A stretch of DNA of 64,000 bases from Alphaproteobacteria bacterium (GTDB lineage Bacteria; Pseudomonadota; Alphaproteobacteria; MPNO01; UBA830): contig JAJEBT010000199.1 in NCBI GenBank assembly GCA_022822405.1, positions 1 through 64,000 of the forward strand, in the 5' to 3' direction. Positions 1 to 64,000 of this stretch are shown piece by piece (positions within the stretch are counted from its first letter, which is position 1; every line of letters begins with the position of its first letter). The notes beneath the pieces were generated by a model, which made no database searches, had not been told where the DNA came from, and saw only the letters and a program-made list of their open reading frames with translations. The position numbers were made by a program, and so were the translations under genes.

Positions 1-133
1 GCTCGTCCATCAAGGCGTCCCACAGCGGACGCTCCTCAGGCTTCGCCAGACGAACCTCAACCTCGGACAGGCAAAACCCTTCCGGAGCTTCCTCGTGAAG
101 CGGACAGGAGGCCAGGCGCTTGCGAACCGACAT
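1..133 (-). CDS. Partial DUF4338 / DruA-like protein, N-terminal 44 residues
   Basis: An ATG at 133 (minus strand) opens a frame that runs without a stop to the window edge, giving 44 residues. The last part, EERPLWDALMDE, resembles the segment that precedes the HHYLG motif of DUF4338 proteins. That family includes the Druantia protein DruA and many stand-alone copies annotated as transposase-like. No clear ribosome binding site is visible upstream. The decisive motif lies outside the window, so the assignment rests on one short stretch of similarity recalled from the family. It may mark an accessory or mobile region to the left. Confidence 0.45.
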   Translation of the reverse strand, partial: MSVRKRLASCPLHEEAPEGFCLSEVEVRLAKPEERPLWDALMDE

Positions 134-308
134 GCCCGCACTATAAGAGCTCCAGCACAGGAAAGCCAGCAAAAACCGTCACAAACCTGCATGCACCAGC
201 CCGAGCCTCGGCAACACCGAGAGGCCGTCAGGAAAAATCCAACCAGAATCTTAGCGTGGGAAAACCCTGGGGCGGATACGGCGGCGGGGCCTTGCGACGC
301 GGACCGCC

Positions 309-2237
309 TCAGATCGAGCCGATCGGCCAGGGAAGATCCACGAAGAGATGCTGCAGGAGTCCCCAGGGAAGGTCGAGCGTCATCAGCCACGACAGGAACA
401 TCAGGACCGCGTCGGCCGCCAGCGTGAGCAGGATCGTGCGCTGCCAGGTCGCCCTCGCCTCGATCCGCAGGAACGCGACGAAGAACACGTTGAGCGCGAT
501 GAAGAACCCGGTGATCGCGGTCAGCAGCATCAGGCCGATCACGGGGACGAGGTAGTACCAGATCCCCTTCTCGGGCGGAGCGAACGACTCGATGCCCGGC
601 CGTTCCTCGTCGTGGTTAAAGGTCGTCTCGCGGCCGCCGCTCCGCCAAATGCCGGCGAGGACGAAGCCGCTCACGACCAGCATCACGACAGCGACGCCCA
701 TGGGAAACACGGCGCCCAGCATGCTGTGCCGCACCGAATCATAGAGTGCCCAGACAAAGACGAGGCCGACGAAACCGGCAAAGAGGAGCTGGGGGGTGAG
801 CACCGCGGCATGGACCGCGGGGGCGTTTCCGGCGTCCTTCGGCTGCGGCTTGCTGCGGGCTCCGAGAATGACGGAAACCACGATGATCACCGCGATCACC
901 AGGACGCCCGGACGGGTGAGGAAGCCCCACTCGTGGAACTGGATCGCCTGGTAGAGATAGGTCTCCGCCTGGTCCGCGAGGACGAAGCCGATGAGGAGCG
1001 CCGGGCGGGACCACCCGAACCTCTTCATGCCGACGCCGAGGAAACCGATGACGATCAGGAACACGAAATCCATCAGGTCGCGGCTCGCCTGGAAGGCCGC
1101 GAACGAGATCACCATCAGCATGAAGGGCGCAAGCAGGTGGTAGCGGATGGTGGTCAGCCGCGCGATCGCCGGCGACAGGAACAGGCACAACCCGGCACCG
1201 ACGACGTTGGCGAGCGCCAGCGTCCACACGATCGTGTAGGTGGTCGGAAGCTCAGCGGTCAGCAGCCGCGGCCCCGGCTCGAGCCCGATCAGGACGAGCC
1301 CGCCTATGAATACCGCCATCGACCCGGAGCCCGGGATGCCGAACAGCAGCGTGGGGATGAGACCGCCGCCTTCCTTCGCGTTGTTGGCGGACTCCGGAGC
1401 GAGGACGCCGCGAATGTCGCCGGTGCCGAACTGCGACTTGTCGCGCGCGGTCTGGACGACGTGGCCGTAGGCGATCCAGTCGACCACAGATCCGCCGAGG
1501 CCCGGAATGGCGCCGATCAGCGTGCCGATGCCGGCGCAGCGCAGGCACAGCCACCGGTGCCGGATCATGTCCTTCAGACCGTCAAGCCAGCCCCGGCCCA
1601 GCGCCGCGCCGCCCGCGATCGTTCCGGACCTGCGAAGGAGGTCGATGACCTCGGGGAAGGCGAAGATGCCGAGGCCGATCACGACCAGCGGGATGCCGTC
1701 CGCCAGATAGTCGACGCCGAGCGTCATCCGCCACTCGCCGGTTGCCGGCGCGCCGCCGAGCGCGCCGATGACGAGACCGAGGCCGCAGGATGCGACGCCC
1801 TTCCAGAGATTCCGGCCGGACAGGACACCGACCATCGAGATGCCGAGCACCGCCAGCATGAACAGCTCGGCCGAGGTGAAGAACAGGATGACGGGCTTGG
1901 CGACGAGGACGAAGAAGGTGAGGATCAGGGCGCCGAAAAGCCCGCCGAACAGCGAAGCCGAGAAGGCCGCGCCGAGGGCGCGGGCGGCCTCGCCTTTCTT
2001 GGCGAGCGGAAACCCGTCCAGCACCGTCGCCTGGGAGGCGGACGAGCCGGGTATGCCCATCAGCACCGACGTGAAGGTGTCGGAGGTCGGAATGACCGCA
2101 ACGAGACCGACCAGCATGGCGAGCGCCGAAACCGCGTCCATGCCGTAGAGGAACGGGATCAGCAGCGACAGGCCAACGATCCCGCCGAGCCCCGGAAAAA
2201 CGCCGACCACGAGCCCGAGCAGCACGCCCACCACCAT
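309..2237 (-). CDS. tctA: Tripartite tricarboxylate transporter permease, TctA fused to a TctB-like domain
   Basis: Membrane permease of a TTT-family secondary transporter that takes organic anions from a TctC-type binding protein. The 642-residue frame has the two PGLGG motifs typical of the internally duplicated TctA (near residues 17 and 245), then from about residue 475 a four-helix TctB-like part. A separate tctB is absent, so the small subunit appears fused to the C-terminus. The first ATG (2237) falls inside the expected first helix. About 26 in-frame codons upstream still look like a TctA N-terminus (HGDTGPIFEALAEAF...) but contain no ATG, GTG or TTG before the stop at about 2333, so the true start is uncertain. 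It lies downstream of the binding-protein gene. Confidence 0.9.
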   Translation of the reverse strand: MVVGVLLGLVVGVFPGLGGIVGLSLLIPFLYGMDAVSALAMLVGLVAVIPTSDTFTSVLMGIPGSSASQATVLDGFPLAKKGEAARALGAAFSASLFGGLFGALILTFFVLVAKPVILFFTSAELFMLAVLGISMVGVLSGRNLWKGVASCGLGLVIGALGGAPATGEWRMTLGVDYLADGIPLVVIGLGIFAFPEVIDLLRRSGTIAGGAALGRGWLDGLKDMIRHRWLCLRCAGIGTLIGAIPGLGGSVVDWIAYGHVVQTARDKSQFGTGDIRGVLAPESANNAKEGGGLIPTLLFGIPGSGSMAVFIGGLVLIGLEPGPRLLTAELPTTYTIVWTLALANVVGAGLCLFLSPAIARLTTIRYHLLAPFMLMVISFAAFQASRDLMDFVFLIVIGFLGVGMKRFGWSRPALLIGFVLADQAETYLYQAIQFHEWGFLTRPGVLVIAVIIVVSVILGARSKPQPKDAGNAPAVHAAVLTPQLLFAGFVGLVFVWALYDSVRHSMLGAVFPMGVAVVMLVVSGFVLAGIWRSGGRETTFNHDEERPGIESFAPPEKGIWYYLVPVIGLMLLTAITGFFIALNVFFVAFLRIEARATWQRTILLTLAADAVLMFLSWLMTLDLPWGLLQHLFVDLPWPIGSI

Positions 2238-2320
2238 GAAGGTCAGGTGCTGGGCGGTGAACAGGACCGTGAAGGCTTCGGCAAGCGCTTCGAAGATGGG
2301 ACCGGTATCTCCGTGAGTGC

Positions 2321-2344
2321 GGGCGGCGGGTTACCCCGCCGCCC
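2321..2344 (-). other. Perfect intergenic stem-loop between tctC and tctA
   Basis: Ten-base perfect GC stem (2321-2330 with 2335-2344) closed by a four-base loop, starting 12 bases after the tctC stop codon. No T-run follows on the transcribed strand, so it is not a standard intrinsic terminator. A role in stabilising the upstream binding-protein mRNA, or in partial termination, is inferred by analogy with the malE-malF intercistronic repeats. Confidence 0.7.
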
Positions 2345-2356
2345 GTCGGTGGAAAG

Positions 2357-3439
2357 CTAGAACTTGACGTTGTACTTCGTCGTCAGCCAGTCGCGCACCC
2401 AGGCCTTCGCTGCCGGAGGCACGTAGGTCGCCGACTTGTAGCGGACCTCGGCTTCCGCCCCGGTGACCTGGGCGTACTTGCCGATCTTCTTGTCCTTGGT
2501 GCTGGCATATTCAGGATCCGCGAACATGCGCTTGAGCGCGTCCTGATAGGCCTTGACCATGTCCGCTGGCGTTTCCTTCGGGACGACGATGAACTTCTGC
2601 GCCGGGAAGCCGGCGATGAAGAAGGCCTTCCAGGCGTCGAAGGCGGGGCCGGACGGCTTCTTGCCCTTCACCTGCTCATACACCTCGGCGAAGTGCGGGA
2701 GATCGGGGAAGGTCGGATCACGGATGAGGTTGCCGTCGGCATCGAGGAAGCCCCAGCTCATGACCGGGACGGCACTGCCTTCCTTGACCAGCGGCGTGAC
2801 CTTGGAGAGGAAGGCGGCCGAGGTCTGGTAGTCGATCTGGGTCTCGCCCGTCATGAAGGCTTTGCGGCCGGCCGACCGGCCCTTCATGCCGAAAACGGCC
2901 TTCACGTTCAGGCCCAGCATCTCGAAGGCGAGAAGCGGCACCAGATCGAGCGAGGTGGCGCCTTGGGAGCCGTACTTGAGCGCCGGGTTCTTCTTCGCAA
3001 GTTCGGCCGCCGACTTCACGCCGAGTTTGGGGCTGATATAGACGACGCCGCCGGTCGCGTAGGCGAGAAGCGGACGCCACTTGGCGTAATCGTACTTCAC
3101 CCGCTTGTCCCCGAGGAGGAACGGAAGCTGTGTCGAACCGGAGGTGCCGAACAGCTCGAGCCCGTTGGCGCGCGCGCGGGACGCGTAGAGATTGGCGCCC
3201 TTCGTGGATCCGCCGCCAGGGACGAACTTGAGCTGGATGGTGGCCCCGAGCTGCTTTTCGAGGAGCGGCGCGACATAGCGCGCCCAGCGCCCGGACCCGC
3301 CGCCTTCCTTGAACGGGATCATCCACGAGATGTTCTTGCCCTTGAGGTCGGCAGCGGCCGCGGGTGCGGCCGGCAGGGCCAGCCCGGCCGCGGCCGTGAT
3401 GGCAAGACCGGAGAGCGCACCCTTGATCAGATGTTTCAT
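2357..3439 (-). CDS. tctC: Tripartite tricarboxylate transporter substrate-binding protein (TctC/Bug family)
   Basis: Periplasmic binding protein of 360 residues that would deliver a carboxylated solute to the TctA-TctB permease encoded downstream. A Sec signal peptide covers residues 1 to about 30 (positively charged MKHLIKGAL, hydrophobic core, then APAAAA). The mature part begins with a PGGG-type Bug loop (KFVPGGGSTKG) and has the family's usual length. The start is supported by a GAAAGGAAAC-like ribosome site just upstream. The gene leads a two-gene operon and is divergent from the ligase gene at 3991. The substrate cannot be told from sequence. Bug proteins bind many aromatic and aliphatic acids. 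Confidence 0.88.
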   Translation of the reverse strand: MKHLIKGALSGLAITAAAGLALPAAPAAAADLKGKNISWMIPFKEGGGSGRWARYVAPLLEKQLGATIQLKFVPGGGSTKGANLYASRARANGLELFGTSGSTQLPFLLGDKRVKYDYAKWRPLLAYATGGVVYISPKLGVKSAAELAKKNPALKYGSQGATSLDLVPLLAFEMLGLNVKAVFGMKGRSAGRKAFMTGETQIDYQTSAAFLSKVTPLVKEGSAVPVMSWGFLDADGNLIRDPTFPDLPHFAEVYEQVKGKKPSGPAFDAWKAFFIAGFPAQKFIVVPKETPADMVKAYQDALKRMFADPEYASTKDKKIGKYAQVTGAEAEVRYKSATYVPPAAKAWVRDWLTTKYNVKF

Positions 3440-3990
3440 TTGGCTTGTTTCCTTTCGGGAATCGTCCTTGAAGAAAGGGGTTATATAGGAAGCACTGCGT
3501 CACGGCCACAACTGAAGCTTTTCGCACGGAACCACCAAACGCGGACAGGCGCGAACCGGTCTCGGCTACTCGGAGTACCAATAACAAGACCCCGAGCGCA
3601 TGCCGGAAGGAGACGGCAGAAACGAATCCGGGGCGTACAGAATATAAGCGTCATCGATAGACAACCGCTCGTCAACGCCCCCGCCCATGCCGGGAATATT
3701 CCCGGCGACCTCGGAGGACAGGGTTCGGGCAGTCCGCGATGTCCCGGAAATTCGGCGCGGAACGCCAGTCGGCTGTTCCCGGAACAGCCGCTGCCCGCCG
3801 GCAGAGTGCAACCCGGCTCCGCAATGGTGTATGTCTGTACGCTGCTCCCCGCACCGGGTGCCGGGCGGGACCTTTCGAAGGGCGGTATCGGCAATGGGGT
3901 GCGGCAAGCCATGATGACGGTTTCGGATCCGAAGGCGGTTTCGCGGGCCTCCATCCATCGCGCGTGCGCCTCGCATCGACAGCAGCCGGC
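3440..3990. other. 551-base divergent intergenic region
   Basis: Separates tctC (leftward) from the acyl-CoA ligase gene (rightward) and must hold both promoters. Frames inside it have no recognisable family match and use codons unlike the neighbours. No clear operator or RNA element was found. Confidence 0.5.
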
Positions 3991-5562
3991 ATGACGTCCC
4001 TGCCGCAACTCGACATCCCGTTCCGCACGCTCGGCGCGGCGTTCGGAAATTTTGCAGCGCGCCACCCGCACAAGCTCGCAATACAATCCATCGACCAGGA
4101 CACATCCCTCGATTTCGCGACCCTCGACGAGCTCGTCGAACGCACCGCCGCCAGGATGGCCGAGTTCGGCATCTCGCGGGGCAGCCGCGTCGCGATCCTG
4201 TCGGGCGAATGCGTGGAAAAGCTCGTCCTGATGTTCGCGGCGTGGCGCTGCGGCGCGTCCGCGTGCCCTTTTCACACGGAGATACCGACCGGCCATCTCG
4301 GTTCCATCCTCACTGCCATCGAGCCGTCGCTGGTCGTCTGGCATCGCGATCTCGACGGTCCTGCAATCCTTGGCGGACTCTCATGCCCGCAGGAGTCCTT
4401 CAGCCACATCGGCGAAAGCGAGGGGTTTTTTGCGCGATCGGGGAATGGCCAGCTGGTGCCGCGGGGAGAGGAGTACGGCCCCGCGGACGAGGGATGCATC
4501 TTCGCGACCTCGGGAACGACCGACCGGCCCAAATGCGTCGTCTGGGATCACCTGGGGCTCTGGATGTGCGGCCTGTCGACCATCGACTTCACCGGCATGA
4601 CGGCGGACGACCGCGTTCTCGAGTACCGCACCTTCAGCTGGCTGTCTCCCCAGATCGTCACCTTCATGCCCTTCGTATCGCTGGGGCTGACGATCGTCAT
4701 CGCGGACGGGTTTTCGCGGACCCGGTTCTTCGGCTGGATTCGCGATCATGCGATCACGGTCGCGGCCGGCGTCCCGACAGTGATCAACATGCTGCTCGAC
4801 GACCCTGTCGACGTGCCACCCGGAGACCTGGCGTCGCTGCGCCTGATGACGGCCAGTTCGGCGCCGCTCGCCCCGGACCGCTGGCGGCAGTTCGAGGAGT
4901 GCTACGGCATCAGGGTTCTCCAGTTCTACGGCGCCTCGGAGGGCGGCTGGCTGTGCGGCAACCGACATGACCGCAGGCGGATCGGGACTGCGGGCCCCCC
5001 TGCCCGGTACATGGATCTCGCGATCGTCGACGACAACGGAGGGGCCTGCCCGCCGGGCGTCGCCGGCGAGATCACCATCCGCGGCCCTCAGACCGCCACC
5101 GCCATCATTTCCTCGGACGGGCAGTGGGAGGATCGGACGGGTTTCCGCCTGTCGGAGCGCGCGAGGACCGGAGATCTCGGGATCATGGATGACGAAGGCT
5201 TCGTGACCGTTACCGGGCGCGTGAAGGATGTCATCATCAGGGGCGGAGTTTCGATCGCGCCCCTCGAGATCGATGCCGCGATGGTCCGGCATCCCGACAT
5301 CAGCGAGGCCGCAGCCATCGGCATACCCGATCCGGTCTGGGGGGAGGAGATCGCTTGCTATGTGGTCGCCACTCCGGGCGCAAAGCTCGATGACGCCTCG
5401 GTTCTGGCGCACGCGGAGACAGTCCTTCCTCCGTCCCGGCAACCCCGGCGCGTGGCAATTGTCGACCGGCTGCCCAGGAATGACCGCGGCAAGGTCAGAC
5501 GGGATGCGCTGAAGCGGATGTGGACCGAGACCGGAGTGCCTGAGAGGCTGGACCACGGTTGA
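3991..5562 (+). CDS. Class I adenylate-forming enzyme, acyl-CoA synthetase-like
   Basis: Predicted to activate a carboxylic acid with ATP and, by family, form its CoA thioester. From the ATG at 3991 it is 523 residues, normal for the ANL superfamily. In-frame upstream codons to 3739 look non-coding. Seen in order: an unusual ATP-binding loop TSGTTDRPK at residues 173-181 (the family norm is TSGTTGxPKG, so Gly is Asp here and the final Gly is Cys), FYGASEGG, TGDLG, the hinge GRVKDVIIRGG, and the C-terminal catalytic lysine in DRGKVRRD. It is divergent from the TTT transporter, so it may activate the imported acid. The substrate is unknown and the altered loop lowers certainty about activity. 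Confidence 0.85.
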   Translation: MTSLPQLDIPFRTLGAAFGNFAARHPHKLAIQSIDQDTSLDFATLDELVERTAARMAEFGISRGSRVAILSGECVEKLVLMFAAWRCGASACPFHTEIPTGHLGSILTAIEPSLVVWHRDLDGPAILGGLSCPQESFSHIGESEGFFARSGNGQLVPRGEEYGPADEGCIFATSGTTDRPKCVVWDHLGLWMCGLSTIDFTGMTADDRVLEYRTFSWLSPQIVTFMPFVSLGLTIVIADGFSRTRFFGWIRDHAITVAAGVPTVINMLLDDPVDVPPGDLASLRLMTASSAPLAPDRWRQFEECYGIRVLQFYGASEGGWLCGNRHDRRRIGTAGPPARYMDLAIVDDNGGACPPGVAGEITIRGPQTATAIISSDGQWEDRTGFRLSERARTGDLGIMDDEGFVTVTGRVKDVIIRGGVSIAPLEIDAAMVRHPDISEAAAIGIPDPVWGEEIACYVVATPGAKLDDASVLAHAETVLPPSRQPRRVAIVDRLPRNDRGKVRRDALKRMWTETGVPERLDHG

Positions 5563-5870
5563 CAGGCAGCCGGAGTAGGGATTGACGCCTCCGGCGGCGA
5601 TGGAGCGGAAACCCTGCAGTGCTGCGCCACATCCACGCCGGCGATGCCGAAGGCGCACGATTCCGCCGTACTTTCACACCCTCGGGCAAGCACCAGATGG
5701 CAGTGGACTCTCACGGTGTCGGGGCGCAACGGCCGCCAACCCGTTTCTCCGAATACCGGTCGGGTTTCAGGGGCCGGTCGGGACCGGCGCGTTCCGTTAT
5801 TCCCGGCGCTCAGCAAACTGCCCGGCAGACCGACACTGCGAACCATCGAACCTCTTGAATCTTGCTCGAA
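5563..5870. other. 308-base intergenic stretch
   Basis: Lies between the ligase gene and the parD operator. No gene, RNA or repeat is recognised. Confidence 0.4.
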
Positions 5871-5885
5871 TACCAATTTTTGGTA
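5871..5885 (+). promoter_or_regulatory. Inverted repeat, probable parD autoregulatory operator
   Basis: TACCAA-TTT-TTGGTA, a perfect six-base inverted repeat centred 33 bases before the parD start. It lies in a locally AT-rich patch with weak promoter-like hexamers (TTGCTC and TACAAC, 16 apart). ParD-type ribbon-helix-helix antitoxins bind such palindromes to repress their own operon. The assignment is positional. Confidence 0.55.
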
Positions 5886-5910
5886 CAACAGTCGCGAAAG
5901 GAGTTCCCAA

Positions 5911-6147
5911 ATGCCACGCAACACATCAATCTCCCTTGGTGATCACTTCACCGGATTCATTGACCAGCGCATCGCCTCTGGACGTTACAGTTCGGCCAGC
6001 GATGTGGTTCGGGCCGGCTTGCGATTGCTGGAAGAACATGAGACGAGACTGGACGCATTGCGGGAGGCGTTGATCGAGGGCGAAAGATCCGGCGCTGCCA
6101 CTCCGTTCGACTTCGATGCGTTCATCGCCCGCAAGAAATCTGCCTGA
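5911..6147 (+). CDS. parD: ParD-family ribbon-helix-helix antitoxin
   Basis: Antitoxin of a type II module: 78 residues with the N-terminal beta strand ISLGDHF and the helix [16 protein letters not shown] typical of ParD/CC2985 proteins, then an acidic C-terminal tail that would wrap the toxin. The ATG at 5911 follows an AAAGGAG ribosome site eight bases upstream. The next gene, parE, starts five bases after the stop but is broken by a nonsense codon, so this intact antitoxin may have no active local partner. It would still repress through the palindrome upstream. Confidence 0.9.
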
Positions 6148-6152
6148 CCGCC

Positions 6153-6443
6153 ATGTCGGGCTATGCGCTGTCGCCAGCGGCCCAGGCCGACCTTGAAGGG
6201 ATTTGGGACTACACGGCCCAGCATTGAGGCGACGCACAGGCAGAGCACTACACCCGGGACATTCAAGCTGCTTGCGAGGCGCTGGGCGACGATACGCTGA
6301 GCGGTCGACCGGCTGACGACGTTCGTGCCGGATATCTCAAGTTATCCGTGCGCTCACATGTGGTGTTCTACCGTGTACGATTTGACACCGTAGAGATCGT
6401 CCGCATCCTGCACCAGCGTATGGACATTGCTCGGCACATCTGA
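6153..6443 (+). pseudogene. parE: parE toxin interrupted by one in-frame TGA
   Basis: Reading from ATG 6153 gives MSGYALSPAAQADLEGIWDY, the classic RelE/ParE N-terminus. It is followed by TAQH and then TGA at codon 25, where family members carry Trp (TAQHW). Beyond the stop the same frame continues without another defect to 6443, including the family features SGRPADDVRAGYLKLSVRSH, VVFYRV and a C-terminal VRILHQRMDIARH. The full length would be 96 residues, normal for ParE. A single TGG to TGA change explains everything. Either the toxin is dead, or a little is made by readthrough. No selenocysteine signal is apparent. Confidence 0.88.
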
Positions 6444-6537
6444 TTTTGGCCTAACACGTCGAGCATACTCCTACCGGCGACCTCGACTGCTCACGATAGC
6501 GATTGTGAGCGCCAAATCTGAGCATGACATGGTAGTG

Positions 6538-6626
6538 CTGGGGCTCTCGTGCCGCACACTGGAGGGCTACCGGGTAAGCGGGTGCGCTATCGCCGCTCGG
6601 ACCTGGATGCTCTCGCTAGCAAGTAG
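6538..6626 (+). pseudogene. Remnant of an excisionase/AlpA-type helix-turn-helix gene
   Basis: One frame reads LGLSCRTLEGYRVSG, the recognition region of small HTH_17/excisionase-like proteins. The next frame then gives VRYRRSDLDALASK and a stop, which is the usual C-terminus of the same family. The intervening dozen or so residues (normally a GPxFxKxGRR-like turn) are missing and the two halves are out of frame. Upstream codons also look degraded. It is therefore a deleted, frameshifted scrap. Such genes sit beside integrases or toxin-antitoxin modules in mobile elements. No integrase remains here. Confidence 0.6.
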
Positions 6627-7081
6627 AATTGTCCATTTTTCATAGCACATCAATTGGCCGCTTCTGTTGAGGTTACAGGCCTTGTGGACAAGTGGACAGG
6701 CGCAGAGCGTCTGTCCACTTGTCCACAAGGCGCTTTCGGGTCGCGTCGAAGCGGGTCACGCGGCCTTCCGGGTGTGAGTGTCGATCGGGTCTCCATTGCT
6801 CCGGTAGGGCCTCCGGGGTCCAAGCGTGGGGTCATCGTGGATGAAACTGCAGGAGGCCTCATCGCAAGGGCACAGACAGCAGATTGATCATAAGAGTCCC
6901 ATGTGGGCGCAACAGACTCGAGTTTACATTCGTCGCCGGGATGCCCCGAACCGGACGGGTAAACATGCTTGTAGATGCCCTCCGGCACAGCGGTGCCATC
7001 GAGTGCCGCGATGATCCAGGATGTATACAGGTCGCCCGAATGCTAGACTGCCGGCCGCCGACCAGCCAGAGGAGTACAGAA
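6627..7081. other. Gene-free stretch carrying a large inverted repeat
   Basis: No convincing gene lies between the HTH remnant and the deacetylase gene. Besides the inverted repeat at 6679-6731 nothing is recognised. Short frames here have no family match. It probably belongs to the same decayed accessory patch as parD/parE. Confidence 0.4.
6679..6731. repeat. Perfect 21-bp inverted repeat with 11-base spacer built from GTGGACAA units
   Basis: The arms 6679-6699 and 6711-6731 are exact reverse complements. Each arm holds two near-tandem copies of GTGGACAA (GTGGACAAGTGGACA), so the site has four half-sites in total. No T-run follows on either strand, which argues against an intrinsic terminator. 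Candidates are a regulator or recombinase binding site, or an end left by a lost mobile element. Confidence 0.75.
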
Positions 7082-7963
7082 ATGGTCATGAAGCCGCGCG
7101 ACCGGATCGACTATTCGGCGATGGCCGACAGGGAACCACTCGCGCTGCCCGGCGGCAAGCGGATCGCGGTCTGGGTCATCGTCAACATCGAGAACTGGAA
7201 CATCGAGAAGCCGATGCCGCGCACGGTTCTCCCGCCGCCCGGCAACCAGGTTCACATTCCGGACATCCCCAACTGGTCCTGGCAGGAATACGGCATGCGG
7301 GTTGGATTCTGGCGCCTTCGGGAAGCCCTCGCATCGCGTGGCATTCCGGCAACGCTGTCAGTCAACGGCTCTGTCTGCAGCCAGTACCCGCGGCTTGCGC
7401 AGGGCGCCCTCGAGGCAGGCTGGGAATTCCTCGGACATGCGTACCACCAGCAGCCGACCCATCTCATAGAAGACCAGCAAAAGGACATCCAGCAAACCAT
7501 CGACGCGATCAGGGACTTCACCGGCAGCGCGCCTCGCGGCTGGATGGGGCCCGGCCTGACAGAGACTTTCGAGACGCCGGACTATCTCACCGAAGCGGGC
7601 ATCGAATATGTCGCCGACTTCCCGATGGACGACCAGCCCTTCGAAATACAGACGGAGAACGGGCCTCTGGTGTCCATACCCTACACCGTCGAGTTGAACG
7701 ACATCCCGATAATGCTGGTCCAGCATCATCGGGCAGACGAATTCGTGCACCGATGCATGGACAGTTTCGAGCGGCTGCACCGCGAAGGGGCCGACAACGC
7801 CCGCATAATGGCGATCGCGGTCCACCCCTACATCTCGGGAACGCCGTTCCGCATCAAGTATTTCGAGGAGGTGCTCGACCGCATCTCCGAAACCGAAGGT
7901 GTCGCGATGTGGACGGGAAGCCAGATACTCGACTGGTACAGGTCGGTGCGCCCCGAGGCATGA
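7082..7963 (+). CDS. Polysaccharide deacetylase-fold protein, PuuE (allantoinase)-like
   Basis: A 293-residue NodB-fold hydrolase. The layout (MKPRDRIDYS, IENWNIEKP, SWQEYGMRVGFWRL, FLGHAYHQQ, a WMGPG turn, SIPYTVELNDI, AIAVHPYISG) matches the PuuE branch. That branch includes a cofactor-independent allantoinase, and other members deacetylate polysaccharides or amides. It has no signal peptide, so it should act in the cytoplasm, which favours a small-molecule substrate over cell wall. The start at 7082 has GGAG ten bases upstream. The gene stands 130 bases before a molybdenum hydroxylase subunit, a pairing compatible with heterocycle degradation. The exact substrate is not determined. Confidence 0.8.
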   Translation: MVMKPRDRIDYSAMADREPLALPGGKRIAVWVIVNIENWNIEKPMPRTVLPPPGNQVHIPDIPNWSWQEYGMRVGFWRLREALASRGIPATLSVNGSVCSQYPRLAQGALEAGWEFLGHAYHQQPTHLIEDQQKDIQQTIDAIRDFTGSAPRGWMGPGLTETFETPDYLTEAGIEYVADFPMDDQPFEIQTENGPLVSIPYTVELNDIPIMLVQHHRADEFVHRCMDSFERLHREGADNARIMAIAVHPYISGTPFRIKYFEEVLDRISETEGVAMWTGSQILDWYRSVRPEA

Positions 7964-8093
7964 TGCCATCTGCCTGCACCGGTACCTCAAAAACCGGATT
8001 CCGCACCACCGGACTCAGCGGCCCGACCGACCGGCTCTCCCGCGCCACGAAAACGGTCGGGATCCGCGGACGGCACGGCCCCGGAGACCTCCC

Positions 8094-10442
8094 ATGACCG
8101 CAATGATCGGCCGGTCACCCCGGCGCAAGGAAGACCTGCGGCTTCTCACAGGCCGCGGGGTCTACGCCGACGACAACAACGCCGAAGGACAGGCGCATGC
8201 CGTCTTCGTCGTCTCGCCGCACGCCCATGCCGAAATCCGCGCCATCACGCTGCCTCCGGCCGCCGGGGATCCCGACATCCTCGCGGTGCTGACCGGCGCC
8301 GACTGGCTTGCCGATGGCCTCGGCGCCATTCCCCACAATCTCGGCTTCTCGAGCCCGCCCGACATCACGCTCTCGAACCGCGACGGCAGCGACCGCTACG
8401 TCGCGCCTCACTACCCGCTCCCCGCGGATCGCGCGCGCCTGGTCGGAGAACCGGTGGCGATGGTCGTCGCCGAGACCGCGGAGCGCGCCCGGGATGTCGC
8501 CGAACAGGTGACGGTGGACTATGCACCGCTGCCGCCGATCGTCGATACCGAAGGCGCGGCGCGGGCCGACGCTCCGCTGCTCTGGCCCGATCACGGGTCC
8601 AACGTCGCCATCGACGCCGACGTCAATGACCCGAAAGCAACCGCGGCCATATTTGACGCCGCGACACACGTCGTCTCGCTGAAGACAGCGCTGTCCCGGG
8701 TCTCCGGTGTCGCGATGGAACCGAGATCGTCCCTCGGGCGCTACGGCGCGGATGGACGCTTCACGCTTATCACCACGTCGGGCAGCATCTACCGCTACAA
8801 GCGCGAGCTCGCCGAGCTCCTGCAGGTCGACGATGACCGGATCCGCGTGGTCATCGGCGATGTCGGCGGTTCCTACGGTCCCCGGAATGCGCTCTATATC
8901 GACCAGATCCTGGTGCTGTGGGCGGCGCGGCGGATCGGGCGCCCGGTCAAGTGGACCTCGAGCCGCACCGAAAGCATGCTGACCGACTATCAGGCGCGCG
9001 ACCTCGTTGTCGATGCGGAACTCGCACTCGATGACGACGGGCGCATGCTCGCCTTCAGGACCACCAACATCTCGAACATCGGCGCCTATTCGGCTTCGTG
9101 GATTCCGCTCGTGAAGGGAATCGAGATCTCCACCTGCCTCTACAGCCCCGGGAGCGTGTCTGCCCGCGCCGTCGCGGTGCAGACAAACACCTCGCCGACC
9201 TATCCCTATCGCAGCGCCGGCCGGCCCGAGGTCATGTACGTCATCGAGCGGCTCCTCGACATGGCCGCCAAAAAGACCGGCACCGACCGCATCGAAATCC
9301 GGCGGCGGAACCTGATACGCCCCGAGGCGATGCCGTTCAGGAACGGTTTCGGCATGGTCTACGACTCGGGCGACTATCCCACTGCGCTCGACCACGCGAT
9401 CACCCTCTCGGACTGGTCCGGTTTCGTGGAGCGGCACCGAGATTCTCTCGACCGCGGCCTGCTGCGCGGAATCGGCATAGCCCACTACGCGGACCTCTCG
9501 ACCGGCTATCCGCGCGAATGGACCGAGATCCATGTCCACCCCGGCGGCGAAGTGGGACTCGAGATCGGGACCATGGCGACGGGACAGGGGCACGAGACGT
9601 CATTCAGCCAGATGCTCGCCGACGTGCTGCAGGTGCCCTACGATTCGGTATGCGTGCATTACGGCGACACCGATCTCCTCAAGGATGGTGGCGGCACCCA
9701 TTCCGGGCGCAGCATGCGGATGGGCGCCATCGTCATCTGCGACGCCAGTGAGCGGATCATCGCCCGCGGCCGCCGCATCGCGGCCCATGTCCTCGAGGCG
9801 GCCGAAGACGACATCGTCTATGCGGCCGCCACCTTCACGGTGGCCGGGACCGACCGGTCGGTCGACATCTTCGGCATCGCGGCAGCCGCCGAGACCCGGA
9901 CCGATCTTCCCGACGGTCTCGGGGGACCGCTCCGCGAGGAAGCGGATGTCCACCTCCCGCGCGCCGTCATAGGCTCGGGTTGTCACGTCTGCGAGGTCGA
10001 GATTGATCCCGAAACCGGTGTCGTCGCGGTGGTCGGCTGGACCGCCGTCGACGACGTTGGCCGCGCCATCAACCCGATGACCCTCGACGGCCAGACCCAC
10101 GGCGGCGTGATGCAAGGCGTAGGACAGGCCCTGATGGAGGACTGCGCCTATGACCGCGGCACCGGCCAGATGACCGGCGCGACTTTCATGGACTATGCGA
10201 TGCCCCGCGCCGAAGACGCGCCGCCCTTCCGGACGGCGCTCCTGGAAGTGCCGAGCCCGTCAAACCCGCTCGGAATCAAGCCCGGCAGCGAAGGCGGTAC
10301 CGCCGTGGCGCCAGCCGCCGTAGCCAACGCCATCGTCGACGCGCTGTCATCCTACGGCGTAACCCATATCGAACTCCCCGCAACGCCGGAGCGGGTATGG
10401 CAGGCAATGCACCAGGGGAACGAAGCCGGTCCGTCCGCCTGA
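8094..10442 (+). CDS. Molybdenum hydroxylase large subunit (xanthine/CO dehydrogenase family)
   Basis: The 782-residue catalytic subunit would bind molybdopterin cytosine dinucleotide and hydroxylate a heterocycle or oxidise a related substrate. Family features are the N-terminal RKEDLRLLTGRGVYADD, the active-site loop PYRSAGRPE, the cofactor loop GQGHETSF, the segment NPMTLDGQTHGGVMQGVGQA, and near the C-terminus GIKPGSEGG holding the conserved catalytic glutamate (normally KGxGEAG). Starts before 8094 are in poorly coding sequence. The usual partner genes for the iron-sulfur and FAD subunits are not adjacent or anywhere in the window. The next gene is convergent. Confidence 0.88.
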   Translation: MTAMIGRSPRRKEDLRLLTGRGVYADDNNAEGQAHAVFVVSPHAHAEIRAITLPPAAGDPDILAVLTGADWLADGLGAIPHNLGFSSPPDITLSNRDGSDRYVAPHYPLPADRARLVGEPVAMVVAETAERARDVAEQVTVDYAPLPPIVDTEGAARADAPLLWPDHGSNVAIDADVNDPKATAAIFDAATHVVSLKTALSRVSGVAMEPRSSLGRYGADGRFTLITTSGSIYRYKRELAELLQVDDDRIRVVIGDVGGSYGPRNALYIDQILVLWAARRIGRPVKWTSSRTESMLTDYQARDLVVDAELALDDDGRMLAFRTTNISNIGAYSASWIPLVKGIEISTCLYSPGSVSARAVAVQTNTSPTYPYRSAGRPEVMYVIERLLDMAAKKTGTDRIEIRRRNLIRPEAMPFRNGFGMVYDSGDYPTALDHAITLSDWSGFVERHRDSLDRGLLRGIGIAHYADLSTGYPREWTEIHVHPGGEVGLEIGTMATGQGHETSFSQMLADVLQVPYDSVCVHYGDTDLLKDGGGTHSGRSMRMGAIVICDASERIIARGRRIAAHVLEAAEDDIVYAAATFTVAGTDRSVDIFGIAAAAETRTDLPDGLGGPLREEADVHLPRAVIGSGCHVCEVEIDPETGVVAVVGWTAVDDVGRAINPMTLDGQTHGGVMQGVGQALMEDCAYDRGTGQMTGATFMDYAMPRAEDAPPFRTALLEVPSPSNPLGIKPGSEGGTAVAPAAVANAIVDALSSYGVTHIELPATPERVWQAMHQGNEAGPSA

Positions 10443-10486
10443 CGCCCGGCCCGGGAAACCCCGCCAGGCGCCGCAACGGGGCGGCG

Positions 10487-11278
10487 CTACTTGTCGAACC
10501 GGATAGCGCGTTTCTCGAGAAACGCCCGCATGCCCTCCCGGGCATCGTCGGATGTCTGGGTCAGCGCCGACGCCAGCGATTCGACGAAATAGCCCTCGCT
10601 CTCGCCCATGCGGTCTATCCTCTGGATCGCATGCAGCATCATCTTGTTGGCAAGCGGCGCATTCCCGGCGATGGCCTCCGCAAGCTCCATCGCCTTGCCG
10701 AAGGCCTCACCGCTGCCAACCAGGTAGTGAGAGAGCCCGAGCTGCTGACCCTCCTCGGCATCGAGACGCCGTCCCGTCAGCATCATCTCGGTCATGCGAC
10801 CCGGACCGATGATTCTTGCGACACGGATGCTCGCCCCGCCCCCGACATAGATGCCGCGCCGCCCCTCGGGCAGCTGATAGATGGTGCTCGGCTCGGCAAC
10901 GCGCACATGGGTCGTGGTCGCGAGTTCAAGCCCGCCGCCCATCACCGCGCCATGCATCGCCGAGAGCACGGGAAGGCCGCCATACTGGATCAGATCGAAC
11001 GTCCTGTGCCAGTAGCGCGAATGCTCGAACGACTCGTCGACATCGCGCTCGCGATGCTCGGCGAGGTCGAGCCCGGCGCAGAAATGGTCGCCGTTCGCCC
11101 GGATCACGACCGCCAGCGCGTCGGCGGGCGGGGCCGAGAAGAACCGGTTGAGATCGTGAATCAGCGTCTCGTTGACGGCATTGCGCTTCTCGGGGCGATC
11201 AAGGGTGAGAACCGCGATCCGGTCCCGCATTTCGACGGTCAGGAGATCGGAGGAAAACACGAATTCGGGCTTCGTCAT
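10487..11278 (-). CDS. Enoyl-CoA hydratase/isomerase family protein
   Basis: Crotonase-fold enzyme of 263 residues that would hydrate or isomerise an acyl-CoA. Visible features are TLDRPEKRNAVN, the oxyanion-hole regions FCAGLDL and AVMGGGLELA, and PEGRRGIYVGGG, where the second catalytic acid normally sits. The start at 11278 is preceded by GGAG with good spacing. Frames upstream are not family-like. It is divergent from the SDR and feruloyl-CoA synthase genes by a 227-base gap. It is a natural candidate to act on the CoA thioesters made by that ligase, as in CoA-dependent side-chain shortening of hydroxycinnamates. Confidence 0.88.
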   Translation of the reverse strand: MTKPEFVFSSDLLTVEMRDRIAVLTLDRPEKRNAVNETLIHDLNRFFSAPPADALAVVIRANGDHFCAGLDLAEHRERDVDESFEHSRYWHRTFDLIQYGGLPVLSAMHGAVMGGGLELATTTHVRVAEPSTIYQLPEGRRGIYVGGGASIRVARIIGPGRMTEMMLTGRRLDAEEGQQLGLSHYLVGSGEAFGKAMELAEAIAGNAPLANKMMLHAIQRIDRMGESEGYFVESLASALTQTSDDAREGMRAFLEKRAIRFDK

Positions 11279-11505
11279 GACAGGGGCTCCGACATGCAGG
11301 GGGACCGTTGGACGCCCCGTCCGACCACAGAGTCCGGATCCGTCTCCGGCTCTCTGGCAGACGGCGCGGGGTCTTCGCCGGCAACCGGACGGCAGCGGGC
11401 GGAGGCACGAATCCCGAGCGAAGGGCGTCGCGCAACCCTCTATAAGTGACCGGCAAGGCAGTGTAAACTCCGCCGCCACGACAACACGGTGCGGAAGGAC
11501 GAGGC

Positions 11506-12270
11506 ATGGAAATCGGTGGCCATGGGGCAATCGTCGCGGGCGGAGCGTCCGGTCTGGGTGCAGCGACCGCGCGGGCGCTGGCCAAGGCCGGCGCGAAGGT
11601 GGCCGTGCTCGATGTCAACATGGACGTCGCCAGGGAGATCGCTTCGGAGACCGGGGGAGCCGCCGTCGAGTGCGACGTAACCAGCCCGGAAGGCGCCGAA
11701 GCAGCGATCGAGGCGGCGGCCGAGGCCGTGGGCCCGGCGCGCATTCTCGTCAACTGCGCCGGTATTGGACCCGCGGAGCGGATCGTCGGCCGCAAGGGCC
11801 CACAACCGCTCGACCACTACGCGCGCTGCATCAACATCAATGTCATCGGATCGTTCAACATGATGCGGCTGGTCGCGCACCGCATGACCGCGCTCGACCC
11901 GCTCGACGACGACGGCGAACGCGGACTGATCGTCAACACCTCTTCGGTCGCGGCCTATGACGGACAGGTCGGACAGGCCGCCTATTCGTCGTCCAAGGGA
12001 GCGATTGCAAGCCTGACCCTGCCGGCCGCCCGTGAACTCGCCCGCTTCGGCATACGCGTCGTCGCCATCGCACCCGGGGTTTTCGAGACCCCGATGCTCC
12101 GCGGGCTGCTGCAACCGGCCCAGGAGGCCCTGGAGCGAGCGACGCCCTTCCCCCCGCGCCTCGGCAAACCGGAGGAATATGCGAGCTTCGTGCTGTCCAT
12201 CCTCGGGAACAAGATGCTGAACGGCGAAGTCGTGCGCCTCGACGGTGCGCTGCGCCTCGCCCACGAATAG
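11506..12270 (+). CDS. SDR oxidoreductase, 3-hydroxyacyl-CoA dehydrogenase type-2-like
   Basis: Short-chain dehydrogenase of 254 residues with the cofactor motif GGASGLG near the N-terminus, NCAG, and the catalytic Ser plus YSSSK. The insertion DPLDDDGERGLIVNTSS and the ending MLNGEVVRLDGALRLA are characteristic of the type II 3-hydroxyacyl-CoA dehydrogenase (HSD17B10-like) group. These oxidise 3-hydroxyacyl-CoAs with NAD. It is first in a rightward series, 14 bases before the feruloyl-CoA synthase-like gene, fitting a beta-oxidation step after ligation and hydration. Confidence 0.9.
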   Translation: MEIGGHGAIVAGGASGLGAATARALAKAGAKVAVLDVNMDVAREIASETGGAAVECDVTSPEGAEAAIEAAAEAVGPARILVNCAGIGPAERIVGRKGPQPLDHYARCININVIGSFNMMRLVAHRMTALDPLDDDGERGLIVNTSSVAAYDGQVGQAAYSSSKGAIASLTLPAARELARFGIRVVAIAPGVFETPMLRGLLQPAQEALERATPFPPRLGKPEEYASFVLSILGNKMLNGEVVRLDGALRLAHE

Positions 12271-12284
12271 GCCGACGGACAGCC

Positions 12285-14126
12285 ATGAGCGGAGAAACGA
12301 CGCCCCTTGTAGACACCAACCTCAAGCGCTTCGGCGTCGAGGTCGAGCGGCCGGCCAGGGATGTCACCATCCTTCGCTGCCCCGAACCGCTCGCAGAACT
12401 GCCCGACAACCTGATCGCCATACTGCGCGGCAGGACAGATGAACACCCGGACAGGGACATGTTCTGCCAACGCGATCACGCCGGCCGGTGGCGGCGGGCA
12501 ACCTACGCCGAGGTGCGGAGCGCAGCCGACTCGATCGCCCAGACACTGATCGATGGCGGCCACGGGCCGGACCGTCCGGTTGCCGTGCTCTCGGACAATT
12601 CCATAGAGCAGGCGTTCGTCACCCTCGGCGCAATGACGGCGGGCATTCCTGTGCTGCCAGTGTCTCCGGCCTATTCGCTGATGAGCAGCGACCACGAAAA
12701 ACTGAAGGGCGTGATCGCTCGCAACGATCCGTCGGTGATCTTCGTGCAGGACCCGGCGCCGTTCGCCGACGCGCTCGCCGCCATCGACATGTCGGGGCGC
12801 AGACTCGTCACCGCCGGATCGGCCAAAGACGCCCCCGGAGCGGACCCGCTCGACGACTGGCTGGCGCGCCAGCCGACCGGCGCGGTCGAGGATGCGCTTG
12901 CGAAGGTCGGTCACGACACCATCGCCAAGATCCTGCTCACCTCGGGATCGACAGGAGCGCCGAAGGGTGTGCTCAATACCCACCTCATGATGGTTTCCAA
13001 TCAGGTCGCGATGGCGCAGGTCTATGCCTTCCTGCGCGACGAGCCGCCAGTGCTCCTCGACTGGTTGCCGTGGAACCATACCTTCGGCGGCAACTACAAT
13101 TTCAACGCGGTCATCTACAACGGCGGCACGATGTATATCGACGAGGGGCGCCCGCTGCCGGGACAGATCGAGACGACCATCGCCAACATGCGCGAAATCT
13201 CGCCAACGCTCTATCTGAACGTGCCGCGGGGCTTCGATCTTCTGCTGCCGCTCCTCGAAGAGGACGAGGCCGCGCGCCGCGGACTGTTCCGCAACCTGAA
13301 GCTCCTGTTCTTCGCCGGCTCGGCCCTGCCGCGCAACGTCTGGGAGCGCCTCGACCGGCTCGCCCTCGACACGATAGGCGCACGAGTCACGATCACGACC
13401 TCGCTCGGCTCGACCGAGACCGCGCCGGCCACCACCTACATGAACTGGTACCCGGATTCCACCGGCAATGTTGGCGTCCCCCTGCCCGGCTGCGAGGTCA
13501 AGCTCGTGCCCAACGGCGACAAGCTCGAGGTCCGCATGCGCGGGCCCAACATCTCGCCGGGCTACAACAAGGAACCTGAGTTGAGCGCCGCCGCCTTCGA
13601 TGAGGACCGGTTCTTCCGCATCGGCGATGCCGCACGGTTCGAGGACCCCGACGATCCGGCCGAGGGTATCGTGTTCGACGGGCGCGTCGCCGAGAGCTTC
13701 AAGCTCACGACCGGGACGTGGGTGCATGCCGGCCAGCTTCGCTTGCAGGCGATCGCGGCCGCGGCGCCGACGCTTCAGGACGCGGTGGTCACCGGACAGG
13801 ACCGCAGCGAGGTTGGCCTCCTCGCGTTTCCAAGCGTCGCCGGCTGCCAGTCGCTGGCCGGCGGCGACCTGCCACCCGACGAGCTTGTGCGCGACCGCCG
13901 CGTGCATGAGGCGGTGCGCAACGGTCTCGCGCGCCACAATGCGGAGAATCCCGGCAGCTCGACCCGAGTCCGCAGGGTGCTGATGATGACCGAGCCGCCG
14001 CAGATAGACGCCGGCGAGATCACGGACAAGGGGTACATCAACCAGCGGGCCGTTCTCGCGCGCCGCTCCGGCCTGGTCGAGCGGCTCTATGCGGGACAGG
14101 GAGACGATATCGTCGTCATCGGCTGA
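12285..14126 (+). CDS. fcs: Feruloyl-CoA synthase-like acyl-CoA ligase
   Basis: ATP-dependent CoA ligase of 613 residues, the length of Fcs proteins. It has the ATP loop LLTSGSTGAPKGVLNTH, the segment DWLPWNHTFGGNYNFN, FAGSALP, and the branch-typical SLGSTETAPATTY. These features separate the feruloyl-CoA synthase group from ordinary 4-coumarate:CoA ligases. The C-terminal domain (KLTTGTWVHAGQLR) also matches the group. Its neighbours are an SDR, an extradiol dioxygenase and a lactonase-like hydrolase, supporting activation of a hydroxycinnamate or similar aromatic acid. The real substrate may differ from ferulate. Confidence 0.87.
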   Translation: MSGETTPLVDTNLKRFGVEVERPARDVTILRCPEPLAELPDNLIAILRGRTDEHPDRDMFCQRDHAGRWRRATYAEVRSAADSIAQTLIDGGHGPDRPVAVLSDNSIEQAFVTLGAMTAGIPVLPVSPAYSLMSSDHEKLKGVIARNDPSVIFVQDPAPFADALAAIDMSGRRLVTAGSAKDAPGADPLDDWLARQPTGAVEDALAKVGHDTIAKILLTSGSTGAPKGVLNTHLMMVSNQVAMAQVYAFLRDEPPVLLDWLPWNHTFGGNYNFNAVIYNGGTMYIDEGRPLPGQIETTIANMREISPTLYLNVPRGFDLLLPLLEEDEAARRGLFRNLKLLFFAGSALPRNVWERLDRLALDTIGARVTITTSLGSTETAPATTYMNWYPDSTGNVGVPLPGCEVKLVPNGDKLEVRMRGPNISPGYNKEPELSAAAFDEDRFFRIGDAARFEDPDDPAEGIVFDGRVAESFKLTTGTWVHAGQLRLQAIAAAAPTLQDAVVTGQDRSEVGLLAFPSVAGCQSLAGGDLPPDELVRDRRVHEAVRNGLARHNAENPGSSTRVRRVLMMTEPPQIDAGEITDKGYINQRAVLARRSGLVERLYAGQGDDIVVIG

Positions 14127-14159
14127 CGGCAGCGGCCGCAGGGCCGGAAAGGAGGGATT

Positions 14160-15104
14160 ATGATCAAGGTAAGGGACATCGTGTTCGGGCGGCTGCAATC
14201 GCCAGACCTCGATCTGGCAGAGGAATTTCTCACAGATTTCGGCATGATCCGCGTCGAACGCACCGCCGACAGGCTCTACATGCGCGGCACCGACCCGGAA
14301 CCGTTCATCCATGTCACCCACCTGGGCGAGCCCCGATTCATCGGCCTCGCCTTCAACGCCAGGAGCGAGGAGGACCTCAGGACCGTCGCCGCCAGCGAAG
14401 GCGCTTCGGATATCGAGGATCTCGACGAGCCGGGCGGCGGCAAGCGCGTCCGCCTCACGGACCCGCACGGCTACCAGGTGGAGGTCGTCTGGGGACGCAA
14501 GCCGGTCGACCCAGTCGATGTGTCCAGGTTCGCCGTCAACACCGGCGCGGAGAAGGACCTGCGCGCCGGCGAACTGACCCGCATCGGCGCCGGCCCGTCG
14601 CACGTCAAGAGACTCGGACATGCGGTGATCATGACCACGGATCTCAGGGGCGGCACCAACTGGTATCGCGAAAACCTCGGTCTCGTCTCCTCCGACGAGG
14701 TCTATGTCGAGGGCGACCCGAACAAGGTCATAGCCACCTTCAACCGCGTGGATGCCGGCCCCGAATATGTCGACCACCACACGTTCCTGTGCGTCGACGG
14801 CGACAAGGTCGGTCTCAACCACCTCGCCTTCGAGGTGCAGGATATCGACGATGTCTTCATGGGCCATGCCCACCTGCACAGCCGCGAGAAATACGACCAC
14901 ATCTGGGGCACCGGCCGCCACGTGCTGGGCAGCCAGGTCTTCGACTACTGGCTTGACCCGTGGGACCGCGTGCACGAGCACTGGACCGACAGTGATCGCC
15001 TCAACGACCGCAATCCGCCCAATCTGGTTCCGGCCGAGGAAGGCTTCCAGTCCCAGTGGGGAGAGGCCGTGCCGGAGCGCTTCATCGGCCATGCCACACC
15101 GTAA
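14160..15104 (+). CDS. VOC-family extradiol (type I) ring-cleavage dioxygenase
   Basis: A 314-residue protein with two vicinal-oxygen-chelate domains. The N-terminal one is structural. The second holds the likely iron ligands: His in SHVKRLGHAV, His in VGLNHLAFEV, and Glu in the DRVHEH region. The length and the C-terminal extension (DRNPPNLVPAEEGF) match catechol or dihydroxy-arene 2,3-dioxygenases of type I. It would open a catechol-like ring in the cytoplasm. A strong GGAGG site precedes the ATG. It sits between the CoA ligase and the lactonase-like hydrolase. Confidence 0.85.
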   Translation: MIKVRDIVFGRLQSPDLDLAEEFLTDFGMIRVERTADRLYMRGTDPEPFIHVTHLGEPRFIGLAFNARSEEDLRTVAASEGASDIEDLDEPGGGKRVRLTDPHGYQVEVVWGRKPVDPVDVSRFAVNTGAEKDLRAGELTRIGAGPSHVKRLGHAVIMTTDLRGGTNWYRENLGLVSSDEVYVEGDPNKVIATFNRVDAGPEYVDHHTFLCVDGDKVGLNHLAFEVQDIDDVFMGHAHLHSREKYDHIWGTGRHVLGSQVFDYWLDPWDRVHEHWTDSDRLNDRNPPNLVPAEEGFQSQWGEAVPERFIGHATP

Positions 15105-15149
15105 CGGCAGACAGTTCCTGCCCGACATTTCCAGAACGAGGAGTCCGCG

Positions 15150-15935
15150 ATGCTAGCCAGGGTCAATGGCGTCAACATCAACTACGAAATCTCCGGCGAC
15201 GACGGCAAGCCGTGGCTGACCTTTTCCAATTCGCTTGCAACCAACCTGCACATGTGGGACGAGCAGGCGGCCGCGCTCGCCGGCGAGTACCGCATCCTGC
15301 GCTATGACAAGCGGGGCCATGGCGGCTCGGAACCTGTCGAGGGGCCCTACAGCTTCGACGATCTCATCGGCGATGTGATCGGGCTCTGGGACCATCTCGG
15401 GATAGCGGCCTCGGCCTTCGTCGGATTGTCGATCGGCGGCATGACCGCTCAGGGCCTGCTCCTCGCACATGCGGACCGGGTCACGGCCACTGTCATGGCC
15501 AACACCATGGCGCTGTGCCGTCCCGAGGCGATCTCGGCATGGAAGGACCGCGTCGCCGCGGTCGGCGAGCATGGCATGCAGGCTGTTCTGCAGCCGACCA
15601 TGGAGCGCTGGTTTACCGCGGGCTACCGGGCAAGCGGCGCCTCGCGCCTCGGCGACGTCGAGAAGATGATCCTCGGCACGTCGGCTGCCGGCTATTGCGG
15701 CTGCGCGAGCGCCATCCAGGAACTCGCCTATCTCGACAGGCTGGCGTCGCTCGACCACCCGGTACTGCTGATTTCCGGGACCCACGACGGCGGCACGCCT
15801 CCCGAAGGCATGAGGCTGATGCATGAACGGCTCGCCGGCTCGGAATATGTCGAGCTCGACGCGGCACACATCTCGAACATCGAGAAGGCCGACACGTTCA
15901 CGGACCATGTCAGGACGTTCCTCGCAACGCACTGA
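15150..15935 (+). CDS. Alpha/beta hydrolase, 3-oxoadipate enol-lactonase-like
   Basis: Alpha/beta hydrolase of 261 residues resembling PcaD. It has the strand-turn YDKRGHGGS, the nucleophile elbow GLSIGG, and the C-terminal HISNIEK containing the catalytic histidine. GTHDGGTPPEG holds the probable acid. PcaD hydrolyses the enol-lactone of 3-oxoadipate in protocatechuate/catechol breakdown. No ortho-cleavage dioxygenase is nearby, so the enzyme may instead hydrolyse a related lactone or ring-fission product from the extradiol enzyme encoded just upstream. Confidence 0.82.
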   Translation: MLARVNGVNINYEISGDDGKPWLTFSNSLATNLHMWDEQAAALAGEYRILRYDKRGHGGSEPVEGPYSFDDLIGDVIGLWDHLGIAASAFVGLSIGGMTAQGLLLAHADRVTATVMANTMALCRPEAISAWKDRVAAVGEHGMQAVLQPTMERWFTAGYRASGASRLGDVEKMILGTSAAGYCGCASAIQELAYLDRLASLDHPVLLISGTHDGGTPPEGMRLMHERLAGSEYVELDAAHISNIEKADTFTDHVRTFLATH

Positions 15936-15998
15936 AACTCCGCGCCGCCGGGGCGTCCCGGCGGCGCTCCCTCCATCTCCAGCACGGGAACCTCAGCG

Positions 15999-16901
15999 AT
16001 GGCCGAAACAGCCGGAATAATTGGAATCGGAATCATGGGCAGCGCCATGGCGCGAGCCCTGGTGGGCAAGGGATTCCGGGTCGTCGGCTACGACGTCTCT
16101 GCCGACGCCCTCGAAAGCGCCCGGGCCGACGGCGTCGAGACCGCCGGTTCGGCGGCGGCGGTGGCCGAACAGGCGCCCGTCATCATCCTGTCACTTCCGA
16201 GCCCTGCCGCCCTCGCCGCCGTCGCCCGCGAGATCGCGGCATCGGCGGCCGACGGCTGCACGATCATGGAGGCGAGTACGTTCAAGGTTCCGGACAAGGA
16301 AGCCGCGCGTGACGTGCTAGCCGCAGCCGGCCACACGCTGCTCGACTGCCCGCTCTCGGGGACCGGACAGCAGGCGCGGACCGGTGACCTCTCCGTGTTC
16401 ACCAGCGGCGACCGGTCCGCGATCGAGAAATGCGTGCCGGTGATCGAGGCGTTCAGCCGCGAGCACAAGTATTGTGGCGAATTCGGCAACGGCAGCCGCA
16501 TGAAGTTCGTCGCCAACCATCTGGTGACGATTCACAACGTCGCGGCCGCCGAGGCGATGGTTCTCGGCATGAAGTCGGGGCTCGACCCGCAGCTGATCTA
16601 CGACGTGATTTCGACCAGTGCCGGAACCTCGCGGATGTTCCAGCGCCGCGGCCAGATGATGGCGGAGAACGACTACGACGATGTCGGGATGTCGAACCGG
16701 CTCTACCAGAAGGACCTCGACATCATCACCGCCTTTGCCGCCGAGGTGCGCTGCCCCGTCAACCTTTTCGCCGCGGCCGTGCAGCCCTACCGCGCTACGC
16801 TCGAACAGGGGCTTGCCGAGAAGGACACCGCTGCCGTGTGCGCGGTTCTCGAGGACCAGGCCCGCGTCCGGCGCTCCGGAGAGGGACCGGGCGATGGCTG
16901 A
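15999..16901 (+). CDS. Beta-hydroxyacid dehydrogenase (3-hydroxyisobutyrate dehydrogenase family), first copy
   Basis: NAD(P)-dependent dehydrogenase of 300 residues. It has a GIGIMGSAMA Rossmann motif at the N-terminus, the substrate loop CPLSGTGQQA, and the conserved lysine in GSRMKFVANHL. Enzymes of this family oxidise or reduce beta-hydroxyacids, tartronate semialdehyde and related compounds. Its stop overlaps the next gene by eight bases, indicating translational coupling. A second, more divergent member follows after the old yellow enzyme. Confidence 0.88.
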   Translation: MAETAGIIGIGIMGSAMARALVGKGFRVVGYDVSADALESARADGVETAGSAAAVAEQAPVIILSLPSPAALAAVAREIAASAADGCTIMEASTFKVPDKEAARDVLAAAGHTLLDCPLSGTGQQARTGDLSVFTSGDRSAIEKCVPVIEAFSREHKYCGEFGNGSRMKFVANHLVTIHNVAAAEAMVLGMKSGLDPQLIYDVISTSAGTSRMFQRRGQMMAENDYDDVGMSNRLYQKDLDIITAFAAEVRCPVNLFAAAVQPYRATLEQGLAEKDTAAVCAVLEDQARVRRSGEGPGDG

Positions 16902-17997
16902 CCTGTTCACACCTCTCGCGGCCGGGCCCTTCGAGTTCCCGCACCGCGTCGTGATGGCGCCTATGACCCGCAACCGCGCGGGTCCGGGTAACGTGCCGCA
17001 CGCGCTCAATGCGACCTACTACCGGCAGCGCTCCGACGCCGCGCTCGTCATCACCGAAGCGACGCAGATCTGTCCCGAGGGGCTGGGGTATCCGGGGACG
17101 CCGGGCATCCATTCCGCGGAACAGGCAGACGGGTGGGCCGCGGTCACCGATGCCGTTCACGAGGCCGGCGGGCTGATCTTTCTCCAGCTCTGGCATGTCG
17201 GCAGAATCTCCCATCCCGACCTGCAGCCCGGCGGACAACTTCCGGTGGCGCCCTCGGCTGTCCGGCCAGCCGGCGACGCGATGACGGCATCCGGCATGAA
17301 GCCGTTCGTGACCCCCCGCGCGCTGGAAGCCGGCGAGCTTCCGCGCCTCGTCGAACAGTACGCCGAAGCCGCTGCCAATGCCGAACGCGCCGGATTCGAC
17401 GGCGTCGAGATCCACGGCGCCAACGGCTACCTGCTCGACCAGTTCACCCGCGATGGAACCAACCGCCGCGACGACAACTATGGCGGCTCGGTCGAGAACC
17501 GGTGCCGCCTGCCTGTAGAGGTCGCCGATGCCGTGGTCGGGATCTGGGGCGCGGACCGGGTGGGTTACCGGATATCGCCGTTCCAGCCCTTCAACGACAT
17601 GTTGGACAGCGACCCCCCGGCTACCTTTACCCACCTTGCGAAGCAACTTGCGAAGAGGAACCTTCTCTATCTGCATGTCGTGGAACTCGGCCGTCCGGGA
17701 GAAGGCGACGGGAAGGCATTCGTCGAATCAAGGGATCCCCTGATGCGCGAATTGCGGAGGATCTGGCCGGGAACGCTGATCGTGAACGGCGGTTACGACC
17801 GCGGCAGGTCCGATGCGGTGATCGACGCAGGCGAGGCCGACATGGCCGCGTTCGCTACCAGTTTCCTTGCCAATCCGGATCTGCCGGAGCGGCTTCTCGG
17901 CGGCGCACCGCTCAACGAACCGGACCGGGCGACTTTCTATGGCGGCGGCGCCGAAGGCTATACCGACTATCCGGTCCTCGGGGAGACAGACAGATGA
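16894..17997 (+). CDS. Old yellow enzyme family NADH:flavin oxidoreductase (alkene reductase)
   Basis: FMN enzyme of 367 residues that would reduce activated C=C bonds. It opens with LFTPLAAGPFEFPHRVVMAPM and has the substrate-binding HGAN pair of the HxxN motif in EIHGANGYLLDQF, followed by DGTNRRDDNYGGSVENR. Its length and these signatures place it with NemA-type ene-reductases. It overlaps the dehydrogenase genes at both ends (eight bases, then ATGA), so three redox enzymes are made together. It would suit reduction of an unsaturated ring-fission product. Confidence 0.92.
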   Translation: MADLFTPLAAGPFEFPHRVVMAPMTRNRAGPGNVPHALNATYYRQRSDAALVITEATQICPEGLGYPGTPGIHSAEQADGWAAVTDAVHEAGGLIFLQLWHVGRISHPDLQPGGQLPVAPSAVRPAGDAMTASGMKPFVTPRALEAGELPRLVEQYAEAAANAERAGFDGVEIHGANGYLLDQFTRDGTNRRDDNYGGSVENRCRLPVEVADAVVGIWGADRVGYRISPFQPFNDMLDSDPPATFTHLAKQLAKRNLLYLHVVELGRPGEGDGKAFVESRDPLMRELRRIWPGTLIVNGGYDRGRSDAVIDAGEADMAAFATSFLANPDLPERLLGGAPLNEPDRATFYGGGAEGYTDYPVLGETDR

Positions 17998-18875
17998 AGA
18001 TCGGCTGGATCGGCGTCGGCAACATGGGGCTTCCGATGTCGGGACACCTGCTCGAAGCCGGACACGAGGTGACGGCATTCGATGTCGACGAAGGGCGCCT
18101 TGCGCAGGTCGCGGCGCGCGGCGCGGTGACGGTCGGTTCCGTCGCAGAAGCAGCCGCAGACGCCGAAGTGGTGTTTTCCTCGATTCCGGACGACGGCGCG
18201 CTCCGCGTCGTCGCGCTTGGCACCGCGGGGGTGCTTGAGGCGAGCGCCGGCGGCGCCACCTATGTCGACATGAGCACGGTGTCTCCGGCGATCTCGGAAG
18301 AGGTTGCCGAGGCTGCCGCCGGGCGCGGCGTGTCCTATCTGCGGGCGCCGGTTTCCGGGAGCGTCACTCTCGCCGAGGCCGGGACGCTCACCGTGATCGT
18401 GTCGGGTCCCGAAAGCGCCTTTGGACGCTGCCGCCCGCTGTTCGAACGGCTCGGGTCGAAGGTTTTCCATGTCGGGACCGGCGAACAGGCCCGCTATCTC
18501 AAGCTTGCGATCAACAACATGGTTCATGCCACAGCGGTGGCCATGGCCGAGACCCTTGCGGTCGGGCGCAGAGGTGGCCTGGACTGGGCGCAGATGCTCG
18601 AGGTGATCGCATCGAGCGCCGTCGCCTCACCGCTTGTCCAGTACAAGTCGGAACCGATCCGGGATCGCGATTTCTCGCCGATGTCATTCGTCTCGACATC
18701 GATCAAGGACCAGGAGCTCTTCAACGCAGCCGCTGCAGAGGCCGGGGTAAGCCTCGATATCGCGCCGACGCTTGCCAAGGTGTTCCGCGAAATGATGGAT
18801 TCGGAAGATTGCGACAAGGATTTCTTCGCAACCGTTCTCCGCGCCGAACGGAGGTCGGGGCTCGGGGAGCCGTGA
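17994..18875 (+). CDS. Beta-hydroxyacid dehydrogenase (3-hydroxyisobutyrate dehydrogenase family), second copy
   Basis: A 293-residue NAD(P)-dependent dehydrogenase with GWIGVGNMGLPMSGHLL, YLRAPVSGSV, and the catalytic lysine in ARYLKLAINNM. The start overlaps the stop of the ene-reductase gene as ATGA. It shares only family features with the copy at 15999, so the two probably differ in substrate. It ends the rightward catabolic operon and is convergent with the yciI pair 15 bases away. Confidence 0.88.
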   Translation: MKIGWIGVGNMGLPMSGHLLEAGHEVTAFDVDEGRLAQVAARGAVTVGSVAEAAADAEVVFSSIPDDGALRVVALGTAGVLEASAGGATYVDMSTVSPAISEEVAEAAAGRGVSYLRAPVSGSVTLAEAGTLTVIVSGPESAFGRCRPLFERLGSKVFHVGTGEQARYLKLAINNMVHATAVAMAETLAVGRRGGLDWAQMLEVIASSAVASPLVQYKSEPIRDRDFSPMSFVSTSIKDQELFNAAAAEAGVSLDIAPTLAKVFREMMDSEDCDKDFFATVLRAERRSGLGEP

Positions 18876-18890
18876 CGCGACGGCCGGGTT

Positions 18891-19169
18891 TCAGCCGTGG
18901 CGGCGGAAGAAACGGGTGAGGCGCGCCTCGCCCCAGACGTCGTTCTGCTTGAACGGATCGCCAGCCACGAAAGCCTCGACATCTTCCTTGCCACCGGCCT
19001 CGATCAGGAACATGGATCCGATCATCGTCTCACCGTCCTCGGCGAGCAGCGGCCCCGACATGACGATCTCGACCCCGCATTCCCGCTGGTACGCCCGATG
19101 TTCTTCGACGAGGCGCTTGCGCGTCTCGACGCGGCCGGGCTTGTCGAGGATGTGAAGACAATAGAGCAT
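18891..19169 (-). CDS. YciI-like protein, downstream copy
   Basis: 92 residues (MLYCLHILDKPGR...) with the ferredoxin-like YciI fold pattern: a conserved His/Asp near the start (HILDKPG) and the GPLLAEDGETMIGS segment. Some YciI proteins act as muconolactone isomerase-like or dehalogenating lyases. Others have no known activity. It lies four bases after an upstream paralogue on the same strand and is convergent with the aromatic cluster, where a small lactone isomerase would fit. Confidence 0.82.
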   Translation of the reverse strand: MLYCLHILDKPGRVETRKRLVEEHRAYQRECGVEIVMSGPLLAEDGETMIGSMFLIEAGGKEDVEAFVAGDPFKQNDVWGEARLTRFFRRHG

Positions 19170-19173
19170 TCCC

Positions 19174-19452
19174 CTATCCCTGACGGCGATAGAAGACGTT
19201 GACGTTCACGCTGTCCCACACGTCGGCATGGTACAGCGGATCGTTTTTCTGGAAGGTGTCGATTTCCTCGCGGCTTTCGGCGTTCACGAGGAACAGGCTG
19301 CCGATCATCGCCTCGTTGGAGTCGTCCATGATCGGACCCGATATCACGATATCGATGGGCTCGGTCGCGAGATAGGCCCGGTGCGCATCGATCGCCGCCA
19401 GACGACGTTCAAGTGCGCCCGGCTTGTCGAGACAGTGTATGACCCAGAGCAT
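19174..19452 (-). CDS. YciI-like protein, upstream copy
   Basis: 92-residue paralogue of the next gene (MLWVIHCLDKPG, ISGPIMDDSNEAMIGS, DPLYHADVWDSV). The chosen ATG at 19452 gives an exact length match to its partner. An ATG five codons earlier is possible, and the G-rich ribosome site GGAGGGG lies between them. The two copies form a small operon. Confidence 0.82.
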   Translation of the reverse strand: MLWVIHCLDKPGALERRLAAIDAHRAYLATEPIDIVISGPIMDDSNEAMIGSLFLVNAESREEIDTFQKNDPLYHADVWDSVNVNVFYRRQG

Positions 19453-19780
19453 CGGCCCCTCCATTCGGCGTACGTCTTTCGTCCGTGTGCGACGCGGGGT
19501 GCTGGAAGACATCGCATGGCTCGACGGCATTGGCAAGGATTAGCCTGCCTCGACCGGACAACTCTACAAGGAGGGGCTTTTGAGGTGAAGTGGCGCCGCG
19601 GCCGCAAGCGGGCAACCGGGACGAGAGCGCCGCAAGATGTTCCATGCTCTCCCGACGGACGCTGATCGCTCGATTTCTTGTCAGATAGTCCCGATCTACC
19701 CGGCGGAACCGCTCTCCTCCCCGGCGCCGGCGCATCCATGAAGTTGCACCGTTGAAACAGGCGGTGCCGCTCGGGGGCGG
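19453..19780. other. 328-base intergenic stretch
   Basis: Upstream of the yciI pair and downstream of the permease remnant. It presumably holds the yciI promoter. No gene or RNA element is recognised. Confidence 0.4.
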
Positions 19781-20030
19781 CTATCCCGACGGGCGGAAGG
19801 GCCGCACCAGCGATGCGGGGAAGTGGAGCATGAGGATCTGCCGGTTGCGGGAGACGATCACGAGAACCACGATGGTGACAAGATAGGGAAGCGCGGACAG
19901 GAGTTCCGAGGGAATCGGCAACCAAGCGCCTGGCCCTGCAACTGCAAGATGGTCATGCCGCCGAACAGCCATGCCCCCACCATCACCCGGAACGGCCGCC
20001 AGGTCGCGAACACAACGAGTGCGAGTGCGC
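19781..20030 (-). pseudogene. Duplicated, frameshifted 3' end of the BMP-transporter permease gene
   Basis: About 250 bases nearly identical to the last part of the intact permease at 20963-21215. The C-terminal 48 codons (IPSELLSALPY... to RPFRPSG) differ at only about three residues and end at the same position with TAG instead of TAA. A one-base loss near 19923 breaks the frame, so upstream codons match only in the neighbouring frame. Similarity stops at about 20030, a few bases from the fitB stop codon. It is a displaced copy left by duplication or insertion. Confidence 0.88.
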
Positions 20031-20038
20031 TGCGAAGC

Positions 20039-20473
20039 TCAGGGCGCGGCCGGGCCTGCCGTCCAGGGATCGATCACGACGATGCCGCAATACGCGAAGT
20101 CCCCGGCGTTCCGGGTCGCCACCGCCGCATCCCTCGCGCGAGCGATGGCGGCGATCTGGCAATTGGCCTCCGTGATCGGGCGGCCCAGGGATCGGCGGGA
20201 TGCGGCAATCGCGGCATAAGCCTTGGCCGCGGCGCTGTCGAAGGGCAGCACCCGTCCGGTGAAGTCCTCGACGATCACCGCGTCGATTTCGGCCGCGAGA
20301 CGGTCGCGGCGCCGGCCCGCGGGCAGGATGGCCGCGCCCGCGCGCAACTCCGCCTCGCTCACGGCGGTGAGGTGGAGCCCGGCCGAGTCCTGCCCGGAAA
20401 ACCACGCCATGACCGCAGGATCGGGCACGAGGCGCATCAGTTCGGACACGACGTTGGTGTCCAGGACGATCAT
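20039..20473 (-). CDS. fitB: FitB/VapC-type PIN-domain toxin
   Basis: 144-residue PIN-domain ribonuclease toxin. It opens with MIVLDTNVVSEL (first acidic residue Asp5) and has SEAELRAG, LPFDSAAAKAYAAI and ATRNAGDFAYCGI with further acidic metal ligands, closely following the FitB layout. It starts 10 bases after the antitoxin stop. Its own stop is a few bases from the breakpoint of the permease duplication, so the module was probably brought in by the same event. Expected target: RNA. Confidence 0.9.
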   Translation of the reverse strand: MIVLDTNVVSELMRLVPDPAVMAWFSGQDSAGLHLTAVSEAELRAGAAILPAGRRRDRLAAEIDAVIVEDFTGRVLPFDSAAAKAYAAIAASRRSLGRPITEANCQIAAIARARDAAVATRNAGDFAYCGIVVIDPWTAGPAAP

Positions 20474-20483
20474 CGCCACCCGC

Positions 20484-20726
20484 TCATCCGAACTCGGGCG
20501 GGGGACGCATCGGACCGCGCTCGGGCAGTTCCAGCTCGACGCCGCCCAGCGCGGCGAAACGAGCATGGATGGCCCGGCCCAGATCCTTGGGCGGCGGCGC
20601 CTCGCCGACCGAACGGCGGAGGATGTCGCGGGCCTCTTCCTCCATCGAGCGGCCGTTCTCGGCGGCGCGCACGCGCAGGCGCCGCTTCACCCCCTCGTCC
20701 AGGTTTCTGATAGTGATGCTGGCCAT
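20484..20726 (-). CDS. fitA: FitA-type ribbon-helix-helix antitoxin
   Basis: 80-residue antitoxin. MASITIRNLDEGVKRRLRVR is the DNA-binding strand and first helix, and MEEEARDILRR is the second helix typical of FitA. The Pro-rich C-terminal part would bind the toxin. The start at 20726 follows GGAGG. An earlier ATG (20756) would add ten residues without this site. It should repress the fitAB promoter in the 236-base gap before the permease 3' end. Confidence 0.9.
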   Translation of the reverse strand: MASITIRNLDEGVKRRLRVRAAENGRSMEEEARDILRRSVGEAPPPKDLGRAIHARFAALGGVELELPERGPMRPPPEFG

Positions 20727-20962
20727 GTGAATCCTCCGCTCACGCAACTGATGCAATATTAAGCATTGCTTGCATTGCGATCAACCGCGCCAATCCGGCC
20801 GCTCACCGCACTACTCCCGGCGCCGGCAACCGCGACCAGCCGCCTCGCTAAAACGCCGCGATGGCTCCAAGCCCCTGTGGCAAAGGTCGTTTCCGGGCGG
20901 TTGCCTTGACGGTTCCAGCAAGTCGATCCGAACACCCTTCGGCGGTTTGTCGCTCCGGGGTG

Positions 20963-21883
20963 TTACCCCGACGGGCGGAACGGCCGCGCCAGAGATGCGG
21001 GGAAGTGGAGCATGAGGATCTGCCGATTGCGGGAGATGATCACGAGAACCACGATGGTGGCCAGATAGGGAAGCGCGGACAGGAGTTCCGAGGGAATCGC
21101 AAGACCAAGCGCCTGGCCCTGCAACTGCAAGATGGTCACGCCGCCGAACAGCCATGCCCCCGCCATCACCCGGAACGGCCGCCAGGTCGCGAACACGACG
21201 AGTGCGAGCGCGATCCATCCCCGGCCCGCAGTCATGTTTTCGACCCAGAGCGGGGTATAAGCGATGGACAGATAGGCGCCGCCCAGCCCGGCCATCATGC
21301 CGCCGAACAGCACCGCAAGATAGCGGATCGCGATCACCGGATAGCCTATCGCGTGCGACGACTGCGGCGATTCCCCGATGGTGCGGATCACGAGGCCGGC
21401 CTTGGTGCGATACAGCACCCAGGTGATCACGCCGAACAGGACAAAGGACAGGTAGACGAGCGCGTCGTACTGGAAGAACAGTGGACCGATCACGGGTATA
21501 TCGGCAAGGAAGGGGACGTGAAACGCCGACAGGGCTTCGACCGGGGTGCTGCCGAAGCCGCGCCCGATCGAGGCCGAGACGCCGGAGCCGAAGATCGTCA
21601 GCGCCAGACCCGCCGCGTACTGGTTGGTCATGAAGGTCAGGGCAAGGATGCCGAAGATCAGGGACGCTGCCGCACCCGCCACCGCAGCCGCCGCTATCGC
21701 CACCGGCATGGGGAATCCCGCAAACGACACCCATACCGCCACCGCCGCGCCGATGAGCATCATGCCCTCGATGCCGAGATTGACGACTCCCGATTTTTCG
21801 ACGACGAGCTCGCCGAGAGCCGCGAATATCAGCGGCGTCGCGGCAATCACCGTTCCCGTGAATATGGCGGTGAACAGGTCCAT
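20963..21883 (-). CDS. BMP-type ABC transporter permease, second subunit
   Basis: 306-residue hydrophobic permease of the nucleoside/CUT2-like branch. It has VVNLGIEGMMLIGA, TMNQ-like FMTNQYAAGLAL, GESPQSSHAIGYPV and GLGGAYLSI. It pairs with the permease encoded immediately upstream and with the double ATPase to import the ligand of the BMP binding protein. The stop codon lies in a small hairpin (20956-20970). Its last 250 bases are duplicated at 19781-20030 across the fitAB pair. Confidence 0.92.
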   Translation of the reverse strand: MDLFTAIFTGTVIAATPLIFAALGELVVEKSGVVNLGIEGMMLIGAAVAVWVSFAGFPMPVAIAAAAVAGAAASLIFGILALTFMTNQYAAGLALTIFGSGVSASIGRGFGSTPVEALSAFHVPFLADIPVIGPLFFQYDALVYLSFVLFGVITWVLYRTKAGLVIRTIGESPQSSHAIGYPVIAIRYLAVLFGGMMAGLGGAYLSIAYTPLWVENMTAGRGWIALALVVFATWRPFRVMAGAWLFGGVTILQLQGQALGLAIPSELLSALPYLATIVVLVIISRNRQILMLHFPASLARPFRPSG

Positions 21884-21888
21884 GGGCT

Positions 21889-22965
21889 TTAGCGTCTCGC
21901 AAGCTTGATGCGATAGAAGATGAGAAAGTCGGCAGCCAGCAGAAAGAACAGCAGCATGCCCTGGAATATCCGCGTCAGTGACGACGGCATGCCCAGACTC
22001 AACTGGACCGCCTCGCCGCCAAGATAGAGGAGCGCCAGCAGCAGCCCGCCGAACACGATTCCGAATGCGTTCAGGCGGCCGATGAACGCGACGATGATGG
22101 CGGCGAACCCGTATCCCGGAGAAATCTGCGGCGACAGCTGTCCGAGCGGACCCGCCGCCTCGGCCATGCCGGCAATGCCGGCGGCCGCGCCCCCGATGAG
22201 AAGGCCGAACCAGATCGAAGTAGAGTCCGAGAAGCCCGCATAGCGCGCTGCCGCCGGCGCCTCGCCGCCGACCGCCATTCGGTAGCCGAGAAAACTGCGG
22301 CCGCTGAAGATCCACATCGCGAATACCGCGACCACGGTGATGAAGATCGAACCATTGACGCGATAGGCGCCATGCAGCGGATCGAACATGGCTGCAGGCG
22401 GCAGGAGTGCCGTCTGCGGGTAGTTGAATCCGGCCGGATCCCGCCACGGCCCGTGAACCAGATAGGAAAGCAACAGCGTCGCCACGTAGGTGAGCATCAG
22501 GGTGACGAGGATCTCGTTGGTGTTGTAGCGGTCGCGCAGAAATGCCGGTATCGCCGCCCACAGCATGCCGCCGGCCATGCCAGCGAGCAGCATCAGGGGA
22601 AGGACCGCTGCGCTTTCGCGGTCGGGGAAGAAGAGGCCCACTCCGGTCGCCGTGATGGCGCCGATTATGAGCTGCCCCTCGGCCCCGATATTCCAGACAT
22701 TGGCGCGAAACCCGATCGCGAGTCCGAGCGCGATCAGGATCAGCGGCGACGCCTTCAGAAGCAGTTCCGAGACCCCGTTGAGAGAACTCACCGGTTCGAC
22801 GAAGAACGCCTCGAACGCGGCCACCGGGTTATGACCAAGCGCGGCAAACAGGATAGAACCGCACAGAATCGTGAGCGCAGTCGCCATCACGGGCGCGGCG
22901 ATCCGCATCGTCGCCGAAGGTTCGGTGCGCCGCTCGATGACCGGCCAGAGCGGAAGAGCTCCCAT
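21889..22965 (-). CDS. BMP-type ABC transporter permease, first subunit
   Basis: 358-residue inner-membrane permease with the family segments GFRANVWNIGAEGQLIIGA, TNEILVTLMLTYVA and GYGFAAIIVAFIGRLN. It is the larger permease of guanosine/BmpA-type transporters and lies between the ATPase gene and the second permease, with gaps of five to eight bases, so the operon is tightly packed. Confidence 0.92.
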   Translation of the reverse strand: MGALPLWPVIERRTEPSATMRIAAPVMATALTILCGSILFAALGHNPVAAFEAFFVEPVSSLNGVSELLLKASPLILIALGLAIGFRANVWNIGAEGQLIIGAITATGVGLFFPDRESAAVLPLMLLAGMAGGMLWAAIPAFLRDRYNTNEILVTLMLTYVATLLLSYLVHGPWRDPAGFNYPQTALLPPAAMFDPLHGAYRVNGSIFITVVAVFAMWIFSGRSFLGYRMAVGGEAPAAARYAGFSDSTSIWFGLLIGGAAAGIAGMAEAAGPLGQLSPQISPGYGFAAIIVAFIGRLNAFGIVFGGLLLALLYLGGEAVQLSLGMPSSLTRIFQGMLLFFLLAADFLIFYRIKLARR

Positions 22966-22973
22966 CGAACGCC

Positions 22974-24476
22974 TCAGGCCCGGGCGCGAGTCATGAGAAG
23001 CCCGACTTCCTCGTAAGTCGTCTGCCCCCGCTCAAGCGAGCGCGACAGCGAGCCTTCGCACATGACCAGGATCCGATCGCAAATCTCGAACAACTCGTCG
23101 AGCTCCTCCGAGATCACGAGGATTGCCGCCCCCGTCCGGCTGATATCGATGAGGGTCTGGCGTATGTATGCCGCCGCGCCGACATCGACGCCCCAGGTCG
23201 GCTGCGAGACCAGAAGGATGCCGGGTCGCAACTCGATCTCGCGCCCGACAATGTACTTCTGGAGATTGCCGCCCGACAGACTCTGGGCAAGGCTGTCGAC
23301 GCCGTTGGTCCGGACATCGAACCTCTCGATGACGCTGCCGGCATATCCCCGCGCGCGACGGCGGTCCACCAGGCCGCGCCGTATCATGCCGGTCCGGTGA
23401 CCGGTAAGGATCGCGTTCTCGCTGAGCTGGTGGGGCGGAACGGCGCCGCGGCCAAGCCGTTCCTCGGGTACGAACGCGAATCCGAGCCGCCGCCGCCGCC
23501 CTGCACCGAGATGGGCAACGGGCTTTCCGAACATCCTGATCGCGCCGGGCGTGGCATTCAGCGTCCGCTCCCCGCTCAGCAGGCCGGCAAGTTCGGCCTG
23601 GCCGTTGCCCGATATGCCGGCAATCCCGACGATCTCGCCGCCGAAGACCTCGAAAGAGACATCGGCGATGCGGGTGCCGAACCGGTCTGCGGGCTCCGCC
23701 GACAGGTTCTGCACCTCGAGGACCGGCTCCGCGCTGCGTTCCGGCGGCACGGCGTGAGTCTCGGGAAGCTCGGTCCCGACCATCAGCCGCGCGATGTCCT
23801 CCGTCGAGGCAGCCCGGGGATCGACCGTGCCGGCAACCTTGCCGTTCCTCAGCACCGTCGCCGTGTCGCAGAGTTCCTGCACTTCATGCAGCTTGTGGCT
23901 GATGTAGAGGATGCTGCATCCCTCGCCGGCGAGTTGGCGAAGCGTCTCGAACAGCCGCGGCACGGCCTGCGGCGTGAGGACCGATGTGGGCTCGTCGAGA
24001 ATCAGCAGACGCGGGTTCTGAAGCAGGCAGCGCACGATCTCGACGCGCTGGCGTTCTCCGACCGAAAGCGTGTGGACCAGCCGCGCGGGATCGATCGGCA
24101 GACCATAGCGTTCGGAGACTTCCGAGATCTTCCCCGAGAGCGCGGCGAGATCGAACCGCCCCCCGACCGAGAGCGCGATGTTTTCGACGACGGTGACCGA
24201 TTCGAACAGCGCGAAATGCTGGTAGACCATCTCGATGCCGAGCGCGCGGGACACTGCGGGGTTGTGCGCGCGGATCGGTTCGCCGTCGCACAGGATTTCC
24301 CCCTCGTCGGCGAGCACGGCACCGTAGATGATCTTCATCAGGGTGCTCTTGCCGGCACCGTTCTCGCCGAGCACAGCATGGATCTCGCCCGGCATGACGG
24401 ACGCGGAGATCCCGTCATTGGCGACGACACCGGGATAGCGCTTGCGGATGCCGCGCAGTTCCAGCCGTGGGGTCAT
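22974..24476 (-). CDS. BMP-type ABC transporter ATP-binding protein (double ABC domain)
   Basis: Cytoplasmic ATPase with two ABC domains, about 500 residues. The first has an intact Walker A (GENGAGKST, residues 37-45), a signature-like LSVGERQ and Walker B LLILDEPT. The second has a degenerate Walker A (GISGNGQAEL), LSGGNLQ and LLVSQPTWGVDVG, normal for this family. The start is set at ATG 24476 because the earlier in-frame ATG at 24506 is buried in a perfect 13-base stem-loop. MTPRLELRGI is a typical N-terminus. It energises the two permeases encoded downstream. Confidence 0.9.
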   Translation of the reverse strand: MTPRLELRGIRKRYPGVVANDGISASVMPGEIHAVLGENGAGKSTLMKIIYGAVLADEGEILCDGEPIRAHNPAVSRALGIEMVYQHFALFESVTVVENIALSVGGRFDLAALSGKISEVSERYGLPIDPARLVHTLSVGERQRVEIVRCLLQNPRLLILDEPTSVLTPQAVPRLFETLRQLAGEGCSILYISHKLHEVQELCDTATVLRNGKVAGTVDPRAASTEDIARLMVGTELPETHAVPPERSAEPVLEVQNLSAEPADRFGTRIADVSFEVFGGEIVGIAGISGNGQAELAGLLSGERTLNATPGAIRMFGKPVAHLGAGRRRRLGFAFVPEERLGRGAVPPHQLSENAILTGHRTGMIRRGLVDRRRARGYAGSVIERFDVRTNGVDSLAQSLSGGNLQKYIVGREIELRPGILLVSQPTWGVDVGAAAYIRQTLIDISRTGAAILVISEELDELFEICDRILVMCEGSLSRSLERGQTTYEEVGLLMTRARA

Positions 24477-24503
24477 GTCTGCGGACCGGCGCCCGGACCC
24501 GGT

Positions 24504-24532
24504 CATGGCGCCCCGCCAAGCGGGGCGCCATG
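24504..24532 (-). other. Perfect 13-bp stem-loop between the BMP binding-protein gene and its ATPase gene
   Basis: Bases 24504-24516 pair completely with 24520-24532 around a three-base loop, beginning 14 bases after the binding-protein stop. No T-run follows. It probably stabilises the binding-protein mRNA or lowers downstream expression. It also hides an alternative start codon of the ATPase gene. Confidence 0.75.
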
Positions 24533-24546
24533 GACACGTCGGGTGT

Positions 24547-25638
24547 CTAGCCGAGCTTGCCGATCATGCCGGCAACGAACCAGTCGAACTTGCGAATGTC
24601 GGGATCGGACAGGACGCCGCCCTTGGCGACCCGCACCTTACCCGCCTGGTCCTTGATCTCGCCGGCATAGGGATGAAGCTTGCCGGTCCTGATCGACTTC
24701 TCGGTTGCCGCCAGCTTGGCGCGGACGTCGGCGGGGATGGCGTTGTTGTAGGCTGACATCTTGACGACGCCCTCGGCGAGGCCCTGCCATCTGACCGTGG
24801 ACTTCCACGTTCCGGCCGCAACCGCCTTGGCGGCGGCAACATAGACGCTGCTCCAGTCGAGCATGAAGGCCGTGAGATGGGTCTTGGGCGCGAACTTCGC
24901 CATGTCGCTGGCATAGCCGACCGACCAGGCCCCCTTCTCGCCGGCCACCTGGACGCCGGTGGCGGTATCCGTCATCGAGCAGATGACGTCGCACCCCTGC
25001 GAAATCAGCGTGTTGGTCGCCTCCTTCTCCTTGCCGGGATCGAACCAAGAATTCAGGAAGATCGCGCTGCAGGTGATCTTGGGGTTGACGCTCTGGGCGC
25101 CGAGAAGCAGGGCGTTCGCCGGACCGACGATATCGGGAATCGGGAAACCGCCGACGAAGCCGATCTTCGCCGCCTTGGACACGTGTCCCGCGGCCACGCC
25201 GGCAACATAGGTGCCTTCGTAGTACTTGGCCTCGAACGTACCGAGATTCGGAAGATGAACGATTCCCGAGCAGTGCTCGAAGGCAACCTTCGGAAAGCGC
25301 GGCGCGACCTTCTGCATCGGCGTGCCGTGCGAGAAGCTGGTCCCGAAGATGAGCTGATGTCCGCTGCTCGCCAGCTGCCGGAAGACGCGCTCGGCGTCCT
25401 GGGGTTTGAAGATGTTGTCGATGACGGTGATCTTGACCTTGTCGCCAAGCGCCTCCCGGATCGCGTCGACGCCGAGGCTGTGCTGCTTGGTCCAGCCGAT
25501 TTCGGACACCGGCGAAACATAGACGACGCCGACCTTCAGCGGGTCGGCGGCAAACGCTTGGGACGCAAGACCGGTGCCGATCAGCGCGGAACCGGCGGCG
25601 CCGGCCATGAATTCACGGCGTGTCGTTGACAGTTTCAT
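24547..25638 (-). CDS. BMP-family ABC transporter substrate-binding protein with Tat signal
   Basis: 363-residue periplasmic binding protein of the basic-membrane-protein (BMP/Med) family, many of whose members bind purine nucleosides. A twin-arginine signal is visible (TRREFMAG, Arg7-Arg8, hydrophobic stretch to about residue 30, ASQAFA cleavage region). Export is therefore probably through Tat. The mature part has VYVSPVSEIGWT, FGTSFSH, KIGFVGGFPIPD and the ligand-proximal GAWSVGYASDM. First gene of the four-gene operon, divergent from the NdmC-like genes. The ligand is not determined. Confidence 0.92.
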   Translation of the reverse strand: MKLSTTRREFMAGAAGSALIGTGLASQAFAADPLKVGVVYVSPVSEIGWTKQHSLGVDAIREALGDKVKITVIDNIFKPQDAERVFRQLASSGHQLIFGTSFSHGTPMQKVAPRFPKVAFEHCSGIVHLPNLGTFEAKYYEGTYVAGVAAGHVSKAAKIGFVGGFPIPDIVGPANALLLGAQSVNPKITCSAIFLNSWFDPGKEKEATNTLISQGCDVICSMTDTATGVQVAGEKGAWSVGYASDMAKFAPKTHLTAFMLDWSSVYVAAAKAVAAGTWKSTVRWQGLAEGVVKMSAYNNAIPADVRAKLAATEKSIRTGKLHPYAGEIKDQAGKVRVAKGGVLSDPDIRKFDWFVAGMIGKLG

Positions 25639-25957
25639 TTGGGCCTCCCCTTTGCCTTGTTGCGGGCTTTCTCGAACGGTCCGCAGCGGATCCGCTGCCG
25701 GTCGGACCTGCAGCCGGCCCCCGCCCGTCCCGCGCCATCGCTTTCGGGAACGGCCGGAGTCCGATCATCAATCTTATAGCTGTCAAACCCCGGCAATGAC
25801 AGATGCTGCACAAGCTGATTCCACCGTCATACCGATCCCGTCCACCGGGTTCTCCACAGGCGGCCTTCTGCCGCACCGGGCCGACACCTCCGCGCTTGAG
25901 TCCGGGCGGATCCCGCAACATAATCCCGCAGCCCACCCCGGGGACCGGAACGCAGCC
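25639..25957. other. Divergent control region between the BMP transporter and the split Rieske operon
   Basis: 319 bases that must contain the promoters for both operons. An open frame from 25796 runs into the first oxygenase gene, but its codons encode no Rieske motif or other domain. No clear palindrome was found. Confidence 0.45.
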
Positions 25958-26809
25958 ATGGATCTCACATCGAACGCCGGACTGTTCGCTGACTGGCACG
26001 TGGTCGCCGATATCGAGAATCTCCGCCGATCCGGCAGCCACGAGACACGGCTGTTCGGAACGCATCTTGCGATATCGCGGCCCGGCGACGGGCCCGCTGT
26101 CGTTCTTGCCGGCGGGAAAAAGGTCGTGGCGCGGGAGAAGTACGGCTTCGTCTGGGCGAGCCTCGGGGAACCGTTTGCCGACATCATTGATATCCCCGAG
26201 GCGGAAGAGGACGACCGCCATATCGTGACCGGCGGCTCGATCGCCGTTCACGCATCGGGATTGCGGGTGGTGGAAAACTTTCTCGACATGGGGCATTTTC
26301 CGTTCGTGCATGCCGGCTGGCTCGGTACCGAGCCGCACACAGAGGTCCCGGCCTACGAGGTTGCCTTCACCGGAGACGACCAGATTCTGGCGACCGACTG
26401 CAGGTTCTTCCAGCCGGTCGCCTCGCCGACCGCAGAGAGCGGCTTCATGGTCGACTACGTCTACCGCGTGTTCCGGCCCTACACCGTCGCCCTCTACAAG
26501 AGCAACCCGACGCAGCCGGACCGCAAAGACTTCATCGCCCTGTTTGTCCAGCCGGTCGACGAGGAACGCTGCGTCGCCCATCCGTTCCTGTGCTATCTCA
26601 TGGACGGGATCGACCGCGCCACGGTGCGCTGGTTCATGCAGTTGATCTTCGCCCAGGACAAGCCGATCCTCGAGAACCAGCTTCCGAAGAAACTGCCGCT
26701 CGACCCGCGCACCGAGACCCCGGTCCGGGCCGATGCCGTCTCGGTGTCCTACCGGCGCTGGCTGCGGGACCGGCGCGTCAGCTACGGCGCCGTTCCGCAG
26801 GCGGTCTGA
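25958..26809 (+). CDS. ndmC: Rieske-less non-heme iron oxygenase subunit, NdmC-like (first copy)
   Basis: 283-residue catalytic protein of the Rieske oxygenase family that lacks the Rieske cluster. After LFADWHVVADIE and TRLFGTHLAIS the stretch that should carry CxH and CxxH is only about 15 residues, and the chain goes straight to KYGFVWASLG. The mononuclear iron site is intact: N107-FL-D110-MG-H113-FPFV-H118, with Asp234 in QDKPILENQ as third ligand. NdmC of Pseudomonas putida CBB5 has the same composition and takes electrons from a Rieske domain on NdmD. The next genes are a paralogue, an NdmD-like reductase and a GST-like protein. N-demethylation is inferred. The substrate is unknown. ATG 25958 gives the NdmC length. 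Confidence 0.85.
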   Translation: MDLTSNAGLFADWHVVADIENLRRSGSHETRLFGTHLAISRPGDGPAVVLAGGKKVVAREKYGFVWASLGEPFADIIDIPEAEEDDRHIVTGGSIAVHASGLRVVENFLDMGHFPFVHAGWLGTEPHTEVPAYEVAFTGDDQILATDCRFFQPVASPTAESGFMVDYVYRVFRPYTVALYKSNPTQPDRKDFIALFVQPVDEERCVAHPFLCYLMDGIDRATVRWFMQLIFAQDKPILENQLPKKLPLDPRTETPVRADAVSVSYRRWLRDRRVSYGAVPQAV

Positions 26810-26813
26810 AGCC

Positions 26814-27725
26814 ATGGCCGCAGAACAAGCGTGGCGAACGGCCAATGGAGGCGCCATAGCCGAACCCGCATGCACGGATCCGGTCGTGCTCGACCTGTGG
26901 CATGCAATCGGCGCAGTGAACGAGACGTTCGAAGTGCAGCACACGGAACTTCTGGGCCAGCCGCTGGCATACCGGATCGACGCAGGCGGCACTCCCCAGG
27001 TTCGGCGGCATGGCGGCCCGGGAGACGGCGGCGCCCTGCCGGCACGCATCGCCTACGGCTACGTCTGGTGCAGTCTCGGCACGCCCGCGAACGAGCTGTT
27101 TCCGATTCCGGAATACGAGGAAGAGGATCGCCGCAACCTCAACGCCGCGAGCATCGGGGTGCACGTGTCGGCACCGCGCGCGATCGAGAACTTTCTCGAC
27201 CTCGGTCATTTCCCGTTCGTGCATACCGACATCCTCGGCGTCGAACCGCACACCGAAGTCAGGGAATACCGGGTGGAGGTGAGCGAGGACAACCGCGAGA
27301 TCGTCGCCACGAACTGCATGTTCTATCAGCCGAAGGCGGCCGCAACGTCGGAGGCCGGAGCGGATGTTGAATACGTGTACCGGGTGCCCCATCCCTTCTG
27401 TTCGGTGCTCTACAAGTCGAGCCCTCTCGATCCGGAGCGCATGGACGTCATCGCTCTCTTCTGCCAGCCCCTCGACGAGCAGCGCACCCGTGCCCACATG
27501 CTTCTCAGCATCCTCGACGAGGGCAGCGAGGACCGTGATATCCGGGCCTTCCAGCAGATGATTTTCGGCCAGGACAAGCCGATTCTGGAAAACCAGTTTC
27601 CGAAGAAGCTGCCGCTCGACCCGCGCGCAGAGACCCCGATCCGGGCCGACAAGTCAGCCATCTTCTACCGCCGCTGGCTGAGCGATCTCGGCCTGACCTA
27701 CGGCGTGGTCCCGGCCGCGTCATGA
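26814..27725 (+). CDS. ndmC: Rieske-less non-heme iron oxygenase subunit, NdmC-like (second copy)
   Basis: 303-residue paralogue of the preceding protein, four bases downstream. It too has no Rieske ligands: residues 30-90 run from LWHAIGAVNETFE through TELLGQPLAYRI to YGYVWCSLG without CxH or CxxH. The iron site is complete: N126-FL-D129-LG-H132-FPFV-H137 and Asp254 in QDKPILENQ. The two copies share long segments such as KPILENQxPKKLPLDPR but differ around the likely substrate pocket, so they may form a mixed oligomer or act on different substrates. The stop overlaps the reductase start as ATGA. Confidence 0.85.
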   Translation: MAAEQAWRTANGGAIAEPACTDPVVLDLWHAIGAVNETFEVQHTELLGQPLAYRIDAGGTPQVRRHGGPGDGGALPARIAYGYVWCSLGTPANELFPIPEYEEEDRRNLNAASIGVHVSAPRAIENFLDLGHFPFVHTDILGVEPHTEVREYRVEVSEDNREIVATNCMFYQPKAAATSEAGADVEYVYRVPHPFCSVLYKSSPLDPERMDVIALFCQPLDEQRTRAHMLLSILDEGSEDRDIRAFQQMIFGQDKPILENQFPKKLPLDPRAETPIRADKSAIFYRRWLSDLGLTYGVVPAAS

Positions 27726-29533
27726 GCACCGCGAGCGCAACCCCGGGCCCCGGAACTACCCGGGCCGACACGGCCGGCGCGGATCCCGCGCGGGCGTGGC
27801 ATCCGGTGGCGGCCGCGCATGACCTTCCTTACCGGCATGTCTTTCACGGCCAGTTGCTGGGACGAGAGCTTGCGATCTGGCGCGCAGACGACGGCTACGT
27901 GAACGCCTGGGAGAACCGCTGCCTGCATCGCGGCGTGCGCCTTTCCATCGGCGTCAATGACGGCCGCGAACTCAAGTGCCAGTATCACGGCTGGCGCTAC
28001 GCCAACCGGACGGCCGGCTGCACCTACATCCCCGCCCATCCGGCCGACGCGCCGGCGCGGACGATCTGCAACCGCACCTTCCCGGCGGTGGAGCGCCACG
28101 GGCTGGTATGGTCGGGCGAAGCGCCAGAAGGCGATGTCCCCGACCATTGCGGCTTCCCGGCGCCGCTGGCGCTGCGCGGCATCGCCGTCAACGCGCCGCC
28201 GGGGCTGGTCGCGGAGCGTCTCGCCGGATACCGGTTCCTGCCGTGCGGGCGGCTCGACGCCGACGACGCCGACATCGATGCCACCATCGTTTCTCCCTGG
28301 GCCGTTCGGCTGAATGCCTCCGTCGACGGCGATGCGACCGGCCTTCTGCTCCTGGTGCAGCCGGTGGATTCGCATCGCTCCGTGATTCGCGGGGTGGTCG
28401 ACCGGGGCAGCGGCGCCGCGCCGGACAGCGCAATTCTGCGCCATCACAACGGGCGGCTGGGGGCATTGCGCGACGCCATCGAGAGGGAGGCTGCGGAACT
28501 GGAGATGCCGGAGCCTCTGGAACCGGCCATCGAACGGTTGCCGCCCGACCTCGCGAGAATCCCGGAGCCGCGAAAAGGCGGCCGGCAGGCGGCGCTCCGC
28601 GTCGAGGTGGCGCGGAAATGGCCCGCCGCCGAGGGCATATGCGGCTTCCGTCTGCTTCCGGTCTCCGGCACCCTGCCGACGTTCCAGCCGGGGGCCCATG
28701 TCGACGTCCACATGCCGAACGGCCTGATCCGGCAGTATTCCCTGGTCAATGGTCCCGGCGAAACCGACGGGTTCGTCCTCGGCGTGAAGCTCGAGCCCGA
28801 ATCGACAGGCGGCTCGCTGTGCATGCACGAGGCGGTGCGCGAGGGCGACGTGCTCGCGGTCTCCGAACCGCGGAACAATTTCACGCTGCGACGCGACGCG
28901 ACGCGCTCGCTCCTGATTGCCGGCGGCATCGGGATCACGCCGCTCCTGTCGATGGCGCGGACGCTCGATCACGGCGGCCTCGGGTACGAACTTCACTATT
29001 TCGCGCAGAACGAGGAACAGGTCGCGTTCCGCGACATCCTCGATGGCCTCGGCGACCGGGTTCGCCTCCATCTCGGCCTCGGGGCAGCCGAGACAGGCGC
29101 GGCCCTCGACCAGCTGCTTGCCGGCCGCGAGGATCGCATGCATGTCTATCTCTGCGGTCCCGGGCCCATGCTGGAGGCGGCGCGGAGCACCGCCGAGCAG
29201 CGGGGCTGGCCCGACGAGGCGGTGCATTTCGAGTATTTCGCGAATCCCAACGAGATCGACGACAGTTCGTCCTTCGAGATCGACCTCGCGCGCTCGTGCC
29301 TAACGCTCGATGTGCCGGCCGGCAGGACGATCCTCGAGATCCTGCGCGAGAACGGCGTCGATCTTCCCTCGTCCTGTGAACAGGGAGCGTGCGGAACGTG
29401 CGCTGTCCCGGTCCTCGAGGGGCAACCGGACCACCAGGATGTCTATCTGAGCGATGCGGAAAAGGCCGCCGGCGACCGTATCATGACCTGCGTCTCGCGT
29501 GCCGGATCCGGCCGGCTCGTACTCGATATCTGA
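27722..29533 (+). CDS. ndmD: Reductase with extra N-terminal Rieske domain, NdmD-like
   Basis: 603-residue electron-transfer protein. Residues 25-135 are a Rieske ferredoxin domain (C67-L-H69 and C86-QY-H89). Residues about 145-285 look like a degenerate oxygenase-type domain without iron ligands. Residues 290-505 are an FNR module (FAD motif RQYSL, NAD motif GGIGITPLLSM). Residues 515-603 are a plant-type [2Fe-2S] ferredoxin (C552, C557, C560, C590). This order and length match NdmD, which feeds NdmA, NdmB and the Rieske-less NdmC. It overlaps the upstream gene by four bases and should supply the Rieske centre that both upstream subunits lack. Confidence 0.93.
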   Translation: MSTASATPGPGTTRADTAGADPARAWHPVAAAHDLPYRHVFHGQLLGRELAIWRADDGYVNAWENRCLHRGVRLSIGVNDGRELKCQYHGWRYANRTAGCTYIPAHPADAPARTICNRTFPAVERHGLVWSGEAPEGDVPDHCGFPAPLALRGIAVNAPPGLVAERLAGYRFLPCGRLDADDADIDATIVSPWAVRLNASVDGDATGLLLLVQPVDSHRSVIRGVVDRGSGAAPDSAILRHHNGRLGALRDAIEREAAELEMPEPLEPAIERLPPDLARIPEPRKGGRQAALRVEVARKWPAAEGICGFRLLPVSGTLPTFQPGAHVDVHMPNGLIRQYSLVNGPGETDGFVLGVKLEPESTGGSLCMHEAVREGDVLAVSEPRNNFTLRRDATRSLLIAGGIGITPLLSMARTLDHGGLGYELHYFAQNEEQVAFRDILDGLGDRVRLHLGLGAAETGAALDQLLAGREDRMHVYLCGPGPMLEAARSTAEQRGWPDEAVHFEYFANPNEIDDSSSFEIDLARSCLTLDVPAGRTILEILRENGVDLPSSCEQGACGTCAVPVLEGQPDHQDVYLSDAEKAAGDRIMTCVSRAGSGRLVLDI

Positions 29534-29540
29534 AGCGGCG

Positions 29541-30188
29541 ATGGCTCTCACGCTCTACGATTACGAACTGTCGGGGAACTGCTACAAGCTGCGTCTCCTG
29601 ATGAACATTCTCGGCGTGGACTATGCTCCGGTCCCGATCGACTTCTATCCGGGCCGGGAACACAAGTCCGCGGAATTCCTCGAGAAGAATCCGCTCGGGC
29701 AACTGCCCGTAATCGATGACGACGGTTTCGTGCTGCGCGACGCTCAGGCCATCCTCGTCTATCTCGCCTCGAAGTTCGATCCGTCGGGGCAGTGGTATCC
29801 GGTCGGGGATGTCCGGCTGCTCGGCGAAGTCAGCCAGTGGCTGGCATTCGCCGACGGCATCACCGCGACATCTTCGGCGGCGCGGCTGCATGACGGCCTC
29901 TTCTACGACTTCGACGTCGAAGCCTGCCGCTCGGAAGCGCATCGGCTGTTCCGGATCCTCGACGAGCAGCTGTGGTTTTCGGAAGCCGAGAATTCGGGCT
30001 GGATCTGCAGCGCCCAGCATCCGACGATCGCAGACATCGCCTGTTTCCCTTATGTGATCCTCTCGGAGGAGGGCGGCATCTTCCGACAGGACTATCCGGC
30101 CATCCGGCGGTGGACGGACCGGGTGAAGCGCATTCCGGGCTTTGTCGTGATGCCGGGTGTCTTTCCTGTCGGCCCCGACCGGGCCTGA
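29541..30188 (+). CDS. ndmE: Glutathione S-transferase-like protein, NdmE-like
   Basis: 215-residue GST fold: thioredoxin-like N-terminal half (LTLYDYELSGNCYKLRLLMN, NPLGQLPVIDDDG, AQAILVYLA) and an all-helical C-terminal half (HPTIADIACFPYV). It starts seven bases after the NdmD-like gene. In P. putida CBB5 the GST-like NdmE is needed to assemble the NdmC-NdmD complex, and the same gene order here suggests the same structural role. A catalytic GST role cannot be excluded. Confidence 0.85.
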   Translation: MALTLYDYELSGNCYKLRLLMNILGVDYAPVPIDFYPGREHKSAEFLEKNPLGQLPVIDDDGFVLRDAQAILVYLASKFDPSGQWYPVGDVRLLGEVSQWLAFADGITATSSAARLHDGLFYDFDVEACRSEAHRLFRILDEQLWFSEAENSGWICSAQHPTIADIACFPYVILSEEGGIFRQDYPAIRRWTDRVKRIPGFVVMPGVFPVGPDRA

Positions 30189-30383
30189 CGGATTGCCGGA
30201 GCGAAATGAGCGACAGCGGCCATCGCCGTCCGCCGGATTTCCCGGTTCTTTGCTGCAGGCTGGACGCCGGGGTCACCGGACGGTAGGAACGGCAATTCGT
30301 TGCCCGCCGCCTCGAGGCAACGCCGACGGCAAACCAAAACCCCGAAATCCGGTTGCGAATGCGACGACGGACGGACAAGAGAC

Positions 30384-31469
30384 ATGACCGACGGAAAGCT
30401 TGAGAGACTGATCGGCCACGCGCCGGTCAAGGACCTCCAGATCGCGCGCGGCGGCTCCGGGCTGACCGATCCCGGCTTGTCGTTGCCCGGCGATGGCTCC
30501 GTGCTCGTGATCTCGACCCGGTCGCAGAGCGTTGTTGCGGAAAGGATCATCGAACGACTCGGCCCGCGGTTCGGCGCATGGATAGGTGAAGCCGTCATGC
30601 ATGTCCCCGAAGCCGACGCGGACCGGGCCGTGGAGCTGGCGTCGCGGTGCGGCGCCGGAAGCGTGATCGCGGTCGGCGGCGGCTCGGCCATCGGCCTCGC
30701 CAAGGCCGTCGCCCTCCAGAAAGACGTCACCATCGTTGCGATCCCGTCGACTTATTCCGGATCCGAGATGACGGACATCTGGGGGATTACGGAGGAGGCC
30801 GGCAAGGTAACCGGACGGGATGCGCGCGTTGTGCCGGCGGTGGCGATCTATGACGCCGAGCTGATGCGAACGCTGCCGCCGGCAATCGCCGGGCCGAGCG
30901 GCATCAACACGATCGCCCACTCCGTCGAGGCGCTCTACGCGCAGAACGGAACCGAACTGCTGTCGGAAATCGCCGAGGAGGGCATCAGGCGGATGGCGGC
31001 GGCGCTCCGGGTGATCTGCGGGCCCGGGCGTGAGACCGACGCTCTGGAGCCGGCGCTCGACGAGGCAATCCTCGGCGCCATCCTTTGCGGAAGCGCGCTG
31101 GCAAAGGCGACGATGGGCATACATCACAAATTGTGCCACGTCCTCGGCGGAACCTTCGGTCTGCCGCACGCGGAAACCCACACCGTGGTCCTCCCCCATG
31201 CCGCGGCCTACAACAGCGAAGCCGCGCCGGAGGCCATGGACGCCATATGCCGCGCGCTCGGCTCCGGTTCCGCGCCCGCGGGCCTTCAGGAGCTCGCACG
31301 CAAGGTTGGCGCGCCGACCAGCCTCGGCGACATAGGGTTCGAAGAACGAAATCTCGACCGGGCTGCTGACATCGCAACAGAATCGCCCTATTACAACCCG
31401 CGCCCCGTCGATCGCGACAGCGTCCGCGCCCTGCTCGACGACGCGTTTCATGGACGGGACGCAGCCTGA
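30384..31469 (+). CDS. Maleylacetate reductase-like iron-containing dehydrogenase
   Basis: 361-residue group III alcohol dehydrogenase-fold enzyme close to maleylacetate reductases, which reduce maleylacetate to 3-oxoadipate with NAD(P)H. Features are VGGGSAIGLAKAVAL, IPSTYSGSEMT, HSVEALYA, and the metal-region HHKLCHVLGGTFGLPHAETH. It starts 195 bases after the NdmE-like gene, so it may have its own promoter. It would serve breakdown of hydroxyquinol-type aromatics. No hydroxyquinol dioxygenase of the intradiol type is seen in the window. Confidence 0.87.
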   Translation: MTDGKLERLIGHAPVKDLQIARGGSGLTDPGLSLPGDGSVLVISTRSQSVVAERIIERLGPRFGAWIGEAVMHVPEADADRAVELASRCGAGSVIAVGGGSAIGLAKAVALQKDVTIVAIPSTYSGSEMTDIWGITEEAGKVTGRDARVVPAVAIYDAELMRTLPPAIAGPSGINTIAHSVEALYAQNGTELLSEIAEEGIRRMAAALRVICGPGRETDALEPALDEAILGAILCGSALAKATMGIHHKLCHVLGGTFGLPHAETHTVVLPHAAAYNSEAAPEAMDAICRALGSGSAPAGLQELARKVGAPTSLGDIGFEERNLDRAADIATESPYYNPRPVDRDSVRALLDDAFHGRDAA

Positions 31470-31501
31470 AGGCGCGTTCGAAACCCGGGAGATCGCAAGA
31501 C

Positions 31502-31966
31502 ATGGCCGAAGCCACACCGAAGACCGAAGTCACCATGAAGATGTCCGCCAGCTGCCCGCATCACGCGCGGAGCGATATCAGCGTGCGGGACCTTGAAAGC
31601 GTGATCGACGAACCAACCGAACGCGGCGGCACCAATCTCGGCCTCACGCCCACCGAGACCCTGATCGCATCGCTCATCGGCTGCACGAACGTCATCACGC
31701 AGCGGATCTCGGAAGGGTACGGGCTTCACATCGATGCCATGAACATCGACGCCCAGGCGCAATTCGACCGGCGCGGCGTCATGCTCCAGGAAGAGGTCGG
31801 TGTGCCGTTCCCGGAGATCACGCTGACGATCTCGATCACGACACCGGATGTGGCTGCGGATTTCGACAAGGTCCGCACCGATCTCGGAAAGTTCTGTCCG
31901 ATCGCCAAGGTGATCCGCCAGTCGGGCACCGTCATCAACGAGAATTGGGAGATTTCCGCGTCCTGA
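31502..31966 (+). CDS. OsmC-family protein
   Basis: 154 residues with the OsmC/Ohr fold and the two cysteines of the thiol-peroxidase pair: one in LIGCTNVI and one in KFCPIAKVI. OsmC proteins reduce organic hydroperoxides, and some act as acyl-thioester hydrolases in degradation clusters. It lies 32 bases after the maleylacetate reductase gene in the same orientation. A detoxifying role beside oxygenases is plausible. Confidence 0.87.
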   Translation: MAEATPKTEVTMKMSASCPHHARSDISVRDLESVIDEPTERGGTNLGLTPTETLIASLIGCTNVITQRISEGYGLHIDAMNIDAQAQFDRRGVMLQEEVGVPFPEITLTISITTPDVAADFDKVRTDLGKFCPIAKVIRQSGTVINENWEISAS

Positions 31967-32007
31967 AGGCGCGGAAACTCTGCCCGCAACGCTCCGTGGA
32001 GGATGAC

Positions 32008-32631
32008 ATGGTACGGGTGACACCAGTTGCACGCGAGAACGCGCCAGAGCTCGAGGATGTCTTCCAGCGCGCGGAGAAGGCGCTCGGTTTCGTGCCCACC
32101 AGTTTCTTCGCCATGGCCCGGGCGCCCGGCATTCTCCGCGCCTTCACGCGGCTGTCGCGGGAAGTGATCGGAATACCCGGCACGGTTCCGCTGCCGCTCA
32201 AGCGCATGGTCGCCTACATGGCCAGCCGCACCGCCGGCTGCCAATACTGTTCGGCGCACACCGCCGAATCGGCCGCGGCCGTCGACGGCGTGCCGCCGGA
32301 GAAGATCGCCGCGATCTGGAGCTACGAGACGAGCCCGCTCTTCGACGAGGCGGAACGGGCCGCGCTGCGGATGGCCCAAGGGGCCGGCGCCTCTCCCAAT
32401 GCGGTCACGGACGACGATTTCGACGACCTCCGGAAGCATTTCGACGACAACCAGATTGTCGAGCTCGTTGCCACTGTCTGCCTGTTCGGCTGGCTCAATC
32501 GCTGGAACGACACCATGGCGACGGATCTCGAGGAGCGGCCGCTCGAATTCGGCCTGGCGAACCTGACCGGGAGCGGGTGGACGCCCGGCAAGCACGCCCC
32601 CGCCGACGACCGCCGGGAGGCTCGCTCTTGA
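32008..32631 (+). CDS. Carboxymuconolactone decarboxylase family / AhpD-like protein
   Basis: 207 residues. A helical AhpD-like core with the redox motif C78-QY-C81-SA-H84 and a preceding ALGFVPTSFFAMARAP segment typical of alkylhydroperoxidase-like CMD proteins. The CxxC points to peroxidase activity rather than lactone decarboxylation. The ATG at 32008 follows GGAGG. The stop overlaps the TTG start of the next gene. Confidence 0.88.
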   Translation: MVRVTPVARENAPELEDVFQRAEKALGFVPTSFFAMARAPGILRAFTRLSREVIGIPGTVPLPLKRMVAYMASRTAGCQYCSAHTAESAAAVDGVPPEKIAAIWSYETSPLFDEAERAALRMAQGAGASPNAVTDDDFDDLRKHFDDNQIVELVATVCLFGWLNRWNDTMATDLEERPLEFGLANLTGSGWTPGKHAPADDRREARS

Positions 32632-33476
32632 ACCACACGCCACGCGAGGGCCCCCAGGGTCCGGACGCCTACCCGTCCCTTGACGGCCGGTCGGTCATCG
32701 TGACCGGCGGCGGCCAGGGGCTGGGACGGAGCATGGCTCTCGCGCTCGCCGAACGCGGTGCCAACGTCACCATCGCCGTGGCGCGCGAGACCGAGACGCT
32801 CGACGACACCGTCAACGACGCGGCTGAGCTTCCCGGCACCGTCCGGGGCATCCGGGGGGATATCCGGAGTCCCGGAGACTGCGCCGATATCGTCCGCTTC
32901 GCCCTGGACAGCTTCGGACACATCGAGGCACTGGTGAACAACGCCGCGCGCGGCACCTACTACGTGAGCGAAGCCGCCGGCGGCAGGGGGGCTAGGTTCT
33001 GGGAGGCGGACCGCGACCGCTGGGCGGAAGCGCTGACCATCAACGTCATCGGCACGTTCCACATGACGGCGGCGGCAGCGCCCCACATGACGGCGCAGGC
33101 ATTCGGCCGCATCGTCAACGTCTCGACCAGCGACCGATCGATGGTCCGCCCGACCAATACGCCCTACGGCCCTTCAAAGGCGGCGCTCGAAGCCATGAGC
33201 AAGGCGTGGGCCGGGGAGCTCGAGGAACATGGCGTGACCGTGAACGTCCTGCTGCCCGGAGGGGCGGCGGATACACGGATGGCGACCGGGGTGACCCGCA
33301 GGCCGCTTCTTTCCGCGGGCATCATGAACGCGGCAATCCTGTGGCTGTGCTCGGACCGGTCGGACGGCCATACCGGCGGCCGCTATATCGGCGAGGACTG
33401 GGACACGGGCGCGGAACCGGACGACGCCGCATCAGGAGCCCGTCAGCCATCGCACGACCTGCCGGTGATCATGTAG
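32628..33476 (+). CDS. SDR-family oxidoreductase with TTG start
   Basis: 282-residue short-chain dehydrogenase: GGGQGLGRS cofactor motif, NNAARG, Ser in VSTSDRS and catalytic YGPSK. No ATG lies near the expected N-terminus. A TTG at 32628, overlapping the previous stop as TTGA and preceded by GGGAGG nine bases upstream, gives a sensible start (LNHTPREG read as Met-first). It likely oxidises an alcohol intermediate. It is last in the rightward series and convergent with the NIPSNAP gene. Confidence 0.88.
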   Translation: MNHTPREGPQGPDAYPSLDGRSVIVTGGGQGLGRSMALALAERGANVTIAVARETETLDDTVNDAAELPGTVRGIRGDIRSPGDCADIVRFALDSFGHIEALVNNAARGTYYVSEAAGGRGARFWEADRDRWAEALTINVIGTFHMTAAAAPHMTAQAFGRIVNVSTSDRSMVRPTNTPYGPSKAALEAMSKAWAGELEEHGVTVNVLLPGGAADTRMATGVTRRPLLSAGIMNAAILWLCSDRSDGHTGGRYIGEDWDTGAEPDDAASGARQPSHDLPVIM

Positions 33477-33497
33477 CCGGGAACGCCCGGCCCGATC

Positions 33498-33821
33498 CTA
33501 CCGGACGGTGGATTTCTCGGTGGGCACGATCCGCGTGATGACCATGGCGTCGCGGTCAAGCATCTCGGGAAGGCGTGGAGCGATGTCGTTCTTCCAGAAA
33601 TCGCTCTCGTATACCGCTTCATAGAGCCTTTCGCGCTCGGCCTCGCTCTCGAAACGCCGCAGCCAGATGTAGACCGAGTCGTCCGCCTCGCCGCGGAAGC
33701 TACCGCAGATGACGGCGCCCTTGGAGACCTGGAACGGGATGATCTCGTTCTCCATGATCTGCAGCCACTGATCCATCTTGCCGGGATGGACCTTGTACTG
33801 GCGAAGTTCGTAGAATGACAT
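33498..33821 (-). CDS. NIPSNAP-family protein
   Basis: 107 residues of the dimeric ferredoxin-like NIPSNAP fold (MSFYELRQYKVHPGKMDQW, YIWLRRFESEAERERLYEAV). No enzymatic activity is firmly known. Bacterial copies often sit in aromatic or lipid degradation clusters. It is on the minus strand downstream of tRNA-Pro. Confidence 0.88.
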   Translation of the reverse strand: MSFYELRQYKVHPGKMDQWLQIMENEIIPFQVSKGAVICGSFRGEADDSVYIWLRRFESEAERERLYEAVYESDFWKNDIAPRLPEMLDRDAMVITRIVPTEKSTVR

Positions 33822-34005
33822 TGCTGATCTCCCGCAGGATCCGGACTGAACTGCACGACCCGGGAAGGCGCAGGCCGGGCATCGGGTCCGGACCTATCCC
33901 GCCGCATGGCCGGCAGCCAGCCGGAAGTGTGACAGCGGATCGCCGAACCCGCCCGTCCGGCAGTGAAGAACCCGGGAGCCGCGACCGAAGCCCCCGAATG
34001 GAGAA

Positions 34006-34082
34006 TGGTCGGAGTGAGTGGATTCGAACCACCGGCCCCTGCCTCCCGAAGACAGTGCTCTACCAGGCTGAGCTACACTCCG
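34006..34082 (-). tRNA. tRNA-Pro (anticodon CGG)
   Basis: 77 bases forming a full cloverleaf. The acceptor stem CGGAGTG/CACTCCG is followed by A and an encoded CCA. The D arm is GCTC/GAGC. The anticodon stem CTGTC/GGCAG holds the loop TTCGGGA with CGG at positions 34-36. The T loop is TTCGAAT. No integrated element is apparent at its 3' end, where the NIPSNAP gene follows. Confidence 0.97.
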
Positions 34083-34203
34083 ATCCGCGGGCGTTATACC
34101 GGCCCGTCATGGAGTTGGCAACATGCCGGCGTTCGGTTCGGCCACCCGGTTCGCCGGCATTTTTGTGCTTGACCGCGGCGCCGAAACGTAGCATTTCGGA
34201 GTC

Positions 34204-34258
34204 TGCGCCGATTTGAGCTCTGCTTGCGGGCGCCTAACAAATGCAGCTAAAACGGCGG
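34204..34258 (+). promoter_or_regulatory. SAM-II riboswitch upstream of metY
   Basis: The sequence follows the SAM-II consensus closely. Stem GCGCC (34205-34209) pairs with GGCGC (34229-34233). The loop begins GATTTGAG and contains CTGC (34220-34223), which can form the pseudoknot with GCAG (34243-34246). The conserved AACAAATGCAGCTAAAA follows. SAM-II (metA) elements occur in alphaproteobacteria before methionine genes and repress them when S-adenosylmethionine is abundant. The gene 145 bases downstream is metY, which fits. Confidence 0.88.
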
Positions 34259-34266
34259 AAGACCAA

Positions 34267-34300
34267 CCCGCCCGGAACGCCGCGGCGGGATTTGTCTGTT
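34267..34300 (+). terminator. Candidate attenuator hairpin of the SAM-II leader
   Basis: Stem 34267-34275 pairs with 34280-34289 (nine base pairs, one bulge, loop AACG), followed by the T-rich ATTTGTCTGTT. It sits nine bases after the riboswitch core, where a transcription terminator controlled by ligand binding would be. The T tract is imperfect, so control at translation is also possible. A second hairpin at 34362-34380 lies just before the metY ribosome site. Confidence 0.5.
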
Positions 34301-34402
34301 TGCACCCCCCTTAGCGTTCCGGCCGTCTCCTTCCGCTGCCCTGGCGGCGTTGGATCCACAATGCCGGGTTCCCCCCGGCAGCAACGGAAGGAACGCACGA
34401 CC

Positions 34403-35701
34403 ATGATCCACGACAGCACCCATCCCGAAACCCTGGCGCTCCATGCCGGCTATCGCGCCGATTCCGCCACCGGCGCCGTCGCGGTGCCGATCTACCAGAC
34501 CACCTCCTACCGGTTCCGCGACACCGCGCATGCCGCCGACCTGTTCGCGCTCAAGGAGCTGGGCAACATCTACACCCGCATCATGAACCCGACCTGCGAC
34601 GTGCTCGAGCAGCGGGTGAGCGCGATGGATGGTGGCGCGGCCGCGCTCGCCGTCGCTTCCGGCCAGGCCGCCTCGGCGATGGCGCTCCAGAACCTCGCCC
34701 GCGCCGGCGACAACGTGGTGAGCTCCACGGATCTCTATGGCGGGACCTGGAACCTGTTCGCCAACACGCTCGGCGATCAGGGGATCGAGATCCGCTTCGC
34801 CGACCCGGCCGATCCGGAGGCGTTCCGCCGCGCCACCGACGAGCGCACACGCGCCTACTACGCCGAGACCCTGCCCAATCCGAAGCTGCATGTCTTCCCG
34901 ATCGCGGAGGTCGCGGCGATCGGACGGGAGCTCGGGATCCCGCTGATCGTGGACAACACCGCGGCGCCGATACTGTGCCGCCCCTTCGACCATGGCGCGG
35001 CCGTCATCGTCTACTCGACGACCAAGTATATCGGCGGGCATGGAAATTCGATCGGTGGGCTGATCGTGGACGGCGGCAACTTCCCGTGGGACGAGTTCCC
35101 CGAGCGCCAGCCCGCCTTGAACACCCCGGATCCCTCCTATCACGGCGCAGTCTGGGTGGAGGCGGTGAAACCGATCGGACCTGTCGCCTACATCATCAAG
35201 GCGCGCACCACGCTGCTGCGCGATCTCGGGGCCGCACTGTCGCCGTTCAGCGCGTTCCAGATCATCCAGGGCCTCGAAACGCTGGCGCTGCGCGTCCGCG
35301 AGCACAGTCGCAACGCACAGGCGGTGGCTGACCATCTTGCGGGCCATGCGGCAGTGGCGAACGTGATCCATCCAAGCCGGCAGGACGGCGAGGCAAGGCG
35401 CCGTGCCGACACCTATCTCTCCGGCGGCTACGGCGGGCTGGTCGGGTTCGAGCTCGGGGGCGGACGGGAGGCCGGGCGCCGCTTCATCGACGCGCTCGAG
35501 ATGTTCTACCATGTCGCCAATATCGGCGACGTCCGCTCGCTCGCGATCCATCCGGCGAGCACGACCCACAGCCAGCTGTCGCCGGAGGACCAGCTGGCCT
35601 CGGGCGTATCGGACGGTTACGTCCGACTTTCCGTCGGGATCGAGCACATCGACGACATCCTCGCGGATCTCGACCAGGCGCTCGCCAGCGCCAGCGCCTG
35701 A
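34403..35701 (+). CDS. metY: O-acetylhomoserine sulfhydrylase (PLP enzyme)
   Basis: 432-residue cystathionine-gamma-synthase-family enzyme that makes homocysteine from O-acetylhomoserine and sulfide. HAGYRADSATGAVAVPIYQT and NIYTRIMNPT are typical of MetY. The PLP lysine is in YSTTKYIGGHG, and the C-terminal VRSLAIHPASTTHSQL is intact. ATG 34403 follows GGAAGGAACG. Earlier in-frame codons overlap the leader RNA. A SAM-II riboswitch upstream should shut the gene off at high S-adenosylmethionine. Confidence 0.95.
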   Translation: MIHDSTHPETLALHAGYRADSATGAVAVPIYQTTSYRFRDTAHAADLFALKELGNIYTRIMNPTCDVLEQRVSAMDGGAAALAVASGQAASAMALQNLARAGDNVVSSTDLYGGTWNLFANTLGDQGIEIRFADPADPEAFRRATDERTRAYYAETLPNPKLHVFPIAEVAAIGRELGIPLIVDNTAAPILCRPFDHGAAVIVYSTTKYIGGHGNSIGGLIVDGGNFPWDEFPERQPALNTPDPSYHGAVWVEAVKPIGPVAYIIKARTTLLRDLGAALSPFSAFQIIQGLETLALRVREHSRNAQAVADHLAGHAAVANVIHPSRQDGEARRRADTYLSGGYGGLVGFELGGGREAGRRFIDALEMFYHVANIGDVRSLAIHPASTTHSQLSPEDQLASGVSDGYVRLSVGIEHIDDILADLDQALASASA

Positions 35702-35865
35702 CCCCGCCGTTCCGGGAGCCGGGCCGCGTTGCCGGCCCGGCTCCCGGGAGGTGGATGTCGACGTCCCGGAACGGCGGACATTGACGCCGGACGATGATGC
35801 CCGCACTATCGATTCCGCCATGCGCGGGCATGGCCGGCGCGGCAGAAACAGGGAGGAATGGAACC

Positions 35866-36480
35866 ATGCCGAGAGGCGTGATCGACCATGACGGGCTGCA
35901 AGCGCCGGAAATGCGCGCGCTGCGTGCTGCGGAACCGCCTGCGGGCATGCCCTTCGAGATCAGGAAGATCGGCCACGTGGTGCTGATGGTGCAGGACATC
36001 GAGCGATCGGTCGATTTCTACACCAGAATTCTCGGTTTCCGGGTTTCGGACGTCTATACGGATTCCATGATGCCCGGCCGCATGGTGTTCATGCGCTGCA
36101 ACGCCGACCATCACGGCGTGGCGCTGGTCGGCGGCGCCCGGGAGCCGGCCAACAGCAACGAACTCAATCATCTCGCCTTCGAGGTCGCGAGCCTCGACGA
36201 AGTGTTGCGGGCGCGCGAGCATCTGAAGGCCAACGGTGTGAAGATCGTCTTCGACGGTCGTCGGCGCGCCGGCTGCCAGGTCGCGGTCGAGTTTCTCGAT
36301 CCCGACAACCATGTCCTCGAGATCTACTGGGGCATCGACCAGATCGGCACCGGAGGCGACGCGCGCGCTCCGGAAGGCTGGCGCGAAGAGATGTCGCTCG
36401 AGGACGCGATCGACAATCCGCCGGCCGGCCAGGACACAAGCCTGCGCGATCCGTCACTCCGGGCCCGCCAGAGCGGCTGA
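35866..36480 (+). CDS. VOC-family protein (single-domain dioxygenase/glyoxalase fold)
   Basis: 204 residues with one VOC module: KIGHVVLMVQDIERSVDFYT, then ELNHLAFEV and a C-terminal NHVLEIYWG giving a His/His/Glu set of possible metal ligands. Extensions at both ends (MPRGVIDHDGLQ... and the GWREEMSLEDAI tail) suggest an extradiol-dioxygenase relative rather than glyoxalase I. The ATG at 35866 follows GGAGG. It is 90 bases upstream of the ring-hydroxylating dioxygenase genes, so it may act on their diol product. Confidence 0.82.
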   Translation: MPRGVIDHDGLQAPEMRALRAAEPPAGMPFEIRKIGHVVLMVQDIERSVDFYTRILGFRVSDVYTDSMMPGRMVFMRCNADHHGVALVGGAREPANSNELNHLAFEVASLDEVLRAREHLKANGVKIVFDGRRRAGCQVAVEFLDPDNHVLEIYWGIDQIGTGGDARAPEGWREEMSLEDAIDNPPAGQDTSLRDPSLRARQSG

Positions 36481-36570
36481 ACGCAGGCGGGCGGCGGCGG
36501 GATCCGCGCTGTCCCGCCCGGCGTGGCTGGGTTATATTGGGCGCCTATCAAGCCGGTGCGATGACGACAC

Positions 36571-37893
36571 ATGGTTTCTGCGCCAGAACCCGGCCCCGCC
36601 GCCCTTGTTCGGCCCGGCCGGGTACACCGCCGCATCTACAGCGATCCCGCGATATTCGAACGGGAAATGGACTGCGTGTTCGGCCAGGCATGGATATATG
36701 TTGGCCATGAAAGCGAAATCCGGGAACCCGGCGATTTCGTGAGGACGCGGATCGGCCGCAAGCCGATGGTGATGACCCGCCACGAGGACGGCCGGATCTG
36801 CGTCATCCACAACCAGTGTGCGCACCGCGGCGCCATGGTCGTCGCCGAGGATCGCGGCAACGCGGCCGAGTTCGTCTGCTGCTACCATGGCTGGACCTAT
36901 GGCACCGACGGCAGGCTGGCGCGGGTGCCGCTCCGGCACGGCTATCCGCAGGACTTCGATCCCGAAGATCCGCGGACGGCCATGGTCGGCGCCCCCCGGG
37001 TTGCCAGCTATCGCGGCTTCGTGTTCGCCTCCCTCGCACCCGACGGCCCGCCGCTCGAGGAGTTCCTCGGACACATGACGACCTCGTTCGACGACATGGT
37101 CGACCGTGCGCCGGACGGGGAAATCGAGGTTGCCGGCGGCATCTTCAAGCACGCCTATGACGGCAACTGGAAGCTCTATCTGGAGAACCTGTGCGACGCT
37201 GCGCACCCGCTTTTTGTCCACCAGTCCTCGATAGCCGCCGCGCACGACCAGGACGATGATGTCCATACCGACGGTTTCGGCGAGATTGCCGTGCGCCAGA
37301 TGCGCCAGAACGGGGCGCCCTACAAATTCTGGCAGGAGGAGGTCGGCATCTGGACCTACCCGAACGGGCATTCCTTCCTCGGCGACTATCATGACGACGA
37401 GAAACTCGTCGCCGCCCAGCGGAATCCGGTCTTCGCCGACTATATTGCAGCGCTGGAGGCGAAGAAGGGCGCGGACGAGGCGCGGCGCATTCTCGAAGTG
37501 ACGCGCTGGAATTCCAATGTCTATCCCAACCTGTCCTTCATGAGCCAGTTCCGGCAACTCCGCGTCATCCATCCGGTTGCAGTGAACCGGACCGAGGTCC
37601 ACACCTATTCCTTCCGCCTCAAGGGGGCGCCGGAAAAGATGTTCGAGGATACGATCGCGTTCGCAAACGTCACCAACGGCACTGGCTCGCTGGTCCTGAC
37701 CGACGATCTGGAGACGTATGGCCGCATCGGCGCCGGAGTCACGAGCGAAGGTGCGGAATGGATACAGGTCGGGCGCGGATACACGACCGACCTGCCCGAC
37801 GACCATGGCGGGGTCCAGGGCAGCGACTCCACGAGCGAAGTCTACATCCGGAACATGTATGACGCCTGGCTCGGCTACATGGCCGCGGAATGA
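36571..37893 (+). CDS. Ring-hydroxylating dioxygenase alpha subunit (Rieske)
   Basis: 440-residue catalytic subunit. It has a complete Rieske domain (C83-A-H85 and C103-CY-H106) and a mononuclear iron site (N205, D208, H211, H216 in ENLCDAAHPLFVH). It should dihydroxylate or oxidise an aromatic substrate in a multimer with the beta subunit encoded 31 bases downstream. No ferredoxin or reductase gene is adjacent. The only reductase in the window is the NdmD-like one at 27722. Substrate unknown, with benzoate- or anthranilate-like acids among the possibilities. Confidence 0.92.
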   Translation: MVSAPEPGPAALVRPGRVHRRIYSDPAIFEREMDCVFGQAWIYVGHESEIREPGDFVRTRIGRKPMVMTRHEDGRICVIHNQCAHRGAMVVAEDRGNAAEFVCCYHGWTYGTDGRLARVPLRHGYPQDFDPEDPRTAMVGAPRVASYRGFVFASLAPDGPPLEEFLGHMTTSFDDMVDRAPDGEIEVAGGIFKHAYDGNWKLYLENLCDAAHPLFVHQSSIAAAHDQDDDVHTDGFGEIAVRQMRQNGAPYKFWQEEVGIWTYPNGHSFLGDYHDDEKLVAAQRNPVFADYIAALEAKKGADEARRILEVTRWNSNVYPNLSFMSQFRQLRVIHPVAVNRTEVHTYSFRLKGAPEKMFEDTIAFANVTNGTGSLVLTDDLETYGRIGAGVTSEGAEWIQVGRGYTTDLPDDHGGVQGSDSTSEVYIRNMYDAWLGYMAAE

Positions 37894-37924
37894 CCGGGCC
37901 TGACCAGCCCGGCGCGGGTACGCC

Positions 37925-38404
37925 GTGAACGCCCCCGCCCCCCCGGAAATCGAGGCCTTCCTGGTCGCCGAGGCACGCCTGCTCGACGAGCGCAGGTGGG
38001 ACGAATGGCTGGCGCTGTTCGATGACGAGGCCTGGTACTGGGTCCCGATCGAGGAAGGCCAGCCGGATCCGCGGCGGACCGTGTCGCTGATTTACGACGA
38101 CCGCCAGCTTCTCGAGACCCGGATACGCCGGCTTGCCGGCGCGCAACCGCACGCCCAGACACCGCAATCGAGGACCAGCCGCATCGTCGCGAACGCGACC
38201 ATCGAGAAGGAGGAGGCCGGAACGGTCACCATACGGTCCAAGTTCCAGATGATCGAATTCCGGCGCGACGCGCAGCGCCTGTTCGGCGGGACCCAGTGGC
38301 ACGGCCTGAAGCACGGCGAAAACGCCGGTTTCGTCATCGCATGGAAGAAAGTGGAGCTCGTCAATTGCGATGGCGTCCTTGACGGAATCAACATCCCATT
38401 TTAG
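37925..38404 (+). CDS. Ring-hydroxylating dioxygenase beta subunit
   Basis: 159-residue structural subunit (SnoaL-like fold): EAFLVAEARLLDERRWDEW, WYWVPIEEG, and KVELVNCDGVLDGINIPF at the end, all typical of small subunits. It uses a GTG start at 37925. It follows the alpha gene directly and completes an alpha/beta oxygenase. Confidence 0.92.
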   Translation: MNAPAPPEIEAFLVAEARLLDERRWDEWLALFDDEAWYWVPIEEGQPDPRRTVSLIYDDRQLLETRIRRLAGAQPHAQTPQSRTSRIVANATIEKEEAGTVTIRSKFQMIEFRRDAQRLFGGTQWHGLKHGENAGFVIAWKKVELVNCDGVLDGINIPF

Positions 38405-38455
38405 TTTACGATCGCATTCGACGGTCGGGTGCCCGACCAACAAGGAGACACGATC

Positions 38456-38815
38456 ATGAAGAAATCCGCCATCGCCACAGCCCTGCTGACCGGTGTTGCC
38501 GTAGCAGCCATGAGCAGCCAGTTGGCGGCGAAGCCCAACGACAAGCTGACGCTCGCGGCGAACGCGCCCGCAGAAGTCAAGGCCGCGTTCGACAAGTGGG
38601 TCGGAGGCGCCGAGCTCGGCGACGGACGCAAGGACAAGTGCTACGGGATCGCGCTTGCCGGCCAGAACGACTGCAAGGCCGGCGCTGGAACCAGCTGCGA
38701 AGGCTCGTCGACGAAGGACTTCCAGGGCAATGCCTGGACCCATGCGCCCGCGGGAAGCTGCAAGTTCATCGTGACCCCGATGGGTCCCGCCTCGCTTTCC
38801 GAGATCAAGCGCTGA
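38456..38815 (+). CDS. bufA: Bufferin precursor, BufA1 (DUF2282) family
   Basis: 119-residue precursor with a Sec signal peptide ([20 protein letters not shown]) and a core with four cysteines, C62, C73, C81 and C102, in the BufA1 arrangement [13 protein letters not shown]...SC...SC. In characterised bufferins, cysteines are converted by the MNIO enzyme into thiooxazole-type groups that bind copper in the periplasm. A clear AAGGAG precedes the ATG. The partner genes bufB, bufC and doxX follow in order. Confidence 0.93.
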
Positions 38816-38864
38816 CGCAACGGCGGAGCATCCGCGCCATCTCCACCGACCCCGGCCGGACGCC

Positions 38865-39719
38865 GTGGACACGGCCAGTCCGATCGGCGCCGGGGTCGGT
38901 CTGAAGCCGGCCCATATCGAAAGCGCCCTCGGCCATCGCGAATCCGGGCTCTGGTTCGAGGTCCATACGGAAAACTACATGATCGCGGGCGGGCCGCGGC
39001 TGGAACAGCTGCGGCAGATCCGTGAGAGCTTTCCGCTGAGCCTCCATGGCGTCGGCGCGTCGCTCGGCGGAACGGATCCACTTGACCGCCGGCACCTTGC
39101 AGCGGCGAGGCGACTGGTCGACGAGTTCGAACCCGTCCTCGTCTCCGAGCACGCCGTGTGGTCGGCGGCCGGCGGCATCTGGTTCGCCGATCTCCTGCCG
39201 GTCCCGAGGACCGGCGACGCGCTGCGCCATCTGGCGTCCCGCGTGCAGCAATACCAGGAGGCTGTCGGCCGGCAGATCCTGCTCGAGAATCCGACCAACT
39301 ATCTTCCGTTCGTCAGCGAGATCGACGAACCTGAATTCCTGAACGAAGTCGCCGCCCGCAGCGGATGCGGGCTGCTCCTCGACGTCAACAACGTCTTTCT
39401 CAGCGCCTGCAATTGCGGCATCGACCCCGAACGGTACATCACGGAGCTGGCTGGCGACCGCATCGGCGAAATTCACATCGCCGGCTTCGAGCCCGACGAG
39501 AATCTGGGCCGGGAACTGCTGATCGACACCCATTCCGCGCCGGTAAGCAGCGCGGTGTGGGAGCTCCTGGATTTCGCGCTCGCGCATCTCGGCCCGAGAC
39601 CCGTGCTTCTCGAACGCGACAGCAAGCTGCCTCCCTGGAACACGCTGATGAACGAGCGACGACGCGCCGACGACGCGCTCCGCCGCCTGCGGCCAGCACC
39701 GGAAGCGCTCCTTGCTTGA
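38865..39719 (+). CDS. bufB: MNIO (DUF692) enzyme BufB
   Basis: 284-residue TIM-barrel multinuclear non-heme iron oxidase. Ligand-bearing segments are visible: GLWFEVHTENYM, LSLHGVG, LVSEHAVWS, ILLENPTNYL, LLLDVNNV, EIHIAGFE, DTHS and LLERDSKLP. It would modify cysteines of the BufA precursor. The start is a GTG at 38865. No nearby ATG gives the family N-terminus. It overlaps the bufC start by eight bases. Confidence 0.93.
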   Translation: MDTASPIGAGVGLKPAHIESALGHRESGLWFEVHTENYMIAGGPRLEQLRQIRESFPLSLHGVGASLGGTDPLDRRHLAAARRLVDEFEPVLVSEHAVWSAAGGIWFADLLPVPRTGDALRHLASRVQQYQEAVGRQILLENPTNYLPFVSEIDEPEFLNEVAARSGCGLLLDVNNVFLSACNCGIDPERYITELAGDRIGEIHIAGFEPDENLGRELLIDTHSAPVSSAVWELLDFALAHLGPRPVLLERDSKLPPWNTLMNERRRADDALRRLRPAPEALLA

Positions 39720-40473
39720 CACCTACACCCGGGCCTTCGCCGCCTACATGCGGAGCGGAACCGTGGGCGCGCTGTCGGACTATTGCGGCCCCGGCGCCGA
39801 TCCTGTCCGGCTCCGGGTCTACCGCAACGGCTTTCTCAAGGCGTGCACGGACGCGCTCAGAGCGAGCTATCCGGCGGTCGAGCACATTGTCGGAGAGGAC
39901 AGCTTTGCGGCGCTGGTGCGCCCCTTCATCGAGGCCGACCCGCCGCGCACGGCCAGTCTTGTCGGATATGGCAGCGATTTCCCGGCCTTCCTCGCCCAGT
40001 CCGCGGAGGTCCACGGGCTGCCCTACCTTGCTTCGTTCGCCAGCCTCGACTGGGCCTGGCTGGAGGTCTATTTCGCAGAGGACCCGCCCGTTTCGCCGGA
40101 CGTTCCGGAGGGCCTTGGCGCCGGCGACGACCCGGCCCGCATACTCGAGCGGCGCGGCGGCCTGGCGCCATGGGCGCGGCTGGTCGCGCTCGACTACCGC
40201 GCCCTCGACATGTGGATGAGGATCCGGGATGACGGCCTCGATCGCCGGACCGAAATCGCGGCGGAGCCCGAGCATGTCCTCGTCTGGCGAATCGGCATGG
40301 AGATCCGCCACCGCAGCCTGCCACCGGCCGAGCGCGCGTTTCTTGCCGCCATTGCGGCGGGCCGACCCTGTGGCGACGCCGCTGCGTCGGCACTTGAGAC
40401 CGATGCGGAATTCGATCTCGCCGAAACCTTCGCGACGCTGCTTCATCACCGGATCGTGGCGTTCCGGGACTGA
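39712..40473 (+). CDS. bufC: BufC (DUF2063 / HvfC family) partner protein
   Basis: 253-residue protein with the N-terminal DUF2063 helical domain (FAAYMRSG, RLRVYRNGFLKACTDALRASYPAV) and a winged-helix-like C-terminal part. It partners the MNIO enzyme and recognises the precursor leader. A TTG at 39712 inside the end of bufB gives the natural start (TTG CTT GAC ACC). Translation is probably coupled to bufB. Confidence 0.9.
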   Translation: MLDTYTRAFAAYMRSGTVGALSDYCGPGADPVRLRVYRNGFLKACTDALRASYPAVEHIVGEDSFAALVRPFIEADPPRTASLVGYGSDFPAFLAQSAEVHGLPYLASFASLDWAWLEVYFAEDPPVSPDVPEGLGAGDDPARILERRGGLAPWARLVALDYRALDMWMRIRDDGLDRRTEIAAEPEHVLVWRIGMEIRHRSLPPAERAFLAAIAAGRPCGDAAASALETDAEFDLAETFATLLHHRIVAFRD

Positions 40474-40635
40474 CGGTCCCCGGTGCAGCCAAGCGCGGCT
40501 CCGGCGGCGTGCGACACCGAAGCCTGCGGCCGGAAGCCGATCTCTGGGCCCGAGCCGGCCGGTTGCGCGGCAGCGCCGGTTGTTCTAGCGTCAGGATCGC
40601 AGCGGCGGCGCAACATGGACAGGAGCAGCGGAGCC

Positions 40636-41160
40636 ATGATCTCGACATATCGCGCGTTGTTCGTTCGCGGTTTCCAGCAGCTCGAACCGCTCTCGCTGCT
40701 GTGCCTCAGGCTTGCCGTAGCGAAGGTGTTCTGGGACTCCGGGGTGACGAAATGGAACGGTTTTTTCGATTTCAACACCGCCAAGTTCGACCTGTTTCTC
40801 TACGAGTTCTTTTGTCCGAAACCGCCGCGGGCAGGAGCGCTGCAACTCTGCGATCCGAACACCCTCGAGTACACCCAGGGCTCCTTCACGGTCACCGCCG
40901 TCAAGGGGCTGGCGGTGCTGGCAGGAGTGGTCGAAATCGTCCTTCCCGTACTGCTCGTGGTCGGGCTCCTGAGCCGCCTGTCCGCACTCGGACTCTTCGG
41001 CATGACCATCTTCATCCAGCTCGCCGTGTTTCCCAGCTGGGAGCACTGGTGGAACCCCGCCGTCTGGTGGGCGGTCATCCTGCTGCTTCTGATAACGCGC
41101 GGCCCCGGCTCGTGGTCCCTCGACCACCTGTTGCGCCTGGAAGGTCCGTCTCGGAGGTGA
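40636..41160 (+). CDS. DoxX-family membrane protein
   Basis: 174 residues, four predicted membrane helices (LCLRLAVAKVFWDSG, AVLAGVVEIVLPVLLVVGLL, ALGLFGMTIFIQLAVF, VWWAVILLLLITRGPG). DoxX proteins commonly end bufferin and related MNIO operons, where their role is unclear. ATG 40636 follows GGAG. An in-frame ATG seven codons earlier is an alternative. Convergent with the NCS2 permease gene. Confidence 0.87.
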   Translation: MISTYRALFVRGFQQLEPLSLLCLRLAVAKVFWDSGVTKWNGFFDFNTAKFDLFLYEFFCPKPPRAGALQLCDPNTLEYTQGSFTVTAVKGLAVLAGVVEIVLPVLLVVGLLSRLSALGLFGMTIFIQLAVFPSWEHWWNPAVWWAVILLLLITRGPGSWSLDHLLRLEGPSRR

Positions 41161-41261
41161 CCTGAATCGCCGACTGCCTTGAGGCCGCCTGACTTGCGGC
41201 AATTCGATGCCTCAACACGACAGTGCTTATTTCAGTGCCAGCTGACCGGGGCTGTCGCCGC

Positions 41262-42995
41262 TCATGCAGGATCGACCCGGATCGTCACGATTTCCATTTC
41301 CTGATACTGCTGATGCTGCACGGACGAAGCGTAGTGTGACAGCATCCGGAGCGAGAGCTCGCTCTCCCCCGGAGTTTCCAGGTTGTATTGCTGGAGTTGT
41401 TGGATCCGGTCCTCCAGATTCTCCTCGCTCGCCGCGACAATGAACTCCAGCTCCGCCTGCGGACCATCACTGGACGCCATGACGACCAGTCGCTGTCGAT
41501 TCCTGAGACTCCTGTCCTCATCCTTCGGGGCCAGCGTCAGGAGAGTTTCTTCCGCAACCATGCTCAACCGGTGCGTCATATCTAAGTCCCAGCCTTTGTG
41601 GTCGGAGAACTTCGCCATAAACGCAGTGAGCTCCGGCAGGGCCTCGATGTCTAGCTGCGACCGAAAACGCATGCGCCGCGGGTTCGTGAGCTCCATGAAC
41701 AGGGTCAGGATGACTGCGGTGAGTCCTCCGGTAGTTACGCCACTCTGGAACATCGTCCCCCACAACGGGCCGAAGTCCGGTGGGATGAACAGTCTATACT
41801 CAAACGCGGCACCTACCCAGAAAGAGACTCCCGCAATCAGAATTTTTGACCTGTCGCTTCCGTACCGGATAACGGTACGCGCGCCCTCGACGAACATGAA
41901 CCCGATCACCACGACAAAGTATCCCGCTATGACGGCGCCGGGGAGGTTGCTGAAGAGGCTCGAGACCTTGGGCAGAAACGCGAACGCGAGAAATATGACG
42001 CCGATGCAATATCCGACGTTGCGGGAAGCTGCTCCGGTGATCTGGACAAACGAGACAATCCCTCCGGTAGTGACATTGGGTACTGTGCAGGCGATGCCAC
42101 AAATCAGGTTGCCCACGCCGGTGCTATAGATCGCTCCCTGCACCCTCCGGAAATCGATCGCTCGAGCCTCACGCCATGAGACCTGTTGCACGGCGATCAC
42201 ATCTCCATTCACTTGGATGGCGATGACTGCGCCGATGAACAAGAATGCCGGAAGAAGCGTCCAGAAGGCGGGGCCGAATTCAAGTCCCGGCCCAGGCCAA
42301 CCACTGGCGGGAAATCCCACCCAATCGGCCTGCGTCACCCTCTCGAAGTCGTAGATGTCCAGAACCATGGCGACTACGCAGCCGACGACTATACAGATGA
42401 TAGGCGCCCACAGTCGCAACGCGGCTGAGCCGCGGAGGGTGAGGACTACAATCACGATGCCGGTCGCCAGGGCGACCATGAATGTGCCCCCGCGATCGGA
42501 CTCTGTCTCCGTGTTCAGCAGGTCAAATACTATGGAGGCTAGGGAGAGTGTAACGATCATCAACACCGTGCCGCCTACGAGCGGTGTGACGATTCGCCTC
42601 AGGATGAACAGCCACCTGGAGATGAGGATCTGGAATGCCGCCGTGACGAGAACCAAGGCCGTCAGCGTCGCCGGTCCCCCATCCGCCAGCGCTATGATGC
42701 AGAACGGGATGGAAATAAAGGATGTACGCATGGGAAGAACCAGTCCCGTGCCCATACGACCAATTCTGGCTACCTGCAGCAGAGTGGTCATCCCGATGGT
42801 CGCCAACGTGGCGAAGATCATCCAGGCCAGATAGGAATCAGTCCCTCCCGATGCTTTGACCACGACAACCGGTGTTATCAGGACTCCGGCCGCATAAATG
42901 AAGCATGGTTGCGCGCCTAGACCCAGACAGCTTGGCAGGGACGGGTTTTCATGCGGCTCGTAACGCGGGCCCCGAGACGTGGATGTCGTTGTCAA
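41262..42995 (-). CDS. NCS2 xanthine/uracil-type permease with C-terminal extension
   Basis: 577-residue membrane protein. Residues 20-445 form the NCS2 transporter (GLGAQPCFIYAAGVLITP, IQVNGDVIAVQQVSWRE, NLICGIACTVPNVTTGG), the family of purine, pyrimidine and ascorbate permeases. The usual length is about 430-460. Here about 125 extra soluble residues follow (DHKGWDLDMTHRLSMVAEE to the end), reminiscent of a degenerate RsbW-like ATPase fold and probably cytoplasmic. The gene is visibly less GC-rich than its surroundings (about 57% in a sampled stretch). It may import a purine-like substrate. Confidence 0.87.
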   Translation of the reverse strand: MTTTSTSRGPRYEPHENPSLPSCLGLGAQPCFIYAAGVLITPVVVVKASGGTDSYLAWMIFATLATIGMTTLLQVARIGRMGTGLVLPMRTSFISIPFCIIALADGGPATLTALVLVTAAFQILISRWLFILRRIVTPLVGGTVLMIVTLSLASIVFDLLNTETESDRGGTFMVALATGIVIVVLTLRGSAALRLWAPIICIVVGCVVAMVLDIYDFERVTQADWVGFPASGWPGPGLEFGPAFWTLLPAFLFIGAVIAIQVNGDVIAVQQVSWREARAIDFRRVQGAIYSTGVGNLICGIACTVPNVTTGGIVSFVQITGAASRNVGYCIGVIFLAFAFLPKVSSLFSNLPGAVIAGYFVVVIGFMFVEGARTVIRYGSDRSKILIAGVSFWVGAAFEYRLFIPPDFGPLWGTMFQSGVTTGGLTAVILTLFMELTNPRRMRFRSQLDIEALPELTAFMAKFSDHKGWDLDMTHRLSMVAEETLLTLAPKDEDRSLRNRQRLVVMASSDGPQAELEFIVAASEENLEDRIQQLQQYNLETPGESELSLRMLSHYASSVQHQQYQEMEIVTIRVDPA

Positions 42996-43234
42996 CGGTG
43001 ATTTCTCCTATCTTCAGGGCCTTGGACGCCAGAGGCCTGTCCAAGTATTGAAGATCATGACGGGAGAGTTGAGGTGTGATTCGGTGGCCGTGCATCGTGG
43101 CGCGAGTCGATTACGGCCATGCTCTGAACCCTTATCTGCTGGAGCGTGGACTGGGGATGGTTGTTGACGCTTTCCTACATGACTCTGTTCCGGCGGGTCA
43201 CCCGGAAACCTTAACGCCCATACCGCTTACACCA

Positions 43235-44062
43235 TCATACCACCTTTACTGCATGCGCTGTGACATGCGGCGGCAAGGTAACAGGCTGTTTCGACACGAC
43301 GGCTTCTGCCCTTAACCGTTCCGCCAGAGTTTCTATGTCCAACTCTTCAGCCGTAGCAATTCCATATGTTTCGATCAGCGGGAGAAGGTTCCTGAACGTG
43401 GCAGCCCGTTGCTCGTAACCCGGCCATGCAGCGGCTCCGCCTATCGGTGTCTCCAAATGCAAGGTGGGTTCGGGCAAACCTGCCTCAACGAAGGCACGAT
43501 ACATTCCTGTGCCCATGTCAGTGTGGGCCCCGGTACGCTCGAATACGATACATTCCCAGTCGATCAGCTTGCTGAGAAGCGGTGTGTCCGGACCAGCAAG
43601 TGCCTTGTGGAGCGCGAGGTCGACCTCCTGAAACGCGACGATACCGCCGGGGCGCAGGTGCATCGCCAACTGTTTGAGCGCATCCGCCGGATCTGCGATG
43701 TACATCAGCACCAACCTGCCGACAACGGCATCAAAGGTGTCCGAGAGTTCAAGAGATCGGACATCGCCTGCAATGAACTGAACGTTCGTGAAGCCCGCCG
43801 CACTTGCCCGATCTCGTGCCGTTTCGAGAATCTTGGCGTTCACGTCCACCCCAACCACAGAACCGTCGGAGCCGACAAATTCGGCGAGGGTGAGGGCCAC
43901 GTCTCCGGCACCGCTCCCGACATCGAGCACTCTCATTCCTTTCGCGATACCGCTTCTCAGAAGAAACCGCCGTGTCATTTCGTCATACAGTCGTGCGTTT
44001 TCGATCAAACGCTTCGTTTCCGCCTCGCTGCGCCCCATCGTATATTGCGTATCGCTGTTCAT
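43235..44062 (-). CDS. Class I SAM-dependent methyltransferase
   Basis: 275-residue methyltransferase with motif I VLDVGSGAGDVAL, the acidic loop VVGVDVNAKIL, AGDVRSLEL and LRPGGIVAFQEVD. The C-terminal part (TPIGGAAAWPGYEQRAATF) is likely the substrate lid. It lies in the lower-GC block, between the permease and ridA genes and separated from each by about 240 bases. Substrate unknown. Confidence 0.87.
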   Translation of the reverse strand: MNSDTQYTMGRSEAETKRLIENARLYDEMTRRFLLRSGIAKGMRVLDVGSGAGDVALTLAEFVGSDGSVVGVDVNAKILETARDRASAAGFTNVQFIAGDVRSLELSDTFDAVVGRLVLMYIADPADALKQLAMHLRPGGIVAFQEVDLALHKALAGPDTPLLSKLIDWECIVFERTGAHTDMGTGMYRAFVEAGLPEPTLHLETPIGGAAAWPGYEQRAATFRNLLPLIETYGIATAEELDIETLAERLRAEAVVSKQPVTLPPHVTAHAVKVV

Positions 44063-44301
44063 GCTGGCCCCTGCTTGCTAGCTTGCCCAACGTCGTGTTG
44101 CGGCAAACACCGATGGTCGAAACGCACGCACGACAACACGGTGCCCGCGATTATCGTCCCCCGTGACAACCGGCACATCCACAACCCCACCTTCTGTTCA
44201 CATTCTGCGCATGCACTTCACGGAACAGTTCGAGGACCCGTAGCATAAGCCCTCGTGAAGTTCGCCATTCTTCGATGTTCAACAATGGCGGGAACATTCT
44301 C

Positions 44302-44763
44302 CTACTCGATTTCGAACACGGCCTTGATTCCGACGGCCGCGCCGGCAGGAAGCGAGGAGACTCCGACGGAGGACCGGGCATGGCTGCCCTTTTCCTCGCC
44401 CAGTACTTCGATCAGGAGTTCGGACGCACCGTCCATCACCGTGGAGGCCTGCGTGAAATCCGACGCCGCGTTCACAAACCCGGTCAACTCGGCGGCCCTC
44501 ACCCGGTCGATGTCGTCCTTCAGCGCCGCTCTGAGTTGCGCCAGGATGTTGAGGGCGCAAAGTCGCGCGCCCCTGTATCCTTCTTCGACCGAAAGATCGC
44601 TGCCGAGCTTGCCGGTAACGCGCTCGTCGGCAGTGATTGATACCTGGCCTGCGATGAAAACCTGATTGCCGACGATACGGCAGGGAACATATTCACCGAG
44701 CGGAGCGGGCACCTCCGGCAAAGCAATTCCAAGCTCGTTCACACGTTGGTCGAAGCGTGCCAT
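44302..44763 (-). CDS. RidA-family protein
   Basis: 153-residue RidA/YjgF-fold protein (VFIAGQVSI, NILAQLRAAL, GFVNAASDF) with the conserved arginine in SHARSSVGVSSLP that binds the carboxylate of imine/enamine substrates in deaminating members. It lies in the lower-GC block. RidA-like proteins are frequent in purine and pyrimidine degradation. Confidence 0.88.
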   Translation of the reverse strand: MARFDQRVNELGIALPEVPAPLGEYVPCRIVGNQVFIAGQVSITADERVTGKLGSDLSVEEGYRGARLCALNILAQLRAALKDDIDRVRAAELTGFVNAASDFTQASTVMDGASELLIEVLGEEKGSHARSSVGVSSLPAGAAVGIKAVFEIE

Positions 44764-45241
44764 TGTTCCACTCTCCTCTTTCGATTGTTTGTCGCAACTT
44801 GATGACTTGCAGCGGCACGATACACCGATCTTCGTGAAGGCAGTACATCAACGTGACGCCCCAAGTCCTTTTTTCCGGGAAGTGCCTGAAGGTGTTGACC
44901 GCCAAAGGGTACTCGTCGAGCCGGAGTTGGGCGTGAATGCCCCTGGTCGCCTTTGCACCGGTGGAGTGATGAGGCCCGAAGACGTGGTTGCCGGCTGATG
45001 ATGCAGGCCTTCGCGGGTTGGTTGCGTGGACGATTCGAGCGGCACCGTATGGTAGCGGCCTATCGGTCGAGGCCGGGGAGGCAGGACCCTCCACCGGAAG
45101 CGCGCCGCGCGGCCGACGCCGCGGAAGCGCCTGCGGAGAACACCAGGGGCCGACGGAACTCTCCTGCCCGACCCCCTGCCATCAGCGAATTCGTCGGATC
45201 GAACGGCGCGAACCGAGCCTCTTCCGGCACGGGCGGCGGCC
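44764..45241. other. 478-base intergenic stretch
   Basis: Upstream of ridA and downstream of the GST gene at 45242. The first part is AT-richer and should hold the ridA promoter. Frames in the rest have no recognisable family match. Confidence 0.4.
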
Positions 45242-45841
45242 CTACTTTTCGGCGGCACGCGCTTCCCTGACGCTGTCGCGAAGGCAAAACCGCTCGTAGT
45301 AGGCCGCCACGTTCGGAACCTGGCCGAGATCGAACTTGGCGGGCCGGGACCAGTTGAGAATGGCGCCGCAATAGACATCGGCGACGGTGAATTCCTCGCC
45401 CATGAGCCAGTCCCTGCCGTCCAGCGAGGCATCGAGAAAGCCAAGCCTCACCTCGAGCCGCGCCCTTGCGATTGGCCGCATCTCGTCCGGAATGTATGGG
45501 AGGAACAGCGGCGGAAAACCCTTGTGCAACTCGCCACCGACGAAGCTGAGCCACTCCTGCACCCGGTAGCGCTCCTCCGTGCCGGCAGCGGGAAGCAACC
45601 CGGCGTCAGGCACCTGATCACCGATCCACTGGAGGATCACCGCGCATTCGGAAAGGTTGCCGCCGTTGTCGCGTTCCAGAAACGGCACATATCCGCGCGG
45701 GTTGACGGCAAGGTAATCGCTGCCGTCCGCGAGTTTCTTGTCCTGCAGACTCACAGACACGAGATCGAAATCCATCCCGGCTTCTCTCAAGCCGACATGC
45801 GGCGCGAACGAGCACGTGCCCTTGGCGTAATACAGCTTCAT
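45242..45841 (-). CDS. Glutathione S-transferase (beta-class-like)
   Basis: 199 residues. MKLYYAKGTCSFAPHVGLRE carries the active-site cysteine region of beta-class bacterial GSTs, followed by NPRGYVPFLE and ECAVILQWI. The helical C-terminal domain has FTVADVYCGAIL. It should conjugate glutathione or reduce glutathionyl compounds in the cytoplasm. It is 41 bases downstream of a glutathionyl-hydroquinone reductase gene on the same strand, suggesting joint handling of quinones. Confidence 0.9.
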   Translation of the reverse strand: MKLYYAKGTCSFAPHVGLREAGMDFDLVSVSLQDKKLADGSDYLAVNPRGYVPFLERDNGGNLSECAVILQWIGDQVPDAGLLPAAGTEERYRVQEWLSFVGGELHKGFPPLFLPYIPDEMRPIARARLEVRLGFLDASLDGRDWLMGEEFTVADVYCGAILNWSRPAKFDLGQVPNVAAYYERFCLRDSVREARAAEK

Positions 45842-45882
45842 GACATCTCCTTCCGGTGAGCGGGAAAACGTGTGCAGACTGG

Positions 45883-46854
45883 TCAGGCGGCGGCCGGAAA
45901 CCTGTCGCGGTCATGGCGACGGGCAAGATCGACAAGCGGGCCCCGCGGGACGACGCCATTGGCGCCGATAGGTCCGGCCGGCTGGAAGATCTGGCGCTTC
46001 ATGGAGGCGACGTCGCTCACGCTGTCGATTCCCGGGGTCTGATACAGGTCGCGCAAATAGTTCGAGAGGTGGTGATAATCCTCAAGATGGCGCAGGTTGC
46101 ACTTGTAACCGACATAGTAGATCGGATCGAAGCGGATCAGGTTCGGATAGAAACGCCAGTCGGCCTCGGTCTGGGATCCACCGCACAGATACCGCTGACC
46201 GGACAGCAGTTCCTCGAGTTCGTCGAGCGTCCCGAACAGGAGGTCCACGGACTTCTCATAGGCGTCCTGGGCGGTCGAACGGCCGCACCCGTTGACGGCG
46301 TCGTTGATTCCCCTGAGCACCTTCCCGTTCATGGCGTCGATCTCGTCCCGGAGCACCGCCGGATAGTAATCCGGGGTCGGGTCGGCAATACCGGAAAATT
46401 CTGTGTTGAACATGCGGATGATCTCGGAGGACTCGTTGCTCACGATGCTGTTCGTCGCTGTATCCCACAGCATCGGCACCGTGACCCGCGTCGTGCAGCC
46501 CGGTTCGCCCAGCGCATAGATCTCGTGAAGATAGTTCACCTGCCTGCCGCTGCCGGGAACGGTGTGCGGACCGTCGACGAAACCCCAGCCCTGCCTGTCG
46601 GGCGACTGCTCGGTATCGACCAGGCCGATAAGGCTGTCGAGCTTCTTCAGGACACGGAATATCGCGGTCCGGTGCGCCCACGGACAGGCCACCGACGAAT
46701 AGAGCACATAGCGCCCCGCCTCAGCGGGATAACCGGAGGATCCGTCGGCGGTGATCCGGTTCCGGAACTGCGACGGCCTCTTGACATAGAGCCCGGCCGC
46801 GTCTTCGCCGAGCATGTCGTCATGCGTCCACGCGCCGTTCAGCAGATGTCCCAT
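45883..46854 (-). CDS. Glutathionyl-hydroquinone reductase
   Basis: 323-residue Xi-class GST (YqjG/PcpF type) that removes glutathione from glutathionyl-hydroquinones. The catalytic cysteine is in VACPWAHRT. QVNYLHEIYALG, TTRVTVPMLWDT and YYVGYKCNLRHLEDY are family segments. The ATG at 46854 has GGAG eight bases upstream. An earlier in-frame GTG is less likely. It is divergent from the enoyl-CoA hydratase gene. It serves in breakdown of quinonoid aromatics. Confidence 0.92.
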   Translation of the reverse strand: MGHLLNGAWTHDDMLGEDAAGLYVKRPSQFRNRITADGSSGYPAEAGRYVLYSSVACPWAHRTAIFRVLKKLDSLIGLVDTEQSPDRQGWGFVDGPHTVPGSGRQVNYLHEIYALGEPGCTTRVTVPMLWDTATNSIVSNESSEIIRMFNTEFSGIADPTPDYYPAVLRDEIDAMNGKVLRGINDAVNGCGRSTAQDAYEKSVDLLFGTLDELEELLSGQRYLCGGSQTEADWRFYPNLIRFDPIYYVGYKCNLRHLEDYHHLSNYLRDLYQTPGIDSVSDVASMKRQIFQPAGPIGANGVVPRGPLVDLARRHDRDRFPAAA

Positions 46855-47011
46855 GGGCCGCACTCCGACCGGTCTTCAAATTCTGACGCGCGATGTCTAC
46901 ACGGTCGCGCCCGGCCAGTCCAACGATCAGGGACGGCGGGACGGCCGCAGCGTCCTGTTGGCCGCGACGGGGCGCGCGGATATGATGATTCGCCACCACA
47001 GGAGGCAGCAA

Positions 47012-47872
47012 ATGTCATCGGACGCACCGACGGTCCGGCTCGACGCCGACGGAAAGCCGCTCGGCTTCATCGACCATCCGGAAGAGCACAGGACCATAAG
47101 GTTCGAGATCGCGGAGGAGGGAATCGGGCTTCTGACCCTCGACCGGCCGGACAAGCTGAACGCGTTCGACGAGCGGATGATCAGCGAGATTCGCTCCGTG
47201 GTCTGGAAGATCGCGTTTGACGAGGCCATCCGCGTCCTCATCATCACCGGTGCCGGACGGGCCTTCTGTTCAGGCCGCGATATTCTCGGCCTTGGCTACG
47301 AAAACAACCTCCCCTCTCCCCAGTACCGCGCCTATGTGCGCGCCAACCACGAAATGCTCGACGACCTCGAGAACCTCGAGAAGCCCGTGATCTCGATGGT
47401 CAACGGCGTCTGCGCCGGCGGCGGCGTCGAGATCGCGGCGGCCAGCGACTTCCGTATCGCGTCCGAGCGCGCCGAGTTCATCCTCACGGAGAACAATATC
47501 GGCGTCATACCCGCCTCCGGCGCGGCCTCGCGCATGATCGAGATGATCGGAATCGGGCGCCTCAAGGAAATGATGATGACCACCCTGCCCGTCCCGGCCG
47601 ACGTCGCCGAGCGCTGGGGCCTGGTCAACCGCGTGTTCGCGCCTGACGGGCTGATGGACGGCACACTGGCGTTCGCGCGTGTGCTCCGCGAGCGTGCTCC
47701 GCTGGCGCTCGGCATGGCGAAACACGTCATCAACACCTGCCGCAACACCGACACCGAGACCGGCCGCCTGATCGAGCGCCTGGGCCAGTCCGTTCTCATT
47801 CCAACGGCGGACGCGCGCGAGGGCAACGCCGCCTTCCGCGAGAAGCGCAAGCCCGAGTGGAGTGGCCGATGA
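47012..47872 (+). CDS. Enoyl-CoA hydratase/isomerase family protein
   Basis: 286-residue crotonase-fold protein with LDRPDKLNAFDERM, FCSGRDI, VNGVCAGGGVEIAAA and a C-terminal helical domain. The ATG at 47012 follows GGAGG at good distance. An N-terminal extension of about 35 residues precedes the crotonase core. First of a rightward run with SCP2, hydrolase, dehydrogenase and Rieske oxygenase genes. Confidence 0.88.
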   Translation: MSSDAPTVRLDADGKPLGFIDHPEEHRTIRFEIAEEGIGLLTLDRPDKLNAFDERMISEIRSVVWKIAFDEAIRVLIITGAGRAFCSGRDILGLGYENNLPSPQYRAYVRANHEMLDDLENLEKPVISMVNGVCAGGGVEIAAASDFRIASERAEFILTENNIGVIPASGAASRMIEMIGIGRLKEMMMTTLPVPADVAERWGLVNRVFAPDGLMDGTLAFARVLRERAPLALGMAKHVINTCRNTDTETGRLIERLGQSVLIPTADAREGNAAFREKRKPEWSGR

Positions 47873-47950
47873 CCGCCGCCGGGGCCGGCGACCTAGAGTC
47901 TCGCGATACCGGACCGGAGTGCCCTGCGGCCGGCGTGCGGTAAGTCCGCG

Positions 47951-48322
47951 ATGCTCGAAAACCTCGCCAATCTCGTGAATGCCGACCGGAACCTGGTTCG
48001 CCTTGGCCGCCACCTGAACGCAACCTTCCTGTTCGCGGCCGGCAGCGAGGAATGGCTGATCCCGGTCGAGCGCGGCATGATCGGAACCGTCAGGCAAGGC
48101 TCCGGCCCCATGGACTCGTGGCAGTTCGCGATCCGTGTCGACGGCGCTGCCTGGGAGCGGTTCCGGGCGCCGGTCCCGCAGCCGGGCTATCACGACATCT
48201 TCGCCATGACCAAGGTCGGCGAGGCCGTGATCGAGGGAGACCTCCATCCCTTCATGGCCAACCTGCGCTACGTCAAGGAAGTTCTCGACAAGGCCCGGGC
48301 GTGCGGCGGGAGCCGGGCATGA
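47951..48322 (+). CDS. SCP2-like sterol-binding domain protein
   Basis: 123-residue single-domain protein with the SCP2 pattern (LGRHLNATFLFAAGSEEWLIP, PMDSWQFAIRVDG, AVIEGDLHPFMANLRYVKEVL). Such domains bind lipids or acyl-CoAs, and in degradation clusters may hold a hydrophobic intermediate. The stop overlaps the next start as ATGA. Confidence 0.78.
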   Translation: MLENLANLVNADRNLVRLGRHLNATFLFAAGSEEWLIPVERGMIGTVRQGSGPMDSWQFAIRVDGAAWERFRAPVPQPGYHDIFAMTKVGEAVIEGDLHPFMANLRYVKEVLDKARACGGSRA

Positions 48323-49167
48323 GAGGCCGCCTCGAAGGAATCGTGGGGCGCTACGTCCATTTCGAGATCGGCGGGCGGCCGCACCGGGTGTATTTCGAGG
48401 AGGCGGGCGACGGCATTCCGCTCCTCTGCCTGCATACCGCCGGCTCGGACGCGACCCAGTACCGGCATCTCATGGCCGACGACGGGATCACGCAGGCCTT
48501 CCGCGTGATCGCCTTCGACATGCCGTGGCACGGAAAGTCCCTGCCCCCGGCTGGCTACCAAGAGACCGAGTACCGGCTCACCACCGACCTCTATGCCGAA
48601 ACCGTGTGTGCTTTCTGCGCCGCGCTCGATCTCGACCGGCCGGCCGTTCTCGGCTGCTCGATGGGCGGCCGGATCGTCCTCCATCTGGCGGCGTCCTGGC
48701 CGGACGAGTTCCGCGCAGTGATCGGCGTCGAGGCGGCGGATCATCAGGATCCATGGTACGACCGCGACTGGCTGCACCGCTCCGACGTGCATGGGGGAGA
48801 GGTCTGCGCGGCCCTGATTTCCGGCCTCGTCGCGCCCCAAAGCCCGGACGAATACCGCTGGGAAACGCTCTGGGGCTATCTCGCAAGCGGGCCGGGCGTG
48901 TTCAAGGGCGACCTCCACTTCTACCGCGCCGATTCCGACTACCGCGACCGGGTCGCCGCCATCGATCCCGCGAGGTGCCCCGTCTATCTGCTGACCGGCG
49001 AGTACGACTTTTCCTGCACACCCGAGGACACGCGGCGGACGGCAGCGAAGATCGGCGTCGAAGCCATCATCATGAAGGAAGTGGGCCACTTCCCGATGTC
49101 GGAGAATCCGTCCCGCTTTCGCGAGTATCTGATGCCCGTGCTCGACCGGATCGCCGCAGACGGCTGA
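48319..49167 (+). CDS. Alpha/beta hydrolase
   Basis: 282 residues with LLCLHTAGSD, FDMPWHGKS, the nucleophile elbow GCSMGG, an acid region in LTGEYDFSC, and the histidine in EVGHFPMSENP. It overlaps the SCP2 gene by four bases. It resembles C-C bond or ester hydrolases of aromatic pathways. Substrate unknown. Confidence 0.87.
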   Translation: MRGRLEGIVGRYVHFEIGGRPHRVYFEEAGDGIPLLCLHTAGSDATQYRHLMADDGITQAFRVIAFDMPWHGKSLPPAGYQETEYRLTTDLYAETVCAFCAALDLDRPAVLGCSMGGRIVLHLAASWPDEFRAVIGVEAADHQDPWYDRDWLHRSDVHGGEVCAALISGLVAPQSPDEYRWETLWGYLASGPGVFKGDLHFYRADSDYRDRVAAIDPARCPVYLLTGEYDFSCTPEDTRRTAAKIGVEAIIMKEVGHFPMSENPSRFREYLMPVLDRIAADG

Positions 49168-49279
49168 GCCGCCGCCTGCCGGGGTTCCTTCCCCGGTCCC
49201 GCGGCCGCATTGAAACGCGCCGCCGCAGGATGCACTATGCGCGGTATCAGCATGCCAACGAAGCAGGGGACAGAAGATC

Positions 49280-50389
<1,110 letters not shown>

Positions 50390-50441
50390 ACCGGATCGCC
50401 GACGGCGCGGGCTCGGCCATCGGGAGCAGCCATTCCGGACC

Positions 50442-51743
50442 ATGTTGAGCAGGGAACAGAACGAGTTGGCGACCCGCATCGGTCCGGGCACCGGTTGCGG
50501 CAGGCTGATGCGGCGGTACTGGCAGCCTGCGGCCCTGGCCGAGGAGCTGCCGGACGACCATCCGGTACGGCCGGTGCGGCTGCTCGGCGAGGATCTCGTC
50601 CTCTACCGCAACGAGGACGGCGGCCATGGCCTGGTCGGCCGCAGCTGTCCCCACCGCGGCGCCGATCTGTCATACGGCCGCCTCGAGGACGGCGGGCTGC
50701 GCTGCACCTTTCACGGCTGGCTGTTCGACGCCGGCGGCAGGTGCCTCGAGCAGCCGGCTGAACCGGAGGGCAGCCGCTTCCACACCAGAATCCGGCATAC
50801 GGCCTATCCATGCACCGAACGCAACGGCATCGTCTTCGCCTACATGGGCGAGGGCGATCCGCCGCCACTGCCGGATTTCGACTGCTTCGTCGCACCGGAC
50901 GAATTCACGTTCGCCTTCAAGGGCTTCCTCGAATGCAACTGGCTGCAGGCGCTGGAAGTCGGAATCGATCCCGCACACGCTTCGTTCCTTCACCGTTTCT
51001 TCGAGGACGGGGACCCTGATGAAGGCTACGGCCAGCAATTCCGCGACGAGACCGCGGAAATTCCGGTCACCCGGCTCATGCGTGAATTCCCCCGTCCCGA
51101 GATCCGCGTCGACGATACTGACTACGGCCTGCGGCTGACGACGCTCCGCCATATCGGCGCCGGGCGGATGCATGTCCGCGTGACCAACCAGATGTTCCCC
51201 AACGCCATCGTCATACCCATGTCCGGCGACATCAACATCACCCAGTGGCACGTCCCGATAGACGACACGACGTGCTGGTGGTACGCGATATTCTCGGCGT
51301 TTGACGGTCGGGTGGACAAGCGCCGCATGCGCGAACAGCGGCTCGAACTCTACACGCTCCCCGACTACCGGCCGCGCCTCAATCGCGCCAACGGCTACGG
51401 GTTCGACCCCGGCGAACAACGGGACGCGACCTATACCGGCATGGGGCACGACATCAACGTCCATGACCAGTGGGCCGTGGAGTCCCCGGGCCCGATCGCC
51501 GACCGTTCCGCGGAGCATCTCGGCGCCTCGGACAAGGGCATCATCGCCTACCGGCGCAAGCTTCTCGGCGCCATCGGCGGCCTTGACGAGGGCACCCGGC
51601 CGCCGATGACGGACGGCTCCGCGAGCGCCTTGCGCGGGCCCGCGGCCATCGACACGGTTGCGCCGGCAACGGGCTGGGAGGAGGCGTGGCAGACGGCAGA
51701 GGCGGCGCGGCGCGACCGCTCTCCCTGGGCGCCGTCGCTGTGA
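50442..51743 (+). CDS. Rieske oxygenase, phthalate 4,5-dioxygenase-type single oxygenase component
   Basis: 433 residues. Rieske ligands C69, H71, C88 and H91 (CPHRGA and CTFHGW), and iron ligands in EVGIDPAHASFLH (H179, H184). The insertion pattern and C-terminal YTGMGHDINVHDQWAVESPG are those of the phthalate-dioxygenase group, whose members dihydroxylate rings or remove O- or N-alkyl groups. It needs an external reductase, not encoded nearby. It ends in a GTGA overlap with a glutamine-synthetase-like gene. Confidence 0.9.
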   Translation: MLSREQNELATRIGPGTGCGRLMRRYWQPAALAEELPDDHPVRPVRLLGEDLVLYRNEDGGHGLVGRSCPHRGADLSYGRLEDGGLRCTFHGWLFDAGGRCLEQPAEPEGSRFHTRIRHTAYPCTERNGIVFAYMGEGDPPPLPDFDCFVAPDEFTFAFKGFLECNWLQALEVGIDPAHASFLHRFFEDGDPDEGYGQQFRDETAEIPVTRLMREFPRPEIRVDDTDYGLRLTTLRHIGAGRMHVRVTNQMFPNAIVIPMSGDINITQWHVPIDDTTCWWYAIFSAFDGRVDKRRMREQRLELYTLPDYRPRLNRANGYGFDPGEQRDATYTGMGHDINVHDQWAVESPGPIADRSAEHLGASDKGIIAYRRKLLGAIGGLDEGTRPPMTDGSASALRGPAAIDTVAPATGWEEAWQTAEAARRDRSPWAPSL

Positions 51744-53200
51744 GCGCGGGAACATCGGGCCGCACGGCGCTCGTCGAGAAACACGGCCTGTGGAGCGACG
51801 ACGACCATCTCAGGGGCGCCGAGGTGCTCAAGCAGATCGAGCGCCAGCAGCTCGATGTCGTGCGCCTGTCCTTCGCCGACCAGCACGGCATCCTGCGCGG
51901 CAAGACCCTGGTCGCGGGCGAGATCCCGGGCGCCATGCGCAACGGCTGCACTATGACCACGACGCTGCTTGCCAAGGACACGTCGCACAGGACGGTCTAT
52001 CCGGTGTTCACCGAGGGTGGCGGTTTCGGGATGGACGAGATGACCGGCGGCGGCGATTTCGTCATGGTTCCCGATCCCCACACCTTCAGGATTCTGCCGT
52101 GGGCGCCGGGAACCGGATGGATGCTGTGCGACATCCACTTTCCGGACGGCTCGCCGGTGCCCTTCTCCACCAGGCGCATATGCCGCCAGGCGGTCGACCG
52201 GCTCGCAAAACGGGGCCACGATTTCGTGGCCGGACTCGAGGTCGAATTCCATCTCTTCGCGATCGAGGACGCGAAACTTGCCCCCGAGGACGCAACGCAG
52301 CCCGGCGCGCCGCCGGAGGTCACGCTGCTAGCCCAGGGTTTCCAGTACCTGACCGAACAGCGCGCCGACGAGCTCGATCCGGCGATCGAGATCATCCGCA
52401 AGAACATTCTCGAACTCGGGCTGCCGCTGCGCTCGCTCGAGGTGGAGTTCGGCCCGAGCCAGGTCGAGGCAACCTTCCAGCCCGGCACCGGGCTCGCACC
52501 GGCGGATTTGATGGTGCTGTTCCGGAGCGCGGTCAAGCAGACAGCGCGGCGCCACGGGCTGCACGCAACGTTCATGTGCCGGCCCAACATCCCCAACCTG
52601 TTCTCGAGCGGCTGGCACCTTCACCAGTCGCTGACGGACCGCACTACCGGCGCCAATGCCTTCACGCCGACCGGCGACGGCGAACTCCTGTCGGCGACGG
52701 GGCGGCAGTACGTTGCCGGCCTCCTGCACCATGCGCGGGCAGCCTCTGTCTTCACCACGCCGACGATCAACGGCTACAAGCGCTTCCAGCCGTTCTCGCT
52801 GGCGCCGGACCGCGCCGCGTGGTCGGGCGACAACCGGGGCGCCATGATCCGGGTGCTGGCGGCGAAGGACGATCCCGGGTCGCGAATCGAGAACCGGATC
52901 GGCGAGCCAGCGGCCAATCCCTATCTCTACATCGCGTCTCAGATCCATTCCGGCATCGACGGGCTCGAGAAGGAACTGGTTCCGGAGGCCGAGACCGACA
53001 CGCCCTACGACGCGGACGGAGAGAAACTCCCCGCGAGCCTCATGGAAGCGGTGTCGGAACTGCGCCGCAGCACGATGTTCCGCGACGCGATGGGTGAGCG
53101 CTTCATCGACTACATCGCGGCCATCAAGGAGGCCGAGATCTCCCGGTTCCTGTCGACGGTCACGGACTGGGAACACCGGGAGTATTTCTGGATCTTCTGA
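51740..53200 (+). CDS. Glutamine synthetase-like gamma-glutamyl amine ligase
   Basis: 486-residue ATP-dependent ligase of the glutamine synthetase superfamily: QLDVVRLSFADQHGILRGK, metal-site AGLEVEFHLF and LEVEFGPSQVE, SSGWHLHQSL, and the C-terminal SRIENRIGEPAANPYLYIA. Relatives ligate glutamate to amines (polyamines, isopropylamine, aniline) rather than ammonia. The GTG at 51740 overlaps the oxygenase stop and is preferred over an ATG in the oxygenase C-terminus. The tight pairing with a Rieske oxygenase recalls aniline degradation, where a GS-like enzyme makes gamma-glutamylanilide for a Rieske dioxygenase. Confidence 0.87.
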   Translation: MSAGTSGRTALVEKHGLWSDDDHLRGAEVLKQIERQQLDVVRLSFADQHGILRGKTLVAGEIPGAMRNGCTMTTTLLAKDTSHRTVYPVFTEGGGFGMDEMTGGGDFVMVPDPHTFRILPWAPGTGWMLCDIHFPDGSPVPFSTRRICRQAVDRLAKRGHDFVAGLEVEFHLFAIEDAKLAPEDATQPGAPPEVTLLAQGFQYLTEQRADELDPAIEIIRKNILELGLPLRSLEVEFGPSQVEATFQPGTGLAPADLMVLFRSAVKQTARRHGLHATFMCRPNIPNLFSSGWHLHQSLTDRTTGANAFTPTGDGELLSATGRQYVAGLLHHARAASVFTTPTINGYKRFQPFSLAPDRAAWSGDNRGAMIRVLAAKDDPGSRIENRIGEPAANPYLYIASQIHSGIDGLEKELVPEAETDTPYDADGEKLPASLMEAVSELRRSTMFRDAMGERFIDYIAAIKEAEISRFLSTVTDWEHREYFWIF

Positions 53201-53343
53201 GACCGCGCCGCGCCCGCCGGTCCGCAGGCGGCATCCGGCGGCAACCATGAGGAAAGACCGCGCCGGATCGGCGGGCGCGGCAGGAACGCGGCCGACCGTG
53301 GCGTCACGGCCGGTAGCAGCGCACGCACAGGGTAGCAACCGAA

Positions 53344-54597
53344 ATGGCATCCACCTCCTGGCTCGGCGGCGTCGCGGTCGCCATGGCCAACCGCAACTAC
53401 CGGATCTTCACGATCGGCGCCATCCCGTCGCTGATCGGGACATGGATACAGCGCATGGCGGTCGGCTGGCTTGCCTGGGAGCTCACGGAGTCGGGAACGT
53501 GGCTCGGGCTCGTGGCCTTTGCCGACCTTGCGCCCACCGTGGTCGTCGCGCCGATCGCCGGCGCGTTCGCCGATCGCGTCGACCGGCTGATGATGGTTCG
53601 CGTCGTGCAGTATTCCAACATGATCCAGGCCGCGGCCCTGGCCTTCTTCACGCTGACCGGCCTGATCACGATCGAGCTGCTTTTCGTCCTCGCGCTGTGC
53701 CAGGGCTCGATACAGGGGATGCACCAGCCGTTCCGCCAGGCCCTGATCGGCACCATCGTCGATCGCAGCGAGATCACGTCGGCCATCGGCATCAACTCGA
53801 CGATCTGGAACACCTCACGGCTCATAGGGCCGGCCATCAGCGCGGCGATCATTCTCTACATGGGGGTCGGGTTCACGTTTCTCGTGAACGCGTTCAGCTA
53901 CGTGCCGATGCTGGTCGGGCTCTACATGATGAGGGTGCCGCGGCCACCGCGAACTTCCAGATCCATCTCCAGCCTGCCCGCCGAGATCATGGAAGGCGTC
54001 CACCACGTCACCGGGCACCGCATGATGGGGCCGCTCCTGATCCTCCTGTTCTCGTTCTCGTTCTTCGGCCGCGCCACCGCCGAACTGCTCCCCGGATTCG
54101 CCGGCGCCGTCTTCGACGCCGGCGCCGAGGGCCTGGCGCTCCTTACCAGCGGCGCCGGGCTGGGGTCGCTGTTTTCCGGCATCTGGCTTTCGCGGCGGGG
54201 ACGCCTTCACGGCCTCGGCGACATCCTCATCGCGGTGATTCTGCTGATCGGAATCACCCAGCTCGCCTTCATCTCCACCGACCGGCTTGAGGTGGCGGCG
54301 GCCATCTTCGTCGGCTGGGGTTTCCTGCTCAACGCGGCCGGAATAACGGTGCAGTCGCTCATCCAGGCCGACGTGCCCGACTCCATCCGCGGCCGCGTGG
54401 TCAGCCTCTACGGGATATTGTGGCTCGGCTGCCCGTCGGTCGGGGCCTTCGTCATGGGAGCGGCTGCCGATTTCATCGGTTTCCGCTGGCCGGTCGCGCT
54501 CGGGGCGGTGGTCATATTGGCGGCGTTCTGCTGGAGCCTGTCGCAACGCCGCATGTTCCGCGAGGAGATCCGACGCATGACCGAGAGCGGCGTCTGA
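53344..54597 (+). CDS. MFS transporter (EntS-like)
   Basis: 417-residue major facilitator with about 12 membrane helices. MFS_3/EntS-type signatures are AFADRVDRLMMVRVVQYSN near helix 2-3 and QADVPDSIRGRVVSLYG. This branch mostly exports small molecules. It follows the GS-like gene by 143 bases and may expel the substrate or a toxic intermediate. Convergent with the luciferase-like monooxygenase gene. Confidence 0.87.
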   Translation: MASTSWLGGVAVAMANRNYRIFTIGAIPSLIGTWIQRMAVGWLAWELTESGTWLGLVAFADLAPTVVVAPIAGAFADRVDRLMMVRVVQYSNMIQAAALAFFTLTGLITIELLFVLALCQGSIQGMHQPFRQALIGTIVDRSEITSAIGINSTIWNTSRLIGPAISAAIILYMGVGFTFLVNAFSYVPMLVGLYMMRVPRPPRTSRSISSLPAEIMEGVHHVTGHRMMGPLLILLFSFSFFGRATAELLPGFAGAVFDAGAEGLALLTSGAGLGSLFSGIWLSRRGRLHGLGDILIAVILLIGITQLAFISTDRLEVAAAIFVGWGFLLNAAGITVQSLIQADVPDSIRGRVVSLYGILWLGCPSVGAFVMGAAADFIGFRWPVALGAVVILAAFCWSLSQRRMFREEIRRMTESGV

Positions 54598-54634
54598 GCG
54601 GACATCCGCGGGGCGCCTGCCCGGCGCCGTGGCG

Positions 54635-55780
54635 CTACAGGGCGCGCAGGTTCGAGGGCTTGCCGTCGGCGCCGATGTCGACCTCGCCGCGGTCGGCGAC
54701 GGCGGCCTGAACGCGACGCCATTCGTCATGATAGGTGGCGTTGGAGCCGCGGAACCTGGGGATCACGTAGCGCGCGAAGAGCTCGAGCGACCGCTTCAGC
54801 TTGTCGGTGTGCGCCCATTCGTGGGTGGTCAGCATCACGCCGCCGAAGGGGCCGTTTTCGGCAATCTTGTCCTCGATCCAGCGCACGGCGTCGTCCGGCG
54901 TGCCGATGCACCAGTCGCGCCGGTCGGCGCAGGACTGCGCCGTGAATTCGGAGACCGGCTGGCCGGGATAGGCCTCGTACAGGGGCTTGAGTCCGATCGA
55001 CGCGAAATACTCGGTCTCGCGGAGGATTCCGGCCTCGACGTCCTTCCATGCCTCGTCGCGGCTTTCCGCCAGGTAGAACGAGGTCACGAGGCTCCAGCTG
55101 TCGCGGTCGGCCGGGCGCCCGTGGCGTGCGCACGCCGCCTCGAAATCCTGCCAGAATCCCGCGAAACTGCCGCCGCCCGGCCGGTTGCGGCCGCACGGGG
55201 TCCAGACCTCCATGCCGTGCCGCGCCGCGAGGTCGATATTGCCGGCGCTGCCGCTTGTCGGCAGCGCCAGTGGCAGCCGCGGCTGCTGGTACGAGCGCAG
55301 CTGGAGGCGCATGTCCTCGAACTGCCAGAACTCGCCGCTGTGATCGAACGGTTCTTCGGATTCGAGCAGCCGCACGATGATGTCGGCGGCCTCGTTGAGC
55401 ATCGGATAGAGCTTGTTGTTGCCAAGGCGGAACAGCTTCTTGTCGGTGACCAGATTGCTCGGGCCGATCCCGAGCACGGCGCGGCCGTGGGTCAGGTGAT
55501 CGAGGAACGCGATGCGCTCGGCGACGTGGAACGGGTGGTGGAACGGCAGGTTGATGACCGACGTGCCGAGGCGGATGCGGCTCGTCCGGGCCGCCGCCAT
55601 CGAAAGCGCCATCTCGGGCGCAGGCATGGTCTCCCAGCCGCCGGAATGATGCTCGCCGATAAAGAAGCCGTCATAGTCGAGATCCTCGACGAACGGGATC
55701 AGGTCGATGTCGCGATGAAACGCCAGCGTCGGGTTCTCGGCGGGATGATGCACGGGCATCATGAAGAAGGAAAATTTCAT
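54635..55780 (-). CDS. LLM-class flavin-dependent monooxygenase
   Basis: 381-residue luciferase-like protein: MKFSFFMMPVHHPAENP, FIGEHHSGG, RIRLGTSVINLPFHHPF, VLGIGPSN. It resembles limonene 1,2-monooxygenase-type enzymes that use FMNH2 supplied by a separate reductase, which is not seen nearby. It lies 75 bases downstream of a double VOC gene, and the two probably form an operon for ring or heteroatom oxidation. Confidence 0.88.
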   Translation of the reverse strand: MKFSFFMMPVHHPAENPTLAFHRDIDLIPFVEDLDYDGFFIGEHHSGGWETMPAPEMALSMAAARTSRIRLGTSVINLPFHHPFHVAERIAFLDHLTHGRAVLGIGPSNLVTDKKLFRLGNNKLYPMLNEAADIIVRLLESEEPFDHSGEFWQFEDMRLQLRSYQQPRLPLALPTSGSAGNIDLAARHGMEVWTPCGRNRPGGGSFAGFWQDFEAACARHGRPADRDSWSLVTSFYLAESRDEAWKDVEAGILRETEYFASIGLKPLYEAYPGQPVSEFTAQSCADRRDWCIGTPDDAVRWIEDKIAENGPFGGVMLTTHEWAHTDKLKRSLELFARYVIPRFRGSNATYHDEWRRVQAAVADRGEVDIGADGKPSNLRAL

Positions 55781-55855
55781 GTCGTTCCCATTGCCGTTTC
55801 CGCAACGGTCCGGTCAGATGGCCGGGGCGCGCGCAGCCCCGGGCGGCAGTCCCGC

Positions 55856-57085
55856 CTATCCCCAGGGCCCCAGGAACTGCTCGCCGGCAAAGCTGTCGGA
55901 AAGCGGTTCGAGGGTTTCGGGCCAGGTGCCGTTGCCCGGCCGGCGGCGCTGTTCGGCAGGCCGCGGACGGCCGTCCCAACCGATCTGCTCCATGTAGTAA
56001 TAGAGCTCGACGGCGTGGCCGTCGGGGTCGATGGCGAAGGCCGAGTAGTCGATTCCCGTCGAGAGCTCGGGCGGAAGGTAGCGGATCTCCACGCCATTGC
56101 GTTCGAGAAAGGCTATCGCGTCCCGAAGCTGGGTGTAATCGTTGACCCGCATCCCGAACGACATGCACGAGGACCAGTTGGTCAGCCCGAGTTCCTCCCT
56201 GAGCTCCATCGGGTAGAGCGCGAGCGCGTGATGTTCGGTGCCACAGCGCAGGAAATGGCACTCCCTACCCTGCCAGTCGACGGTCTCCGTCAGGGTCAGG
56301 CCGAGCCGGTCGCAATAGAACGCCAGCGCATCTCCAGGCCGTTCCGTGAACAGCCGCACCGGGCCGATGCCGGTGATCTTGAACGGGCGCGGCAACAGGA
56401 TGCCGCCGACATCGTACTCCGCGGTCCCGAATTCGAGGGAGTTGGTGCCGGAACCGAGGTCGACCTGCCGCTTGCGTGCATTCTCGACCTCCTCTGCCTC
56501 ACGCATCCAGGGCAGTTCGGGGGCCGTGGTGAATTCCCGGTCGAAGAGCTCGCGCGGTTTCGACAGCCCGTCCCAGCCGATCTGCTCGATTCCGTAGAAG
56601 AGTTCGTTTACATGCCCGTCGGGATCGATGGGATAGACGTGCCAGTTGGATCCGGGGAGGTCGCGTCCGGTACGTTGGTAGTCCACGCCGGTCTCGCCGA
56701 ACCAGTCGGTCGCGTGGCGGACTTCCCGCAGGCTCCCGACCTGCCAGGTAATCTGGTTGATGGTGACGCCGTCGGCCATGCGCCCGTCGTAATCGATGGC
56801 CTTGCGCACCCGGTAGGGAAACAGCACGAAGGCATGGTGATCGGTGCCGTAACGCATGAAATATCCGCGCGTGTCGCCGAGGCCATCGAGGTCCTTCGGA
56901 TCGCGGGCGCGCGGACCAAAGTCGAGCGTATCGGTGACCTGGAATCCGAGGAGATCGCGGTAGAAGCTGAGGGACTTCTCCATGTCGCGTCCGTAGAACC
57001 CGAAATGTCCCAACCGGCGCAGCCGGAACGGTCGCTCCAGCGTCAGACCGCCAACATCGAACCTGTTATTTGTGGACTCCACCAT
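55856..57085 (-). CDS. Tandem VOC-domain protein, extradiol dioxygenase-like
   Basis: 409 residues made of two similar halves. Each half begins with PFRLRRLGHFGFYGRD- or PFKITGIGPVRLFTER-type strands, carries a TDHHAFVLFP / TEHHALALYP strand, and ends with DPDGHVNELFYGIEQIGWDG / DPDGHAVELYYYMEQIGWDG. The first half keeps His and Glu candidates for iron. In the second the early His is Pro-Val (IGPVRLF), so it may be structural. Longer than usual type I dioxygenases (about 300). Upstream of the LLM gene. Confidence 0.83.
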   Translation of the reverse strand: MVESTNNRFDVGGLTLERPFRLRRLGHFGFYGRDMEKSLSFYRDLLGFQVTDTLDFGPRARDPKDLDGLGDTRGYFMRYGTDHHAFVLFPYRVRKAIDYDGRMADGVTINQITWQVGSLREVRHATDWFGETGVDYQRTGRDLPGSNWHVYPIDPDGHVNELFYGIEQIGWDGLSKPRELFDREFTTAPELPWMREAEEVENARKRQVDLGSGTNSLEFGTAEYDVGGILLPRPFKITGIGPVRLFTERPGDALAFYCDRLGLTLTETVDWQGRECHFLRCGTEHHALALYPMELREELGLTNWSSCMSFGMRVNDYTQLRDAIAFLERNGVEIRYLPPELSTGIDYSAFAIDPDGHAVELYYYMEQIGWDGRPRPAEQRRRPGNGTWPETLEPLSDSFAGEQFLGPWG

Positions 57086-57233
57086 CGGTGTTACCTCCCG
57101 TTCAACGTGAACACTATACGAAACGCGCCATTCTGCCGCTACCGGCCAGATCCTGCCCGGGGCGGTGGCGCGCCGGCTGCACGACCGGCTTCTCCAGGCG
57201 GAAAGTCCGACCGGGTACGGGGGCTACCGCAGA

Positions 57234-58550
57234 TCACAAACTGATGTTGTAGCCGAGCGCCTGCGGCAGCCAGAGAGCCAGTGCCGGAAACAGGATGATC
57301 AGCAGGATCCGGACGATATCGGCATAGAAGAACGGCAGGATGCCCTTGAAGATCGTCTTCAGCGGGATGTCGCGCGCTACACCGAAGAGGACGAAGACAT
57401 TCATGCCGATCGGCGGCGTAATCATTCCGACTTCAATCGCCATGACGAGGACGACGCCCCACCAGATCGGGTTGTAGCCGAGTTCCGTCACCAGGGGCAG
57501 CACGAAGGGCAGCGTGATGACCATCGCCGCCACGGTATCGAAAACCGAACCCAGGACGAGGTAGACCGCGAACAGGATCAGGATCACGACGAGAGGAGCG
57601 ACACCCAGAGCCGAGATCTGGCCGACGAGGGCGTCCGGCATGCGCGACAGGGTGACGAAGGACGAGAAAATCGAGGCGCCGCCGATGATCAGGTAGATCA
57701 TCGCCGTGTTGGTTGCCGTTTCGTTCAGGACCCGGAACATCGTGCTCCAGCTCAGCTTGCCCCGGATCGCGGTGAAGAGGAAGGCCAGCCCCGCGCCCAG
57801 GCACGCGGCTTCGTTGACCGTGAATACCCCGCCATAGATACCCCCGATCACGGCCAGCATCAGAACCAGGACGCCCCAGCCTTGCAGCAGGACACGCCAC
57901 CTGTCCGGCCAGGCCGTGCGGGCGCCGGCAGGTCCGGCTTCGGGGTTGAGGCGCACGAGGACTGCAACAGTGACGAAGTGGAACAGCACGGCGATCAGAG
58001 CCGGGATCAGGGCGGCGACGAAGAGGGTGATGACGAATTGTTCCGTGAGGAAGGCGTAGATCACCATGATGACCGAGGGCGGAATGAGCATGCCCAATGT
58101 GCCTCCGGCAGCGACCGATCCGGATGCCAGGGTGGGGGAATAGCCCCGGTCGATCATCTCCGGCAGGGCAACGCGCCCCATCGTCGCCGCCGTCGCAAGC
58201 GAGGATCCGCATACGGCCCCGAACCCGGCACAACCCCCGATCGTGGCCAGCGCCAGCCCGCCCCTGCGGTGCCCGATGAAGGCGTAGGCGAGTCGATAGA
58301 TATCCGCCGAAAGGCCACTGACGCCGGCAAAGCTGCCCATCAGGAGGAACAGCGGGATGACCGCCAGTTCGGCATTCGTGAAGACGGTGACGTACTCCGT
58401 TCCTATGAGCGAAAAGGCAGGCTTCCAGCCACCGAGCAAGCCAAAACCGACTACGCCCGCAGCCCCGATCGCAACGCCGATCGGGACATGCAGCGCGATC
58501 AGCACGAACATGCCGACTATTCCGAGAATTGCGATCGTGATCGGATCCAT
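57234..58550 (-). CDS. dctM: TRAP transporter large permease (DctM)
   Basis: 438-residue protein with about 12 membrane helices. DctM signatures are the GSSLATAATMGRVALPEM loop, GGTLGMLIPPSVIMVIYA, and a C-terminal EVGMITPPIGMNVFVL. It is the ion-coupled translocator of a TRAP system, working with the DctQ and DctP proteins encoded upstream on the same strand. Confidence 0.95.
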   Translation of the reverse strand: MDPITIAILGIVGMFVLIALHVPIGVAIGAAGVVGFGLLGGWKPAFSLIGTEYVTVFTNAELAVIPLFLLMGSFAGVSGLSADIYRLAYAFIGHRRGGLALATIGGCAGFGAVCGSSLATAATMGRVALPEMIDRGYSPTLASGSVAAGGTLGMLIPPSVIMVIYAFLTEQFVITLFVAALIPALIAVLFHFVTVAVLVRLNPEAGPAGARTAWPDRWRVLLQGWGVLVLMLAVIGGIYGGVFTVNEAACLGAGLAFLFTAIRGKLSWSTMFRVLNETATNTAMIYLIIGGASIFSSFVTLSRMPDALVGQISALGVAPLVVILILFAVYLVLGSVFDTVAAMVITLPFVLPLVTELGYNPIWWGVVLVMAIEVGMITPPIGMNVFVLFGVARDIPLKTIFKGILPFFYADIVRILLIILFPALALWLPQALGYNISL

Positions 58551-58620
58551 GCGATGCGTGTCCGTCCGCTCTCAGCGGTTCACGAGTGCAGAAGCCAAGC
58601 GGAACGCGCCGGGAGGCGCC

Positions 58621-59163
58621 TCAACTCGGCTCTTCGGAATGTGGTGCATGTCCGTGTCCGGGCGCGTCTCTTGGCACGATGACGTCCTTTATCGTGACAA
58701 ACAGCTGGACCGGAATGCACAGGATGATGATTGCCGTCGCGAGGCCCCACCACGGCGCCACGGGCCATCCAAGAACCCATGTTGTCTCGCCCGTCTCGTG
58801 CACTTCCACCACGTATTTGGCGAACTGCCATGACATGAGCACGAGAAAGACCAGCAACGCGACATTTGCGACGGCGTTGAGCCAGGCGTTGACCTTCCGC
58901 CCCAGCGCGCTCCCCAGGAAGGTGATGGCGATATGGTGCCGCTCGATCAGCGCAATCGGAAAGAAGGGCGCGATGACCATCGCGATGACGAGCTTGTACA
59001 GGTCGTGAACGCCTTCGATCGGGCTGTTGAACAGCCAGCGCATCATCACGTCGGCAATAGTTGCAAGGGTCAGGCCGACCAGGCCGATGAGACCAATCAT
59101 GGCGATCCAGCGCGTGCTTCCGTGCACCGTCCGCTCAAATCGAGACAAGCGCTCCATGACCAT
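58621..59163 (-). CDS. dctQ: TRAP transporter small permease (DctQ)
   Basis: 180 residues with four membrane helices (WIAMIGLIGLVGLTLATIAD, LVIAMVIAPFFPIALI, AVANVALLVFLVLMSWQF, WGLATAIIILCIPVQLFV) and the DctQ element DVMMRWLFNSPIEGV. It lies between the binding-protein and large-permease genes. Confidence 0.93.
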   Translation of the reverse strand: MVMERLSRFERTVHGSTRWIAMIGLIGLVGLTLATIADVMMRWLFNSPIEGVHDLYKLVIAMVIAPFFPIALIERHHIAITFLGSALGRKVNAWLNAVANVALLVFLVLMSWQFAKYVVEVHETGETTWVLGWPVAPWWGLATAIIILCIPVQLFVTIKDVIVPRDAPGHGHAPHSEEPS

Positions 59164-59205
59164 TCGCCCGTTCCCTCAGTTGATGATGCCCGGCACCCCG
59201 GGGAC

Positions 59206-59243
59206 GGGGCCGGCGGCCGTCCGACAAAGCAGCCGCCGGCCCC
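59206..59243 (-). other. Perfect 12-bp stem-loop between dctP and dctQ
   Basis: 59206-59217 pairs completely with 59232-59243 around a 14-base loop, six bases after the dctP stop. No T-run follows. It is the third example in the window of a stem-loop directly after a binding-protein gene. Confidence 0.75.
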
Positions 59244-59249
59244 TCGGGA

Positions 59250-60269
59250 TCATTCCGCTCGGATTCTGGCCAGTTCCTCTTTCAGCGCAGCGAAGAGTTC
59301 CTTGCCCTTCGGATGGGAGTTGATCCAGTTCTGCACGACGCCATCCATCAGTGCGTTCCATCGTGCCACTTCCTTTTCACCCGGACTGACGATGGTGTGC
59401 CCGCGCCTGGCCTTCGTCGTCGCAAGACGCGCACCCTGGATAGCGAAGTGGACATCGCCGAACTTGCGCGACAGCGCTTCGCCGCTGTGCTTGTCGATGA
59501 TGGACCGCGCCTTTGCCGGGAGCGACTCATACCTTTCCTTGTTCATCAGGACGGTGAGCGGAACCGTGCCCAGCCGCTGCATGTAGTGGTTCTTGGCAAC
59601 CTCGATGATCTTGAACGCGTACATGACGTTCCATTCCGCCCCGGAGCCGTCCAGCACTCCCTTGGCGACGTTTTCCGCAATCGCCGGAACCGGCATCCCG
59701 ACGGGAGCGGCCCCCAACGCCTTGATCGCCGCGCTTGCCACCGGCCCGCCTGCCCGCAGCTTGAGACCCTTGAGATCGTCCATGCTTTTCACCGGCTTGA
59801 CCGTATGAATTGCATAGGGATGGGTGGTTGCCAGCAGCGGCACGTAGAAATCCCCGTAGCCCCTCAGCAGCCCGCGGTCATAAAGGCGGCGGAAGGCGAT
59901 TGACGCTTCCTTCACGTCCCGGATGATGCCCGGGAGTTCCATCACGTCATTGTCGGGGAAGCGCCCGGGCGTATAGGCCGGAACGATCCAGGCGAGATCC
60001 GCGACCCCATTGCTGACTGCCTTGGCCTGCGCAGCCGGCCCCCGGACCAGGGCACCGCCGGGGAAGGCATCGATCCGAACGATTCCGGCGCCTTCGGCAT
60101 TGATCACCTTGATCCAGGGCTGCAACACATCCGCATAGGTCGGATCCTTGGGCGAAGCGAAGAAGGACAGTTTCAACACCTCTTCGGACGACGCGGCCCC
60201 GGACATCATCATTGCCGCGGCCGTCGCGGCCACAGTCAGTTTCAGGTTCGTCCTAAGTTTCAGAGACAT
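59250..60269 (-). CDS. dctP: TRAP transporter substrate-binding protein (DctP)
   Basis: 339-residue periplasmic protein. A signal peptide covers residues 1 to about 28 (LKLTVAATAAAMMMSGAASS). The DctP arginine expected to bind the ligand carboxylate is in LKGLKLRAGGP. GAEWNVMYAFKIIEVAKNHY is family-typical. First gene of the TRAP operon, upstream of which lies the GntR gene, a likely regulator of uptake. Confidence 0.93.
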   Translation of the reverse strand: MSLKLRTNLKLTVAATAAAMMMSGAASSEEVLKLSFFASPKDPTYADVLQPWIKVINAEGAGIVRIDAFPGGALVRGPAAQAKAVSNGVADLAWIVPAYTPGRFPDNDVMELPGIIRDVKEASIAFRRLYDRGLLRGYGDFYVPLLATTHPYAIHTVKPVKSMDDLKGLKLRAGGPVASAAIKALGAAPVGMPVPAIAENVAKGVLDGSGAEWNVMYAFKIIEVAKNHYMQRLGTVPLTVLMNKERYESLPAKARSIIDKHSGEALSRKFGDVHFAIQGARLATTKARRGHTIVSPGEKEVARWNALMDGVVQNWINSHPKGKELFAALKEELARIRAE

Positions 60270-60394
60270 TTCGATTTCCTTTCAGAGATTTTTTTCGTCT
60301 TTTCCCTTCGGTTTCCGCCACCGCTCCGAACTTGTCGCAGCGGCCTGTCCTGCCTTCCGCCGGACAGGAACATGCGATGCGCCTGACGCGGGCT

Positions 60395-61108
60395 TCAGGT
60401 GTCTTGCCTTCCTCTCACCCGGCTCTGCAACAGCTTGACGGCTCTTTCCGCCGTATGCCGGACATGCGAATCGAGAAGCACCGCAGCGTGATCGACATCC
60501 CGTTCCAGCACGGCCTCCATGATCCTGCGATGCTCCGCGCTCCTGCCTTTTCCGTGCCGCTTAGGCGCCATCTTGGTCAGGAAGCGGTAACGGTCCAGCT
60601 GGCCGAACATCAGCGATCGCAAACGCAGCAGCCAGGGGCCCTGGCAAGCGGCGACCAGAGCTTCATGAAATTCCCGATGCCTGATCACCCATTCGGAATG
60701 GCGTGCAACCCGCTCCTCCCAAGACTGCTTCTCGATCGAATGCAGCCTGTGATGGGCTAACACGACCTGCCCTTCCCAGCTGTCGTCGCCATGAGCGATC
60801 GAACTGGCGAGGGCGCGTTTCTCGAGATCGATATAGTGCTCCGTTATCTCCAGCAGCTCTTCACGGGATACCGGCGCAACGGCGAAACCCTTGTTGGTTT
60901 CGACCGTGGCAAATCCTTCGGACACCAGTTGCGAGAGCGCTTCGCGCAACGTGCCGTAGCCTGCGTCGTAACGCTCGGACAGGTTCGCAAACTTCAACCG
61001 GGTGTTCGGTGCGGACACTCCGTTCACGATGTCCATGCGCAATCGGCCGACGAGATCGCGCCCCGCGCCCCTCCCCGATCCTGCCGAAGGCAAAGAGTTG
61101 GAGATCAC
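60395..61108 (-). CDS. GntR-family transcriptional regulator (FadR/FCD type)
   Basis: 237 residues. An N-terminal winged helix (RYDAGYGTLREALSQLVSEGFATVETNKGFAV) is followed by a helical FCD ligand domain with metal-ligand-type histidines in HREFHEAL, SAEHRRIMEAV and LLDSHVRHT. It probably senses an organic acid and represses the TRAP operon just downstream. The only classical DNA-binding catabolic regulator recognised in the window. Antitoxins aside, no other is seen. Confidence 0.93.
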   Translation of the reverse strand: MISNSLPSAGSGRGAGRDLVGRLRMDIVNGVSAPNTRLKFANLSERYDAGYGTLREALSQLVSEGFATVETNKGFAVAPVSREELLEITEHYIDLEKRALASSIAHGDDSWEGQVVLAHHRLHSIEKQSWEERVARHSEWVIRHREFHEALVAACQGPWLLRLRSLMFGQLDRYRFLTKMAPKRHGKGRSAEHRRIMEAVLERDVDHAAVLLDSHVRHTAERAVKLLQSRVRGRQDT

Positions 61109-61211
61109 ATCAGAAACAGTCAGGAGATGCCTCCTTTCGCTGAGCCCGGCACCGGCAGAGGGCGTGGTGCGGCCCGTGCATCGACATTGATAGCAGTTCC
61201 GGATGCTTTCG

Positions 61212-61239
61212 ACAATAAGATAATTTTCGAAAATATTGT
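61212..61239. promoter_or_regulatory. AT-rich palindromic region, candidate GntR operator
   Basis: An unusually AT-rich island containing the perfect palindrome ATTTTCGAAAAT (61223-61234) and flanking ACAATA/TATTGT half-sites (61212-61217, 61234-61239). It lies between the divergent GntR gene and the VOC remnant, where autoregulation would occur. Confidence 0.45.
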
Positions 61240-61298
61240 GATCGCTGAAAATCTGTGCTACCCACGCGCTCGAAGGGCGAACAAGGGGGGAGTCGGCA

Positions 61299-61508
61299 AT
61301 GAGCTATCTCGTCAATTCGATGGGACACGTTCAGCTGAACATCACGGATCTCGAAGCGATGACCCTGGATGATGACCGGTTCGAACCCAACATGATCACC
61401 GCCCCTAAACGGCCCGAGAATGTCCGCGTCATGAATGTCTGCGGTGAACCCGCACCCCCGGCCTGGCGCGAACATCAATTTCTCTGGTCCGGAGCAGCGG
61501 CTGCCTGA
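61299..61508 (+). pseudogene. Internally deleted VOC-family gene
   Basis: 69 codons. The first 19 (MSYLVNSMGHVQLNITDLEA) are a standard VOC N-terminus, but the chain then jumps to LDDDRFEPNMITAPKRPENV and VCGEPAPPAWREHQF, which resemble the end of such proteins. The middle, including later metal ligands, is absent, so it looks like an in-frame internal deletion. It could still be translated. Normal relatives are about 300 residues. Confidence 0.45.
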
Positions 61509-61754
61509 AGCCTGAACCGCAGTACCGGCGATGATCACTGACATGACATGTATCGGCGGCGCCGAAGGGTTTCTTCGCGAGGCCTCCCTTCCCGGGCGTT
61601 CCGCCAAGGGCGCCCCGCCCCGGATGGGACAAAACCGCGCATTCGTCCAACGCCGGGGGCCAGCAGAGATCCGAACGACCTCCTCATTCCTTCCGCACGG
61701 CGCGAGTGCATGAAACGCCACGGCGAAGCCTGGCATTCGCAGAGGGCAGTTGCC

Positions 61755-61898
61755 ATGGCCGAGCCTGAAGCGCGGATTGCCGGAACGATGGGCAGGGTTG
61801 ACTCCGAAACCCTTACAATCGTGAATGACGACACCGTCGCAGCGCTGCGCGCGCATCTGCAAGCCTTCACGGACTATTACCGCCGCCGGTCCGACTGA
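61755..61898 (+). CDS. Small hypothetical ORF
   Basis: 47 codons (MAEPEARIAGTMGRVDSET...) ending 23 bases before the hydrolase gene. No family is recognised, and it may be the tail of a decayed gene. The rest of the 413-base stretch 61509-61921 shows nothing recognisable. Confidence 0.22.
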   Translation: MAEPEARIAGTMGRVDSETLTIVNDDTVAALRAHLQAFTDYYRRRSD

Positions 61899-61921
61899 CC
61901 GCGCCCAGCAGGGAGACACCT

Positions 61922-62809
61922 ATGGAATACCCGCTCACCTTCATGTCCGACGGCCTCAAGCTGGCCGGCGTCCTCCATGTGCCGGAAGGGCGCGAACCCG
62001 GGCAGCGTCTGCCGACCTTCATCGTCCTGCACGGCTTCGTCGGAACCAAGGACAGGTCCCATGTCGAACTCGTCGCGCGAATGCTCGACGAGATGGGCTA
62101 CTGCGTCTTCCGCATTGATTTTCGCGGTTGCGGCGAGAGCGAAGGCGCGCGCGGCGAGGTCCGCTGCTTCGACCAGGTGGCCGACACCAAGAACGCCCTG
62201 ACCTTCATCGCCGGGCGCGAAGAGGTGGACCCCGACAGGATCGGCGTCATCGGGCACAGCTTCGGGGCGGCGGTGGCGATCTTCGCCGGCGGAATCGACG
62301 AGCGTATCGCTGCCGTGATCTCGCTTTGCGGCTGGGGCGATGGCGAACGCAAGTTCCGAGGCCAACATCCGACACCCGAAGCCTGGCAGAAATTCACCGG
62401 CATCCTGGAGGACGGGCAGAAGCAGAAGGCCGAGACCGGCGAGAGCATGTGGGTCTCGCGTTTCGACGTGGTGCCGATTCCGCCGGAACTGCGCACGAAC
62501 CTCTCGCCCAAGGCGCAGTTCGAGGTGCCGGTGGAAACCGCGATCAGCATGTACAAGTTCCGCGCCGAAGACGTCGTGGCCGACATCGCGCCGCGCCCGC
62601 TCCTGCTGTTCCACACGGCGGACGACGTGGTCACGCCGACGGAACAGTCGATCCGCCTGTTCGAGAAGGCCGGCGCCAACGCCGAACTGATGATCCCCAC
62701 CGGCGTTGCGCACTTTCCGTTGTCTGAGGAGGATGCGCCCTATACGCGCGCCCTGATCGGCGCATGGCTCGACAAGTTCTTCCCGACACCGCTGCGCGCG
62801 CACGCATGA
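61922..62809 (+). CDS. Alpha/beta hydrolase
   Basis: 295 residues: FIVLHGFVGTKDRSH, FRIDFRGCGESEG, the nucleophile elbow GHSFGA, the acid in FHTADDVVTP, and the histidine in VAHFPLSEED. It resembles bacterial acyl-ester hydrolases of the dienelactone/cinnamoyl-esterase kind. The ATG follows GGGAGA. It overlaps the Ldh2-type dehydrogenase gene as ATGA, so the two act together. Confidence 0.88.
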   Translation: MEYPLTFMSDGLKLAGVLHVPEGREPGQRLPTFIVLHGFVGTKDRSHVELVARMLDEMGYCVFRIDFRGCGESEGARGEVRCFDQVADTKNALTFIAGREEVDPDRIGVIGHSFGAAVAIFAGGIDERIAAVISLCGWGDGERKFRGQHPTPEAWQKFTGILEDGQKQKAETGESMWVSRFDVVPIPPELRTNLSPKAQFEVPVETAISMYKFRAEDVVADIAPRPLLLFHTADDVVTPTEQSIRLFEKAGANAELMIPTGVAHFPLSEEDAPYTRALIGAWLDKFFPTPLRAHA

Positions 62810-63831
62810 AGACCGTCCCCGCACACGATCTGCACGAGTTTGCGGTAGGACTCCTGACCGCCGGAGGGTTCGCGCCGAACTTCGCCGAGGACACCGCCCG
62901 CGTGCTGGTCTGGGCCAATGCGCGAGGCGCCGATTCCCATGGAGTCCTGCGCATACCCCGCTATGTGGAAATGGTCGAGCAGGGCCGCATCGACCCTGCC
63001 GCGACCATGGATGTCGAGCGCAGCGAGGGTGCAGTTGCCGTTCTGGACGCGCACAACATGCCGGGCGCCACCGCCATGCTCGCCGCGATGAACGAAGCCG
63101 CGAGTATCGCCGAACGCTTCGGCACGGGCTGGTGCTCGGCGAAGAACATTTCCCATGCCGGAGCGATCGGCTTCTACGCCGTACAGGCGGCAGAGCGCGG
63201 CCTTCTGGGCGTCGTCATGTCCGCTTCGAGGCCCCTGATGGCCTATCACGGCGCGCGCGTCTCGGGCCTTTCCACAAACCCGATCGCCATCGCTGCCCCC
63301 AAGACGGGCCATCCCCTGCTTCTGGACATGTCGACCGCGACCGTTCCTCTCGGCAAGATCATGCACGCCAGGGATGCCGGCACCGGCATTCCCCCCGGCT
63401 GGGGTATCGACGAGACCGGATCGCCGACAACCGATCCCGCGCGGGTGGCCACGCTCGCACCGCTCGGCGGTCCGAAGGGATCGGGCCTCTCGCTGATGAT
63501 CGAGGTGCTTTGCAGCGTCCTCACCTGCAACCCCGTGATTTCCGAGGCCCTGACCGGAGGCAGAGCGGCGATGAACGGTCTTGCGCTGGCCGTGAATGTC
63601 GGCGCCTTCACCGAGACGGATGCCTTCGCGCGCCAGATCACCGAGCTGGTCGTCGCGATCAAGGGTCTGCCGACAGCTGCCGGGACCGATGCCATCCTGA
63701 TGCCGGGAGAGCGCGGCTTTCGCCTGGCCGACATGCGCTATCGAGAGGGGATTCCGCTGGCCGGGGGTACGATCACGCGCCTGGCAGAGCTCGCGAAGCG
63801 TCTCGACGTCCCGTCCGAAGCGATTCTCTAG
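62806..63831 (+). CDS. Ldh2/malate-L-lactate dehydrogenase family oxidoreductase
   Basis: 341-residue NAD(P)-dependent dehydrogenase of the unusual non-Rossmann Ldh2 fold: RGADSHGVLRIPRYVE with the catalytic His, STNPIAIAAPKTGHPLLLDM, GWGIDETG and GPKGSGLSLMIEVL. Members oxidise 2-hydroxyacids (malate, lactate, sulfolactate, ureidoglycolate). The start overlaps the hydrolase stop. With the upstream hydrolase it could release and oxidise a hydroxyacid. Confidence 0.9.
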   Translation: MKTVPAHDLHEFAVGLLTAGGFAPNFAEDTARVLVWANARGADSHGVLRIPRYVEMVEQGRIDPAATMDVERSEGAVAVLDAHNMPGATAMLAAMNEAASIAERFGTGWCSAKNISHAGAIGFYAVQAAERGLLGVVMSASRPLMAYHGARVSGLSTNPIAIAAPKTGHPLLLDMSTATVPLGKIMHARDAGTGIPPGWGIDETGSPTTDPARVATLAPLGGPKGSGLSLMIEVLCSVLTCNPVISEALTGGRAAMNGLALAVNVGAFTETDAFARQITELVVAIKGLPTAAGTDAILMPGERGFRLADMRYREGIPLAGGTITRLAELAKRLDVPSEAIL

Positions 63832-63964
63832 ACAACGGAAGAGCAGGGCGAATCCAGTCGCAGCCGCCGTCGCGGCGCCGTATCCGTTGATCCGCAGAAC
63901 CGTTATGCCCTGAACCGTTTTGTCTGTAGAACGGAAACCGATGCGCGGAACCGGGAGGAAGACG

Positions 63965-64000
63965 ATGCACAGTGACAGCCCCAAGGAACCAGTCACCCGC
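63965..64000 (+). CDS. Start of a further gene, cut by the window end
   Basis: ATG at 63965 preceded by GGGAGGAAGACG, a strong ribosome site, then MHSDSPKEPVTR open to the window edge. Too short to identify. The orientation suggests it may continue the hydrolase-dehydrogenase series after a 133-base gap. Confidence 0.5.
   Translation, partial: MHSDSPKEPVTR

Follow-up and report, generated by a model that had tools for sequence, protein, structure and literature searches.

A two-headed variant of the NdmCDE-type split Rieske oxygenase, with two catalytic subunits encoded beside one Rieske-bearing reductase

The window, a stretch of 64,000 nucleotides from an alphaproteobacterial contig (JAJEBT010000199.1), carries an operon of a known type, the NdmCDE split oxygenase, in a two-headed variant. 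Two cluster-less catalytic subunits, here called CatA and CatB, are encoded with a single reductase that bears the Rieske domain and with a GST-like protein. This variant is real and conserved, and no one-off. We read it as a split Rieske oxygenase of NdmCDE-like build in which CatA and CatB are alternatives to each other and would act as separate enzymes on one reductase for purine-type substrates, and we put the probability of this reading at about 60%.

The operon consists of four head-to-tail genes on the plus strand at 25958–30188. CatA (25958–26809, 283 aa) is followed by CatB (26814–27725, 303 aa, 48% identical to CatA), the hub reductase (27722–29533, 603 aa) and the GST-like protein (29541–30188, 215 aa), the counterpart of NdmE. 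A gap of 4 bases separates CatA from CatB, CatB overlaps the reductase by 4 bases, and the reductase and GST genes are 7 bases apart. Upstream on the opposite strand, a BMP/PnrA-type ABC transporter diverges from the operon. It comprises a BMP/PnrA-like substrate-binding protein (24547–25638, with a start that may be 25608), an ATPase with two ABC stretches (22974–24506, start possibly 24476), permease 1 (21889–22965) and permease 2 (20963–21883), all on the minus strand. Other ring-hydroxylating oxygenases are encoded within the window as well, and the assembly has 47 Rieske-domain matches.

Both catalytic subunits match Pfam VanA_C, the Rieske-oxygenase catalytic domain, with 71 bits for CatA and 81 bits for CatB, and no Pfam Rieske domain match was found in either. 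CatA holds all of D110, H113, H118 and D234, the residues named for it in a sequence-only reading of this DNA, and an alignment of 42 rows, both proteins among them, shows no variation at D129, H132, H137 and D254 of CatB. By analogy with other Rieske oxygenases, the electron route would run over D110 in CatA and D129 in CatB as the bridging Asp, and the iron ligands would be H113/H118/D234 in CatA and H132/H137/D254 in CatB. The DxxHx4H motif occurs in all 96 cluster-less rows, which come from 91 stretches and include the window's two, and CxH..CxxH is matched in one of the 96 reading frames, in a run-on stretch past the catalytic domain (L062), so the cluster-less pattern does not arise by chance. 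Neither subunit is thus a complete alpha subunit of the SxtT/NdmA type, which has the cluster and the mononuclear iron in one chain; both lack the cluster ligands and keep the complete iron site, as in the NdmCDE type.

The hub reductase has a Pfam Rieske domain at residues 26–108 with the ligands C67, H69, C86 and H89, and next a shortened remnant of a catalytic domain at about 145–272. The FNR/NAD part shows an NAD-binding Pfam domain and the flavin/NAD motifs RQYS and GGIGITP, and the plant-type ferredoxin module (Fer2) at 527–594 has its cysteines from C552 on. The fourth gene product has GST_N and GST_C domains. The sequence-only reading had claimed the four-gene content with its spacings, two catalytic subunits with an iron site and without CxH/CxxH ligands, the fusion of a Rieske domain to FNR and plant ferredoxin modules, and a GST fold in the fourth gene, and all of these are borne out by the gene coordinates, Pfam domains, residues and motifs. 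Its term Rieske-less stands for the absent cluster only, because a match to the start of a Rieske domain is still present over about the first 50 residues of both proteins; cluster-less is the better term.

NdmC-NdmD-NdmE of Pseudomonas putida CBB5 is the 7-methylxanthine N7-demethylase, and its GST-like subunit is required for solubility. PMC4408171 and PMC10380055 describe the same elements in it, namely a cluster-less catalytic subunit, a Rieske domain on an FNR-ferredoxin reductase and a GST-like third subunit, and the proposed division of parts like NdmC, NdmD and NdmE holds on domain content. NdmCDE has one catalytic subunit type per complex, whereas the window operon has two catalytic genes, and its reductase lies outside the NdmD-like clade. 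In the comparison of the ferredoxin module with NdmD, the window reductase reaches 69 bits and the Paraburkholderia caffeinilytica protein 135 bits.

Relatives of CatB are encoded in 458 stretches found by scanning named genomes; the best 80 were kept, with flanks examined up to 6 kb per side or shorter at contig ends. In these best 80 of the 458 loci, a fused Rieske-reductase is present in 12, a separate Rieske-bearing frame in 43 and neither, by the rule applied, in 25, the last count including L035, whose Rieske match sits in an over-long frame; a GST is encoded in 40 and a BMP protein in 64. The order CatA-CatB-reductase-GST is kept in seven loci: the window, L030 (where the contig starts inside CatA), L034 of Primorskyibacter, L110 of Sinorhizobium meliloti, L145, L146 and L147. 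S. meliloti 1021 (L155), of the same species as L110, has it too, so the survey of other genomes suggested earlier shows the two-catalytic-subunit arrangement to be conserved. Among the plasmid records, 46 of the 78 matched by CatA (E <= 1e-60) have a copy 60–80% identical.

The L110 arrangement sits on pSymA. The S. meliloti pSymA operon (L110, L155) agrees with that of the window in its four genes, their order and the divergent BMP ABC transporter, but it differs by an extra GntR regulator and by CatA and CatB that are about 65% and 64% identical to those of the window, respectively. S. meliloti 1021 is a root-nodule bacterium with the same genes, so the operon is directly testable there. 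Rhizobium clusters of a Rieske protein, a catalytic subunit and a GST, those of R. leguminosarum and R. tumorigenes among them, belong to the same split family and have the same transporter type; they differ in a stand-alone Rieske hub, unfused to a reductase, and in an adjoining guanine deaminase or amidohydrolase.

Homologous ndmCDE clusters of unknown function, besides the closest ones, are predominantly in Sinorhizobium and Mesorhizobium according to PMC4408171, so the ndmCDE-like family in rhizobia has already been noticed in print. Among the open-access papers listed, a set that also includes PMC8055839, PMC10579966, PMC11698098 and PMC4463537 and lacks Summers 2013, none was seen to describe a Rieske enzyme acting on methylguanine or the two-subunit arrangement. 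With this operon, NdmCDE changes from a peculiarity of caffeine degraders into part of a broader family, apparently linked to purines, in which a single Rieske hub can serve two catalytic subunits.

We built a catalytic-subunit tree of 64 rows, with near-duplicates above 85% identity and the fragments L013 and L014 dropped. In it, CatA, CatB and the NdmC-like rows share one split clade, from which the 9 complete oxygenases are set off (90/97). The split clade includes the NdmCDE-like locus of P. caffeinilytica, which serves on the NdmC side of the comparison as a proxy in place of CBB5 NdmC. The proxy is the stronger because the locus also carries clear NdmA and NdmB relatives: its two complete oxygenases score 649 bits to NdmA and 689 bits to NdmB (PDB), and formaldehyde genes come next.

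CatA belongs to a clade of 6 (100/100) that adjoins the NdmC-like proteins of P. caffeinilytica, P. putida KF715 and Klebsiella (96/85). CatB is in a separate clade of 16 (99/96), 12 of which come from loci without CatA. A local tandem duplication as the origin of the pair is rejected, with p-AU of 3e-5 for grouping the window's two proteins together. By this phylogeny, CatA and CatB are separate lineages and not local duplicates. The AU tests leave two alternatives unrejected, CatA with CatB without the NdmC-like rows (p-AU 0.177) and CatB with the NdmC-like rows without CatA (0.112), and we do not take CatA plus NdmC-like proteins as a proven clade. The earlier description as two diverged NdmC subunits is thus supported in part: CatA groups with the NdmC-like proteins, not decisively, and CatB is in its separate clade.

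A quick hub tree of 42 rows, near-duplicates dropped, groups the hubs of the two-subunit operons with those of the CatB-only operons (19 rows, SH-aLRT 98), apart from the NdmD-like ones. Relative to the kinship with NdmC and NdmD expected earlier, the catalytic subunits fall in one split clade with the NdmC-like proxies, and the reductase goes with the CatB type in this quick tree. The simplest story suggested by the two trees is that CatA later joined a pre-existing CatB-reductase-GST operon.

Each subunit is found without the other. The plasmids of S. medicae (L154) and S. meliloti LMB1 (L156) carry the transporter, the regulator, CatB, the reductase and the GST, and no CatA gene, as judged on those plasmid records. 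LMB1 retains a stub of ~206–207 aligned bases of the CatA start with 85% identity, and Sinorhizobium K101 has a like stub with 83%; CatA was therefore lost there. The S. medicae plasmid record shows a CatB match only and no CatA stub, and in the ten S. medicae matches listed, 78% of the CatA-CatB-reductase query is covered, with most of the CatA part missing. Moreover, L064 and L083 have a CatA-type subunit, a separate Rieske protein and a GST, with no CatB within the stretch.

These loci bear on a different model, in which CatA and CatB make an obligatory mixed assembly, either one ring of both units or a CatA trimer stacked with a CatB trimer, that would work as one enzyme or channel the substrate. 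The adjacency of the two genes and their order kept in seven loci would fit a heteromer, and a precedent is the alpha3alpha'3 assembly of NdmA and NdmB given in PMC12445004 and PMC10380055, the latter also giving NdmCDE as three of each subunit. However, the plasmids with CatB-reductase-GST and no CatA and the two loci with a CatA-type subunit and no CatB argue against obligation, and we consider this model unlikely. A shared electron-delivery unit is likelier, because either subunit can be kept without its partner in these loci. Thus, of the two possibilities raised earlier, a mixed ring and two specificities served by one reductase, two subunits on one reductase are favoured and the obligatory ring is not. 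An optional stacked form of CatA and CatB may also occur.

Another model leaves one of the two subunits catalytically idle, with a structural or regulatory role only. Two catalytic copies per reductase would permit it, and NdmC is insoluble on its own according to PMC10380055, which makes helper roles plausible. Against it, the iron ligands and the bridging Asp are intact in both subunits, purifying selection is similar on both, with dN/dS between S. meliloti L110 and L145 of 0.135 for CatA and 0.132 for CatB (0.180 for the reductase and 0.091 for the GST), and lineage-specific residues are found, such as R173 in the CatA clade versus H193 in the CatB clade. An idle subunit is thus very improbable.

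All four genes are under purifying selection in five locus pairs, with dN/dS of 0.079–0.204, where the frames run stop to stop and so include a few upstream codons, and synonymous sites are near saturation in three of the pairs. These ratios give no support to the idea that CatA is decaying where it stands beside CatB. In the pocket comparison, only 7 columns separate the CatA clade cleanly from the CatB clade, and we deduce no substrate from them.

The catalytic subunit and the Rieske hub co-occur. Profile searches find both in the same 15 of 398 genomes, the window's genome included. The catalytic-subunit profile (A1) matched 19 genomes at E <= 1e-60 and the hub profile (A2) 21 at 1e-36; four A1 genomes (match 57–288 of 290) and six A2 genomes (up to 141 of 238) were set aside because of partial profile coverage, such as complete oxygenases would give. 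The 15 genomes have 20 catalytic subunits and 15 hubs when the best six or fewer candidates per genome are scored. With all candidates scored in 23 genomes picked for having the catalytic subunit (G004, G125 and G218 omitted), every one also has a hub, at 30 catalytic subunits to 24 hubs, and the ratio is 1:1 in 16 genomes, 2:1 in 6 and 2:2 in 1. Some of the hub matches contain stops, one TGA read-through each in G747 and G754 and two stops in G333, possibly at match ends.

Two catalytic genes need not be neighbours to go with one hub, as they lie apart in G349 and G754. In the R. tumorigenes cluster, one catalytic gene lies by guaD and a second by a molybdenum hydroxylase, and a single Rieske protein and a single GST are encoded between the two. 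Herminiimonas L044, G349 and G754 likewise have two catalytic subunits with one hub. One Rieske hub for two catalytic subunits would be a natural way to alter specificity while the electron chain stays unchanged.

Mechanistically, the reductase would take electrons from NADH and relay them by way of its flavin and plant ferredoxin modules to the Rieske domain at its own N terminus. This domain, presumably held by the GST-like subunit, would dock on a CatA or a CatB unit and reduce the mononuclear iron, and O2 activation and substrate hydroxylation would follow. Hydroxylation at an N-methyl group would lead to demethylation and formaldehyde. As separate enzymes, CatA and CatB may act on two related substrates or at two positions. 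The substrates would be imported by the divergent BMP-type transporter and most likely are methylated or otherwise modified purines.

The transporter type and the guanine deaminase-like genes of sister clades suggest that the substrates are probably (N-methyl) purines. Of the best 80 of the 458 loci, 26 have a gene that matches the guaD product of R. tumorigenes at more than 150 bits, and 35 have one that matches the amidohydrolase of R. leguminosarum above the same score; the best NCBIfam model for the latter protein is 8-oxoguanine deaminase, below that model's cut-off. Wherever positions were inspected, these genes are at sister-clade loci. Among the CatA- and CatB-clade loci inspected, a guanine-deaminase-like gene is seen in L032 only, weakly (120 bits) and together with an XDH-type gene.

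An aromatic or other non-purine oxygenase, with the purine link borrowed from relatives, would agree with the ring-hydroxylating oxygenases elsewhere in the window, the many Rieske-domain matches of the assembly and the lack of a guanine-deaminase-like gene at the window operon. But the BMP/PnrA-type transporter is found here and in 64 of the 80 best relatives, and NdmC-like relatives are near genes for NdmA/NdmB relatives, HpxO and nucleobase symporters, the last two both close to the P. putida NdmC-like locus. We therefore regard a non-purine substrate as doubtful and keep purine-type substrates in the preferred reading. The BMP ABC transporter by the window operon differs from the purine permease in a caffeine degrader's gene table (PMC10380055).

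The purine-like genes of the window lie far from the operon, and their names are loosely assigned. The molybdenum hydroxylase encoded at 8094 has glyceraldehyde dehydrogenase as its best NCBIfam model, a PuuE-like protein at 7082 scores 117 bits versus a cut-off of 425, and a permease at 41262 passes the general purine/pyrimidine permease model (42.7 versus 40) and fails the xanthine permease cut-off. The operon's immediate neighbours, as scanned, include neither a class III alcohol dehydrogenase nor an S-formylglutathione hydrolase, unlike those in P. caffeinilytica; a zinc alcohol dehydrogenase is 19 kb from the operon.

Finally, the two halves of the split enzyme look like reciprocal leftovers in profile and model comparisons, which is a new point here. 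At the N terminus of the catalytic subunits, the first ~50 residues (about 5–53 in CatA) match the start of the Rieske domain with an hhalign probability of 97.9% (E 3.8e-13), compared with 0.6% or less for eight shuffles and one reversal. The ~150 residues of the hub past its Rieske domain match the catalytic subunits at 97.1% (E 5.8e-11), and at 89.7% (E 1.9e-6, 55 columns) after removal of the stretch common to both proteins; each E-value is for a single comparison. Chance was rejected for the latter match, as eight column shuffles, the reversed columns and three unrelated families all gave 0.5% or less. Against 17 complete oxygenases, the same hub remnant gives 1.2% and a longer stretch 92.1% over 53 columns. 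The DxxHx4H motif is found past the Rieske motif in none of 62 hubs.

From these profile comparisons and the matches of AlphaFold models, the catalytic subunit seems to correspond to an alpha subunit minus its cluster part, and the hub to one minus its iron site. To our knowledge, reciprocal remnants have not been stated for NdmD, Summers 2013 again being outside the literature covered. They offer a concrete route for splitting a two-centre enzyme between two proteins. More tentatively, at somewhat below even odds, the split oxygenases could be a modular class that goes back to two copies of a single ancestral alpha subunit, of which the catalytic copy lost the cluster part of its Rieske domain and the hub copy the iron site of its catalytic domain, with the hub as a plug-in donor for several catalytic subunits at once; in the two-subunit operons, the hub remnant would take an alpha-like place in the ring, and CatA and CatB units could mix on it.

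The models of CatB (pLDDT 88.5) and of hub residues 1–289 (pLDDT 89.3) both have the SxtT/GxtA alpha subunit as their first-ranked match and closest solved structure, with TM 0.80 and rmsd 2.8 over 331 alignment columns for CatB and TM 0.67 and rmsd 5.5 over 289 columns for the hub. SxtT and GxtA differ from them in that the alpha subunit is complete, a single chain holding both metal centres, and in their substrates.

The Variovorax VAI-C locus (L115) represents a third way to divide the parts of the split oxygenase. At positions 6349-8842 of that stretch, the Rieske protein is encoded separately and the FNR-ferredoxin reductase carries a fused catalytic domain. At loci L053, L054, L062, L081 and L088, all from Rhizobium-group genomes, a molybdenum hydroxylase gene comes directly after the cluster-less catalytic subunit, and the locus stretches examined contain no Rieske protein.

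The reductase of Paenalcaligenes (L033, 6931-8720 of its stretch) and the GST-like protein of Sinorhizobium K101 (L109, 10636-11340) are each spread over two frames, possibly by decay or by sequencing error. The same Sinorhizobium strain retains a stub of the catalytic subunit CatA.

The whole assembly, 5 Mb with a listed contamination of 6%, has 47 Rieske-domain matches above the cut-off, a large set. Besides the split system, the window encodes two more Rieske oxygenases, an alpha/beta pair at 36667-38404 and a LigXa-type one at 50442-53200, where the adjoining glutamine-synthetase-like frame overlaps the end of the oxygenase gene. By domain matches, consecutive genes at 38456-41160 encode a DUF2282 small protein, an MbnB/TglH/ChrH-family protein, a DUF2063 protein and DoxX, a row that looks like a bufferin-type RiPP operon.
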